Below are positions 1 to 64,000 of a stretch of 64,000 bases of DNA, piece after piece. Under the pieces are notes generated by a model. The model did not search any database, was not told where the DNA came from, and saw only the letters and a list, made by a program, of their open reading frames with translations. The translations under genes and the position numbers were made by a program. This DNA comes from Lathyrus oleraceus (taxonomy: Eukaryota; Streptophyta; Magnoliopsida; Fabales; Fabaceae): contig NC_066580.1 of NCBI RefSeq assembly GCF_024323335.1, forward strand, positions 256,408,977 to 256,472,976, given 5' to 3'. Each line of letters starts with the position of its first letter. Within the stretch, counting starts at the first letter, position 1.

Positions 1-128
1 CATTAGTGGTATCAGAGCCTGGTTGACCAGTTGGTCAATAGTCGTTAGGATTTTCCATCCCGTTGTATTTGATTCGTGTATCTGACACGATCGATACTGT
101 TTGTCTGATACATTAGTAGTATCAGAGC
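1..128 (+). other. Tekay-like element: PBS and duplicated PBS
   Basis: TGGTATCAGAGC at 7-18 matches the usual plant LTR-retrotransposon primer binding site for initiator Met tRNA. It is preceded by CATTAG, so bases 1-2 are probably the last bases of a 5' LTR lying outside the window. A second, one-base-different copy (TAGTATCAGAGC, 117-128) again follows CATTAG, so the segment that carries the PBS is present twice about 110 bp apart. The PBS role is established knowledge. The duplication is seen directly. Confidence 0.75.
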
Positions 129-446
129 AGGTCGGTCGGTCCGGCCAGGTTGTTTAATTAGGTTCGTTCCCTAGTATGCGACATGTGTGTGAGAACACCG
201 TCGATGCTTGTTTTATTTTCCATTGGCAGGTTGGGAATGAAATAAGTGGGGGAGAAGCGTCTGCTTATCTTGGATGTTCCAATTGTATCGAGCTTGGACA
301 TTATGTTGTTACATGCGAGAGTGCAATGTTGTGCTTTTCCTGAACCCAAAGAGAGGTCGGATTCGAGGATAAGATGCGGGAATCGTATCCAGGGTTGTTC
401 GTTTGATGTATTTTTGAGGACGAAAATCTTTTAAGTGGGGGAGAGT
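19..446 (+). mobile_element. Internal remnant of Tekay-like chromovirus
   Basis: Only about 430 bp separate the PBS from the polypurine tract (AAGTGGGGGAGAG, 433-445), so gag, protease, RT and most of integrase are missing. The last stretch reads as a decayed pol C-terminus (MRESYPGLFV, a stop, then FEDEN) just before the PPT, as in Tekay-type Ty3/gypsy chromoviruses. It is a deletion derivative and codes for nothing usable. Short ORFs at 246-434 and 158-349 (opposite strand) are chance frames. Confidence 0.65.
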
Positions 447-1831
447 CGTAACAACCCAATTTTTAGTATTTACTTATTATACTATTATTACTATATTTTA
501 TTTTATTTAGGTGGAGTGTTAATTAATTAATTGGTTGTTCGGTAGTATAATAATCGATTATATTAATTAATTTGGTGTGTTAATTAATTATTTAGTTGAT
601 AGGAGATATCATGAATAATTGAATTAATATTAGGTCTTATTGGGCCTATTAATTAAATTAGAAGTATAATGACTTAAGCCCAAATAGAATACTAGTATAT
701 AAAGGGGAGGAGAGTGAGAATTAGGATTCATTGATCATTTGACAACAATAGAGAAAGAGAAGAAGGAAAGTGAGGAGAAGAGGGGAAGAACAAGAGAGGA
801 GCTAGGGTTTCCAGATAATTGAAGAGGTAAGGGGGGAATCCTTATTATTATGGGTTAGTATGATCGGGTCAATGGGTAGATGTATGTTTAGGTTAAAATC
901 CCTAATTTTGTATGGTTGTTTGGAATTGTTAGGTTTGATGAGTACTCTTGATTGTGGTGATTTAATTGTGATGTGTGTATGAGATATGGTAATTGAATTT
1001 GGTGATGTTTGAGTACATAACTTGATGTGATTGTGATGTGTGTATGAGATATGGTAATTGAATTTGGTGATGTTTGGATACATAACATGGAAAAATATAT
1101 GATTATGTGATAATTGTAGTTATGTGTATATTTGGGAATATAGTATTGGATTTTAATATTATACTTCTTTTGTGTTGATGGATGTTTGAAACATGTGAAA
1201 TAAATGTTGATGAATATTATTTACATGGTTATACGAAGTGTGATGAATTCCTTTAATTGTTGATTTAATCATTGTGCTTGATTATACTTCTTCATAATGA
1301 TTTGAATTCTCACCCTTTCTGTTTGAATGTTACCTTTACATGGGTATCGTGCAGATACTCCATAGTAGTATCGCTGAATTAAGTGGACGGTAGCTCGCTC
1401 GAGATTAGCCGGAGAGTTTCCGTGTTTTAGTTTGAAGACTAGGTAATGAGTCAATGCTCTGGTCATGTAACACTGGGTAGATTAGTAGTATTGAACTCAT
1501 ATCTTGTTTGGATATGCAGTATGTTATTACTTGTTTTATTTCATCTTGAGGTGATTATTGAGAGATGATCATGGTATGGGACATGGATCATTTTATGAGA
1601 TACATGAGTATTCATTACTTTCCGCTGCAAACGTATATTCGGGAATATTCATGATAATTGGAATGTGTTATTTTAAATGACCAGGTGTATTGTATATTGA
1701 TGATGAATGATGTTGGTTTTCGAAAGCTTTTAGTTTTTGAAAACGTCTATGTGACTCCCTTTTGTTTATATGCGTGCTTATTTACTTTGATTATATGTTA
1801 AGTATTTTGGGGTAGAAAAAGGGGTGTTACA
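447..1831 (+). repeat. 3' LTR of Tekay-like element
   Basis: The LTR starts with CGTAACAACCC right after the PPT (the canonical first T appears mutated to C) and ends in GGGGTGTTACA at 1831, giving the inverted ends typical of Tekay LTRs. Length is about 1.39 kb. A TATA box (TATATAAA, 696-703) precedes a purine-rich leader, so the U3/R boundary lies near 730. The flanking 5 bp, ATCTG (1832-1836), should be the target duplication, but its partner lies outside the window. Confidence 0.75.
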
Positions 1832-2735
1832 ATCTGACCCTCAATCCCCCACTCTGGCTCAGCTCCAAGCTCGTGCTCTGGCCTCTCAATAACCATCACA
1901 TCCTGAACCTGAACCTGAAGTCACTTCCCCACCTCTGGAACATCCAAATCCAACCACATCTGAACCATAACCAACCCACTCTGAACCACAACCATCTGAA
2001 CCAACCCACTCTGACATACCACCACCCATCACTTCTGCTGACCCAACAACTCCCACACTTAATCTAAGTTCCCCCATCTCACCCTCCTCACCCTCCCCAG
2101 CCTCTGCCACTGATCCAGAAACTACCCTTCCTACCCTTGAAGAAGCAATCCAGGTTTTTGCAGAGTCTTCAGTTGAGAAGGTCAAGTCTCTGACCATCAA
2201 CTCTGGTATCAGTGATGATCCCTCTGCTGTAAGGATCCACTAGAACAGAGTGATAAGTTGGATGACCTATGAAGCCTTCAAGCTGAAAGGCCTCTCTGAA
2301 CAAGTCCGCAACGACTTCATCAGAGACGCTGGGATCAGGCTCCAAGAGCGCCTAGCCAGAGAAGCTGAGGAACGGGAAAGGAAGGAAGCTTAATACAAAG
2401 CGCGTCAAGAAGAACTTTAGAGAAATAGAGAAGCTGAAGCAAAGACTATTGTTGATGATGCTGCTGCTGAGGCTGAGGCAAAAGCTAAAGTCGACGCTGA
2501 AGAAGCAACTCGCATTTCTGAAGAAGAAGCTGCCAAATCCAACGCTGATGAACTGACTCAGGGGGAGCACTCCAACTCTGGGTTCGTCCCTCTGGTTTTG
2601 AAGACTCTAGAGGAACTGCAGAAAGAACAACAGATAGTTCAAGCCAGACTGGATCAACAGGACTCTGTCAATGTTAACATTCAGAACATGTTGTCCCAAC
2701 TGCTCCAAAGGATGCCTCCGCCACCAAACCCTTAG
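1832..2735 (+). pseudogene. Env-like ORF of Maximus/SIRE-type copia element (decayed)
   Basis: One plus-strand frame reads through several stops. It starts with a Pro/Ser/Thr/Glu-rich region made of repeated PEPE- and SEP-type motifs. A charged helical region with heptad-like EAEERERKEA and AAAEAEAKAKVDAEEA stretches follows, and the frame ends in a MPPPPNP tail with TAG at 2733-2735. Maximus/SIRE Ty1/copia elements carry such an extra ORF after pol, usually called env-like. Its function in plants is not established. Stops near 1889, 1968, 2241, 2391 and 2418 show it is dead. The upstream part and all of pol are cut off by the Tekay insertion at 1831. Identification rests on this layout and on the LTR that follows; no domain is diagnostic by itself. 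Confidence 0.6.
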
Positions 2736-3144
2736 GCACCTAGGCTATTTGCTTGTTGCTTTCTATGTTTTGTTGTTTGCTCCTTCCTTTCTGCTTTCTG
2801 ACATATGTGCTTATCTGTAAATGCTTCTCTATCAATATCAACTTTTTTGCTGTTATGTCTTTTTGATTCTAACAAAAAGGGGGAGAACTAAAATAGCTAT
2901 GATGAAAACATAACTAATTCCTCTCAAGCACAGCAAAAAATTTCAATAAACTATTACTAAATCAATTACTAAAGATATGCAGGAAAGTAGCTAAAAGCAC
3001 CAAACCAAGGAAGGTCTGGTAAGAACTTCTGAGGTATCCAAAGATCTAACTCAGGGGGAGCCCACTGTACTATCTGATCTAAGATTTTCTTTAAATGTTT
3101 TATCTTTACTCTGAACTATTTTGTCATCATCAAAAAGGGGGGGA
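2736..3144 (+). other. 3' UTR and PPT of Maximus-like element
   Basis: A noncoding spacer between the env-like ORF and the LTR. It holds three G-rich purine tracts (AAAAAGGGGGAGAA near 2874, CAGGGGGAG near 3052, and the last, AAAAAGGGGGGGA at 3132-3144). The final tract touches the LTR and is the likely second-strand primer (PPT). The two inner ones may be former PPTs. Confidence 0.6.
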
Positions 3145-4169
3145 TTTTAAGAACAAAATTGGTTCTACAATATATCTCTATGATTTTGATGATAACAAAG
3201 GATGAAACAAAAATGGTACTCTAACGAGATTTTTTCTTAGTGTGCAGGACTCTGACCATTTATGCAGGACTCTGACTATACATCAGATAGAAAATTACAT
3301 CAGATATAAAATATTCAATGATCAGATGCCACTCAGAAAGGATGCGTCCAGAAGGTTCTGATTTTGATCAACGCAGATACCAGCGCAACATTTAAGAAGT
3401 CAGAAGCTCCGATAAAAGACTACTGAATCCAGACTCTGATACTAAAGAAGTCTAGAGCATTGAGAAGCTCTGATGGGGTTATACATAATCATCCTCTGAA
3501 GACAAACTCTGATATATCAAGACTCTGACGTAGATTCACCAGTCCATAATGCGTAACCGAAAAGAATCTTAATGTGGAAAGAAAGTATTTCAAGAAGGGA
3601 ATAATGAGGCATGCAAAACTGTTTTAGAAAGAAACAAGGAGAGTAATGACATTAGTCATTCTTCAATGACCAAGATTTTGTCATCACTCCAACGGTCCTT
3701 CACAATGACGATATAAAGGACAAAATACTTCACAAGAGAACACACTTGAGACACACAAGAAATCTCATTCATCCTCTCTCTTTTTTTCATAGGTTGCTGC
3801 TCTTACGTGAAAAGCTATTGCTCTTATATTTCTGTAATATTTGCTTTTTGTTAGAAGCACTTTACATTACAATTTACTCTTGCTTGAACTACTTCCTCAA
3901 GTGACTCTGTGCAGTCTGAGTACTTGAGAGGGCTGAGAGATTATCCTCTTAGACGTTTGGTTGTGTAATCTTTCAAGATTAGTGAATTAAGTCCTTTTTG
4001 AAGGCGAAATCACCTTGGCCGGGTGGACTGGAGTAGCTTTGAATTTCAAGCGAACCAGTATAAAATTCTGTGTCATTTCCTTTTTATTCTGTGTGTGTCT
4101 GATTTCTGAAAAAGTTTTTTTTACTTCCAAAACAATTCAAACCCCCTTTCTTGTTTTTCTCAACCTTCA
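3145..4169 (+). repeat. 3' LTR of Maximus/SIRE-like copia element
   Basis: Starts with TTTTAAGAAC (canonical TGTTAAGAAC with one change). It then carries the SIRE-family signature of a TTCTACAATATATC-type stretch followed by TTTTGATGATAACAAA, and ends with the CCCCCTTTCTTG-TTTTTCTCA-CCTTCA type terminus. About 1.03 kb. A TATA box lies at 3711-3717 (ATATAAA). It abuts noncoding Ogre A sequence, which fits insertion of this element into Ogre A. Confidence 0.8.
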
Positions 4170-5485
<1,316 letters not shown>

Positions 5486-6801
5486 TAGGCTAAGTATTTC
5501 TTGATTGCATCGGCGTTCACAAGATGCATGAACTCTTCACCATCCATAGTTGTAATAATTAAAGCACCGCCTGAAAATGCTCTCTTAACAACATATATGC
5601 CTTCATAATTAGGAGTCCATTTTCCCTAGAATCTGGCTTGAAAGATAAAATCTTCTTGAGCACAAGGTCAGCTTCCCTGAACACATGAGGTCTGACTTTC
5701 TTATCAAAAGCTTTCTTCATTCTCTGCTGGTACAACTGAGCATGACACATGGCAGTCAACCTCTTCTCTTCAATCAAATTCAGCTGATCATACCTGGTCT
5801 GACACCATTCAGCCTCAGTCAACTTGGCTTCCATCAAGACACGCAATGATGGGATCTCAACCTCAACTGGGAGCATAACTTCCATTCCATAAACAAGTGA
5901 AAAAGGGGTTTCCCCTGTTGAAGTGCGGATGGATGTACGGTACTCATGCAAAGCAAATGGGAGCATTTCATGCGAATCTTTGTACGTTACAACCATCTTA
6001 TGAATGATCTTCTTAATATTCTTATTTGCAGCTTCAACAACCTTATTCATCTTAGGCCTGTAGGGAGAATAATTATGATGTGCAATCTTGAAGTCTTTGC
6101 AAAGAGCTTCCACCATATTATTGTTCAAGTTACATCCATTATCAGTAATGATCTTACTTGGCACACCATAACGACATATAATCTAATTCTTGATAAATCT
6201 CACAACAACTTGTTGGGTTACATTTGCATACGATGCCGCTTCAACCCACTTTATGAAGTAATCAATAGCCACTAGAATAAGATAATGTTCGTTTGAAGCT
6301 TTGGGCTCAATCATACCAATCATATCAATTCCCCATATGGAGAAAGGCCATGGAGAGGAAATGACATTCAACAGTGTCGGAGGATCATGAATCTTATATG
6401 CATATATTTGACACTTATGGCATTTCTTCACAAACCTGCAACAGTCAGATTCCATTGTCAGCCAATAGTAACCTGCTCTCAACATCTTCTTAGCCATAAC
6501 ATGTCCATTGGAATGAGTACCAAAGGAACCTTCATGGACATCAGTCATCAATAAAGTCTGCTTCGTGTCTATCCACGCATCTGAGCAGAACCATATCAAA
6601 GTTTCTCTTGTATAACACATTACCATTTAGGTAGAAGTTGCCGACTAATATCCTCAAAGTCTTCTTATCTTTCAAAGATGCCCCACGCGGGTAAATCTGA
6701 CTTTGGAGAAAACACTTGATATTGAAATACCACGGCTTTTCATTTTTGACTTCTTCAACAGCAAACACATGAGATGGCCTATCAAGATGCATCACAGTCA
6801 A
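5486..6801 (-). pseudogene. Ogre A integrase (decayed)
   Basis: Read on the minus strand: an H-H-C-C zinc-binding region (HEGSFGTH near 6550, then KKCHKCQ near 6420), the first catalytic Asp in WGIDMIG (about 6330), the second in IITDNG (about 6140), and the catalytic Glu in KVVEAAN (about 6030). This is the D-D-E integrase fold. The C-terminal part has FSLVYGMEVMLPVEVEIPSL and ends in HLVNADAIKKYLA, with TAA at 5486-5488, the usual Ogre/Tat pol end. A stop at 6181-6183 and a one-base insertion near 5624 break the frame. In a live element it inserts cDNA into the host genome. Confidence 0.9.
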
Positions 6802-6900
6802 ATTAGGAACTTAATTCCAGAACTTCACCACAAGGGATATGATGAAATTTCACTTTTGTAAAGAAAGTTGAAATTCTCCTCGTATAATCTCTATATGGTA

Positions 6901-7257
6901 TCAAATCGGGTTGATTCGTCTCCCATTCACCTTTTTTTGATTCACAACCAAAGTTGAATCTCCATAGACGTCCAAATACTTGTTTCTGAGATCAATGGCC
7001 TCTTCAATCCCCATAATGCAAGCTTCATACTCAGCCATATTATTTGTACACTTGAAAGTAAATCTAGCTGTAAACGGAAAATGAGTGCCTTGAGAACTAA
7101 TAATTACTGCCCCAATGCCATTACCATACTGATTAACAACTCCAACAAATACCATGCCCCAACGGGAACCAGGTTCTGGCCCTTCTTCAAGCAATGTTTC
7201 ATCACAATCTTTCAACTTCAGGTACAAAATCTCTTCATCAGGAAAATCATATTGCAC
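6901..7257 (-). pseudogene. Ogre A additional RNase H (aRH)
   Basis: The stretch after the RT-linked RNase H reads WGMVFVGVVN, then GIGAVIISSQG, then CTNNMAEYEACIMGIEEA and DVYGDSTLVVNQ. This is the archaeal-like additional RNase H characteristic of the Tat/Ogre lineage, with the NNMAEYEA glutamate and the YGDS aspartate visible. The first motif (normally with Asp, as in DGA) reads VGV, so the first catalytic acid seems lost. It would degrade RNA in RNA:DNA hybrids during reverse transcription. Confidence 0.8.
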
Positions 7258-8887
7258 TGACTGATAGTCTTTAATCGGTGAGCCAAATGGCCAGCCAAGA
7301 CACTACCTTTAATAGCTTTTTGAGATCGGTATTCAATGTCATACTTGGATAACAACACCTGCCAACGGGAAATCCTTCGAGTTAAAGCAGGCTTCTCAAA
7401 AATATACTTGATTTGACCCATCTTGGATATCAACCAAGTAGTATGATTCAACATATACTGGTGCAGACGCTTAACAACCCAAGCCAATGCGCAACAAGTC
7501 TTTTCTAGCATAGAATGCCGAGTCTCACAATCGATGAACTTTTTACTGAGGTAGTAAATAACATATTCTTTCTTTCCAGTTTTGTCTTGATGACCAAGAA
7601 AACAACCCATAATGTCTTCAAGCACAGTCAAATACATGATCAAAGGTCTTCCTTCCATAGGCGGAGCCAGAATTGGAGGCTCAAGCAGATACTCTTTAAT
7701 ACTATCAAAAGCTTTCTGGCAATCTTTGGTCCAATCACAAGACTGATCTTTCCAAAGAATCTTGAATATAGGTGTACACATGGCAGTTATATGTGAAATG
7801 AATCTTGAGATGTAATTCAAGCGGCCAAGAAAACCTCGGACTTGCTTCTCAGTTTTAGGCGCATGCATTTCTTGTATTGCTTTGACCTTGGTAGGATCAA
7901 CTTTAATACCCTTCTCGCTGACAGTAAAGCCCAACAACTTACGAGAACGAACACCAAATGTAAACTTATTAGGATTCAAGTGGAGTTTGTACTTTCTCAA
8001 ATGCTGGAATAGCTTCAACAAATGCTCAACATATTCTTCTTCATCACTGGATTTGGCAATCATGCCATCAACATAAACTTTGATCTCTTTATGCATCATA
8101 TCATGGAAAAGAGTGGTCATTGCTCTCTGGTATGTTGCACCAGCATTCTTTAAACCGAAAGGCATTACTCTATAACAGAATTTTCCCTAGGGTGTAATGA
8201 ATGTGGTCTTCTCCATATCTTCGGGTGCCATCTTGATCTGATTATAACCGGAAAATCCGTCCATAAATGAAAAGACTCTGAATTTAGTTGTATTGTCTAC
8301 CAACATATCAATGTGCGGCAAAGGGAAATCATCTTTTGGACTAGATTTTTTCAAATCTCTATAATTGATACACATGCAGACTTTTCCATCCTTCTTCGAA
8401 ACAGGCGCGATATTGGCTACCCATTGCAGATACTCAGTGGTAACAAGAAAACTAACATCAATTTGGTTTTTCACTTCTTCTTTGATCTTCACTGCCATAT
8501 CAGGGTGAATCCTCCTCAACTTCTGCTTGATTGACCGGCATTCTGGCTTCAACGGCAATCTATGCTCCACAATCTCAGAATCCAAACCAGGCATTTCTTG
8601 ATAGGACCAAACACATCTGAATACTCTTGGAGAAGATCAATCAACCCCTTCTTAACCTCTGGATACAATTGAGACCCAATCTTGACTTCCTTCACATCAT
8701 CCTCTGAACCCAAGTTGACTAGCTCAATCTTCTCTTCAAATGGCTGAATGGCTTTTTCCTCGTGCTTAAGTAGACGAGATATTTCATCAAATGCTGCTTC
8801 ATTAATCTCTTCCTCAGCCTCAAACACAGGGAAATCAAAGTTTGGAGAAGGAGTAGGATCATTGTATTCAATGGGTTTAGACACCAA
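7218..8887 (-). pseudogene. Ogre A reverse transcriptase-RNase H (decayed)
   Basis: Order on the minus strand: acidic pre-RT region (NFDFPVFEAEEE, IELVNLGSEDD), RT fingers and palm (PLKPECRSIKQKLRR; VSKKDGKVCMCINYRDLKK; FPLPHIDMLVD; MDGFSGYNQI), then MPFGLKNAGATYQRAMT, the active site, thumb/connection (VRGFLGRLNYISRF) and RNase H (CCALAWVVKRLHQYMLNHTT). The active site YVDD reads YVDG, removing a catalytic Asp. A frameshift near 8590 and a stop at about 8188 (TPxGKFCYRVMPF) break the frame. It synthesised element cDNA in the cytoplasmic particle. Confidence 0.92.
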
Positions 8888-8888
8888 C

Positions 8889-9143
8889 CTCCATAATGAT
8901 TTGATATTTTGATTTTAGAGAAATGAATTGTGACCAAATATTATGAAGATGGACAATTATTTATTTATGTTTTTTTTGTGATTACCATTTTCAGAAAATC
9001 AAAAAGTAAAAAAACATCATAGATGTGGATGAATAGAATTGCATTTTATTGATGATAAAACTTGAAAAATGCCCAACACTACTCACTTCTCCCTTAGGCA
9101 TAGGAGAAGGATTTTTTTCTAAAATAATGAAAAAGCAAATTAC
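8889..9143 (-). other. Candidate intron between PRO and RT of Ogre A
   Basis: Ogre elements are known to have an intron between the gag-pro and RT-IN reading frames. Here the first ORF ends in FHSSK followed by a TAA that lies inside a donor-like AA/GTAATT at 9143. A GGAG/GTTGG acceptor-like site at 8889 joins to the pre-RT reading frame. The sequence between is AT-rich with stops in all frames. The exact sites are inferred; element D has the same GTAATT arrangement. Confidence 0.45.
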
Positions 9144-10012
9144 TTAGAACTATGGAAAATAATAGGAACATCAACAGCAACCCAATTGTTGCAAGTCTTG
9201 CCATGTGTCACAAAATTGGCGCAGTCTACATCTTTATTGCTTTCGATCACAACAACTGAGTGTTGTTCATTACCATGGATGAACCCTCCGCTACGGAAAC
9301 TCGGTTTCACTTCTTTAGCTCTGACATGAGACGGGCCTCGCTGAAATCCCAATCCGCCTCTATTCTTGTTCTCGACGACCTCTACCATGCTTCACTGATC
9401 TGAATTGTCATCTTGAATAATTTTATGCGCATCATTGAAAGAGAACATGGGTGGCCCAACATTATTCACTTCAGCAATAGATAGAGCTTGGAACGGAGTT
9501 CCAACCTCCTCCTCAGCTTCCACATATAAAAAAGACGACAGATGGCTTACCAACAGTGCTTTCTCCCCACCTATAATGACAACCTTTCCATTCTTCACAA
9601 AATTCAATTTCTGGTGCAGGATGGATGTTACTGCTCCAAATTCATGGATCCATGGCCTTCCCAACAAGTAGTTATAGGTTGGGTGGATATCCATTACTTG
9701 AAAAGTAATCTGAAAATCACTCGAACCTATCTTTACTAGAAGGTCCACTTCTCCTATAACAGTCTTGCGAGAACCATCAAAAGCTTTAACGATTACACCA
9801 TTATACCTCATTGGGGCGCCCTGATAGGATAATCTGGACAGAGTTGACTTTGGGAGTACATTCAAAGAAGAACTGGTATCAACTAGCACATTTGACAGTG
9901 TATCCTCCTTACAGTTCATCGATATGTGTAGTGCCAGATTGTGATTTCTGCCTTCCTCGAGAAGTTCTTCATCACAAAAACTCAAGTTGTTGCAGGAAGT
10001 AATGTTAGCCAC
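9144..10012 (-). pseudogene. Ogre A aspartic protease region
   Basis: Residues early in this stretch read SNVLVDTSSSLNVLP, the retropepsin active-site region (DTGS-like; the usual Gly is Ser here, so activity is doubtful). ITFQVMDIHPTYNYLLGRPW follows, the flap/second beta region typical of Ogre/Tat and Athila-type proteases, then an acidic tail. The frame ends at 9392; a second open segment (9388-9140, starting MVEVVENKN) continues to the candidate intron. It would cut the Gag-Pol polyprotein. Confidence 0.85.
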
Positions 10013-10092
10013 AATATGGTCAATTGATCCTCAATTACATCGTGTTCTACATAGGCTTGCTCCAACACTCTTTGTAATGTTTCTCTGTGCGC

Positions 10093-12483
10093 TTAAGAAT
10101 TCATGAGCAGAGACAACACTAAAATCTTTGAAGGAGTTTGGAGAAGCTGCTCCACCATATTAAATTCTCTTTTCTTAATCAATCTCAACACTTCATCGTC
10201 ATCATTAGGCTTCAATTTGCTGGATTCACCATACTTACATATTGGAGCACTAACTGGATTTACTGCAGGTACATCAACCTTCTTACCAACAAATACATCT
10301 TCTATTGCCTCTTTCGGAAAGACAGGTCCAAAAACACGATCGCTACGGGTCACCTTCGCAATATCGGTGATGTTCACAATAAAATTGGTCGTAGGAAATA
10401 GAACCTCTTGACCGTTCTCCACCATGGTAGCATTATACTGGTAAGGAACTGCTCTATCGGATGTATACGGGATGGGGCCCGCTAACCGTATCACTAACAA
10501 TGATATCGATCTGTTAATGGTGTTATTGCTACTGATGTCAAACTGAATTACTACCCGCTCAGGGGTCTTAAGCACTGGCACAATTACATTGACATCGTCT
10601 ATATCCCTCGACTGTTGAATCTGGATTACATTCTCATCCATCAACTTCTGGATATCTCTCTTGACGATCAAACACCCACGGGGGTTCACGCTACAAATTG
10701 CACAACCATCACAGTCATACTCACAATCACTGATGGTACACAGGGTCCTATGCATCTCCACCAAGGACCTACGAATACGTCCCACATCTAACACTCCGAA
10801 ATTTCCTGGACAACCATCTACCATATTAACAGAGAAATTACCATGAACGGGCAATGGGTTAGCTTTCACATTCGGCGCACGGTCTTCAAAGGACACCATC
10901 CCACTTTTTACCAGTTTCTGGACCTCATACTTCAATGGGTAACAATTTTCGATATCATGGGCCGGAGCTCCTTAATGAAAGGCACAACTGAGTTCGGGCT
11001 TATACCACCATGAAAGTGGGTCTTGAATTTGAGGCGGATTTCTTGGCTGGAGTAGGTTCATGAGAACCAAAGACGGATAAAGTTCGGCGTATGACATGGG
11101 AATAGGGTCGAAAGAGACCTTCTTCCTCTCAAAATTTGGTTGTTGTTGATTATTGTTGTTGTTGTTGTTTGTTCTTTGTTACGATTGTAGTTGACATTGT
11201 TGTTGAACTGACACTGATTAATTGTTTGAATTGTTTGAAAATACTAGAATAACTTTTGAAACCTGATGATGATGCTGACGCAGTTGCGGATTTCTTTTGA
11301 CATGAGGCCTCCTCTGCCTCCCTACTAATACTACATTGGTTTCCCCTTCCTTCTTTTTGGAAAAACCACTCCCATATTTCTTGCTTGATGACACCTCTTC
11401 TTTAGACAAATGTCCCTCTCAGACTCCTTCTTCTAATCTCATCCCCATGTTTACCATTTCTGTCAAGTCACTGAGGGCACTAGCAATCATGCGTTCGTAA
11501 TAAAACAAACTCAGGGTCTTAAGGAAAATATTGGTCATCTCTTTCTCTTCTAATGGAGGATTAATCTGAGTGGCAAGTCATCTCCACCTCTGGGTATACT
11601 CTTTGAGTGTCTCTTTGTCCTTTTGAGACATAGACCTCAGTTGGTCTCTATCAGGCGCCATGTCCACATTGTAGTTATACTGCTTCACAAACGCTTCACC
11701 CAAATCATTGAACATGCAAATACTTGCACTGTCTAACCCCATGTACCATCTCAAAGAGGCACCAGTCAAACTGTCTTTGAAGTAGTGAATCAATAATTGA
11801 TCATTATTGGTTTGAGTTGACATTTTCCTAGCATACATGACAAGATGGATAAGTGGACAAGTATTTCCCTTATACTTTTCAAAGTCAGAGACTTTGAACT
11901 TCATCGGGATCTTGACGTTTGGAACTAAGCAATGTTTAGCAACACTTTTACCGAACAAATATTTTCCTCTCAATGTTTTCAATTCCTTTCGTAGCTCAAG
12001 GAACGGATCCTTAATCTCGTCCATTTTCTCATAAACATCAGGACCCTCAGACGGCTCAGAATGGTAGATGGTGTCCTCAACACGAGGCAAAGTATGAACG
12101 ACTAGATGCGGCACATACATGACCAGGCTAGATGTCAGTATAGAAGCAAAGGTGGGTGCAAACCCTTCAGGCATGAAATTTGGTGGCATCCCCCACGGGA
12201 ATCAAGAAGGCATAGTTAGACCATATTGAGTAGCAGCCACAGGCACAATTGAGGTAGCAACCTCTAAGATGACAGTCCTCTGAGGAGGAGGAGTTGCGGG
12301 AGTTGGAGAAGACTGATTAAGGGCAGCTAGAACAGACTCCATCATATCAGTTAGGTGAGCAATCTCGTCCTTCAGTTCTCGGTTCTCTTGCTCTAAGTGC
12401 TCCATGATTCTCAGTTGATTGGTGCAAGTGTTGTATCGGTGAGTCAGCTTGGCTGAAGCACAGAAGAATAACCGATAAGACAT
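10093..12483 (-). pseudogene. Ogre A gag (decayed)
   Basis: N-terminal coiled-coil segment (MEHLEQENRELKDEIAHL) and Pro-rich linker, then the retrotransposon Gag core (KFKVSDFEKYKGNTCP, SLTGASLRWYMGL, FNDLGEAFVKQYNYNVDMAP, LRSMSQKDKETLKEYTQRWR). Further on come a Gln/Asn-rich linker and the AHDIENCYPLKYEVQKLV and VKANPLPVHG region that marks Tat/Ogre Gag, then a C-terminal domain up to 10093. Stops at 12202 and 11578 and frame changes near 11400-11000 show decay. Its role is to form the particle that packages element RNA. The zinc-knuckle-like Cys/His spacing (CAFH-GAPAHDIENC) is recognisable although interrupted by a stop. Confidence 0.88.
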
Positions 12484-12703
12484 CTGGCGGAAGAAAACCT
12501 GTTATGCAAATGATGCATGAAATGCAATGTTTTTTTATTGTTTTTATTTTCAAGGAACACACTATTTTATTTGCAAATATATAATAACAATAATAACAAT
12601 TTGATTGACCATAAAAATCACTTTTATTCATATAATTTGGAAGGATCACACTGAGTACAATTTCAAAAACCAAAATACAAATACAAGAGAAAAGAAAACT
12701 AAT

Positions 12704-14214
12704 CATCCCAAGGATCCCCTAACAATAATGTTAAATGATATGGCTGCAGATGCATACTTCCTTCGGATGTGTCAAATCTCAGACTCAAAAGAAGTCTTCA
12801 TCTGAGCCTTCTCAAGGACAAGCTGGTCAACAATCTTCTTCCAAGCATCGGAAGGCTGAGGCATACTAGAGGAAGATGGACCCTCTAGTTCTCTCTGTCT
12901 CTTCACTACTCAGTCTTCAAGAAGTTCAATAAGTGTGTCTTTCTTCTTTGACTCATGTAGTAACTCCTCATGCTTTCGGCTCAAAGCATGGAACCGCTCT
13001 TCCCACATATCCTTCTCTTGCTCCATCTTGGCGAGTGCGTCTTCCAACTCCTCTACATCTTGGTTATGGAGAGTTTATGGCTCAACCACAACCATAGACA
13101 CATGTCTCTCACAAGCATACGACATCTTTAGTTCCAAATCTCTCTTTTTCACCCAAGTAATGTAAGCTTCCAAAGCTACACAGTTGCACGGACCAAGCTC
13201 GGATCTTCCTTTGCTATGCACATTATGTCGAGCATGTATCATCTTCTGCTTCAAATGTTAGGGATATTTACCTTCTTGATAGAAAATACCTTCTAACTGA
13301 GTGTTATTAGGTTTGTCTCTGAAGGGGAACCCAAGTTGACGACGAGTCAAAGCAGCGTTGTAGTTGATTCCTCCTTGTCTACCAATGAGAGGCACATTAG
13401 AGAATTCACCACAACTATCAATAATATCCAAACTTTTAAATGACGAATCATACCAAACAATATCATCATTAGTGAGGGACATAAGTCTCTGAGACCATCA
13501 TAGACATTGTTTGTTTTCCATAAAAGCAGGTGTCTGAGGCAAGTGTGAAATAAACCACTTGTACTGAAAAGGAACACAACACAGAATAGTTCTACCAACT
13601 TTAGAATTCCTTAGATGCAAATAGAAGTACATATCACCCAACAAAGTAGGCACATGATTCTCAATCAAGAAAATTCTAATGGCGTTAACATCAACAAAAC
13701 CGTCAATGTTAGGGAATAAAGCCAAACCATAGATGAGCAACACAAAAATGGCTTCAAAAGCATCAACACTACCAGCTTGAGCAAAGGCAGTAGCTTTCCC
13801 AATAAGGAACTCAGAATTCAACCCAAACATTCCTCCTTTCTTCACCCAATAAGCCTCAATCTCATACTTCTTCAGATGAAAAGCTTCATCTATAAGATGA
13901 GATCTGGGAATCTCCTTCAATCCACTAAAAGGAACCTTGTTAAAAACAAGTATTCCCAAGAGATGGGCATACTCCTCTAACGTAGGCATAAGCTGATAAT
14001 AGGGAAAAGTAAAGCACCGGTAGAGAGGATCATAAAACTGAACCAAAGCACTCAGAAGTCCTTCAACTACATCAATAGATAATACATACAGAAGCTTCCC
14101 ATGATGTTGCTTGAAGTCCAAGGGATCTAATACAAAAGATGACAACTTCCTTAGCTCTTTCAAATCGGGACATCTGAAACTGTACTTCTTAGTGTTCCTT
14201 CGTCCATAATCCAT
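12704..14214 (-). pseudogene. Ogre A ORF1, upstream extra ORF (decayed)
   Basis: Ogre elements carry an additional ORF between the 5' LTR and gag; its function is unknown. Here ATG at 14214 starts MDYGRRNTKKYSF, followed by a domain with LVQFYDPLYRCFTFP, LMPTLEEYAHLLGI, LIDEAFHLKK and IFLIENHVPTLLGDMYFYLH. It resembles plant-mobile-domain-type sequences (inference). The C-terminal third is strongly coiled-coil (VEELEDALAKMEQEKDMWEE; LHESKKKDTLIELLED). The frame is kept for about 500 codons and interrupted only by stops near 13498, 13258, 13075, 12910 and 12780, with no clear frameshift. A homologous copy lies at 38753-39745 in Ogre C. Confidence 0.85.
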
Positions 14215-15063
14215 GGTCTGAAAATATTTGCAAATATAACCTCAGTTCCTTGAAGTTAGTTTTCGTGTGATGAATGTTATGATGCGCATGAATGCATGAA
14301 TGCAACAATCACAAATAAGGAATCACACGCAAGGCAAACAAAGGTCAAGGGATGAATCAAGTCATTATCAATATCAATCCTCCATTTTGGTTGATTATGG
14401 TTTTCACACTATCAATACCCAAGTTCCATTGATATTGACAAGACTTGATTGGATCAACCAAGAATCAAAGGGTTTGTTGCGGGTCACGAGCATCGAGTCA
14501 GGTTAAGAACCATCCCAAAGGAGTGTACTAAGGATAAAAACCCATAGATCATGTTCTAAAAAGTTCCCAGAGTCTTAATTCGATTTATCGAATATTATAG
14601 GTTTGGATGACTGACTCATCGACCCATAATATTCTCAAGAGAAACTCGTCTGAGTGTAGTATCGCGTAACAACTATTATCAAGTCTACACTTGAACAGTA
14701 TTCGCACTACGTCCTAAATAGGCCAAGTTGGGTTAAGTGTTCTACGGTCCTCGTCTTCTCGGACCCCAAATCAGAGAAAGTAACGCCTAACCACAAATAA
14801 CTTGTGTGACATCAATAGCTCCAAAAGGGTCTCCACTGAGTAGATGGGTCTCAAGCCAACTTGTTAAGGACTACTCCACACAATTCGCACATGACTATAC
14901 CATCTTCCTATCTTAAATGCACTCAAGTTTGGGTTAGAACTTATCTCACCACTCAGAGATCACCAAGCACAGCAAGCAGATTATATCACACAAACAAGTA
15001 TACAAACATCAAATATACAATTATATACACCTAAAAAAGTAGGCTAAACCCACTGAGAACTAC
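14215..15063 (-). other. Ogre A leader between PBS and ORF1
   Basis: About 850 bp of noncoding DNA without convincing ORFs, as expected for an Ogre 5' untranslated region. A 68-codon plus-strand ORF here (14300-14506) has no recognisable feature. Confidence 0.7.
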
Positions 15064-15081
15064 TCCCCAGCAGAGTCGCCA
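15064..15081 (-). other. Ogre A primer binding site
   Basis: Read on the minus strand the site is TGGCGACTCTGCTGGGGA, nine bases after the LTR end. This is the PBS class used by Ogre elements (tRNA-Arg primed according to the literature). The identical motif lies at 24894 in element D and a diverged copy at 40117 in Ogre C. Confidence 0.9.
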
Positions 15082-15090
15082 CTTAATTTC

Positions 15091-18000
15091 TGTAGCGGTA
15101 AATTCATGACCATTAAGCCATGGATAAACTTAACGTCAATAAAACCAGAGTCGCCACCGTGCTTTTATTATTTCTAAAGGAAAAGGGAAAAGTATGAACA
15201 AAACCCAAAAATAAGAAGTTTTCAAATCAAAACTAATAAAATGCCAGAGATTACAGGTAAGGGGGTTGGTTACACGGACGAAAGGTTTTAGCACCCAAAG
15301 TGTCCTAGGTACTCCTAGGGAGCCCTTTTTTAAGTGTGTATGTGTTTTTGGTATAAAAGATATTTGCAAGAAATAGAGTGAGGGGATGAGAAAAGAATTC
15401 ATTAATTATATTATTGTGTTTGACAAGACCTTTGGACTTGTGTCTACGTACCAACATAAAAATGAGGGATCAAAACCTTGTAATTCATGGTATCAATTTC
15501 AAAGTGAGTGGATTGCTTTTAACCAAATTTAAATTTTAAAAAGAGGTACAACGGGCCTAAAAGAGTTTGAATGAGTGTTAGTTCCTTTTGTCTTTTGAAA
15601 TTTTAAGTCAATATGGTTAAGTTCTTTTACAAGTTTGATTAAGAAGAAAGTGTAAAAAATGCAATGGCATAAGACCAAAGTTTCTAATTTGCAATAATGT
15701 CTAAGTTTAGAAATCACAAGCAAAGAAGATTTTGAAAGGGGGGAGAGATTTGAAATTTAAGAAATGGGAGGAGATGAAGAGACTAATCCTAAGAAAAAAT
15801 TTAAAAGTTATGAGGTGGAAAAATCTGAACAATGGGATGCAATCCAATAGACAAGAATGTCATATAGAAACCCACTTTTCTTTTGGACTCTAAATCAAGA
15901 AATATCAATAAGAAAGTAGCAAGATGAAGATCAAGGCATCAAATAAAGATAGCCACATCCAAGCAAGCAACTTCATAGTCTTCTTCTAAATCTTTCCATG
16001 TATCAGATGAACTACTCCTTGATTGGCTCAGAATAAGGCATCAGACATAGGTTCAAAGCAACATTTGCATCAATACTATATAGAAGATGAATTCAAGTGG
16101 ATCCCAATACTTACATCAGATGAAAACTCAAATCACAATAACTTTGTTTTAGAAATGTTGGCATTGGCCAAGTCCTTTTGCATAGGGAATGTTGCCTAAT
16201 TCTAAGTCCAAAGCTCATATCAAATCTAACAGTCCACATAAACATTTTTTTAGGGTTTTTTTTGTTGTTTATTAGGTATTTTAAGGTCCTAAGACCACAA
16301 ACACAAGCAAGATACACAAACAAATATATACAATCATAATATATGGCTCAAGTGAGCAAAGTGAAAATGGCATAAACATAAACAAGTTAAATGATATGTA
16401 AAATGGCAAATGAAATGGTAAATGACTTGAATTAAAATTGCATAAAGTAAATGACTTAAAATTAAAATCAATAATAATAAAAGTGAGTCAAATGTTTGTT
16501 GATTAGATGTTAGCGAAGTTTTGCTTTTCCATTGATTAAGTCATTCTTTGGAAAACACTCAACCCTCTATTCACAAGCATGGATCCTGGAAACAAGACAT
16601 CTTACAAAGGAAGGAAAAAAGGCCAAGTTTCCATACAATACCATGAAAGGGGGGAGACTTAAATTCTTACTTACTAGAATGTTATGCCTTTGGGTCACAA
16701 TTTAGCGTTATGTTAAGCAATCGTATTTGGACTTATATAGAAGTCACAATCATCTGGGGCCGAGAAATAGAAATCTTGGTGTTCATGCATGTTAGAGATA
16801 TGGTATAATGAACCATACTCCTAAAACATATCACACACAAAAAGAAAATGGTCAAAGGATGGACCTAATCTCATCCATACTTGTATTGGTTCATCTAACA
16901 TGAAGTTATTGATGAACCAATTAGCCTTAGGATATTGAGACTTCATTGGTCAATGAAAGGGATGGGATAGAATGGGATTGAAGATGATGAGGGAGGGGAA
17001 ATGAGACAAACACAAATTGGTCATGGGAGGAATTTTATCAAATTAAAATCATTCATTTTGGGAGATGAAATGTACATTTTATCGATCCCCTAAATCCAAT
17101 GATTTTAATCCAACAAAAGTCAAATCAACCTTGACTAAGGCGCAAACACATAGTCAAACTTCACAAGTAAATAAAAATGGCTCAACATAAATTCTACACA
17201 ATTAATCAATTAAAAATGAAATTAAAAAGCATTTAAATTAAATTATATTTGATCAAAAACCTAAAACCTCTTCAAATCACCAAATAAATGGCCAAGAGAT
17301 TTATCATAGGTCAAACAAGGTCAAAGGACCTTGGACCAAAAATTTCATAATTTTTGAAAAGTCAGAAGTATTTTTAAACAATTAAAAATATGCATAAAAA
17401 CAATTAAATCATGAAAAAAATATCAAAATTAATCCAAACAATAATTTTAATTCAGAAAATAAAAGAGGATAATATTTGAAATTTTTTGGTGAAAGTCCCA
17501 TATTTTTTGGATTAAAAATGAAATTGATATGAATTAATTAAAAAGAAGGGATTAAATGAAATAATCAGAAATTCAAAAAAAGGAGAGCCATCTGATCTCC
17601 CCCATTAATTGAGGTGGCAGATCAGATGGTTCGAACCTTGCGAACATGCGTGGTAATCAATTTGGATGGATGAGATTAGAAGCTATGGACCAGATCAGAT
17701 GGTTGGAACCTTGTGAACACACCATTGGAGCCCTAGCTCTAGTCATCTTCTCCGGTGAGGACCACCGGACTGGTCCAAGCTCAACTCAAAGGAAAATGAA
17801 AAGTGAATACACTAATTTGAAGGAAAAAATGCTCAGGAGCACGAATCTGACCTCAATTTTGTCCAATTCCAAGTATATAAAAAGATACAAGGATTTGAAT
17901 TTTGAGGATCATGAATTGAGTTGCTTCGATTTGACCTCAAAGTAACTCAATCTTCTTGCCTACATTGATAGTACTTCAGACAACCAAAAATAAAAAAGAA

Positions 18001-19830
18001 TGGTGAAGAATTGAGGGAGAATCGAAGAGATGAAAAATTTGAAAATTCACCTTTGATGGAGCTTCAGATTGGCACGATCTTGCTTTCAATTATGCTTGGC
18101 CTTGCTTCAGATGCTTGATGGAAGTGAAATAGATCAAGGAAAGGGATGTACTCTTAGAGTTTCAATCTCAAAACAGATGGAGAATTGAAACTCGATTTTC
18201 AAAGAAAATCTTCAAGTTTATCCTTCAATGGTGAGGGTTTGAGGTTGCAGGTTCAAAGCTTGGGCTTGAGGTCCTCAATTATGAGCAATGAGGGTCTTAT
18301 TTATAGGCCATGAGATTGATTTTTGCACACTTCCAAATTTGTTAAATTTTGAAATTCTCCTTTGTATGGTTGCATGGGCATGTGCTAGGCCCATGAGATG
18401 ATGTGATCTGATCCATAGTTGAATGTACACCATGCTGAAATTATGTTAGAAGTCCATGCAAATGTGTGTGAAAAATGGAAGTTGAAATTATCCAAATGGT
18501 CCTCTAACTTACACCCATGCGCAAGTCCATCATACTTTGGCCAAATAAGATGATCTTGTACTTTTTGGAAAGGCGAGATCAAGGGGGACAACTTTCATGC
18601 TGAACACTTTTTCATTTGAAGGTTGGACTATGATGAATTTTGAGGTGGAAGTTTGGGAAATCAAACATATTTGAAAATTTTCCAAGTCCCAAGTCAAATG
18701 TTCACTTCTTCCACCTTGAATAACTTTTTCTATGGACTTCAAAGGAGAAACATTCCTTCATAAAAGTTATATCTCTATCAAACCTATTCAATTTGGTTAC
18801 AAATTTGACCTCATTTGGATTTGGCATGAAGGAGTTATGCATTTTAGAAGTTTAGGAAAATCACTTGTTCAATGGTATTGGCCCAAAATGACCTATAATT
18901 TTTCCTCTTGGCACATGTATTTGAAATCTGAATTTGAACTTAATGCATACATAAAAGTTAAAGTAGACATATTGAATTTGATCATGCAATTTGAATGGAT
19001 TCCATATCATAAAAAATGAGCAAGTTATGGTCTTGGGAAGTTGACCTCCAAACTAGGGTTCAGACAAAATGACCTATAATCTTTCACCATAAAAAATGAC
19101 TTTCCAAGAAAACCTAGCTCTTGAACTAAACATGAAAGTTGTTTTTAATTTCATTTTGAGTAATGTTACTCTTGGAATCATTTTCATATGACAACAATTG
19201 TAGGAGATAGGGTCTAGGGAACCCCTGTTTTGACTAGTTGACTTTCGCTGATCAACCACCATGAACCAACTTGCTAGCTTGACATTCTCTTGACTTTTGG
19301 GACTCATGGAGGGTCATATATGAATAATATGATGTAATGTTAAGTATCCCTTTAAATATTTGATCAATTGTTAAAGAAACTTGTTGAAGAAACTTGTTTA
19401 AGAAATCACACAAGATACCCAGATGAATTAGGGTTTCCAAGGCAAACAAACTCTAAACTCTTGATGATTTCTTGATCAAAATAATAAGTGAAGATCATGT
19501 GCATCCATATATGATGCTTAGAGTCAACGTGAACCATTTCTTGATTGTGCTCCTTGCATCGAGGGCCTTGAACCCTGGATATGAGCTTGATAGAGTATAG
19601 GTGAACACACACACTATCTACAAAAGCAACAAACTATACATTGACATATTTTTGGTATTTTGGTTAGTAAACAAAGAAAAATGAAGTATGATACAATCAA
19701 ATGTGCTTTGTGATCTCTCCCAATGCAAACCCAATGAATGAGGGGTAAGGACGATGCCAAGGTGTGATCCCAATGTCAATGCATATAATGAGATGGCATG
19801 AGGGATCTTAGGGTCAAAATTGGGGTCTTA
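15091..19830 (-). repeat. 5' LTR of Ogre A (about 4.74 kb)
   Basis: In element orientation the LTR begins near 19830 with TAAGACCCCAATTTTGACCC (canonical TG start altered) and ends at 15091 with ATTTACCGCTACA. It is clearly homologous to the plus-strand LTR at 33734-38752: same ends and the same GGTGGCGACT, CCTTTAGAAATA and TCCTAGG-type blocks. A minus-strand TATA box (TATAAATA, 18299-18306) sits about 1.5 kb from the LTR start, which would be U3. Short ORFs in it are chance frames. Confidence 0.9.
18299..18306 (-). promoter_or_regulatory. TATA box of Ogre A LTR
   Basis: Minus-strand CCTATAAATAAGACC, the best TATA match in the LTR, about 1.53 kb from its 5' end. A weaker match (CTTTAAATATG near 35250) lies at the equivalent distance in the Ogre B LTR, which supports the position. 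Confidence 0.5.
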
Positions 19831-21100
19831 GATTCAATATCAATTTCAAATAATAGTTCAATTAAACCAAAATTAGTGTTTTGAGGTTTTAGATTCAGAT
19901 TTTTAAAAAATAAAGGCAAAGGAAATTAATACTATAAAATAAGGGTTTGTAGGGGAAAAGGAACATGCCAGGGAAGGTGTATAATTTGTCCCTGTAACAA
20001 CTCTGAGTCACTATTGCATCAACAAATATCAATTACTACCAGTTCTCAAGGGTATTTTCTCCCAAGGCCTTGGTGAGAAACCCTTTAATCATTCAACCCT
20101 AATTTCTATGTCCATAGGAAATTATCGGTGAAATCAAGCCTTATTATATCAAGAATCCTCTAGTTCATACAGGGTATCCCAGGTCCAAGGTGATATCTAA
20201 TGCAAAGTAATCTTATGAATTATTAATGGTGGTCCAGCCTAATTGATAACCATATAACAATCTCAATTGGTCCGAAAGAGAAAGCATTAAACACATCAAA
20301 AGATTATTGTAATTATGAAAAACAATATTATTAATGCAATTGTAAACTCAAAGTCATTACAAATGTAAATTAGGGACACCCCCTAGCATTTGGGGGCTTA
20401 GCTACTCATATTATTCAAACAGATTCAAGATAAAAATTAGACATTACAAGTAATTGGATGACTTGGATCTTCAATCGCTTCCGCTCATGAAAATCTTCTG
20501 CTCTCTGAATTCCTTGATCTCTGTAATTCAAAATCGTCTGACAATTATCTGCGTTATGTTTTCTCCTTGCCAAAAAGTGTCTTTCTCCTCTCGTAGAAAC
20601 TCTCCTAAAATAGTGGAAATCCATTGGCATTGTTTAGAAATCCCCATAACATCCTTGCTGCTAAGCCCGGGTAAAAGCCCAAAAATTGGAACATTTTGCG
20701 CATAGGCTGACAAGGCCCGTGTCAGTTGACACGGGTGTACGTGTCATCTCCCTGCCTTGATCCTTATCTCCAGCTTCATCCCAGGTGGCCTGACATGGGC
20801 CGTGTCAGTTGACACAGGTGGACGTGTTAGACCCCTATCTTGGCCATCTCTTGTACTTAATTTGCCTTCATCTTGACACGGCCCGGTGACACGGGTGGCC
20901 ATGTCAGGCCTCCTATACTGAGAAATCCCCTTTCCTCGATCGTCGGAACCCTCGACTTTCTTGTATTGAGTCCGTTGGATCTTCTACTTGGACCTGGAGG
21001 GAATAAACACAGACAACCAAAGCATAAAATCTAGAAAACACGAAATAAAACTAAAAATTGATAAAATGCTTAAATAACTTATAGAAATTAAAACCGACTT
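19831..21100. other. Unassigned AT-rich DNA between Ogre A and the Ogre B 3' UTR
   Basis: No coding sequence is supported here. In the antisense direction it holds an ATGAGTAGCTAAGCCCCCAA block (about 20384-20408) of a kind seen in plant LTRs, and the GTGTCA palindromes listed separately. It may be an LTR fragment of another element. No paired copy is visible in the window, so it is left unclassified. Confidence 0.4.
20709..20912. repeat. Three diverged copies of a GTGTCA palindromic unit
   Basis: A perfect 9-bp inverted repeat, CCCGTGTCA-GT-TGACACGGG, lies near 20717-20736. Two related copies follow about 78 and 89 bp further on (GGCCGTGTCAGTTGACACAG near 20789; GACACGGCCCGGTGACACGG near 20876). 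Each is followed by a GTGT/GTCA-rich tail (GTACGTGTCA, GGACGTGTTA, GGCCATGTCA). The palindromes are seen directly; the function is unknown. Confidence 0.75.
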
Positions 21101-22866
21101 AAAAGGTGACATAATGCGCATAAAGTATTCCAGAATCCTTGGTATCTTGTCGAATTAGTGATGAAAACATAGTGAAAATGGTGACCGATCCATAATCATA
21201 TACATACTCATACATATACATGCATAAACATAGCATCAGATATTTCATTATGCATTTTTTACACATTGAGTTATTTTTCTGATCCCCTACTTTAGTGATA
21301 TCATTTCCCCATGCAGATTTGGTGTGTCTGTCCTCCTTCAATATAGAGTGTCAACCCTTTAAGCAGAAAGAATTTATCCTTTCTTCTTCCTCACTGAGTT
21401 ATTTCCTTGTGGATACTTATTATTTCTGTTTCCTCCCAGTTCGTTATCTGGATGGAACCACTCCCCTTGAGATGTATCCTCATTAGGTTGAGTCTTGTTT
21501 TATTGTTTCTTTCTAGTTCTTATCTCGATAGATCCTTTGGTCCCCCAAGAGTTGATTACTCAGTAACTGGTAATATCCTTCTTGATGTTGAGTAGTTTAC
21601 CTGTGTTAATTTACCTAGTAACTGGTAAAAGGTAATTTACTTCTTTGACTTCTCCAGTAGATTTGATTTCGTATCCCTAACAAGTTTTTCCTTAATATGT
21701 TCATCTTAACCGATGAGGGATATTCTCCATTTTTGCTCTTCTACCCAGTAACCGTTAGTTGTGAATCCTTATTTCCCAACAATTCTATCCTTGATATGTT
21801 TACCTTAACCGATAACAGATATTCTTTGAGGCGAGTTTATCCTTGATATGTTCACCTTAACCAATGACAAATATTATCTCTTTGGTCTTCTACCTAGTAA
21901 CTGGTAGTTGTAAGTCCTATTTCTTTTTCGTAGTTTATCCTTGATATGTTCACCTTAACCGGTGACAGATATTCTCTCTTTGGTCTTCTACCCAGTAAAC
22001 GGTAGTTGTAAATCCTATTTCTTTTAGGTAGTTTATCCTTGATATGTTCACCTTAACTGGTGACAGATACTCTTCCTTCTGAGTTTATCCTTGATATGTT
22101 CATCTTAACCGATGACAGATATTCTCTCTTCGGTCTTCTACCTAGTAACTGGTAGTTGTAAATACCATTTCTCCCTGACAATCTATCCTTGATATGTTCA
22201 CTTTACCGGGGACAAATATTATTCCTTTTGAGTTTATCCTTGATATGTTCATCTTAATCGGTGACAAATACTCTCTATCTTTGGTATTCTTCCTAGTGAC
22301 TGGTAGTTGTAAATCCTATTTCTTCATTTTTTGCCCAGTAGGATTTTCTTACCCAGTAACCGGTATTGAATATTCCTCATTTTCCTCAGCAAATCATCCT
22401 TGATATGTTTACCTTAACCAATAATGGATGTCCCTCTGCCCGAGTGTATTATCTTACTATCGAATAATAGGTGATAGATAATATATCTCTTTTACTCCTG
22501 TGTTGAAGTTTCTCTTCCCCAGTTAAGTTTAGATTCTTATTTCTTTATGAAATCGAATTTCCTTTTGATTTCTTAGGTATTTCAACTTCGTTCTAATTTA
22601 CGCCTTTCCCTAGTGGATGTTTCTTGTTGTGCTAGTTTTAGCCCGATACATGCAGATTCTTTTTCCTCCAGTCCGAGTCTTTCCATTGATTTATTTTCAT
22701 GGAAATCCCCTCGTGTCTCCAGCAGTTTTTAAGTCGTAGCCTGGCCCACGCATAGCTCTTATCCCCAGAGTCTTTGTCTCCTCAGTGAGTTTTCCTTATG
22801 GAATGCATTATGCTCTTGTGGATCTTTCGGTATCTCTGGATTCTTTTCCTTTGTGGCAATATATTT
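21101..22866 (+). other. 3' UTR of Ogre B (left part)
   Basis: Noncoding plus-strand sequence that continues on the far side of element D at 33579-33733 and runs into the PPT and 3' LTR of Ogre B. Its main content is the tandem repeat at 21555-22430. Small plus-strand ORFs (21295-21595, 22194-22403) run along the repeats and have no recognisable domain. Confidence 0.6.
21555..22430 (+). repeat. Ogre B 3' UTR tandem repeats with stem-loops
   Basis: About ten diverged copies of a CTTGATATGTTCACCTTAAC-type block alternate with about eight copies of a TCTACCCAGTAACTGGTAG-type block. Copy order and spacing are irregular. Each block is a short inverted repeat: TCACC-TTAACC-GGTGA and CTACC-CAGTAACT-GGTAG. 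Tandem repeats in the 3' UTR are known for Ogre-type elements; the paired base changes are discussed under findings. Confidence 0.85.
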
Positions 22867-22871
22867 CCCAC
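22867..22871. repeat. Target site duplication CCCAC, left copy (element D)
   Basis: CCCAC immediately precedes the 5' LTR and is repeated at 33574-33578 directly after the 3' LTR. This is a perfect 5-bp duplication, the size expected for Ty3/gypsy integration. Confidence 0.95.
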
Positions 22872-23009
22872 TGTCATACCCCAAAATTTGCCCATTAATA
22901 TTTCAAGACATTCTTCAAGGCATTCCAACTCATTTTTATGACACTGATCTTAAAGGAACAAAGGCCCAGCTCACGAATGGCCCAATCCAAAAAATGGCCC
23001 AAACTGGCC

Positions 23010-23120
23010 TGTTCGCTACGCGTTCGCTACGCGTTCGCTACCAGCTCGCCTAGCGAACGTTCGCTACCAGCTCGCCTAGCGAACGTTCGCTACACGTTCG
23101 CTACCAGCTTGCCTAGCAAG
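23010..23120 (+). promoter_or_regulatory. Palindromic TTCGCTA cluster upstream of the TATA box
   Basis: Six TTCGCTA motifs, several paired with TAGCGAA to give overlapping perfect inverted repeats: CGTTCGCTA(23032-23040)/TAGCGAACG(23051-23059), and ACGTTCGCTA(23057-23066)/TAGCGAACGT(23077-23086), each with a CCAGCTCGCC loop. It lies 65-175 bp upstream of the TATA box, where enhancer elements are expected. A protein-binding role is inference. Confidence 0.6.
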
Positions 23121-23183
23121 GCTGACAGACAACAAAAAATTTCGGGCTTCGTTCTGAGCCCATTAGGTCATGAAAAAGGGCAT

Positions 23184-23190
23184 TATAAAT
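23184..23190 (+). promoter_or_regulatory. TATA box of element D 5' LTR
   Basis: GGCATTATAAATACCAG. Transcription would begin about 30 bp downstream, near 23215. The same site is present in the 3' LTR near 31868. Confidence 0.7.
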
Positions 23191-23589
23191 ACCAGCACTT
23201 CAGTAATGAAAAAGGGGACGAAAGAAGGAGAGAGGAGAACTCTAGCAAGCAAACCCTAGCGCTCACAGACGGAAAACCCTAAAGGAAACCCTGAAGGAAA
23301 AGCCGGCGGCAGCAAGGTCACTTCCGCTCAATTCCATCCGATCGGCCAACTCAAGGTTACAATTCGATTACAAACAGGTTTGCATTACTATTATCGCTTT
23401 ATTTTCTTAATTTGCATGTGATACCGCTTTATGTTCTTAACTCGCATGTGATATTATAATTGAATTCATAAACATATTTGAGGTTTTGCATGTGAATTTA
23501 AGTGTGCCTGAATATTGTGAATGCTGAACCATGTAATTATGTGTTGAATGCCATAAGCCATGCCGCAAGATTGAAGTCATATTGTTCTG

Positions 23590-23675
23590 AAATTCAAAAC
23601 CCGCAGCCGCTCGCTAGCACATCGCTAAGCGAGCATGTAGCGAGTGTTCGCTAGGCCTTCGCTAGGCGAGGCAGA
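23590..23675 (+). repeat. Second TCGCTA-rich cluster in the LTR
   Basis: Interlaced CGCTCGCTAGC, ATCGCTAAGCGAGC, GTAGCGAGTGTTCGCTAGG and CTTCGCTAGGCGAGG motifs form several small hairpins downstream of the presumed transcription start, so they would also be part of the transcript. Present unchanged in the 3' LTR. Confidence 0.6.
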
Positions 23676-24893
23676 GGCGAACGGGACAGCCATTGATATT
23701 TGTTATGTTCTATGCGTAACCTGATCTATTCTATGTTAATTATGCACTGTTTTGCCTGACATTCATGCTGCTGTATTTTCTTTTTGCGGTGTAATCTTCG
23801 ATTACACCCCGATTTGGTATTCTAACCCGTTTGCTGAATTTTGCAAAGGTTCATATGTCCCAGGAAAAGGTTGTCGTTAGGTCTTCCACTTCATTTGTGG
23901 GATACCCTTGTGGAGACTCACCCTAAGTGGCCTAATTAATTTTAATGTGTTAATTTTAATGTCTTAATTTTAATGTATTAATTTTAATGTATTGATTTTA
24001 GTATGGACTTAATTACTTAATTGACTTTAAAATATGACCTTTAAATAAGTGATCTTGGACCTCTCTTCGCTGCCTTACGGTATTACGGTATAACGGTCAT
24101 GTCCCGCGAATGTGGGGATACACTTAGCAATGGCCCTTCGATTAAATCATCATGTCCCTTTAAAATAAATCATAGTCCCTCGGATGTTGCCTTCGAATAT
24201 ATGATTTTGTCCCTCGATGACCCTTCGGTGTAGCCTACGGTTAAATGATGATAGTCCCTTCGAATGCTAAGGTATCCTTACAACTGTTGCCTTCAATGAC
24301 CTATCGATGACCCTACGGTGACCCTTAAACATCCAAAGGGTAAGATTACTTACTTCTCAATAGTAAGGACAGTTTTACCCTCATAAGGATAGGAAATGCC
24401 CATAACGACCTCAGGAAGGTATAACTCTCAATTACTGGATCATAACCTAAAACATTTTCCACCCCTCACACTTTGCAAATCCTAGAAAATCACCACTTGG
24501 TATACATTCATACTAGAATCATTACCAAGTTATATTTTTCTAAATCATTTTCCAAACTAAACGAGATAACCACTTTGTATACATTCATACGAGAATCATT
24601 ACAAAGTTAAACTCTTTTTTTTCAAACATTTTTTAAATAATTCACCAACACTTTTTCAGACAAAAATATAAGTGATCCAGTAATTAAGAGCCCATGGATA
24701 ACCATGGATACAAAGGGTGCTAACACCTTCCCTTTGTATAATGTACCTCCCGAACCCAAAATCTATTGAGGTCTTTCCTGTTCTTTTCCACCTTTCCTTA
24801 TTGGATAAAAGAAAAGTCGGTGGCGACTCTTGCTATCCGCGACATTGCGATAAAAAGCAAAACACCCCAAGTCAGTTCACCGTATGACAGAAC

Positions 24894-24911
24894 TGGCGAC
24901 TCTGCTGGGGA
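24894..24911 (+). other. Primer binding site of element D
   Basis: TGGCGACTCTGCTGGGGA, four bases after the LTR end and intact. Same class as Ogre A, tRNA-Arg by literature analogy. Confidence 0.93.
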
Positions 24912-25782
24912 CCACTTAAAGAGAGGTTACCTTAATAACAAGATCACATATTCACATTGTCTGATTTACTTTTAAGGGATTGCTTGGGTATTCTTGAGTG
25001 AAAGATCCTACACCCGGATCTAGTGTACCTTAGGTAAGTAGCAATAGATCATCGCGACTATCCGGCGTATACTGGAATGGTTAAAATGATGGCTACGGTT
25101 AATGTGACACTTTGGATGTCCTGATGTTCATCATGTTTACTTGAGGAAAAATTTGGCATCTGCGTGGTGTCATCAAAGCATTAACCAGACCTTTAGAACC
25201 CTAATTGACTCATCCTAGCCATTAGAAAGTAGTGAGATAACTGACTTCGGTTCCGACTGGGGTTGGTTGAGACTCGATACTACACTCTTTGAGATTGGAC
25301 TTTAGGGAAGCTTTGGTCAACCACTTGGTGTTGCACTGAAGTGGACTTAAAGGAAGGTCGATGATCTGAGATCCTTTTAGAACCCGGTTACTATTCTAGG
25401 ACAGGTTGAACCAACTAAACTTCAGTGGGGAGGGTACTTACCTATAGAACTCATGCAAGCCTTAAAACCTAGGAATGATGGTTGTGTGACTTGTTTGTGC
25501 TTGTTATTTATTTAACCTCATAACATCATAACATCATGACATCATAACATTGTACTAACCATTTCAAGGACTTAGGGATTTAACTTTGCTCTGTTTTGTA
25601 TGAAAAAAAAACAAAAAAAAAAAAACAAAAAAAAACAAAAAAAAAGTTTCCCTTTTCGGTAGTTTATGCAAAGTTAAATTCCAAAAGGCCTTGAAAACAT
25701 TTCATGCATTGCATAGCATAACATAGCATAACAGGTACTCTAAAGGGATCAGTGTTCTCACGGTTTTCCTCCACACAGAAAA
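24912..25782 (+). other. Leader of element D
   Basis: About 870 bp between PBS and gag with no ORF1, unlike Ogre A and Ogre C. Contains an A-rich tract with interspersed C (about 25599-25645) and short CATAACATCATGACATCATA repeats near 25520. RNA packaging signals would be expected here, but none can be identified by eye. Confidence 0.65.
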
Positions 25783-26892
25783 ATGGACCTCGAACAAACT
25801 GTCAAGGATCTCCATGCTTAGAATGCTCAACTCCAGGAGATGATCTTGAACTTATCCAGGGGGCAGGAGGAACTGAAAGCTCTCTTGCTCGAGAAAAAGA
25901 AAGACAAGAAAGCTGTGAGTTACATTAACCCGGGAAGAAGGCTTAAAGGACAGGCTGCGGGAATCAAAATCAGAATTCCGAAGGATCAAGAAGAGGAAAC
26001 AGAGACAGATTCAGAAGATGAGAATGCTGATCCTTTCAACCCTGAGGATGACGATGAAGATTACGAGAATGAACAGTACTCTCCAAAAGATGGCAAGTAC
26101 AAGTTGCTGGAAGAACGCATGCTAGCTATGGAAGGTCAGAAGGCGCCCGGTCTGGATTTTGAAAGTTTGGGTCTAGTCTCCGATGTGATCATTCCTCGCA
26201 AATTCAAGGTCCCCGCTTTCACTCAGTATGATGGGGCATCTTGTCCTCAGATGCATCTGAGAGCTTACGTGAGAAAGATTCAGCCGTATACCACTAATAA
26301 GAAGCTCTGGATCCATTTCTTCCAAGAGAGTCTGTCTGGCACACAATTGGAGTGGTATTATCAGCTCGAGAGCTCTGACATCCACACATGGACTGATTTA
26401 GCAACTGCTTTCTATAAACAGTACCAGTATAATTCTGAACTAGCGCCTACTCGGCTACAGTTGCAGAATATGACTATGGGATCTAAAGAAAGTTTCAAAG
26501 AATATGCTCAAAAGTGGAGAGATTTGGCTGGCAGAGTCAAACCCCCTATGACTGATCGAGAATTAGTGGACATGTTCATGAGCACACTGACTGGCCCATT
26601 CTACAACCATCTATTGAGGAGTTCCTCATTGGGTTTCACTGAACTTATATTAACAGGTGAACATGTTGAAAGTGGCATTCGAAGTGGGAAGATACAGGCG
26701 ACTATCTTTGATCCTCCGGAGACTCCTAATGGCATCACTGCCCCTCTGCCTAATCATGACGAGACTGTCAATGCTGTGGAAGATACTGATAACGATTATG
26801 ACTTGGATAGCTGGATTTTCCCAACAATTGGTGACGGACCCAATAATTGGAAGGCTGAAGACACTATCCCGATTTCCTTTAGTCGGGAGTAA
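25783..26892 (+). pseudogene. Element D gag, shortened, one early stop
   Basis: ATG at 25783 starts MDLEQTVKDLHA, then TAG at 25819-25821 (one base from CAG), then an open frame to 26892. Translation could restart at Met 25840 (350 codons). Contents: coiled-coil start, very acidic linker (DQEEETETDSEDENADPF), then the Gag core with GLVSDVIIPRKFKVP, SLSGTQLEWYYQLE, WTDLATAFYKQYQYNSELAP and SFKEYAQKWRDLAGRV. The frame jumps from HVESGIRSGKIQ and a short link straight to DSWIFPTIGDGPNNWKAEDT. Compared with Ogre A, the Cys/His region and protease are absent, so an internal deletion is inferred. Confidence 0.88.
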
Positions 26893-27100
26893 TTGTTATT
26901 GCTGTTTTAACATTTTAAAGCATTGTGTCTATACCCGGGGCATAATAGCTAATTTTTAAGGGTTTGTCATTTTCATAAGCATATTCATATTCAATAAATC
27001 AATGGACTTTTTGCATTCAAATATTGCGCTCTTTATCTTTCCTGTCGTTTTTCAAATAAGCTATGTTTTCTTGCACACACTCACGTAACAATTTGCCGAC
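26889..27100 (+). other. Candidate intron start and spacer between gag and pol remnant
   Basis: The gag frame ends ...SFSRE with a TAA lying inside the donor-like A/GTAATT at 26889, the same arrangement as in Ogre A (9143). An AT-rich stretch with stops in all frames follows to about 27100, where the pre-RT reading frame begins. The acceptor is not resolved. Confidence 0.4.
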
Positions 27101-28385
27101 CCATATCCACTCTGGATCCTGTTGGTAATGACTCTGCTACTGTTCATTATGACTTTGAAAATCCGATCTACCAAGCCGAGGATGGAAGTGAGGAAGATTG
27201 TGAAGTCCCTAGAGAACTTGCCAGACTGGTACTACAAGAAGAAAAGACCATACAGCCGCATGAGGAATCAATTGAAATTGTAAATCTGGGTACTGAAATA
27301 GACAAGAAAGAAGTCAGAGGTTTTCTTGGGACACTTGAATTACATTGCCCGATTCATTCCACACTTGACTACTACCTGCAAACCCATCTTCAAATTACTA
27401 AAAAGGAAAAATCAAGAGATGGTATGGAATGATGAATAACAAAATCAGGAAATATCTCCAAGAATCTCCCATCCTGATGCTACCAGTGGAAGGAAGACCT
27501 CTAGCTATGTATCTGACCGTGTTAGAAAATTCAATAGGGTGTGCTGGGGCAACATGACGAGTCGGGTCGAAAAGAGCATGCCATATACCGCCTTAGCAAA
27601 AGGTACCGACTGTGAAACAAGATACTCACAGCTCGAGAAAGCTTGCTGTGCTTTGGCTTGGGCTGCTCGCCGACTAAGACAGTATATGTTGAATCATACC
27701 ACTTTATTGACTTCTAAGATGGATTCTATCAAATACCTATTTGAGAAACCTGTTGTTCCCTGAAAGAGTTATCACTGATAATGGTACTAAACTGAACTCG
27801 GCATGCAGTTCAAAATAAAACACCATAACTCTTCTCCGTACCGGCCAAAGACGAACGGCGCCATGGAGGCTGCTAACAATATCAAGAATATAACAGTAAC
27901 ATACAAAGACTGGCATGAGATGTTACCTTTTGCTCTTCATGGTTACCGCACTTCGACAGGGGCAACTCCGTTCTCTTTAGTCTATGGAAGGGAAGCCATC
28001 TTACCAGTGGAAGTTCAGATTCCCTCTCTAAGAATCATGAAAGAGGCGGGCTTAGATGAAGAGGAACGGATTCAGACTCGACTCGATCAGATAAATTTGA
28101 TTGAAGAGACTCGCGGCTATATGTCATGGGCAGATATATCAGAAGCGCATGACCCAGGCATTCAACAAAAAGGTCAAGAGACGAGTGTACCAAATCGGCG
28201 ACTTAGTTATCAAGCATATCATTCTACCACAAGGTGATCCCAGGGGCAAATGGACTCCCACACACGAAGGGCCATTCGTAGTTAAGAAGGTATTCTCTGG
28301 TGGAGCCATGATGCTTGCTACAATGGATGGCGAAGAGTTCCCGCATCCTGTGAACGCTGACATAGTTAAAAAATACTACGCATAA
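27101..28385 (+). pseudogene. Element D pol remnant with large internal deletions
   Basis: Pieces in order: acidic pre-RT region (VHYDFENPIYQAEDG, EESIEIVNLGTE); then, directly fused at 27310, the RT thumb (RGFLG, NYIARFIPH); a short RNase H piece (CCALAWAARRLRQYMLNHTT); IKYLFEKPVV fused at about 27750 to the second integrase Asp region (ERVITDNGTKLN); then the integrase C-terminus (HHNSSPYRPKTNGAMEAANN, FSLVYGREAILPVEVQIPSL) ending HPVNADIVKKYYA with TAA at 28383-28385. The RT active site, the zinc-binding domain and the first integrase Asp are gone, and the frame shifts several times. It cannot encode a working polymerase or integrase. Confidence 0.9.
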
Positions 28386-29555
28386 AAGAGACCCGCTAGG
28401 TCGACGTACCTAGGAAAAAGTAAGGGCATCCCGGCGAACCAAAAGGGTTCGGGCAAAAGATAGGGATAAACATATACAAACATACACCCGGCAAGTCGAA
28501 AACCTGAAAAGGCGGCTTGAGCAAAAAAGGGTATCCCGGTGGACTGAAAACCTGAAAAGGCGGTCCAGGAAAAAATTAGGGATTAAAAACGTATGACTAT
28601 GCCCCGTTCTCTGTCTGCTTCAACCAAGTTCAAGGGACTGAACCAGCCAATCACTTCTATCCGACAGCAGGAGATGAGATGCTTGAAGACATAATGACAG
28701 TGGTGGAATTAGAATCGATAGGACTTTTTCTGCATAGCTTTCTCTTTGTTTGCCTGACAATTTCCTCTTACTAGGATTTCTGTCTCCTTGTACTCAAATT
28801 GCCTATGTATAGGCCCTCTTTCAAAATCAATACCATTTCATTTCCAAAAAGATGCTTTTGTTTTACTTTCTCTGTTTTGTTTGCGTAAACGTCCATTGAT
28901 TTAACTTGAATTGATTTATGCATTTGAATATGATCAATGTTTATCAAAATACATGCATAAAATAACAATGACAATTACTAAAGGACTTCAGGATCGAGGA
29001 GAAGGTCTAACCAGGCTTTCCAATGAATCTGTTGCCAATTCTATTCCCCGGCTAAGCCAGTTATGCCCCAGAAGAACTTGGCATCACTAGACTGGTCATC
29101 TCTTCTACCCCAGCCAGGCTCTGTTGAATATCTCTGCCATCAGATAAAGGTCAAATACCCCTAGCTAAGGAAGGGTCATCAATACAAATATCTCCGACCA
29201 GAAGACTGAGATTTATTTCCCCAGTAGAGTCCCCTGGAAGAACGTTTCAGACACATAGTGCATTCATTACATCATTTCACATCACATACCTACATACAAT
29301 TTTCGTTCCGCATCATATACATTACATCATTTCATAACATATACATGTATACAATGCTCTCATTCATTCCAGACGCATAATTCACTCATTACATCATTTC
29401 ACAGCATACGCATGCATACAACATTTGCATCTCATGCATCATGACATGGCATGAAGCTAACTTTATTTTTCAGGTCAATTATCCTCCTGACATAGTCAAA
29501 ACAAAGGTCCATTCAGACGGACATCTTTATCAATTACTTTCAAGATTCAACTATA
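28386..29555 (+). other. Element D 3' UTR, proximal part
   Basis: Noncoding. Holds two GAAAACCTGAAAAGGCGG blocks (28497-28565) and three diverged copies of a CATTCATTACATCATTTCAC unit about 70-90 bp apart (29258-29410). The TTACATCATTTCA core varies little between copies. Nothing coding is supported. Confidence 0.7.
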
Positions 29556-29559
29556 TCCC

Positions 29560-30180
29560 TCAGATACTGCCTAGCGTACGGTATATTCCGAGGTGTAGTC
29601 TAGTGTACGACTACTTTCTTCTTCAGATACATCTTTCAGATATACTCCATGTCAACATTCAGTCAGACATCCTCCTAACGATGGCCTCTATAAGCTCATC
29701 CCAAATATGCATTGCAAATACAGCATACACAAATACTATCAGATATAGCCTAGCGTACGGTTCATTCTGATTCAGCCCAACATGTAACTCCTTCCACTCA
29801 GATACGATCTAACGGACGATTCATTCTGATCTTCAACTACTCCCAACACGGTCTACTGTACGACCCAGTTGGACCTTCACTTCTCAGGTACTGCCTAGCA
29901 TACGGTCCATCCTGATGCATCTCAACATATGACTCCTTCAACTCAGATACGATCTAGCGTACGATCCATTCTGACCTTCAATAACTCAAAGACAGTCTAA
30001 TGTACGACCAAGTTAGACCTTCAAATCTTCAAATACCACTCAAATACAGTCTAATGTACGACCAAGTTAGACCTTCAAGTCAGATTCTGCAAATACAGTC
30101 TAATGTACGACCAAGTTAGACCGTCAAGTCCTCGGACAACTCAGATAAGGTTTAATGTACGACCAAGTTAGACCTTTATC
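29560..30180 (+). repeat. Diverged stem-loop repeats, proximal series
   Basis: At least eleven units built on one plan: outer arm, a short spacer, inner arm, 8-nt loop of TAGCGTAC/TAATGTAC type, inner arm complement, spacer, outer arm complement. Examples: TCAGA..GATC-TAGCGTAC-GATC..TCTGA (29943-29974), CCAAC..GGTC-TACTGTAC-GACC..GTTGG (29843-29872), TCAGG..GCC-TAGCATAC-GGT..CCTGA (29884-29915). Arms differ between units but mostly remain complementary. Confidence 0.85.
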
Positions 30181-31140
30181 TCCTCAGATGCTACCTTCGG
30201 ACAGGTACATTCCTGAATGGTAGTCTGGTATACGGCTACTCCCTTGCTCAGGTGCTACCTTCGGACAGGTACATTCCTGAATGGTAGTCGGGTATACGGC
30301 TACTCCCTTGCTCAGGTGCTACCTTCGGACAGGTACATTCCTGAATGGTAGTCTGGTATACGGCTACTCCCTTGCTCAGGTGCTACCTTCGGACAGGTAC
30401 ATTCCTGAACGGTAGTCTAGTATACGACTACTCCCTTGCTCAGGTGCTACCTTCGGACAGGTACATTCCTGAATGGTAGTCTGGTATACGGCTACTCCCT
30501 TGCTCAGGTGCTACCTTCGGACAGGTACATTCCTGAATGGTAGTCTAGTATACGACTACTCCCTTGCTCAGGTGCTACCTTCGGACAGGTACATTCCTGA
30601 ATGGTAGTCTAGTATACGACTACTCCCTTGCTCAGGTGCTACCTTCGGACAGGTACATTCCTGAATGGTAGTCTAGTATACGACTACTCCCTTGCTCAGG
30701 TGCTACCTTCGGACAGGTACATTCCTGAATGGTAGTCTAGTATACGACTACTCCCTTGCTCAGGTGCTACCGTCGGACCGGTACATTCCTGAATGGTAGT
30801 CTAGTATACGACTACTCCCTTGCTCAGGTGCTACCTTCGGACAGGTACATTCCTGAATGGTAGTCTGGTATACGGCTACTCCCTTGCTCAGGTGCTACCT
30901 TCGGACAGGTACATTCCTGAATGGTAGTCTAGTATACGGCTACTCCCTTGCTCAGGTGCTACCTTCGGACAGGTACATTCCTGAATGGTAGTCTAGTATA
31001 CGACTACTCCCTTGCTCAGGTGCTACCTTCGGACAGGTACATTCCTGAATGGTAGTCTGGTATACGGCTACTCCCTTGCTCAGATGCTACCTTCAGACAG
31101 GTACATTTCTGAATGGTAGTGTAGTATACGACTACTCCCT
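30181..31140 (+). repeat. 64-bp tandem array, 15 units
   Basis: CTACC of the unit occurs at 30191 and every 64 bp to 31087 (15 units, nearly exact period). Each unit has stem-loop A (TCAGG-TGC-TACCT-TCGGAC-AGGTA-CATT-CCTGA, nested arms) and stem-loop B (GTAGTC-TAGTATAC-GACTAC or GTAGTC-TGGTATAC-GGCTAC). Six units are the G/G form of B, eight A/A, one mixed. Tandem 3' UTR repeats of Ogre-type elements are known as possible sources of satellite DNA. Confidence 0.97.
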
Positions 31141-31400
31141 TTTCAGCAGATTCAGCCTAACGGACGGCTCATTCTGCTCAGATATGGTTTAATGTACGAC
31201 CAAGTTAAACTTTCATCTCTTCAGATGCTACCTTCGGACAGGTACATTTCTGATCCCTCATCCCCAGCAGTATATAGCACACGCTGACTCCCCAGCGAAG
31301 GCAACAGCAGGATGGATGATTCATTATACGGTCTAGAGTATGACCCGGTATGACATCCATGTCTTCAGACATCGTCTAATGTACGACACCATCGGAAGCT
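31141..31400 (+). repeat. Diverged stem-loop repeats, distal series
   Basis: After the array the older unit types return: CAGA..AGCC-TAACGGAC-GGCT..TCTG (31147-31176), GTTTAA...TTAAAC (31187-31210), another TCAGA..TACCTTCGGACAGGTA..TCTGA unit (31220-31254), GGTC-TAGAGTAT-GACC (31330-31345) and GTC-TAATGTAC-GAC (31374-31387). The array is thus flanked on both sides by related but older copies. Confidence 0.8.
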
Positions 31401-31555
31401 CGTCATCAAACTTCCTGGATGGCATCTCTAAGCCCATCCCCATCAAGACTAATGGACAGGCGCAAATTTTTGGGGCATTCTAGTGTTCAATAATCTTTCA
31501 CCTCCAGACCACGAACGGCACATACCATTCTACTCTCTCGGTTCAAGAATATTGA

Positions 31556-31566
31556 ACAGGGGCAGC
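31556..31566 (+). other. Polypurine tract of element D
   Basis: GAACAGGGGCAGC directly before the TGTCATACC start of the 3' LTR. It is short for a PPT but in the required position. Confidence 0.6.
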
Positions 31567-33573
31567 TGTCATACCCCAAAATTTGCCCATTAATATTTCA
31601 AGACATTCTTCAAGGCATTCCAACTCATTTTTATGACACTGATATTAAAGGAACAAAGGCCCAGCTCACGAATGGCCCAATCCAAAAAATGGCCCAAACT
31701 GGCCTGTTCGCTACGCGTTCGCTACCAGCTCGCCTAGCGAACGTTCGCTACCAGCTCGCCTAGCGAACGTTCGCTACACGTTCGCTACCAGCTCGCCTAG
31801 CAAGGCTGACAGACAACAAAAAATTTCGGGCTTCGTTCTGAGCCCATTAGGTCATGAAAAAGGGCATTATAAATACCAGCACTTCAGTAATGAAAAAGGG
31901 GACGAAAGAAGGAGAGAGGAGAACTCTAGCAAGCAAACCCTAGCGCTCACAGACGGAAAACCCTAAAGGAAACCCTGAAGGAAAAGCCGGCGGCAGCAAG
32001 GTCACTTCCGCTCAATTCCATCCGATCGGCCAACTCAAGGTTACAATTCGATTACAAACAGGTTTGCATTACTATTATCGCTTTATTTTCTTAATTTGCA
32101 TGTGATACCGCTTTATGTTCTTAACTCGCATGTGATATTATAATTGAATTCATAAACATATTTGAGGTTTTGCATGTGAATTTAAGTGTGCCTGAATATT
32201 GTGAATGCTGAACCATGTAATTATGTGTTGAATGCCATAAGCCATGCCGCAGGATTGAAGTCATATTGTTCTGAAATTCAAAACCCGCAGCCGCTCGCTA
32301 GCACATCGCTAAGCGAGCATGTAGCGAGTGTTCGCTAGGCCTTCGCTAGGCGAGGCAGAGGCGAACGGGACAGCCATTGATATTTGTTATGTTCTATGCG
32401 TAACCTGATCTATTCTATGTTAATTATGCACTGTTTTGCCTGACATTCATGCTGCTGTATTTTCTTTTTGCGGTGTAATCTTCGATTACACCCCGATTTG
32501 GTATTCTAACCCGTTTGCTGAATTTTGCAAAGGTTCATATGTCCCAGGAAAAGGTTGTCGTTAGGTCTTCCACTTCATTTGTGGGATACCCTTGTGGAGA
32601 CTCACCCTAAGTGGCCTAATTAATTTTAATGTGTTAATTTTAATGTCTTAATTTTAATGTATTAATTTTAATGTATTGATTTTAGTATGGACTTAATTAC
32701 TTAATTGACTTTAAAATATGACCTTTAAATAAGTGATCTTGGACCTCTCTTCGCTGCCTTACGGTATTACGGTATAACGGTCATGTCCCGCGAATGTGGG
32801 GATACACTTAGCAATGGCCCTTCGATTAAATCATCATGTCCCTTTAAAATAAATCATAGTCCCTCGGATGTTGCCTTCGAATATATGATTTTGTCCCTCG
32901 ATGACCCTTCGGTGTAGCCTACGGTTAAATGATGATAGTCCCTTCGAATGCTAAGGTATCCTTACAACTGTTGCCTTCAATGACCTATCGATGACCCTAC
33001 GGTGACCCTTAAACATCCAAAGGGTAAGATTACTTACTTCTCAATAGTAAGGACAGTTTTACCCTCATAAGGATAGGAAATGCCCATAACGACCTCAGGA
33101 AGGTATAACTCTCAATTACTGGATCATAACCTAAAACATTTTCCACCCCTCACACTTTGCAAATCCTAGAAAATCACCACTTGGTATACATTCATACTAG
33201 AATCATTACCAAGTTATATTTTTCTAAATCATTTTCCAAACTAAACGAGATAACCACTTTGTATACATTCATACGAGAATCATTACAAAGTTAAACTCTT
33301 TTTTTTCAAACATTTTTTAAATAATTCACCAACACTTTTTCAGACAAAAATATAAGTGATCCAGTAATTAAGAGCCCATGGATAACCATGGATACAAAGG
33401 GTGCTAACACCTTCCCTTTGTATAATGTACCTCCCGAACCCAAAATCTATTGAGGTCTTTCCTGTTCTTTTCCACCTTTCCTTATTGGATAAAAGAAAAG
33501 TCGGTGGCGACTCTTGCTATCCGCGACATTGCGATAAAAAGCAAAACACCCCAAGTCAGTTCACCGTATGACA
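31567..33573 (+). repeat. 3' LTR of element D (2007 bp)
   Basis: Same ends as the 5' LTR. The 11-bp length difference is accounted for by one GTTCGCTACGC unit. Substitutions seen by eye: C/A near 31645, T/C near 31796, A/G near 32252 (positions in this copy). It is followed by the CCCAC duplication. Confidence 0.97.
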
Positions 33574-33733
33574 CCCACAAATATTATTTTTGCATTCATA
33601 TCATATTCATCATGAGGTCTCTTAGGGACCAAAATTTGTTTCTTGGTGTTGTTATTTAAGTCCATTTTACCGTGTTGATATGAATATTTTAACCTTCACA
33701 TCCCCAGATAGAATAACCTTAAATAGGGGAAGT
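33574..33733 (+). other. 3' UTR end and PPT of Ogre B
   Basis: 33574-33578 is the right CCCAC copy. The rest continues the Ogre B 3' UTR from 22866 and ends in the purine-rich AAATAGGGGAAG (33721-33732), the likely PPT, touching the 3' LTR. Confidence 0.75.
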
Positions 33734-36700
33734 TGTAAGACCCCAATTTTGACCCCTAAGATCCTTCATGCCATCTCATTAACATGGCATTAGCATTGGG
33801 ATCACACCTTGGTATCCTCCTCACCTATCATTCATTAGGTTGCATTAGGAGAGATCACCAAGAATTTGTGATTGTATCATACTTTATTTTCTTTGTTTTA
33901 CTAACCAAAATCCAAAAATATATCTAGTGTAGTTTTATTTCTTTTGTAGGAAGTGCGTGCATCCACCTGTGCCTCTTCAAGATCACAACTAGGGTTTGAT
34001 ACCCTCAATGCAAGACATCCAATTATAAAAGGTATACATTGGTTCAAATCATCATATATGGATCCCCATGTTATTTATTTGTCATTTTGATCAAGAATTC
34101 ATCAAGAGTTTGAAGCTTGTTTGTCAAGGAATCCCTAATTTATCTGGCTATCTTGCGTGCTTTCTTCAACAAGTTTCTTCAACATTTGGTCAAAGATATC
34201 AAAGTATACCCCATTATACTTCATCATAAGCATATATAATCCTACATGATCTTCCAAGATCAAAGTAACTTCAAGTTTGCAAGTTGGTCCAAGGAGGTTG
34301 ACTAGAAAAGTCAACTGGTCAAATCTAGGGTTCCCTATACCCTATCTCCTAAACTTTTTCTCAAATGAAAATGATTCCAAGAGAAACGTTACTCTTTATG
34401 ACATTACAAACAACTTTAATGTTGGAATCATGATCTAATTTTGCTTGTAGAGTCATTTTTTATGGTGAAAGCTTATAGGTCATTTTGTTTGTGCCCTAGA
34501 TAGAGGGTCAACTTCCATGAATATTAAGTTCCTCAATTTTTATGATATGAAGATAATATGAGTTGAATGATTAAATTAAAGATGTCTTCTTCAAATTTTT
34601 TTCTTTGATAAAGATAAAATTCCACTTTCAAGGTCCTGTGCCATGAGGAAACATTATAGGTCCATTTGGGTCATCATCATTGAACAAGCAATTTTCCTCA
34701 ACTTCTAAAATCCATAACTCTATCATGCAAGGTCCAAATGGTGTCAAATTTGTAACCAAATTGAAGATAATTGAAATTGATACAACTTTGAAGAAGGAAC
34801 CAAAGTCATTTGAAGCTCATAGAAAAATTTATTCAAGGTGGAAAAAGGTGTCATTTGACTTTTAACTTAGAAAATTTTCAAGTATGTTTGATTCCTACAA
34901 CTTGAAGGACATAATTCATCATGATCCAAGCTTTAAATGGAAAAAGCCCCAACATAAAAGTTGTTCTCCTTAATGGTATCTTTCCAAATAGTCCAAAATC
35001 ATTGCATTTGTATCAAAATTGATGGACTTTCACATGGTTCCTTTGCATATCCCAATTTTGCAACTTTTGCACTCAAATGTTAAACTTCTTTGCATGTTTC
35101 CATGTTATGATCTCAGCATCAATTGTGCATGAATTTAGACTTATCGCAATCATCATTTGGGCCTAAGCACATGCCCATGCACCCATGCATACAACTTGCT
35201 ATTTTTGGCCAAATTTTCAAATGGTGTGGAGATGAATTCATGAGCCTTTAAATATGTTACCATTGCATCAGAATTGGAGGAGAACATTGCCCAAGCTCTG
35301 CCCAACAACCCCATAACCTCCATTGAAAGAACAACTTGAAGATTTATTTGAAATCTAGTTTTTAGTTCAAATTATGTTTGTCTAAGGGTTCACATCCTTT
35401 TTCATCTCAATCATCTCCTACAAGCAAGAGGAAGGAAGGCCAAGTGTAATTGCATCGAGATCTAGCTCAAAATTCATCACCCAAAGGTGAAATTTCTCAA
35501 ACTTTCCTTCTTCGATTCTCACTCATTTCTCAACCTTTTTGCTTGATTTTTGCTTGGCTGAAGTCCTACCAATATAGGCAATAAGATTGAGTTGCTTTGA
35601 GGATTAATCGAAGCAACTCAGTTAGGAAACCTCAATTTTTAACTCCACATATCTTTTTATAGAGTGAGAGTTGGAGAAATTGGAGGTCATATTCGAGATC
35701 CTTATGATTATCTCTTAAAAATAGTATATGATCCATTAATTTTGGTGATGCTTTGGTCCTGACCAGTCTGATGACATGGCCGGAGAAGATGAATGGAGCT
35801 AGGGCTCCGGTGGTGTGCTGGCATTGTCTAGGCCATCTGATCCTTGGTCCACGTTCTAATCTGAGCCATCCATCCTGATTACCATTGGTACTTGCGCATT
35901 TACTTTGGTCTATGGTGGACATAAACACGTGGCCATTAGATTTGCCACCTTAATTAATCAGGGAGATTTGATGGCCCTTGTTTTATTTATTTATTTATTT
36001 TTCTATTTTAATTTTTAAAATACCATTTTCTCATTTAATTCACTATAAATTCAATTTTAATCAAAATAATATGGGACTTTCACCAATATTTCACAAATGA
36101 TTTCCTCTTCCATTTTCTGAATTAAAATTATTTTTTGGATTAAGTTTGATATTTTTAGTGAATTTTGTGATTTTTGACTTGTTTTTAATTGATTTTAAAT
36201 ACTTCTAACTTTCAAAAATTCCCAAAAAAATTAGTCAATGGTCCTTTGACCTTATTTGACCTATGATAAATCCCTTGGCAATTTCTTTGGTGATTTGAAG
36301 AGATTTTAGGTTTTTCCCCTTTTAAAAATTATTTTTATTCATTTAAAATATGAATTTAATTTGTTTAATTATTTTAAAAATTGTGTTGAGCTAGTTGATT
36401 TAATTTGTGTTGACTCAACTTCTGTTTGGCCTTGATATTGGTTGAATTGGACTTCAACTTGATCAATACTATTGGATTTAGGTGTTGATGAAGTTTGAAA
36501 TTCATCCTTCAAGATGAATGGATAGTATTGATCAAGTGAGGCTCATCCCTTGATCAATTTGGGATTCTCTTTAACTTCATCTCTTCATATTCATCTAATT
36601 TCTTCCCAATCTATCCATGGCCAGTGACTTCTCATAGGATCAAAATATCAGCTGATTCATCAATGACCTTGTGTCAGATGAATCAAGATGGGTTTGATTG

Positions 36701-38752
36701 AGATAGGTACGTCCCATTTTATTTTTGTGTTTGGTATGCTTTAGGATCTTGGTTCTTTATACCTTATCTCTAGCATGCATTAACACCGATATCATTAATG
36801 CCCGATCTCAGATAGTTGTGACTTCTACATAAGTCCAATTACGATTGCTTAACATAGAGCTAAATTTGTCCCGAAAGCAATAGCATTTTTTAAGTGAGAT
36901 TGTAAGTCTCCCATTCCTCATGGTATTGTGTGAAGATTTTATTTATTTTCCATTTATGAGAGTTAGTGGCATACTTATTGATTTCATCGAAGTTGGAGCC
37001 CTTCTCATGAATGTTGTCTAGGTTCATATCTCCATGCTTATGAGTGAATGGTTGAGTATTCTCCAAAAAATGACTTGAATAATTTCTTCTTCCACTAACA
37101 TTCACTAAAATTTCCTTTAATTGACTTTATTTTTAATGCCATTTACCTTAATGCAATTTAAATTCTTGCACTTTATCATTCATTGTCATTTACATTCATG
37201 CAAGTTATTTATGTTTCAGTCATTTTCACTTTTGTCACTTGAGCCATTGTATTTGTGCTTGTGATATATCTTTGTGTTTGTGACTTTGTTTGTTTTATGG
37301 TCTTAGGACCTTAAAATAATTAATAACAAAAAAAACCCTAAAAAAAATTGGTGGACTGTTGGACCTCTGTCTGAGACTTAAGTTGACCTTTTGGACTTAG
37401 AGTATGCAACATCCTTGAGCTATGGAAGAACTTGGCCAATGCCATTAATTTGTTTCCTAGCCAATGTCATTCATCTAATACAAGCCTTGAGAGAATCCTT
37501 TGATTTATCTGTTATACTCACTCTCTCTTTGTCTGATTTGTTATTTTGATCATATTGATATCATCTGATGTTTCTCTTTGAGTATGTTTTAAGGGATATT
37601 TCATCTGATACATCTAAAAGACATTGAAGACTGCTTGCTTTCGAGTGCTTTCTTGGATGTTTGGTTATATTTATTTGATACCATTTGGTCTTCTCATTAA
37701 TTTCTTGGATGATTATGCTTGTTGCTTGCTTAACAATCCAAAGGATATGGGTTTCTATCAGACATTATTGTCTTGTGGATGCTTCCCATTGGTTCGATCT
37801 TTTCAAATCTAAACTTTTAAATATTGTCTAGGATAGTCCCTTCATCTCCTCTTCTCCTTCTTTAATTTCAAAATCTCTCCCTCATTTTCAAAAACTTTCT
37901 TTGTTTGTGTTTTCAACTTAGACTTGTTTTAATGAGTTGAATTTTTTTGTCTTATGCCATTGATTTTCAAAATATTTTCTTAATCAAACTTATAAATGAA
38001 CTTAATCATATTGACCTTAATTTCAAAAAATACAAAAAGAATTACAACCGCATCTAATCCTTTTGGCCATTTTATGCCTTTTTATTTTAAACTTTTCAAA
38101 AGAGAGCATTTAGATTTAAGTTATCTTTGGTTGAGATATAATTCTCCCATGCCATGATATATTGATTGCAAGTCTTTCCATTTATTAGGGGTTAGTGACA
38201 TACTTGTTGATTGAATCCAAGTTGGATCCCTCCTTCTTAAATTTTGTAAAGCACTCATTATCGGTGGTTGTTTGGTTGAGTATTCTCCCATTGATAACAA
38301 AATATCATTAAGCTTTTGTTAAGAATTAATCCACCAATCTTTGAAATTTTTACCACGAACTACGAGGTTTTGATCCCTCATTTTTATGTTGGTGCGTAGG
38401 CATAAGACCGAAGGTCTTGTCAAACACAAAAACATAATTAATGAATTCTTTTCTCATCTCTCCACTCTATTTATTGCAAACATCTTTTGTACAAAAATAC
38501 ATATGCACACAAAAAAGGGCTCCCTGGGAGTACCTAGGACACTTTGGATGCTAATACCTTCCCTTTGTTTAACCAACCCCCTTACCTGTAATCTCTAACA
38601 TTTTATTAGTTTTGATTTGTAAACTTTTTATCTTTGGGTTTCGTTCGTACTTTTTCTCTTTTCCTTTAGAAATAGTAAAAGCGCGGTGGCGACTATGGTT
38701 TTATTGACGTTGAGTTAACCAATATCTCAATGGTCATGAATTTACCGCTACA
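33734..38752 (+). repeat. 3' LTR of Ogre B (about 5.0 kb)
   Basis: Starts TGTAAGACCCCAATTTTGAC and ends GAATTTACCGCTACA, so termini are TG...CA. It is an inverted, diverged homologue of 15091-19830: shared blocks include the CTAGTTGACTTT-like region near the start, the CACATGCCCATGC block and the GGTGGCGACT block near the end. The 5-bp flank TCCCG (38753-38757) is one half of the target duplication; the other half is not visible. ORFs inside (34680, 35632, 36890, 37624) are chance frames. Confidence 0.92.
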
Positions 38753-39745
38753 TCCCGAAGCCTTGATAATCTTCTTTAGTAACTCTGGATTCTCGACCCC
38801 TTCGTACAAGACAAAATCTTCCACAGGCTTGGAATCAGTTTTGTCCATCTTAGGGTATCCCAACTGACATAGTGCCAATCTCTGATTATATTTGATTCCA
38901 TATTATGTACTAAGAAGAGGTACATTAGGGAAGTCGCCATATTTGAGGATGAGTTTGACATTATCGTAGCTTCTAGAGTACCAGGAAATATATTCAACAT
39001 TCAAGGACATGATCCTTTGGGACCAGTTCAAATTGTCTTTATTCTCGATGAAAGGACCTTTACTAGGTAGATGCGAAATAAAGCATCTATACATCAAAGG
39101 GATACATCATACGATGGTTCCTTTCTTCTTCTGAGTCCTTACCTGGATAAAGTAGTAAGTATTAAAGAATAGTAGAAACAAAATTCTTGGTCAGGAAAAT
39201 ATGGATAGTAGCCAGATCCATAAAGTCTTCAATATTCGGAAATAATACGATCCCATAGATAAGTAAATCTAGAATGACGTTGAAAGCCATCCAGCTTTTA
39301 GCATTGTCAAAAGTAGTGGCCTTATCTACCAGAAACTTCAAGGTAAAACCATGGATTCCACCCTTAATCTTAATATTCAGTTCTACTTCCTTCTTCTCCA
39401 GGTGAAAGGCTTCATCAAGGATATGAGACTTAGGGAGCTCTTTAGTGCAGACATAAGGAACTCGATTCTTAATCCCAATACCAAAAATACGAGAGTATTC
39501 TTCCAAAGTAGGTGCTAACTGATAATCCTGAAAGGTAAAATATCTCAGGGAGGATCATAAAATTGCACAAGAGTGTGCACAACTGTGGTGTTGACTTCAG
39601 TATTCAGAATTCCTAGGAGGTTTCCATAAGACTTCTTGAACTCTTATTTATTCTCAAGAATCATACGTTCCCCTAGTCTTTTCAAAACTTTCAACTGTGG
39701 TTCCACGAGCTTGTAACTATGAATGCCTCTTCTTTTAGAAGTCAT
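38753..39745 (-). pseudogene. Ogre C ORF1, truncated by Ogre B
   Basis: ATG at 39745 begins MTSKRRGIHSYKL. LVQFYDPP, a MEEYSRIFGIG segment, ELPKSHILDEAFHLEKKEVE, FTLKFLVDKATTF, IYGIVLFPNIEDF and MMYRCFISHLPSKGPFIENK follow. It aligns block by block with Ogre A ORF1 (HLIDEAFHLKKYEIE, FLIGKATAF, IYGLALFPNIDGF, YKWFISHLPQTPAFMENK). Two stops and at least two frameshifts (39745-39506 and 39162-39097) are present. The coiled-coil C-terminus is missing because the Ogre B LTR cuts the gene at 38753. Function unknown. Confidence 0.85.
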
Positions 39746-40142
39746 GCTTTATCTTAAGTACTCAATCAACAAACTTGGCTCTTGGATTCCTGGAAAAATG
39801 CATAAGCATAATTTTATTATGATGTAATGATAATGTATGATGGTATGATATGCATCACATAGATTCAAAGCTCTGATACATTCTGGATAATCTGTTTATG
39901 TTGTTTGTTATAAGTTCAAAGATTTGATGCAATATGAGAACTAGGGTATGTAGAGCTATGATTTCCTGCAAGAAAAACCTATATCCCTCTCATAGGTATG
40001 GACTATGCTCTAAAGTTATTAAAACATAAAGATAAACACCTAAAACAAGCCGAGAAGCAGACAAAACTAGGCTCGACTCCTTTTAGCGACTAGGAAATAC
40101 TCCAAGTAGAAGAGTGTCCCCAGAAGAGTCGCTAACTGAAGC
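39746..40142 (-). other. Ogre C leader and degraded PBS
   Basis: About 370 bp of noncoding leader. The PBS at 40117-40134 reads (minus strand) TAGCGACTCTTCTGGGGA, two changes from the TGGCGACTCTGCTGGGGA of A and D, in line with an older element. Confidence 0.75.
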
Positions 40143-40429
40143 TAGCAGAAATATACCCGAACGCATCCCACTTTCAAACATACAACAGTGTCACCATCGA
40201 AATTTATTTATTCCCTAAGGAAAGGGAAACATCGATAAAACCAGGGGAAAGAGAAACAAGGTAAGGAAATCGATTATGCAATGGGAAGGTATTAGCACCC
40301 CTAACATCAGTTGTACTCAATAGGAACCTCTTTGATTATTCTTTCTCGAACGTGTGTTATATCTAAGGTTACTCACGAAATAATAAAGAGACGGGAAAGA
40401 AATAGATAAAATGCTTGGACAGGATTAGG

Positions 40430-41575
40430 GCATTCATGCCTACGTATCCTTATAGTGCAATAAGGAATTCAGAGCTTCGTAGTTCATAGAACTAATGGTG
40501 GGAGGTGAAAAGAAGTTGTGATAACAAATGTGGTCTAAACCAAAGGATTAAATGATTTGAACTCCAAAAAGGTATGAAAACTGAACCCATGCGTAAAACT
40601 CGCGTTAACCAATATGTGGGTAGCTGGAGCGTACACCACTATATATGGTATCGCCGAAAAGAAGATAATTAAGTGTTTGGTTTCGTAGCATAGACAACTC
40701 TTGGTTCACAAGATGACATAAGATAGATCTCAAACGGATAGTGTATTTGGCTTAAAGTTAACAGTATATCACATGGAGTCAATGGTTCAATGATTGAAGT
40801 TAGATGATGGTTCGTGAAGGATATGATTGGTGCCCTAAGGCGGAAGGCATAATTAGGATTGTGCTCGCCAAGGCTTTGAAGCCTTGTGCCTATGTATTCT
40901 CATCGTGCAATGAGAAAGTCAGAGCATTCGTAGTTCTTTGAACCACGATAATAAAGGATACAGATTGACAGTGGTGAATAGTATGACATGTACCAACAGA
41001 ATAGTGGAAACACAAAAGTGTTTGCCTAAGCAACTAGGACTGACAAGATAACCACAACTTTAAGGGTTAACTACAGTGATGAACAATGTAACTTGTACGA
41101 ATAGAATGGTGGAAAAAAAGAGGTGTTTTCCTAAGAAACAAGGACTGATAAGACAAACACAACATCAAGGGTTAACTGTAGTGTTGTTTAGTACAGGGAA
41201 TAATACATCACTGTAGGGAAAAAACAATTTGAAACCAAAGAAGAATGGTATATTGGATCCATGAAGGAGTAATATCCGAATCGAAGAGTAAACAAGCGTC
41301 TTATCCAAAAAAGAAGGAATGAAGTATTTGGTTTCATAGCCAAACATCTCTTGGTTCACAGGGTGGACTACCACTATATTGCCTAAAAGGATGTGCATGG
41401 AATCCAAGGAAAAGTGATATTTGATCTAAAAAATATGGTATTGATTGATGAGTGAAGAAATGATAAATGCGGTAGGATTAATAAATAAGGTAGCTCACGG
41501 AGAATCTAAATCCTCGTGCCTACGTATTCTCACCGTGAAATAAGAAAGTTAGAGCTTTCGTAGTTCAACCTACTA
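40430..41575. repeat. Three dispersed copies of a 60-bp block in the Ogre C LTR
   Basis: TGCCTACGTATCCTTATAGT...CTTCGTAGTTCATAGAACT (40438-40490), CCTATGTATTCTCATCGTGC...TTCGTAGTTCTTTGAACC (40889-40947) and GCCTACGTATTCTCACCGTG...TTCGTAGTTCAACC (41516-41570). Each includes a CAATGAGAAAGTCAGAGC-like core. They indicate older segmental duplication inside the LTR. Confidence 0.7.
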
Positions 41576-41639
41576 TGGCTGACAGTAATAGACTGAGGCA
41601 AGAGAAATGATATGAATAAGACTTGGCAGTCACTGGGTA

Positions 41640-42300
41640 TGAACCACACTAAAGTCTACGAGTAAAGGTGAATACGATGAGAAATTGGGTCGTTCGTCCC
41701 GTACCCAAAGATATTCAGAATGAATTAATGGAATTGTCCACTCTCTTTCATTATTTACTACTTAAGGCTCGTGGCATGTGATTCTCATCATAGCTTGCAA
41801 GTTGTTGAAGAAGAATCCTTGCTGCTCCTTATGATGATGAAGATCTTATCAATCATTTAATTTGAATTGCACTAAAGTCTATGAACAAAGGCTAATACCT
41901 TGAGCAACTTGGTCATTCGTCCTGTACCCAAGGATACCCTATGAAGGATATGAATTCTTCACTCTCATCATTCTTTGTTACTTAAGGCTCATGGCATACA
42001 ACTTGAATTATGATTGGTAAGTCGTTGATGGAGACCTCTGATTGTTACACTATTGCTTTGCGAAGGGAGAGACTTGACAATCACATGATTTAAATTATGC
42101 TAAAGTCTATGAATAGAGGTGAATACAATGAGCAACTGGGTCATTCGTCCCGTACCCAAAGATATTCAGAATGTGTTAATGGAATTCTCCACTCTCATTC
42201 ATTCCCTATTTATTAAGGCTCATGGCACACAATTTTGATTTTAAGTGACAAGCTCTTGAAGAAACACCTTTGATATGCCTTGTATAATCCACTACTTGAT
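41640..42300. repeat. Three tandem copies of a 220-228 bp unit in the Ogre C LTR
   Basis: Anchors: ACTAAAGTCTACGAG (about 41650), ACTAAAGTCTATGAAC (about 41871) and GCTAAAGTCTATGAAT (about 42098). Each is followed by a TGGGTCGTTCGTCCCGTACC-type block, a CCACTCTC block and TTAAGGCTCATGGCA. Spacing 221 and 227 bp. Confidence 0.8.
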
Positions 42301-45300
42301 TTGTCTAGGATGTCTTTCATGAATGTCTGGACTTGAGGCCTTGAGCTCCACAGCTTTACAAAATTTCTTTTAATCAACTTAAATCAAAGGATTGGAATTG
42401 ACAGTTAATTATGTACAACCTACTCTAAAGGTTAGTCATATGCACAAAATCCTAACTAAGGGATCATGCCACAATTAAGGTCACATTAATCATCAGTCAC
42501 AAAATATCACATGAAAATTAATGATTAAAAGATCAATTATTCTAAGTGAATTCCTAATCCTAAGGGAACATGATTTTTACTAATAAATCCTAGGGTGAGA
42601 ATTATCAAATCGTATGGAAAACAATTAGAGAAATATAACTAGGATTAATTCTAATTAAAAATTAATCATCCTAATTATTTATAATCAAAACAATTAATTC
42701 CAATTAATAATTAACTCCTAATTAACTTCTAAAATCTAACTGTTAATCCTAATTATTACTCTAATTAACCTAATTAATAGGACTAATCGAAGAAAAACAA
42801 ATAGTAAAAAAAAGATTAACAAACAATAAAAAGAAAATGGGCCAGCAAGGGGGTGTAGAGGCCCTGTACCGGGTACACAAGAAAAAATGTGTCTGGGCCT
42901 AAATGAAGGCTTAAAGCCACTCATCAATGGAACACAGGGGTGTGTCATATAGGGGAGTGTGGATAGCTTACATTTTAGGCCAAAACAGAATAAGACCAAG
43001 GCAACCCATTGAGCCATGACCAAAGCTGACAAACAAATGGAAGTGGAAAAAAAGCATGTGCAAGAAGACCTCTGCCTTCCATGTTGCCCATGCGCGTTTG
43101 AACTAAAAAAATTACCTCCATCTGAAAACCTTCCCTCCGCCGCATCAGGAATCGCCTTCGGAGGCGGAGGAGACCAAACCACCACTTTAATCACATAATC
43201 AAAAACTTTGTTTCATCCTCAACCATAATTCCCCCTCCCTTGTCTTCAATTTACATCTCACGCTTCGAAATCCACAATTATATCTAAGAACCCTAGAGCT
43301 AGGGATTGCAATTAAACGGTAGATATGTGGAATCAGAGCCATGGATGTTTAGGCTTCGATCCACCTCATCGCGCTTTTCATCACGATAATTCAAAAGAAG
43401 CAAAATGATGAAGATTGCTTTAAGGACTTATCGGAGCGACATGCCAGAACTTTAGGTAATCTTCTCTGCACTATTGATCGAATCTCTTCGATCTTCTCCT
43501 TCTTCCTTCTTCTTCTGAATAACCTCTTCTCTTTCTTCCTATTGATTCTGAGGGATGGACTAAGTGAGAAGGAAGTGAGATTATGATGGTTTAGCTCAAG
43601 CAAATTGAAGCTTCGATGTTGAAGCTTCAATGGCTATGGACAACAAGCTCTGAGTGAGGGATTGAGGTTATGTAGAGTGATGAGAAGAGTGGTTCTGAGA
43701 GGTGTTGATGTGATCCTCCTTTGAAACACAATGAGGTAGGCTTTATAGAACTTCAAAGTTGTTAGAATTTTAGATAAAACTCATCATGAAATGCAATGTA
43801 AATTTCAGTCTGTTAGAAATGAGAGAAAATGTGTTAGCTCCATTTACATTCAGTTAATGGTTAGTAACATGTTAGTGGTAAAATGAAGTTGAAACTCACA
43901 TGAAGATTAATAGTTAGTTGGAAATGAAGACTTCTGTTATTGAGGTTATGGTTGGTTGATATTTCTATTAAAAGTGGTTTGTTCTATTAAACCATTAATC
44001 ATGGTTAATTTGTTAATGAAATAGTTAGATGTGATACGTTTAGACGTTAGAGTTAGCCGAAATCTTGTTGGCATTGTAAGTTCAGTTAGGTAACTTAGTT
44101 CAGTTAGGAAAAAAATCAGTTAGATTTAGTAGACTAGGTTAGGTTTCTGTTAGAATGAAGTTGGAAACAATTAGATCTTAAAATGAATTAGGATAAAGAT
44201 GTTATGGAAATAGTTGAAAGAGTTAGTCATGATAATGCTAAGTTTACAGTTAGAGTCTTTGTTAAAAGGTAATGAACTAAACTAGAATCATTTGTGTTAG
44301 TGTTTGTTATGAAAATAAATTATGCAGTGAACATGTTTAGGGTCAGTGGAGATTTAAAAGTTATGAGTTGCTGAAGTTGCATGCATGGAAACTGAAATGA
44401 ATACTCAAATGTATGTTGTATTATGAGCTTAAGTTCTAATAGGGTCAAATAAGCACTGAAAGCATATTATGTACATTCTGAGGTAAAAACTTGGTTGACA
44501 ATGCCCAGGTTGTTACTTTGAACTATTATGACATGTTAATAATACATGTTATTTGTATCAATGAATCTTGCATGACCCTTGTTAACTTCAGTTTGTAGAA
44601 ATTGAATCAAAAAGTTAAATGTTATGAGGTGAAGTTTGAAATGCAAATGTTGGTTCATGTTTATTGTTGCAGGGCCAATGTCTTGGTCAGTTTACTGAAT
44701 TGCATATGTTAGGTTGGTTAGGCTTGAAGATGCGAGTGTCTTACTTTATGTTCTGCAAGTATGACCCCGTGTGTTACTTTCTGACCTTTATGCACGATGG
44801 AATGTTCAACATGGTTCCATTTTAATTCATGCTTGCATTGCAGCTAGGTTCATGTGCATTGTTTTTTACTTACTTCTTAATTTATTGCCTTGGTATTTTC
44901 TCATGTAGGTCTTACTTTGACTATCATGGCATGTGTTTATAGCATGTGTATTGTGGTTTGTGATTGTATCTCATGCTTTGCCTTGTTTTTGTAGGTCATG
45001 GTTTCATGGTTGTTGGACACAAATGGTCAAATTTTCCTTTGAAGATTCCATGTAAAAATAGCCAAATCAAGATCAATATGAACCTAGAGAATAGGGTTAG
45101 AACTAGGATGGAAAATGTAGTGGTTTAGGATGGAAAAAAAAATTTAGTTGACTTTGGTTAAAGTTGACAAAAAAGTCAACTGTTGACCAAAGCCAACATT
45201 TGGTCAACATGTATTTTTTTCATTTTTTTTGGTATGTAATGAGACATTTATGATGATGGAATGAATGGGTTTGATGCATTTGAATGAAATTGAATAGGTT

Positions 45301-46478
45301 TTGAATCTTGAATTTGTTTTGCACATGAACATGATACTTGAAACTTGTATGGAATTTAGATTTGACCATGACTTGGAACTTGTATGGAACTTGAACATTA
45401 TGAGTCATTGAATATGAACATGAAGTGGGATGAAATGGATGATTTGATGAACTACAATGAATATCATACGAACAAGCTTAAGACCATGACTTGGGCATGA
45501 ACTGTAAATGACTTAAGAATGGATTGAACATGACTGATGAACAAGGCTATGACTTGATTGAACCATTAACATGAATCAAATTAAATTGAATGGATAATGA
45601 TGAGCATGAACCCAATATCTTAGCAAGGACAAAAATGTACAATGAATTATGACCTAACCAATGATTCATGGACCAAGCACCAATGGCATGACAATGGTAT
45701 GAAATGGACATGAATAACATTTGACCAGGTGAAACCAAGAAAGGCATAGACTAGGCACTTGAAATGACCAAATAAAATGTGATTTTCTGGAAGCAAACAT
45801 GGATGTTGTGGTACCCAAGACTTGAGCTAGGACCAATGGGCTCAAACACAAATGAATGGAAGGAAAACTAAGTAATCAAACATGAATGACCTATGAACAA
45901 GAGATTAGATGAAACTAGGGTTTGGAGGCCCTTCAATGAAAATGAGACCATATGAGGTTTTTGATGCCCTGAGGAATGCCATAATGAAGTCTCTTGAATA
46001 TATGTGCCCTAGATCAAGAGATTCGGGTTTCAATGAGGCATACCCCCCAAACAAGGACTTTGAATTAACCAAGATGCTTCACAAGCAAGTATTCAATGTA
46101 TGAGCCCTCAGTTAGGTTTAGACATCCAAGACAAGATCCAAAGAGTATTCACAAAGTCCCATAACCATAACATCAAGAAACTAGGGTTTGAGTTCTTTCA
46201 AGAGTGCCATGATGAAGTGTTGTTGAGCCCATGCTTTAATAGACCATGAAATTAGGGTTTTACATCTCCTATGCTCAAATAAATAGTAAATGCCATGCCT
46301 TTGAATGTTTGACATGCACACAAACCCTAGTTTGCAACCCAAGAGCTTTGAATCTATAGTGATCAACATTTTGGTTGAATGATGCATATGAATGAGGTAT
46401 GAGTTAATACAAATGATTTCCTAAGTCAAATATTAAATGGAATGATGAAAAGGAAACGAAAAACTTTGGGGTATGACA

Positions 46479-46677
46479 AATGGCAGCATGCATCTCCGCC
46501 ATGGCATCAACATAATCTTTACTGCTGGTGCCTTTTGGCCTAGATGAGAAAGCTCTCCTAGAAACCATGGTTAAAAGTGGCTAGGTGTAGGAGTGAAGAG
46601 AAACAACGGTAGAGATGATGGTGATAAGAGAAGGAGTGGCCCAGGTTAGTTTTATCGGGCCTCACGGTGGGCACCAA
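46479..46677 (-). pseudogene. Gag start, leader and PBS-like site of an unidentified LTR element
   Basis: On the minus strand ATG at 46568 begins MVSRRAFSSRPKGTSSKDYV and runs into the Ogre C LTR at 46478, so Ogre C inserted about 30 codons into this ORF. Upstream, TTGGTGCCCACCGTGAGG (46660-46677) directly follows an LTR-like end (GACCAGTACA). Its position fits a PBS, although I cannot name the tRNA. Family not recognised; the ORF is taken as gag only from its place. Confidence 0.5.
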
Positions 46678-47658
46678 TGTACTGGTCAAAAAGTACAGGG
46701 TGTGCGTGTTTCCCTCACAAGGGCAGGGAGACTCGTAGGCCTTAGTAGGTGTATTATAATTTCGGTAGTGAGGGATTGCTCGTAGTAGCGAGAAAGAGCC
46801 TTGTATGATGGTTTTTGAGACTATTTAAGGGACCAACTCACATGAGGTGAGAGACCCTATTGGTGGCCGATGCTGCTGGTTCGCATACGGCCAGTTAGGT
46901 TGATAATGAGTTACGGCTACTGGGGGTGTAGTTCTCTTTGAGTAGTGGAGAATTTGTATAACTTGAAAATCTATCCTTATCCCCTTAAGGGGTAATGTAT
47001 TTATATGATTTCCCGCCACCTAGGGTTTTTACCTCCTGAATATGGTCTTAACCGCTCCCTTCTTACTGGGGGAGGTTATTGACTGCCTATCTTTTTAGAG
47101 TCAGTGAAGACTTTTTCCAATTGTTAGACGAGAGTGCCCTAGTCTAAGGCTTTACCAAGTATAATACGAGATAATAGTTTTAAGCCGTATCAGAATTGCA
47201 TGGATGCGTTAAGTTTGTATAAGATACACATTTATGTTGGTGGTGCCTTTAAGTCGTATCAGAATCGCATAAGTGTGTTAAGTCTGTATCGGATACGCAA
47301 TAGGGCGTTTAATGTGTTTAAGTCATATGAGAATTGCATAGATGTGTTAAGTTTGTATCATATACACATTCATATAGGGGGTGCATTTAAGCCATATCAT
47401 AATCACAGAAGCGCGTTAAGTCTGTATGGGATACACGATAGGGCCTGGAATGTGTTTAAGCCGTATCAAAATCACATTGATACGTTAAGTATGTATCAGG
47501 TGCACATTCATGAAAGAGGTGTGTTTAAGCGATATTAGTATCACATATGTGCGTTAAGTCTATATCGGATACACATTCAGTCATTTTGTCTTTGCTCCCT
47601 CGTTTAAAGCGTTCTAGCAGAAAGAGAGATAAAGAAACATATAATAGAGGAAGAAAAA

Positions 47659-47703
<45 letters not shown>
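46678..47703 (-). repeat. LTR-like region of the unidentified element
   Basis: In element orientation it ends at 46678 with GACCAGTACA. It holds a TATA box (TATAAATA on the minus strand, 46998-47005), the 69-bp tandem repeat and a TA run. The upper border is not resolved, as no target duplication or second copy is in the window. Confidence 0.45.
47178..47580. repeat. 69-70 bp tandem repeat, 6 units, two alternating subtypes
   Basis: TTTAAGCCGTAT-type starts at 47178, 47248, 47317, 47386, 47455 and 47524. Units 1, 3 and 5 end in CACATT-ATG-GGTG-type tails; units 2 and 4 in GATAGGGC...AATGTG tails, giving a 139-bp higher-order period. The GTAT-NNN-ATAC palindrome occurs in most units. The 112-codon plus-strand ORF here (FK-Y-N--LSLY-IH repeats) follows from the 69-bp period, a multiple of three, and is not taken as a gene. 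Confidence 0.9.

Positions 47704-47704
<1 letters not shown>
47661..47704. repeat. (AT)n microsatellite, about 22 repeats
   Basis: An uninterrupted AT run. It generates Ile-Tyr ORFs on both strands that should be ignored. Confidence 0.97.
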
Positions 47705-47710
<6 letters not shown>

Positions 47711-48562
47711 TGAATTAAATTTTTTACAAATAAATAATGAAATTACGAGATGGATAACCTTCGACAGTGACCCCGACATGGTCCAAGTCTTTGGCCGTTG
47801 TCTTTTGTCGAGGCCATGGGCTGGGTGCATTTCACATTTCAAAGCTTCTTCTTTGGTTGGTCGGTGTTTGGCCTTGTGTTTTTCTATGGATATATGTTTG
47901 GATGGTTGAATTCTCTAGGGAGGTAGCTTCAGGTCGGTCGTTGGAGTTTGGTACTCGCCGAATTTCTCCGTCCAATGCTTTCGTGAAGCACATTTTTACC
48001 ATTGGAGTAGTAAATTCTCGGTTTCCTTCCAATTCTAGAGTGTTTATCTACCTCAAGTAGATTCGGGGTTCCACCTGTGGTAGATCTGACCTGAGGGTCG
48101 GCTTCTCCCTAACTCGAAATGATGGTTGTGCATTGATGATGTTCTTTAATAAGCTTGTCCAGTCTTTCCTTTGGAACATGAACTCTGAATGGCAGTCTTA
48201 AATTGCTATTGATTGGTCTCCTTGCAATCGGAACCTGAGGTATCTTTCTTCGAGTGTGTTCAGCAGATCTCTTCTCTTTGATCTAGCCTGAGAGAACCAT
48301 GGTACATCAAGTGGAAATCTTGTAGCACCTACAAGATGCACATCAGTATAGGATCGATGCCCGACTTTAACTATGAAATTGCGGTATCCGGGAACCATTA
48401 GCTATGGACTTGTGGTATCCTTCTGATGTCACCTCTATAATCACCTTGTCAGCCGAAGGAAGTATGGGCGCAACTAGGTCAGATGGTGGATTGTGAGGCT
48501 TAGGCCTGACCTTCATGAAAATTTCCTTCGGACCCGAGTGCAACCCTAGATTTTGGCCTAAG
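47705..48562 (-). other. Unassigned DNA, possibly decayed coding sequence
   Basis: Minus-strand frames carry consecutive non-repetitive peptides, e.g. PPSDLVAPILPSADKVIIEV (about 48500-48430), FPLDVPWFSQARSKRRDLLN (about 48330-48265) and REFTTPMVKMCFTKALDGEI (about 48020-47960). Shifts and stops separate them, as in a decayed protein gene or retroelement ORF interrupted by the solo LTR. I do not recognise the family. Confidence 0.35.
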
Positions 48563-48567
48563 AGTCT

Positions 48568-49946
48568 TGAAGAAGAACGGCGATCCAAAATGCAGCGGAA
48601 ATTAAAATTTTCTCCTTTAGAGATCCTTACGAATGGTCATGATCAATGATAGAATATTTACCTCTTGTGATGATTGAAACCTTTGGTGCAGATCTCTTGT
48701 GACGATCAAAATCTTTGATGCAGATCTACGGAGCGATCACGAACAATGAACGATGACAACGTCTCTACTCAATCCACAGGAACAGATTCCTTCAATCTCA
48801 GTGCTAGCTGGTACGAATGAAGGATTTGAGTGAGAGAGAGAAAACGAAAATAATGCAACCGCAATCAATGCTTCTGCACAAGGGTTTTATTTATAGAACC
48901 ACTTGTGTGGGCTTCAAGCTAAAAAGCCCACTTAAGTGTATTTGGCCCATATCTTATAATATGCCCAAAATCACTTAAGCGCATGGTACCTTACCATATT
49001 TCGTATTCTACTTAAGTACACCGTACCTTACGATGTTCTACAATTCACTTAAGTGCACCATACCTTACGGTGTTCCTTAGTTACTCTATCTCTCATCAAT
49101 CTGTCCTTTGTGTGTGACCCTGTAGGTTTTCGCGGCATTGGCAATTATATTAAATCACGTATTTAACATAATAAACAGTGAGCGGTATCTAGCAACACAT
49201 CCCTGCTACCTAAGACACGAAAATGTCATGTGATCTGACAAATCCTTCTGTGATAATACTTATGTACATAATTACCTTTTTGCCCTTATGTCTATATTGA
49301 ACACAAGGCATAGACCGTGTCATCCTTGTCCAGTTCAATATTGGGCCCATAGACATTTATCCTGTTAGGCAGGATGGGCAAATTCCATCTAGGTCACTCA
49401 TGTCCCTCAACATGCTTCGTGGAGTACCCGTCTACTGTCTTTATGGTTATCCAGTTACGGACAATGTTTGATCAGCAATAAAGCACTCGACTCTACATCT
49501 AGGGTCCATAGTGGTTTCAGGTCGAAGAGTGGTATACACCATTATCACCATGAGAATAACTTATGACACTTTGCATAACTTTCTATATAGTATTCTCATA
49601 GCGGGTCAATCTGGTATAAATATTACTCTTAATATTCATACCTATGTTTAAGACTTGATAACTCCTTATCCATGATCCATGAGATGTGATCATCAGTCTA
49701 TATACATAATAGTCTTAATGCTTTAATGTTATCCCACTTCACAATAAAGCTCGACTACGGATACTTTAAGAATTGTGTCCTTATGTTTAATGTGATCTCA
49801 TGATTAAGTCATACTTGATACATTAAAACAGACTAGCTATTCTAGGGACTTTATTCAACAAACATAATAAAGAAAAAGCCTTGTATTATTAATAAATAAT
49901 TCGATACAAGTACCAAATGTATTGGCCTATAGGGCTTACACCAACA
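48568..49946 (-). repeat. Solo LTR of a Ty1/copia family (1379 bp)
   Basis: Plus-strand ends TGAAGAAG...CACCAACA; in element orientation TGTTGGTGTAAGCCC...CTTCTTCA. It is bordered by a perfect AGTCT duplication (48563-48567 and 49947-49951) with no internal sequence, so it is a solo LTR from intra-element recombination. The same LTR at 61302-62642 is attached to copia pol, which identifies the family. Minus-strand TATA box CTATAAATA near 48889-48897. Contains three CACTTAAG-TGCACC-TACCTTAC-type repeats near 48970-49070. Confidence 0.95.
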
Positions 49947-49951
49947 AGTCT

Positions 49952-51549
49952 TCCTTTTGCTGTCATGCGGTGTTCTTGAAGAAATCAGAGATATGGATTA
50001 CAAAGAAGTAAGGCGTAAGCGGTGGTTGACAGATCTCCGTCTTTGCTCCCGAACCCTTTTTGATTATAAGATCTGAGGAAGTTACAAATGATAAAGATGG
50101 ATAACAAATGAAAATTCATAGAAAATGTAGAAATCAGATTTTATTCGCTCTTGATTGGGTAACCTAAGGAAGTTACGAACTGGTCAATCGGAGATTTGGA
50201 TATGAACCGCAAGAATCCAGATCCAGAACTTCGGAGTTTGTTCGATGGTCTATTCTTGAACGGTGCCACTTTTCTATTCTTGAACCTGAAATGGATGGTC
50301 TAGCTCCATGAAGGAACCATAATTGAAGATAGTTGGATAACGGGGGATTTTGTGTGGTGGATCCAATCTTCTTTACAACAGCGTGAGGTGGGAGTTTATG
50401 GTTAGAACTCCAACACTCAAGTCGGTTCAATATTCAATGTGAGTATAATGAAAGTGGATATCAGAGATTATACCTTGCTCTTTAGCATGTGAACTGATTT
50501 ATGCATTGAGTCGAGTAGATTGGATTTAAGATGGATTAGGCCTTAGTCAATTAGGCCTTTGGCAGGTCCAGGATAATACACATTTGTTATTTCTTCAACT
50601 GTTGTATGGGTCTCTGTCTCTCTTTCTTTTAGAGTGCTCAAGTGTTTCTTCATCAACGATCTCTAGCCTTCCTATGAGAGGGTTAGTTGCAGAACCGACT
50701 ACAAAGTCCCGGACTTAGTGTTTGAGTGTATGATGTTTTAGTAGGCAGTGTCTTTGAAATGTTCAAAAGGAGTAAATATAACTCTTGATGAGTTAGAAAG
50801 GTAGTAAAAAGTAATAACAGACGAAAGTATAGGGAAAGTAAAGCAATAAAGTAAAGACAATTTGGTAAGTTTAAATGACTGATGAATATAAATGGAGGCA
50901 AAGGTACATTTTTTGTAGGGAGATGACTCTTTTCTCGTAAACGCTTTGGTACGCCAAGTGTACTCCAACTGCAAATTATAAAAATGCCACCTTCCAGAAA
51001 TGATCCCTAACACCTGCTTAAATATTAATAAAAAGAAACTGTCAGGGGGATACGAACCTATCTTGAGATGACACGTGTCGGCCCACTTCTCCCATGTACG
51101 TAGATAACTGCCCATGTTTTTTACCACCCACGATCACTCTCGCCATGGAGTCCCATCGACCTCGACTAGAACTCTTGGTGTTGACCCATGGATTGTCCAG
51201 CTTCTTGTGGATCTCATATTTCGAAGGGTTTCCAAGTCGAGTGGGTTTTCCTTCTTTGGCCAAAATTTGACAACTAACAAATTGCCCCCTGAAAGGGCTG
51301 GTTTCGACTTAAGCCCGTCGATCGAGGAACTTGCCTTTTGATTGTTCAGATTTCGGCTAGCCGTCTTATCACTAATCATGGCCTAAAATGTAATGATTAT
51401 TTTCCGGTGGCGCGATTACCCAGACACTCCACCATCATTATCAGCTATCCCTGGGTCGTGGGGTTTCAACCGAACCCACTAACTCTCTCACTACGTCCTC
51501 TCTAGCCATTTGTCAATTGATTAGCGCCCGACTGTTCACCTTGCTACCG
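49952..51549. other. Unassigned DNA upstream of the PMD relic
   Basis: No supported gene. The first 500 bp include two GAGGAAGTTAC/AAGGAAGTTAC blocks (50076, 50167) and a minus-strand ORF of 85 codons without recognised motifs. 51060-51549 is GC-richer and would serve as promoter DNA of the downstream PMD relic. Confidence 0.4.
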
Positions 51550-51557
51550 TATAAATA
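51550..51557 (+). promoter_or_regulatory. TATA box of the PMD relic
   Basis: TATAAATA in ACCGTATAAATAGTTC, 141 bp before the presumed ATG at 51691 and followed by a C/T-rich leader. This spacing is normal for a plant gene and indicates that the relic once had its own promoter. Confidence 0.6.
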
Positions 51558-53135
51558 GTTCTTTCTTCCTCCTCAAAGGTTTTTCTGCTTCCATAACCGC
51601 GCAATCTTTTTGCACATTTCTTCAAGCAACTTATGCAGTGAAATCTGTCACCCAAAATCTTCAAACTCACCCTATTCGCTTCATCTCTCAATGGATTCTT
51701 CTTCTCACGTCAAAGAACTCACTTCCTACGCTACCAAAGTAACCCCATTGCCTTTGAACTTTCTGCCAAAAAAAGTATGAATCGCATCCCTCAAACCACT
51801 TCTTCTGATGAAGTAGTGGTGAAGAACTGGAAGCGCCAGATATTGATTCCCTTCATGGTTGATAAGAATCTGTATGTGTTTCATGGGCCTCTCGTTGAGC
51901 CAAAATCTTCACCGAAATCTGTTGCAGCCTTTTTCCCTGGATATGCACCTGCTGCTCCTCCTGCCTTCGACAAGTCCGTCATACTTGACGTTAGATTCAT
52001 GGAGCTTAAATCCAAAGTCTTCAGGTCCATGCCTACTCCTGGCAACAAAGAGTATTTGGCATGGCTCAACAAGGTCCAGCAAAAACGCCAAGATCAATGA
52101 AGGAGCGCACGGATCTTCGACTTAATTCAAATATCGAGGTATGATTATCGCGCTAATCCCTGTATGTTACTAGCGTCTCTATATTTTTGGGAAGGTTTTA
52201 CCAACACATTTCAGTTGCCCTGTGGGATGCTAACACCCACACTCTTTGATGTGGTGGCAATCACTGGTATTTCACCGTTTAGGGAAGTCCCCGACCCCAC
52301 ACTTTCGACGGAGAATACTTTCTCGTTCAATCGAGCCAGTCTCCAGAATTACATCGAAGATCATAACAACAAAAACTCCATCAACGTGTCCGATGAAGAA
52401 CATATATCTTTCCTTACCCTATGGTTTTCCTACTACGTATTTTGTCTTGGCTCTTTGCAGATAGTGAAGAGTTATATCACCCTGGCGATCCAAATTCATG
52501 AGGGTCGATAGGTGTTTTTAGGTAGACTGTTGTTAGCCTCTTTATATCAGGCTTTAGGGATTGCAACCCTAAAACTCAAACTCCTCTCGAACACTCCCAA
52601 GGCCTTAAATCTGTCGGGTCCCTTATGGCTTTTACAACACTGGTTAAATGCCACTTTTGAGTATCAACTGGGTTATCCCGTGTCGGACTGCATCCTGAGT
52701 CTAACTGAAGATCGATTGATCGGAGGGGCTAGGTTGGCTTTGACAACCTGTCATGTGACTCCAAACACACATCTCTTCATGAAGTACTTGAATATGTTCA
52801 TTGAAGCAGATAAGTTCGCTCCTGGCATGGCTCCATTTGCTGATCGAACCTTCGGCCCAAAGTGGTTCAAAGATCCTTTTCTAGGTGGATCTCCATAGAC
52901 CGCAGCACAATCGAACACAATATGGATGGCCTTTTTGACTCCTACACTGTTATCCTACAGAATTGAGCCAGGGTCGAAGGGGTTCAATTTCATGAGTTAT
53001 CAACCCAATCTGGTGGCTCTCCAACTTGGTTTAAGTCAAATGGTTCTGAAACCTCTGGCATCGCATGTCACTGATATTGTATGGTCTGGTCGATCAATAA
53101 ATTCCGATGATCACAAAGCTTATCTTCGTTTCTGT

Positions 53136-53140
53136 AAATG
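53136..53140. repeat. Target site duplication AAATG, left copy (LARD-like element)
   Basis: AAATG at 53136-53140 is repeated at 60868-60872, directly outside both LTRs. Removing the element with one copy restores the PMD reading frame across the junction. Confidence 0.95.
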
Positions 53141-54919
53141 TGTTAGTACCTTAGGTTTGGCATTAATTTTGTAAAACAAATAATGTAATCACCTCTATTG
53201 TTTTAATATGTTGGGTTGAAGAAGTTCAACATCTGGACCAACATGTCATGTAGGATGTCATAACATCGTGACTGTGACATCGTGCCTGTGTATAAAACTG
53301 AATTAGTTAATTCTGTTATGTGTTAGCTGATTCAATATTCTGGGATTAGTTAGAATCCTATGTGGCGTTATTTGTGGAGGTCTTGAAGACTCAATCAGAA
53401 TATTTGGTGAATATACAGTTTCTAACTATAGAGATATTTTAGGAACTAAAAGGTTGAAGACCTTGATTGTAGCAGAAGTTTTCTGCTGGCTTTGTAACAG
53501 CAAAGGAGAAGTTTGCTGCGATTTCTGAAGGCCCAAATCCAGTTGGGTGTTTAGGTTATAAAGAGAAGATTGTAACCTAGATTTCATAGGCCTCGAACCA
53601 TGTAAAATTAGGGGTGTATGTGCGGTAAACCTCCTAACCTGTGGGAAGGTAACCATGTGTTTCTCAGTGCTCAAAGCATGAGATTATTTGTAACTCAAAG
53701 CCTGTAGGTAAGAGTTGTTATGGTCTTGAACAAAGCTGTGAAGCAAGTTCAAGTTGTTTAGCATTACATTGTAATTATAGTGATAGGAATGGAAACTGGT
53801 AGTTTCTATCTAGGAGTTCCTAGGTATAGATTGCATTGGGTAGGGATTAAGTGAAGAGTTGCAAATGAGGGAGTTTAACTCTGAATTAATACTGCTGATA
53901 GTGGATCTTCTTCCTGGCTTGGTATGCCCCCAGAGTAGGTGATGTTGTACCGAACTGGGTTAACAATTACTTGTGTTGTTACCTTCTGCACGTTATAATC
54001 CTGTCTGTTATAACTTAGTTTGTATTTCAGTCTATTTATTAAGAGAATAACAGACCTGGTACATAGCCTACTATCTGAATGTCAAACATAATGTTATGAC
54101 ATTCATCATTGATAGCATATACTGAATAACAGACTGGTTGGTCTTGTACAGTACTGTATTTAGTATAGTCTGTTTTCAGGAGAATAACAGACCTAGCATA
54201 TGGTCTATGATCTGGATGTCAAACTGAATGTTGTGACAGCATATGCTAAATTGTAGGATGGTTAGTTTTTCTGTTTCAGCATTTTTCTCAGGCTATTCTT
54301 CAGGAATCCAACAGCTGAGCTAAAATCCAGGAAACTAACAACTGAGCTACAATTAATGAACCTAACAAATAGCCTATTTGTTAGCACCCTAATATGTGGA
54401 AATTAGGTTAACTTGCTTAACCTTAATTTTAGGAAATACAAGTACAAGGCCCAAGTGCTGTAATGTAAAAGTTCAGTATTTATTTCAGACAGTTTTTCAG
54501 GAGGATAACAGACCTGGCACATGGCCCATTGTCTAAATGTCTAATTGGATGTTATGACAGTTATCTCTGTCAGCTGATACTGAAGTATAGCCTGGTTGAT
54601 CTTTTACAGTATAGCTAACTGTAATGTTGTAACAGGTGATGTTCAAATCAATGTTGAGACATCATGCTGAGAACTGTGCAGGCTCAACAGAAGTAAGTGC
54701 TATGTTTGATCTCTGTTGTGTCTTTGTACCAGATGGACAGAACTGGGTGTTCTTCCATTCTGTGGTGATATAGTAGCAGATTTCGTGACATCGGTGAATG
54801 TGTGCAGATTGGTACTGGGTTTTAATTTGTATAACTGTCTTGCTGTATTAGTAACAATGTTGGCTCAGATGTCATGACTTGGAGTAGAACATCTGAACTC
54901 TGACTACGCCAAAATTTCA
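53141..54919 (+). repeat. 5' LTR of the LARD-like element (1779 bp)
   Basis: Begins TGTTAGTACCTTAGG and ends GCCAAAATTTCA. TATA box TATAAA at 53557-53562 (GGTTATAAAGAG). Contains two diverged copies of an AGGAGAATAACAGACCTAGC-type segment (54047 and 54180) and a third (54498), each followed by a statement of TGTCAAA...AATGTTGTGACA, so the U5 part has internal repeats of about 130 bp. Confidence 0.95.
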
Positions 54920-54921
54920 AT

Positions 54922-54933
54922 TGGTATCATAGC
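54922..54933 (+). other. PBS of the LARD-like element
   Basis: TGGTATCATAGC, two bases after the LTR; one base from the initiator-Met PBS TGGTATCAGAGC. Confidence 0.75.
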
Positions 54934-57900
54934 AGGCATCCTGTTCTGTTTCTGGATGAGATCCATGGGTGATACTTTCTGGTATCTTGCAAGGAGTTAT
55001 GTTAGTACTGATGTTGGAACCTGTGTAAGGTTCTGTGATTTCCCTGAATGGTCCCTTGAAGTAGGTGGATGGACTATTCATGACAGGAACTGTGTGTACC
55101 TGTCTCTGGAGGTTGGCAATTGGCCTTTGTGTGGGACAACTGTGCTAGTATTGAATCATATTCAAACTTGGTATGTTCTTGGAGGCTGATATGGTGAAGT
55201 TTGTGTTCATAGGTTGAGTTGTATTATGATTTCCGCTGCATAATACCTGGCAAAACTCAAACTCTGATGTAGTTTCCCCTCATGTGAATGAAAGGCTGTT
55301 GTATTCAAGATTTTATCATAATCTACTGAAGATGTCAAAGATACTTGAGTCTCCTCAAGTCCACTCATCATGGTAAGAATCACCTGATCACTGATTCTTT
55401 TACTCTCTTGGGTAGTGTATATGAAGACCTTGAAGACTTTCAAGGAGGGTTTGTTCCAAGGAGGTGGAACTAATGTTCTATGTGATGTTAGAACATGTTG
55501 TTCAACAAGTATGCAGCTACTGGTTGAAGAGCAGATGTTTTTAGGTGTCAAACAAAGGGATACTTTTGTTTGGAACTTACTCCTGACCTGGAAGAGGAGA
55601 CATTTGTGTGTGCTAAGTTGACAAGGGTAGGGTCAACTGTGTGTGTGCTCGAGAAGGTCACTTTTAGAAGTCTGATCTCTAGAAGTGGAACTGGTTGAGA
55701 TGTGACATTGTGCAACTTCCTGTTGTTTGTCTTATTCCTGTAGATTGATCAGGGTTGGATAGTTGTTCCCTGAAGTACTATGTTATGTTGGAAGACAAGT
55801 CCCCTGGATGTTAGAAGTCAATAATGGGGTAACCTGATTGCTATTTCATTTAAGAGGATTGGGACCATGAATCTTGTTATTCAAATACCACGCTCAGAAG
55901 TGGCAGTTCTTTTAAGGAGTGAGAATATGAAGATTCAGAGGTTGGTTGAGGTAGTATGCTCTGGAAATGCATATCTACTATTGACTGGTGCTGTTTTTTT
56001 TTTCACTAGTACTTATGGTCAGCTGGAGTTTGATTGGTGTGCTTGGAGTATGTGTAGGTATAACTCATAGAGTTAGTTGCCACTGGTAGGGATGGTGTAT
56101 GTCATGTTGAGACATTTGTGTACAATGCATGGATATTGGTGTGGAGTTTCCATGATTGTTAATTTGAGGGGGAGTTTTGGTTAACCTCCTCACGTTTGGT
56201 CAGCCTAGGGTCTGGTTGGTTGTTGACCTGTGTCACATGGGTTCTGGTTGTTGTGTGACACATTTGCAAGGAAGGATTCATCTCTCTCATTCCTAAGGGT
56301 GAATCTAATCTGGAAAGATTCTCAAAACTATTGAGGTGCTTGCAAGCAGAAGATGTTGACACAAGAAGAGTATTTTCAAAGTATTCTTATGGTGGAAGTA
56401 TCTGAAAGGATAATTGGGAAAGGATTTAAGATCAATGTCTACTTGTGCCAAGTCCAAGTATTTAATTGATTATCCTTGGAGCTCCAGATAACTGATGTTC
56501 TTAAAGATGTTGGAACATCTCTTCTTCAAGACCCTGTGCAGAATCACAGGAAGGATAGTACATTGGTTTATGATCTATCTCTTTGGTGGCAGCAACAGCA
56601 TATGATCTTTAAAAAGGTTTCCTGACAAGAAACATGTTCAACCTTGGTGTGTACAAGAAGAAGAAGACATCATAGTCTTGATGGTGGTTACTTGGATCAG
56701 TTTATTTCTGATCTAGGTAACGAAGTGCATTGGCTAATGCACACTGTGGAGTTAAGAACAAGTGGCAGCATTCTTGACATCATGGAAACAACCTTGCTTT
56801 AGGAAGTGGAATCCTTGGTATAGCTGAAGGGTTAGTCTCTAACTGGTCCTTCTGAAGACTCATGCATCAGAGTGTCTGATGTCTTTGGAGAAGAAGCAGG
56901 GATTCATCAAGGTGTGAGCTTGGATGACTTAACTGCAAACCTGCAGGATGGAGGTTGTTTACTCAAACTTGGTTCCACAATCAAGTCTATGAGAGCGTTG
57001 AACTCTTGTTCTGTGTAGGGAGGAAGTTCTTTCAAGTGGCAGAAGAAGGAGCAGAATTCAACAGCTAGATGTTAAAACACAATGTTGTGACATTTGGTTC
57101 AACATCATAATCTTAGTTGGTGAAGTGGCACATCAACTTAAGATAGAAGGGTCTACAGAGTTGTAGATTGGGTACTTCAAAAAGATCGTTCTCATTGCAG
57201 TTCTTTGGAGTTGCTGGATGGAGAAGATGTTACATGTTCATGTCTTAGAGAATCTAAGTTTTGTTTAACATGTAGCTTGAAGTTCAAGTCTCACTTGGAA
57301 GGTCAGAATATCTTTGGGAGAAGTCTGATAAACTTGGAGAGGTCAAAAAGTGGCATTTGACTTTTTCATATGAGGATTCATGAAGGAGGTAATCAACCAG
57401 TGGCATTTGGTCTATCTCAGAAGTGAGTTCGAAGAATCAAGATAATCAACATATGGCAGCTGATTATTCTTGAGGAAAGTCTGAGACAAATTACTAAGTT
57501 GAAGACAAAAGGAGGTGTTTTCTATTCATCTCTTGGAGCTTGTGGTAGGAGTTTTGAGCTATCTATGGAAGATTATCTCTTGTAATGGGTTGAGAATGTA
57601 TATGCCCCAATTTGTGTCTGGTTTCTTTTGGATCAAGCTGGTGACTCAGTGATATCTGAAGATTATCAGATGGTGTTCTTTGGTATGTTGTGAAGGATGT
57701 CCTAACTTATGTTAGAACATTTTGTGAAGTGGCTTTCTGTTCTGGTTAGAAGAGAGATTGACATAGAGTGTGGATGTGTTCAGCCGAGAAGGTTGAACAG
57801 AGGGAGTGCTCTTGAAGACATGAAGATGCGTCTTATGTTTTCCATTCATCAAGTGGTCTGGGTTCTCTTTGAATCAGGAAGTATGTGAAGGTCCAACTTT

Positions 57901-59075
57901 GGGGTGTTGGATATGTTCATGTGTGATCTCCAAGTTTCAAGAGGAGAGTTGGTTGTTCCTGACATGGGGAGTTATGTCTTTGCGCTGCAAGTAATCATCA
58001 AACTTGTGGTCTATTTTATCTCAGATAACAAGGTATGGCACCTTGTTAGTTATTGGGATGATGTGGTGTGTGTCAAGGCTGAGTGAGCAGAAGAATGTCT
58101 GACCGGATGTCATGACATTGCCTTGGACAATACTTTTATTTCCTTCTGAAACTTACAGTCATGAGGAAATATGGATGTGGTGTGTCTCATTATAATAAGC
58201 TTGAGTGTTACAGTTGTGTGGTACAGGGGGAGTAACCATCTACAGTTGTAGTGGTGCCAGATGTCAAGCTACCACTAGAGGTACGAAAGTGGTTTTAGGA
58301 AATGATGATAGGGAGAATACATGAAGAATGCAGGCAAAAGCCGTGTTGAATGTTAAGACATCGCTTGCGACGTGTCTGACAGCATATATGGAATAGTCTA
58401 CATGCATTGGAACTGCTGTTTCTGAAAAGAAACAGTCAAGAGCAATAAAAGGTATTCAAAGATAGTATGAGATATTGTTGGTGATTCTCTGACTGATTCT
58501 CAGCAAATATTTATGGATCTTGACCAAGCATTTACTCCTACCGTTAATTCCTAAGCACGGTCTGGCCTATTTAAAGGATGTATCAGCACTCCTCTTCTCA
58601 CAAGAGCGACATTCCATTCCCTCTAAACCATGGGGTTTGTTAAGATTTGGGCATACTGCGCCTGGATCTGGTTTTGTGAAGGTTTTAGTTATAAATGTTT
58701 AGCTAAAAAGGGGGAGAGAAACATTGTCCTGAGAATGTACCAGAAGCAAGCAAAATGTGGTAGCGAGCAGAAGTTGGCTTCAGGCACAAAAGTCACTAAC
58801 TGGGTATATCACTTGTGTCTTGTGATCTGAGTTAAGAGGACAGTTGTGTCTTGTGATCTGAGTTACATTATCTATGTACTCAGCATTACATATTCTTCAG
58901 GAAGCTCTAGGGTTAAGGGGAAGGGTTGTGATGCAGCTGATTCTTGTACAGCTTCTTCTTCATGTACACCAAAGTTGGTGTTCATGATGGTGCTGACAAT
59001 GACAAAGAGGAAGTGCAGACCCATATTGGGATGTCGTGTCTAGTGTAATGTTTATTTGTTTTAGCTAAAATTTTC
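54934..59075 (+). other. Noncoding internal region of the LARD-like element
   Basis: No conserved retroelement motif was found in the open frames listed for this stretch (longest 114 codons on the minus strand at 55207-55551). Recurrent phrases such as ATGTTGTGACA/TGTTAGAACAT and GAAGA-rich segments give it low sequence complexity. The TTAGAACATGTTGTTCAACA stretch (55489-55509) is partly palindromic. RNA-level functions, such as packaging, would have to reside here or in the LTRs. Confidence 0.7.
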
Positions 59076-59088
59076 CAAAGGGGGAGAT
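59076..59088 (+). other. PPT of the LARD-like element
   Basis: CCAAAGGGGGAGAT directly before the TGTTAGTACC start of the 3' LTR. A similar AAAAAGGGGGAGAG tract lies upstream at 58708-58721 and could be an older or second PPT. Confidence 0.85.
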
Positions 59089-60867
59089 TGTTAGTACCTT
59101 AGGATTGACATTAATTTTGTAAAACAAATAATGTAATCACCTCTGTTGTTTTAATATGTTGGGTTGAAGAAGTTCAACATCTGGACCAACATGTCATGTA
59201 GGATGTCATAACATCGTGACTGTGACATCGCGCCTGTGTATAAAACTGAATTAGTTAATTCTGTTATATGTTAACTGATTCAGTATTCTGGGATTAGTTA
59301 GAATCCTATGTGGCGTTATTTGTGGAGGTCTTGAAGACTCAATCAGAATATTTGGTGAATATACAGTTTCTAACTATGGAGATATTTTAGGAACTAAAAG
59401 GTTGAAGACCTTGATTGTAGCAGAAGTTTTCTGCTGGCTTTGTAACAGCAAAGGAGAAGTTTTCTGCGATTTCTGAAGGCCTAAATCCAGTTGGGTGTTT
59501 AGGTTATAAATAGCAGATTGTAACCTAGGTTTCATAGGCCTCAAACCATGTAAAATTAGGGGTGTATGTGTGGTAAACTTCCTAACCTGTGGGAAGGTTA
59601 CCATATGTTTCTCAGTGCTCAAAGCATGAGATTATTTATAACTCAAAGCCTGTAGGTAAGAGTTGTTATGGTCTTGAACGAAGCTGTGAAGCAAGTTCAA
59701 GTTGTTTAGTATTACATTGTAATTGTAGTGATAAGAATGGAAATTGGTGGTTTCTATCTAGGAGTTCCTAGGTATAGATTGCATTGGGTAGGGATTAAGT
59801 GAAGAGTTGTAAACGGGGGAGTTTAACTCTGAATTAATACTGTTGATAGTGGATCTTCATCCTGGCTTGGTATGCCCCCAGAGTAGGTGATGTTGTACCG
59901 AACTGGGTTAACAATTACTTGTGTTGTTACCTTATGCACGTTATAATCCTGTATGTTATAACTCAGTATGTATTTCAGTCTGTTTATTAAGAGAATAACA
60001 GACCTGGTACATAGCCTACTGTCTGAATGTCAAACAGAATGTTATGACATTCATCATTGACAGCATATACTGAATAACTGACTGGTTGGTCTTGTACAGT
60101 ACTGCATTTAGTACAGTCTGTTTTCAGGAGAATAACAGACCTAGCATATGGTCTATGATTTGGACGTCAAACTGAATGTTGTGACAGAATATGCTAAATT
60201 GTAGGATGGTTAGTTTTTCTGTTTCAGGATTTTTCTTAGGCTATTCTTCAGGAATCCAACAGCTGAGCTAAAATCCAGAAAACTAACAACTGAGCTACAA
60301 TTAATGAACCTAACAAATATCCTATTTGTTAGCACCCTAATATGTTGAAATTAGGTTAACTTGTTTAACCTTAATTTTAGGAAATACAAGTACAAGGCCC
60401 AAGTGCTGCAATGTAAAAGTTCAGTATTTATTTCAGTCAGTTTTTCAGGAGGATAACAGACCTGGCACATGGCCCATTGTCTAAATGTCTAATTGGATGT
60501 TATGACAATTATCTCTATCAGCTGATACTGAAGTATAGCCTGGTTGATCTTTTACAGTACAACTAACTGTAATGCTGTAACAGGTGATGTTCAAATCAAT
60601 GTTGAGACATCATGCTGAGAATTGTGCAGGCTCAACAGAAGTAAGTGCTATGTTTGATCTCTGCTGTGTCTTTGTACCAGATGGACAGAACTGGGTGTTC
60701 TTCCATTCTATGGTGATATAGTAGCAGATGTCGTGACATCGGTGAATGTGTGCAGATTGGTACTGGGTTTTAATTTGTATAATTGTCTTGCTGTATTAGT
60801 AACAATGTTGGATCAGATGGCATGACTTGGAGTAGAACATATGAACTCTGACTACGCCAGAATTTCA
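59089..60867 (+). repeat. 3' LTR of the LARD-like element (1779 bp)
   Basis: Same length and ends as the 5' copy (TGTTAGTACCTTAGG...GCCAGAATTTCA). TATAAA at 59505-59510. Followed by AAATG (60868-60872). Confidence 0.95.
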
Positions 60868-61301
60868 AAATGTACTCATCGTTATTAACTTCCGGTGTTC
60901 AAATTTCAACAATCTTTTTTTACAACAATTGATTTCGACGAATGATGGTCTTCCTACCAGAGTCATTCTTTCCCAAGTGACCAATTTCTCCAAAATATGG
61001 TTGACGCTCTCTCCACACTCGTTGGTAACATACCACCTCCGCCTCCGTCCGTTAATGCTCCTAACCCAATAATCCAAACATCTCAAGTCGATGAAGCCCC
61101 CAAAAAGGTATATGTCACTAATTTCATGTCCTCTTTTCCTATGGATCCACAAAACTGACAATTTCTGTTATCAGGGTCGAAAGAGGGTCATTCCCTCATC
61201 TGAGGCAACTCTTGCCAAGCCTTCGAAGAAGAAACGAGTACCTTCGACCCCTATTTTGCAGGTATTGTGCATCAATATTATGAATTTTTTTTACCTTAGT
61301 A

Positions 61302-62642
61302 TGAAGGAGAATAGCGATCCAAAACGCAGCGGAATTTAGAATTTCTCCTTTAGTGATCCTTACGAATGAGCATGATCAGTGATAGAATCGTTACCTCTTG
61401 TGGCGATTAAAACCTTTGATGCAGATCTAAGGAGTGATCACAAACGTTGAATAGTGACAACGCCTCTACTCGGTCCACGCGAACGAATTCCTTCAATCTC
61501 AATGCTAGCTTCTACGAGTGAAGGCTTTGAGTGAGAGTGAGAGAGACAAAACTTCATATGAGCAAATGCTTATGCACAAGAGTTCTATTTATAGAACCAC
61601 TTGTGTGGGTTATAAGCTAGAAAGCCCACTTAAGTGTATGTCGCCCATATCTTATGATATACAAAAATAACTTAAGCACGTGGTACCTTACCATATTTCA
61701 TATTCTACTTAAGTGCATTGTACCTTAAGATGTTCTATAATTCACTTAAGTGCACCGTACCTTACGATGTTCCTTATTTACTCTATCTCTCATCAATTCT
61801 TCCTTTTCTGTGTGACCCTGTAGGTTCTCACGACATTGGTAATTATATTCAATCACGTATTTAACATAATAAACAATGTGCGGTATCTAGTAACACATCA
61901 TTGATACCCAAGACACGAAAGCGCATGTGATCTGACAAATCCTTTTGTGATAATACTTATGTTTAAAATTACCCTTTTTCCATTATGTCTATATTGAACA
62001 CAAGGCATAGACTGTGTCATCCTTGTCCAGTGCAATATTGGGCCCGTAGACATTTATCCTGCTATGCAGGATGGGCAAATTCGATCTAGGTCACTCATGT
62101 CCCTCAACATGCTTCGTGGAGTACCCATCAATTATCTTTATGGTCATCCAGTTACGGGCAATGTTTGATCATCAATAAGGCACTCGACTCTATATCTAGG
62201 GTCCATAGTGGTTTCAAGTAAAAGGGTGGTATACACCATTATCACCATGATAATAAATTATGACACTTTGCATAACATTTTATATAGTATTCTCATAGCG
62301 GTTCAATCCAGTATAAATATTACTCTTAATATTCATACTTATGTTTAAGACTTGATAACTCCTTATCTATGATCCATGAGATGTGATCATCAGTTTATAT
62401 ACATAATAGTCTTAATGCTTTAATGTTATCCCACTTCACAACAAAGCTCGACTATATATACTTTAAGAATAGTGTCCTTATGTTTAATGGGATCTCATGA
62501 TTAAGTCATACTTGATACATTAATCGGACTAGCTATTCTAGGGACTTTATTAAACAAACATAATAAAGAAAAAGCCTTTTATTATTAATAAATAATTCGA
62601 TACAAGTACCAAAAGTATTAGCCTCTAGGGCTTACACCAACA
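61302..62642 (-). repeat. 3' LTR of a Ty1/copia element (1341 bp)
   Basis: In element orientation TGTTGGTGTAAGCCC at 62642 to CTCCTTCA at 61302; same family and strand as the solo LTR at 48568-49946. The neighbouring TAGTA (61297-61301) should be the target duplication; its partner lies beyond the window. TATA box on the minus strand near 61585-61594. It inserted just past the second exon of the PMD relic. Confidence 0.93.
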
Positions 62643-62656
62643 ATCTCCCACTAGCA
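62643..62656 (-). other. PPT of the copia element
   Basis: Minus-strand GCTAGTGGGAGAT directly before the LTR start, overlapping the end of pol by at most a few bases. Confidence 0.75.
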
Positions 62657-64000
62657 CTAGAGCCAATCAACCATACCGCTAGTGCCCATAGATTTAGTAT
62701 GGCCATCATGCTTCTGCTGCGCAAGAGGATTTTGTCAGTGGGTCAGCAATATTTTCATGTGTAGGTACTCTGCATATTTTCACATCTCCTCTATCTATTA
62801 TCTATCGAATGAGGTGATAACGCCTAAGCATGTGTTTGGATCGTTGGTGAGATCTAGGCTCCTTAGCTTGTGCGATAGCACCATTGTTTCACAATAGAGA
62901 TCAATGGGATCTATAATGCTAGGAACTATGCCAAGTTCACTAATGAACTTTTTGATCCAAACAACTTCCTTTGCTGCAGTTGAGGCAGAAATATACTCGA
63001 CCTCAGTTGTAGAATCAACAACTATATCTTGCTTTGAACTTTTCCAACTCACAGCGCCACCGTTTAAGCAAAACACATAACCAGATTGCAATCTAAAGTC
63101 ATCCTTATCTGTCTGGAAGCTAGCATCGATGTATCCAATTACAACAAGCTCTTCCTGACCTCCATATATCAAGAATGAGTCCTTAGTCCTTCTCAAATAC
63201 TTAAGGATATTCTTGACAACTACCCAATGAGCATCACAGGGATCAAATTGGTACCTACTCATTGCACTTAAAGGATACGAGATATCTGGTCGAGTACATA
63301 ACATGGCATATATGATAGATCCTATTGCATATGCATATGGAATATTATTCATGTGATCCCTTTCTTCCTTAGTTGAAGGGGATTGTATTTTTGATAGACA
63401 CAAGCCATGTTACATAGGTATGAATCCTTTCTTGGAATCATGCATATTAAAGCGTCTCAGCACTTTGTCTATGTATGTACTCTAACTTAGGCCAAACAGT
63501 TTTTGTGATCTATCTCTATAGATCCTGATTCCTAATATATAGGCTGCTTCACCTAGATCCTTCATAGAAAAGTATTTCCCCAACCAAGACTTTACTTGTT
63601 ATAGGGTAGTGATATCGTTTCCAATGAGTAATATGTCATCTACATATAATACCAGGAATACAATCATGTCCCCACTAACCTTCTTGTAGGCATAAGGCTC
63701 ATCTTCATTCTTGATGAATCCATATTGTTTTAGTGTTTCATCAAAATGAAGATTCCAGCTTCTAGAAGCTTGCTTCAATCCATAGATTGATCTTTCTAAC
63801 TTACATATCTTTTGGGCTTCTTCTGGTATGTCAAATCCTTCAGGATATGTCATGTACACATCCTCAAGAAGATTCCCATTAAGGAAATAAGTTTTGACAT
63901 CCATCTACCATATTTCATAATCCTGATATGTAGCGATAACTAGTAAAATCCGAACAAATTTAAGCATTGTAACTGGTGACAAGGTTTCATCAGAGTCAAC
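62657..64000 (-). pseudogene. Copia pol, RT and RNase H part (decayed, continues past the window)
   Basis: Minus-strand order: RT (MDVKTYFLNGNLLEDVYM, CKLERSIYGLKQASRSWN, catalytic FLVLYVDDILLIGND intact), RT/RNase H connection (YFSMKDLGEAAYILGI; YAIGSIIYAMLCTRPDISYP), RNase H (VIGYIDASFQTDKDDFRLQS, VSWKSSKQDIVVDSTTEVEY, KEVVWIKKFISELG) and a C-terminus ENIADPLTK then GMVDWL, with TAG at 62657-62659. One frame holds from the right edge to about 62905, with stops near 63907, 63599, 63482 and 63404; a one-base loss near 62905 and another shift near 62720 follow. Gag, protease and integrase lie outside. Lineage not assigned. Confidence 0.9.

Follow-up and report, generated by a model that had tools for sequence, protein, structure and literature searches.

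Legume genomes are very rich in Ogre elements, and we know of no accepted purpose for the tandem repeats in their 3' UTRs. The question is raised again by one such element in a stretch of 64,000 nucleotides of the Lathyrus oleraceus genome (contig NC_066580.1, positions 256,408,977 to 256,472,976 of the forward strand; hereafter the window): are its repeats hairpins that selection keeps paired? A preliminary description of this DNA had reported nested stem-loops of one architecture throughout the 3' UTR, with arms that differ between units and still pair, and had suggested that they may be a covarying RNA or cruciform structure. The nested stem-loops are confirmed over 29560-31396. The interpretation is partly supported, as set out below.

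The element and its parts are as follows.

22872-33573, plus strand: whole element, a young Ogre-type LTR retrotransposon with gag kept and pol broken
22872-24889, plus strand: 5' LTR, with TSD CCCAC at 22867-22871 and 99.3% identity to the 3' LTR
24894, plus strand: putative PBS, starting TGG, just 3' of the 5' LTR
25822-26892, plus strand: gag frame (PF03732, E 3.4e-14)
27440-28385, plus strand: broken RNase H and pol-end remnants (PF17917 in 27440-27760)
31558-31566, plus strand: polypurine-type tract AGGGGCAGC, read directly, adjoining the 3' LTR
31567-33573, plus strand: 3' LTR, with TSD CCCAC at 33574-33578

Between the two LTRs, about 2.0 kb long, we counted 3 mismatches and one 11-bp gap, in keeping with the earlier description of the element as young, although the window copy's pol is broken. 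A 5-bp TSD on either side, a PBS just after the 5' LTR and a PPT before the 3' LTR are present; these are general traits of LTR elements, and the AGGGGCAGC tract is presumably the PPT. The two later frames of 27440-28385 had no Pfam match, and 28201-28400 was 91-96% identical to relatives in the 9 stretches, of 20, that contain that part. Both LTRs also carry a 26-bp tandem repeat of 2.4 copies with inverted-repeat character (23032-23093 and 31716-31777).

The Ogre-type assignment was borne out by a relative. Tandem repeats in the 3' UTR are present in the window element itself, and an additional RNase H (aRH) between RH and integrase is present in the relative L076, which lies upstream of locus L013; that part is lost from the window copy. 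L076 has PF17917 at 466-568 and PF13456 at 633-750 in one frame and the integrase in the next, with separate frames matching gag, protease (just under the Pfam cut-off), RT with RNase H and the second RNase H, and integrase. According to the available part of PMC6317226, a second RNase H placed after RH and before integrase is characteristic of Ogre and Retand elements, and the gap between the two Ogre coding frames averages 274 bp, with an intron in pea Ogre. The L076 stop-to-stop frames (1070-2611 and 2709-5138) are separated by 97 bp. Taken together, the LTR identity, the broken pol pieces and the RNase H order of L076 show that the window copy belongs to an Ogre-type family, is young and has lost an unbroken pol.

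A further relative, L075 (upstream of L009), aligned with window 24889-28148 over a single piece of 3,277 bp, 92.6% identical, and L009/L075 thus has the same reduced layout of gag plus broken pol. Because this layout occurs at two loci, the reduced form has apparently multiplied as a non-autonomous subfamily. The hairpin train is present both in L013/L076, which has all pol domains, and in the reduced-pol copies (the window and L009/L075).

In the train, a typical unit is built around an 8-nt loop, with an inner stem of 3-4 bp, a symmetrical unpaired 3x3 spacer and an outer stem of 5 bp. All the arms and coordinates given in the preliminary description were present in the sequence. The units, with the array that lies among them, are:

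29560-29591, plus strand: nested hairpin TCAGA..TGCC-TAGCGTAC-GGTA..TCCGA, outer stem with one mismatch
29595-29614, plus strand: simple hairpin GTAGTC-TAGTGTAC-GACTAC
29739-29770, plus strand: nested hairpin TCAGA..AGCC-TAGCGTAC-GGTT..TCTGA
29798-29829, plus strand: nested hairpin TCAGA..GATC-TAACGGAC-GATT..TCTGA
29843-29872, plus strand: nested hairpin CCAAC..GGTC-TACTGTAC-GACC..GTTGG
29884-29915, plus strand: nested hairpin TCAGG..GCC-TAGCATAC-GGT..CCTGA
29943-29974, plus strand: nested hairpin TCAGA..GATC-TAGCGTAC-GATC..TCTGA
29995-30173, plus strand: four TAATGTAC-class units with loops at 29998, 30052, 30101 and 30153, inner 3-4 bp retained and outer stem interrupted
30183-31141, plus strand: array of 15 copies of 64 bp, each with two hairpins
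31146-31177, plus strand: nested hairpin GCAGA..AGCC-TAACGGAC-GGCT..TCTGC
31187-31210, plus strand: TAATGTAC-class unit GGTT-TAATGTAC-GACC (loop 31190)
31365-31396, plus strand: last hairpin before the LTR, TCAGA..GTC-TAATGTAC-GAC..TCGGA

The 8-nt loops of the nested units start at 29572, 29751, 29810, 29854, 29896, 29955 and 31158. By a fixed rule, 29541-31565 contained 41 units on the plus strand and 13 on the minus strand, and five other parts of the window contained 0 to 2 plus-strand units each. The unit at 29943-29974, the top match in the window of model R1 (which was built from this same hairpin family), was predicted to fold into exactly the typical architecture (-8.9 kcal/mol), and the unit at 31146-31177 into the same fold plus one extra outer pair (-14.1 kcal/mol). 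Within the array, hairpin 1 is TCAGG..ACC-TTCGGACA-GGT..CCTGA and hairpin 2 is GTAGTC-TAGTATAC-GACTAC or variants of it. The last hairpin has in many relatives the outer arms CCAGA, TCAGA or CTAGA with TCTGG.

We also considered other identities for this DNA. A coding region was rejected, since neither strand has a stop-to-stop frame of at least 90 aa inside 29771-31648; a 129-aa frame at 29381-29770 does run into the first hairpin units. A known Rfam family was rejected as well: cmscan of 22000-34500 at E<=1 returned one match, outside the train, with 28.7 bits against a gathering score of 125. For 29730-30030 there was no plasmid match. Kissing loops were set aside since GTAC or GTATAC occurs in many loops and is absent from TAACGGAC and TAATGGAC, and a hammerhead core was considered and set aside.

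The claim of one architecture throughout holds for most unit classes, but not for all. Among the 14 non-array units, the outer stem is broken by one mismatch at 29572, 29998, 30052, 30153 and 31377 and by two or more at 30101 and 31190; the unit at 29601 has a 6-bp inner stem only. The TAATGTAC class combines an interrupted outer stem with a competing alternative one. For the units at 29998, 30052, 30101 and 30153, the predicted best fold is this alternative stem, GUYUAA/UUARAC. Over 171 distinct units of the class, the five pairs of the outer stem were standard in 87, 99, 16, 91 and 67%, and each of the six positions of the alternative stem in 90-98%, a figure partly imposed by the letters that select the class, which include part of that stem. 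At one position of the alternative stem C-G, U-G and U-A all occur.

The train is not peculiar to this copy. A first-look search of the genome (3.795 Gb, 1,550 contigs) yielded 4,208 candidate loci of the family. We took 36 stretches around array matches and 30 around pre-array matches, dropping the window's own copy and omitting L001-L008 and L045, which overlap other loci or the window; with the window this made 66. Thus, 65 more stretches of the genome carry similar hairpin units. Each of the 66 has 17 to 73 units (median 38), and by the same rule they hold 2,585 units on the sense strand and 695 on the reverse strand. The order of the hairpin classes, compared by eye in stretches other than six that had been read in the wrong orientation, is broadly similar, with local expansions of particular classes; L040 is an example of departure from the common order.

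From these stretches we drew several sets of units. A set of 128 representatives was reduced to 113 by dropping, before the tests, 15 that clustered apart by sequence, and these 113 unit types were chosen by loop sequence and mutual similarity alone. From 981 candidate 36-mers, 478 were retained by sequence similarity; a separate selection with a wider loop rule retained 544. A 47-unit alignment, A1, had been picked for paired arms, so its 92% pairing was not used as evidence. Loop conservation outside the loop-blind scan described below is partly imposed by the search motif.

Across the 113 distinct unit types, inner pairs 1-4 were standard in 113, 111, 109 and 82, and outer pairs 8-12 in 88, 94, 55, 99 and 75. 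All four inner pairs were standard in 14 inner-arm combinations, among them GATC/GATC, AGCC/GGTT, AGCC/GGCT, GGTC/GACC, GGTC/GATC and TACC/GGTA; the outer arms include TCAGA/TCTGA, GCAGA/TCTGC, TCCAA/TTGGA, CCAGA/TCTGG and TCGGA/TCCGA.

A scan of the 66 stretches that ignores loop sequence required only an inner stem of four pairs, an outer stem of five and three spacer positions between them. It returned 112 distinct nested hairpins whose loop was 8 nt long, versus 27 in one copy shuffled in 60-nt blocks; the reverse strand gave 105. The loop fitted TA[AGC][CT][GA][TG]AC in 76 of the 112, and most of the others were close to it. Among the other loop lengths from 4 to 12 only six was enriched (57 versus 20), and the array hairpin probably accounts for this. 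Folding energies pointed the same way for single units: the mean z was -1.84 for the 14 non-array 40-mers (antisense -1.59) versus +0.16 for 76 control 40-mers of the element. With 150-nt windows the train's sense z ranged only between -0.2 and -2.4, and the antisense strand of the array scored lower than its sense strand (-1.2 to -3.6).

We set covariation against unit ancestry with two tree nulls: the first moves substitutions among columns along the tree in the style of R-scape, and the second preserves the change count of every column; this phylogeny-aware test is our own implementation and not R-scape itself. The sum over the nine stem pairs was reached by 0 of 600 simulations under each null, in both unit sets (144 units, and the 100 units seen at least 3 times). 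In the 144-unit set, pairs -4/+4 and -2/+2 ranked 1 and 2 of 630 column pairs. Tested over all pairs, their E-values under the two nulls were 0.17 and 0.08 for -4/+4 and 0.44 and 0.20 for -2/+2; none of the 630 pairs had E<0.05 (best 0.08-0.17). In a test of the stem alone both pairs had E 0.001-0.006, and none of the other seven stem pairs was significant. In the 100-unit set, a non-stem pair (+9/+13) came first, -2/+2 second and -4/+4 fourth, with stem-only E 0.02-0.03. The preliminary description had named as support several pairs with E below 0.05 against a phylogeny-aware null: 2 of 9 reach that level in the restricted test, but 0 of 630 in the unrestricted one.

The first 113 units gave a similar ranking (-2/+2 first and -4/+4 third of 780 column pairs) and allowed compensated double changes to be counted. 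Inner pairs had 3 such changes versus 0.38 expected, a number reached in 1 of 200 tree simulations, and outer pairs 4 versus 0.80 expected, reached in 3 of 200. In the same run, 14 of 200 simulations did as well as the observed inner pairing taken by itself, and pair breaks were no rarer than under the tree null (12 versus 12.4 and 43 versus 39). Thus, covariation beyond unit ancestry is found for the stem as a whole, from the simulations, the double changes and the comparison of shared with private changes that follows, but not for individual pairs over all column pairs.

To compare older with younger changes, we called a change private when it occurred in one stretch and shared when it occurred in at least three, after dropping nine near-duplicates of the 66 stretches. 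Private changes served as the neutral yardstick, which assumes that most of them postdate insertion. At inner pairs 1-3, private changes kept or broke pairing in a ratio of 23:32 and shared changes in a ratio of 14:2 (p=0.0015). At outer pairs 8, 9, 11 and 12 the ratios were 18:41 and 30:24 (p=0.008), and for the nine pairs together 51:88 and 48:38 (p=0.0058). Six slid controls were all non-significant (p 0.16 to 1), and random re-pairings of the same columns reached the odds ratio in 8 of 200 trials. With the near-duplicates left in, the inner pairs gave p=0.0013, but the outer pairs were not significant (p=0.46). The ratio of shared to private changes was 0.31 in inner columns 1-3, 1.10 in the spacer and 1.59 in the flank. 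The array had variation of its own: pair 5/29 of hairpin 1 was G-C in 637 copies (51 stretches), A-T in 239 (49 stretches), A-C in 17 and G-T in 13, while the other seven pairs had rare variants only, A-C or a mismatch more often than G-T. One pair of hairpin 2 was either T·G (685 copies) or T-A (292).

Could such a pattern arise without selection on pairing? If one ancestral palindromic unit was duplicated and then diverged, leftover pairing would simply be inherited. The units are visibly homologous and tandemly duplicated, the independent double events are few, the E-values over all pairs are not significant and breaks are as common as under the null, all of which such descent would lead one to expect. 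It would not lead one to expect that the whole stem and the double changes exceed the tree nulls, that shared changes keep pairing more than private ones do, or that inner columns selectively lose shared changes, and we regard ancestry as quite unlikely to be the whole account. Hairpins might also be a by-product of repeat growth, stalling reverse transcriptase and favouring strand transfer, so that units with hairpins get duplicated. This process predicts neither a single loop motif across units with different arms nor fixed mismatches in the spacer; different elements do show tandem expansion of different hairpin classes, yet as the origin of the train we find it improbable.

A separate question is whether the dyads matter in RNA or in DNA. 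They might act in DNA or single-stranded cDNA, as a cruciform or as a site for an integrase or recombinase, or template-switch correction during reverse transcription might itself compensate changes. Watson-Crick pairs do predominate, and the antisense strand folds as well as the sense strand or better; for single units, the two strands fold about equally well. Counted as change events, G·T and A·C did not differ significantly (68:71 overall; 27:19 shared and 39:45 private, p=0.20). By contrast, the standing counts at inner pairs 1-3 of 478 distinct units, 146 G·U versus 25 A·C cells, favour sense RNA, though few events lie behind these cells. Correction of palindromes ought to act on the 3x3 spacer too, yet the spacer stays mismatched (of 250 nested units, C·C in 150, A·A in 183, T·T in 124), which argues against a purely mutational origin by such correction. 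We consider a DNA-level explanation unlikely, and selection on the RNA more probable.

On balance, then, we think it somewhat more probable than not that in this Ogre family the 3' UTR consists of hairpins set in a train and kept paired by selection on the genomic RNA, with protein binding for export or packaging as its presumed use. New units would arise via tandem duplication; selection would keep the small hairpins paired while the arms drift in compensated steps and the 8-nt loop and unpaired 3x3 spacer mostly keep their sequence. The many copies, the conserved loop and internal loop and the free arm sequence suggest multivalent protein binding: one protein, encoded by the element (Gag or another) or by the host, may read loop and spacer, and the many copies would lend avidity. 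The likeliest step is recognition of the full-length RNA, perhaps for packaging or for nuclear export of a transcript that still holds its intron. Splicing of pea Ogre transcripts is incomplete (available part of PMC6317226, which cites Neumann 2003 and Steinbauerova 2008), so the unspliced RNA has to be exported from the nucleus and packaged. A cis-acting role would fit the retention of gag, LTRs and the train in copies whose pol is broken. If the repeats are selected hairpins, the 3' UTR is a structured RNA whose binding partner can be tested for, broken-pol copies have a reason to keep it, and satellites derived from Ogre 3' UTRs begin as hairpins.

A second family in the window bears on how general this may be. 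A pol-like fragment at 5483-6092 on the minus strand is 64% identical to this element's pol and belongs to another Ogre-like family, to which the pol-like fragments over 5483-7849 on that strand also belong. First-look candidates numbered 12,342 for this family versus 4,208 for the first, a rough comparison only, as the queries differed. The repeats in its 3' UTR (L077-L082) are different ones, about 99 bp long; model R1 had no match in L077 and L078, and in 3300-5600, downstream of the pol fragments, there was no hairpin train of the first type (by eye, and no R1 match). These repeats contain 8-nt-loop hairpins of their own, with the loop YAGTAACY and arms CTACC/GGTAG, TTACC/GGTAA and CTATC/GATAG, and a longer-loop motif was also listed. 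Among 40 distinct candidates, one pair was C-G 15 times and T-A 13 times, and pairing equalled the highest value of 500 shuffles, or fell one short of it, at offsets 2, 5, 6 and 8 of eight and not at the others. With pairing statistics this weak, at four of eight offsets, we treat these hairpins as a lead.

Tandem repeats of the same second-family kind (as in L077 and L078) lie at 21674-22325, just upstream of the 5' LTR, and include 8-nt-loop hairpins of the form CTACC-YAGTAACT-GGTAG; the element probably sits inside a second-family fragment or next to one. Long similar stretches in inverted orientation flank the element (15091-19830 and 33736-38752, 71% and 87% identity). Direct long repeats further along (53141-54920/59089-60868 and 48568-49947/61302-62643, 96% and 87% identity) are possibly LTRs of other elements.

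The second-family hairpins are the basis of a wider and more tentative reading, which we hold possible rather than probable: the "hypervariable" 3' UTRs of Ogre elements may be a modular, fast-evolving RNA recognition device, made of 8-nt-loop hairpin trains whose loop word and arms are specific to the family (TARYRKAC here, YAGTAACY in the second family) and co-evolve with each family's protein. If true, the device would be a plant counterpart of retroviral export and packaging elements, and would explain why Ogre 3'-UTR repeats are kept and seed satellites.

Hypervariable tandem repeats in the 3' UTR of Tat/Ogre elements are known (Macas et al. 2009, via the available part of PMC7004042). 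Like the units described here, these repeats and the Gmr9/GmOgre minisatellites (available parts of PMC7004042 and PMC3305785) lie between pol and the 3' LTR, have units of tens of bases and vary between elements and families. Unlike them, they are treated in those parts as minisatellites or as a source of satellites; the comparison is one of descriptions. In the available text of PMC3305785 and PMC7004042, the terms hairpin, secondary structure, palindrom- and inverted repeat have 0 occurrences. We found no account of conserved hairpins in Ogre 3' UTRs in the literature searched, which did not include Macas et al. 2009; such hairpins are likely new, the tandem repeats themselves being already known.

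The nearest functional parallels come from retroelements whose RNA is marked for export by a bound protein, as with the Rev response element (available part of PMC4488727) and the CERV export protein of Cer1 (available part of PMC10309623). The likeness would be one of function, and the cognate protein of the Ogre train is putative. Retroviruses also export RNA via RRE or CTE stem-loops (available part of PMC7551171, also for what follows). The CTE of MPMV is a single stem-loop of 150-175 nt bound by NXF1, whereas the plant train consists of many short hairpins with another loop and a presumed export role. Like the train, the MPMV CTE and the MLV element, which has a conserved stem-loop sequence, act in cis on the intron-containing RNA of a retroelement, as stem-loops that carry either two internal loops or a conserved word in the loop.
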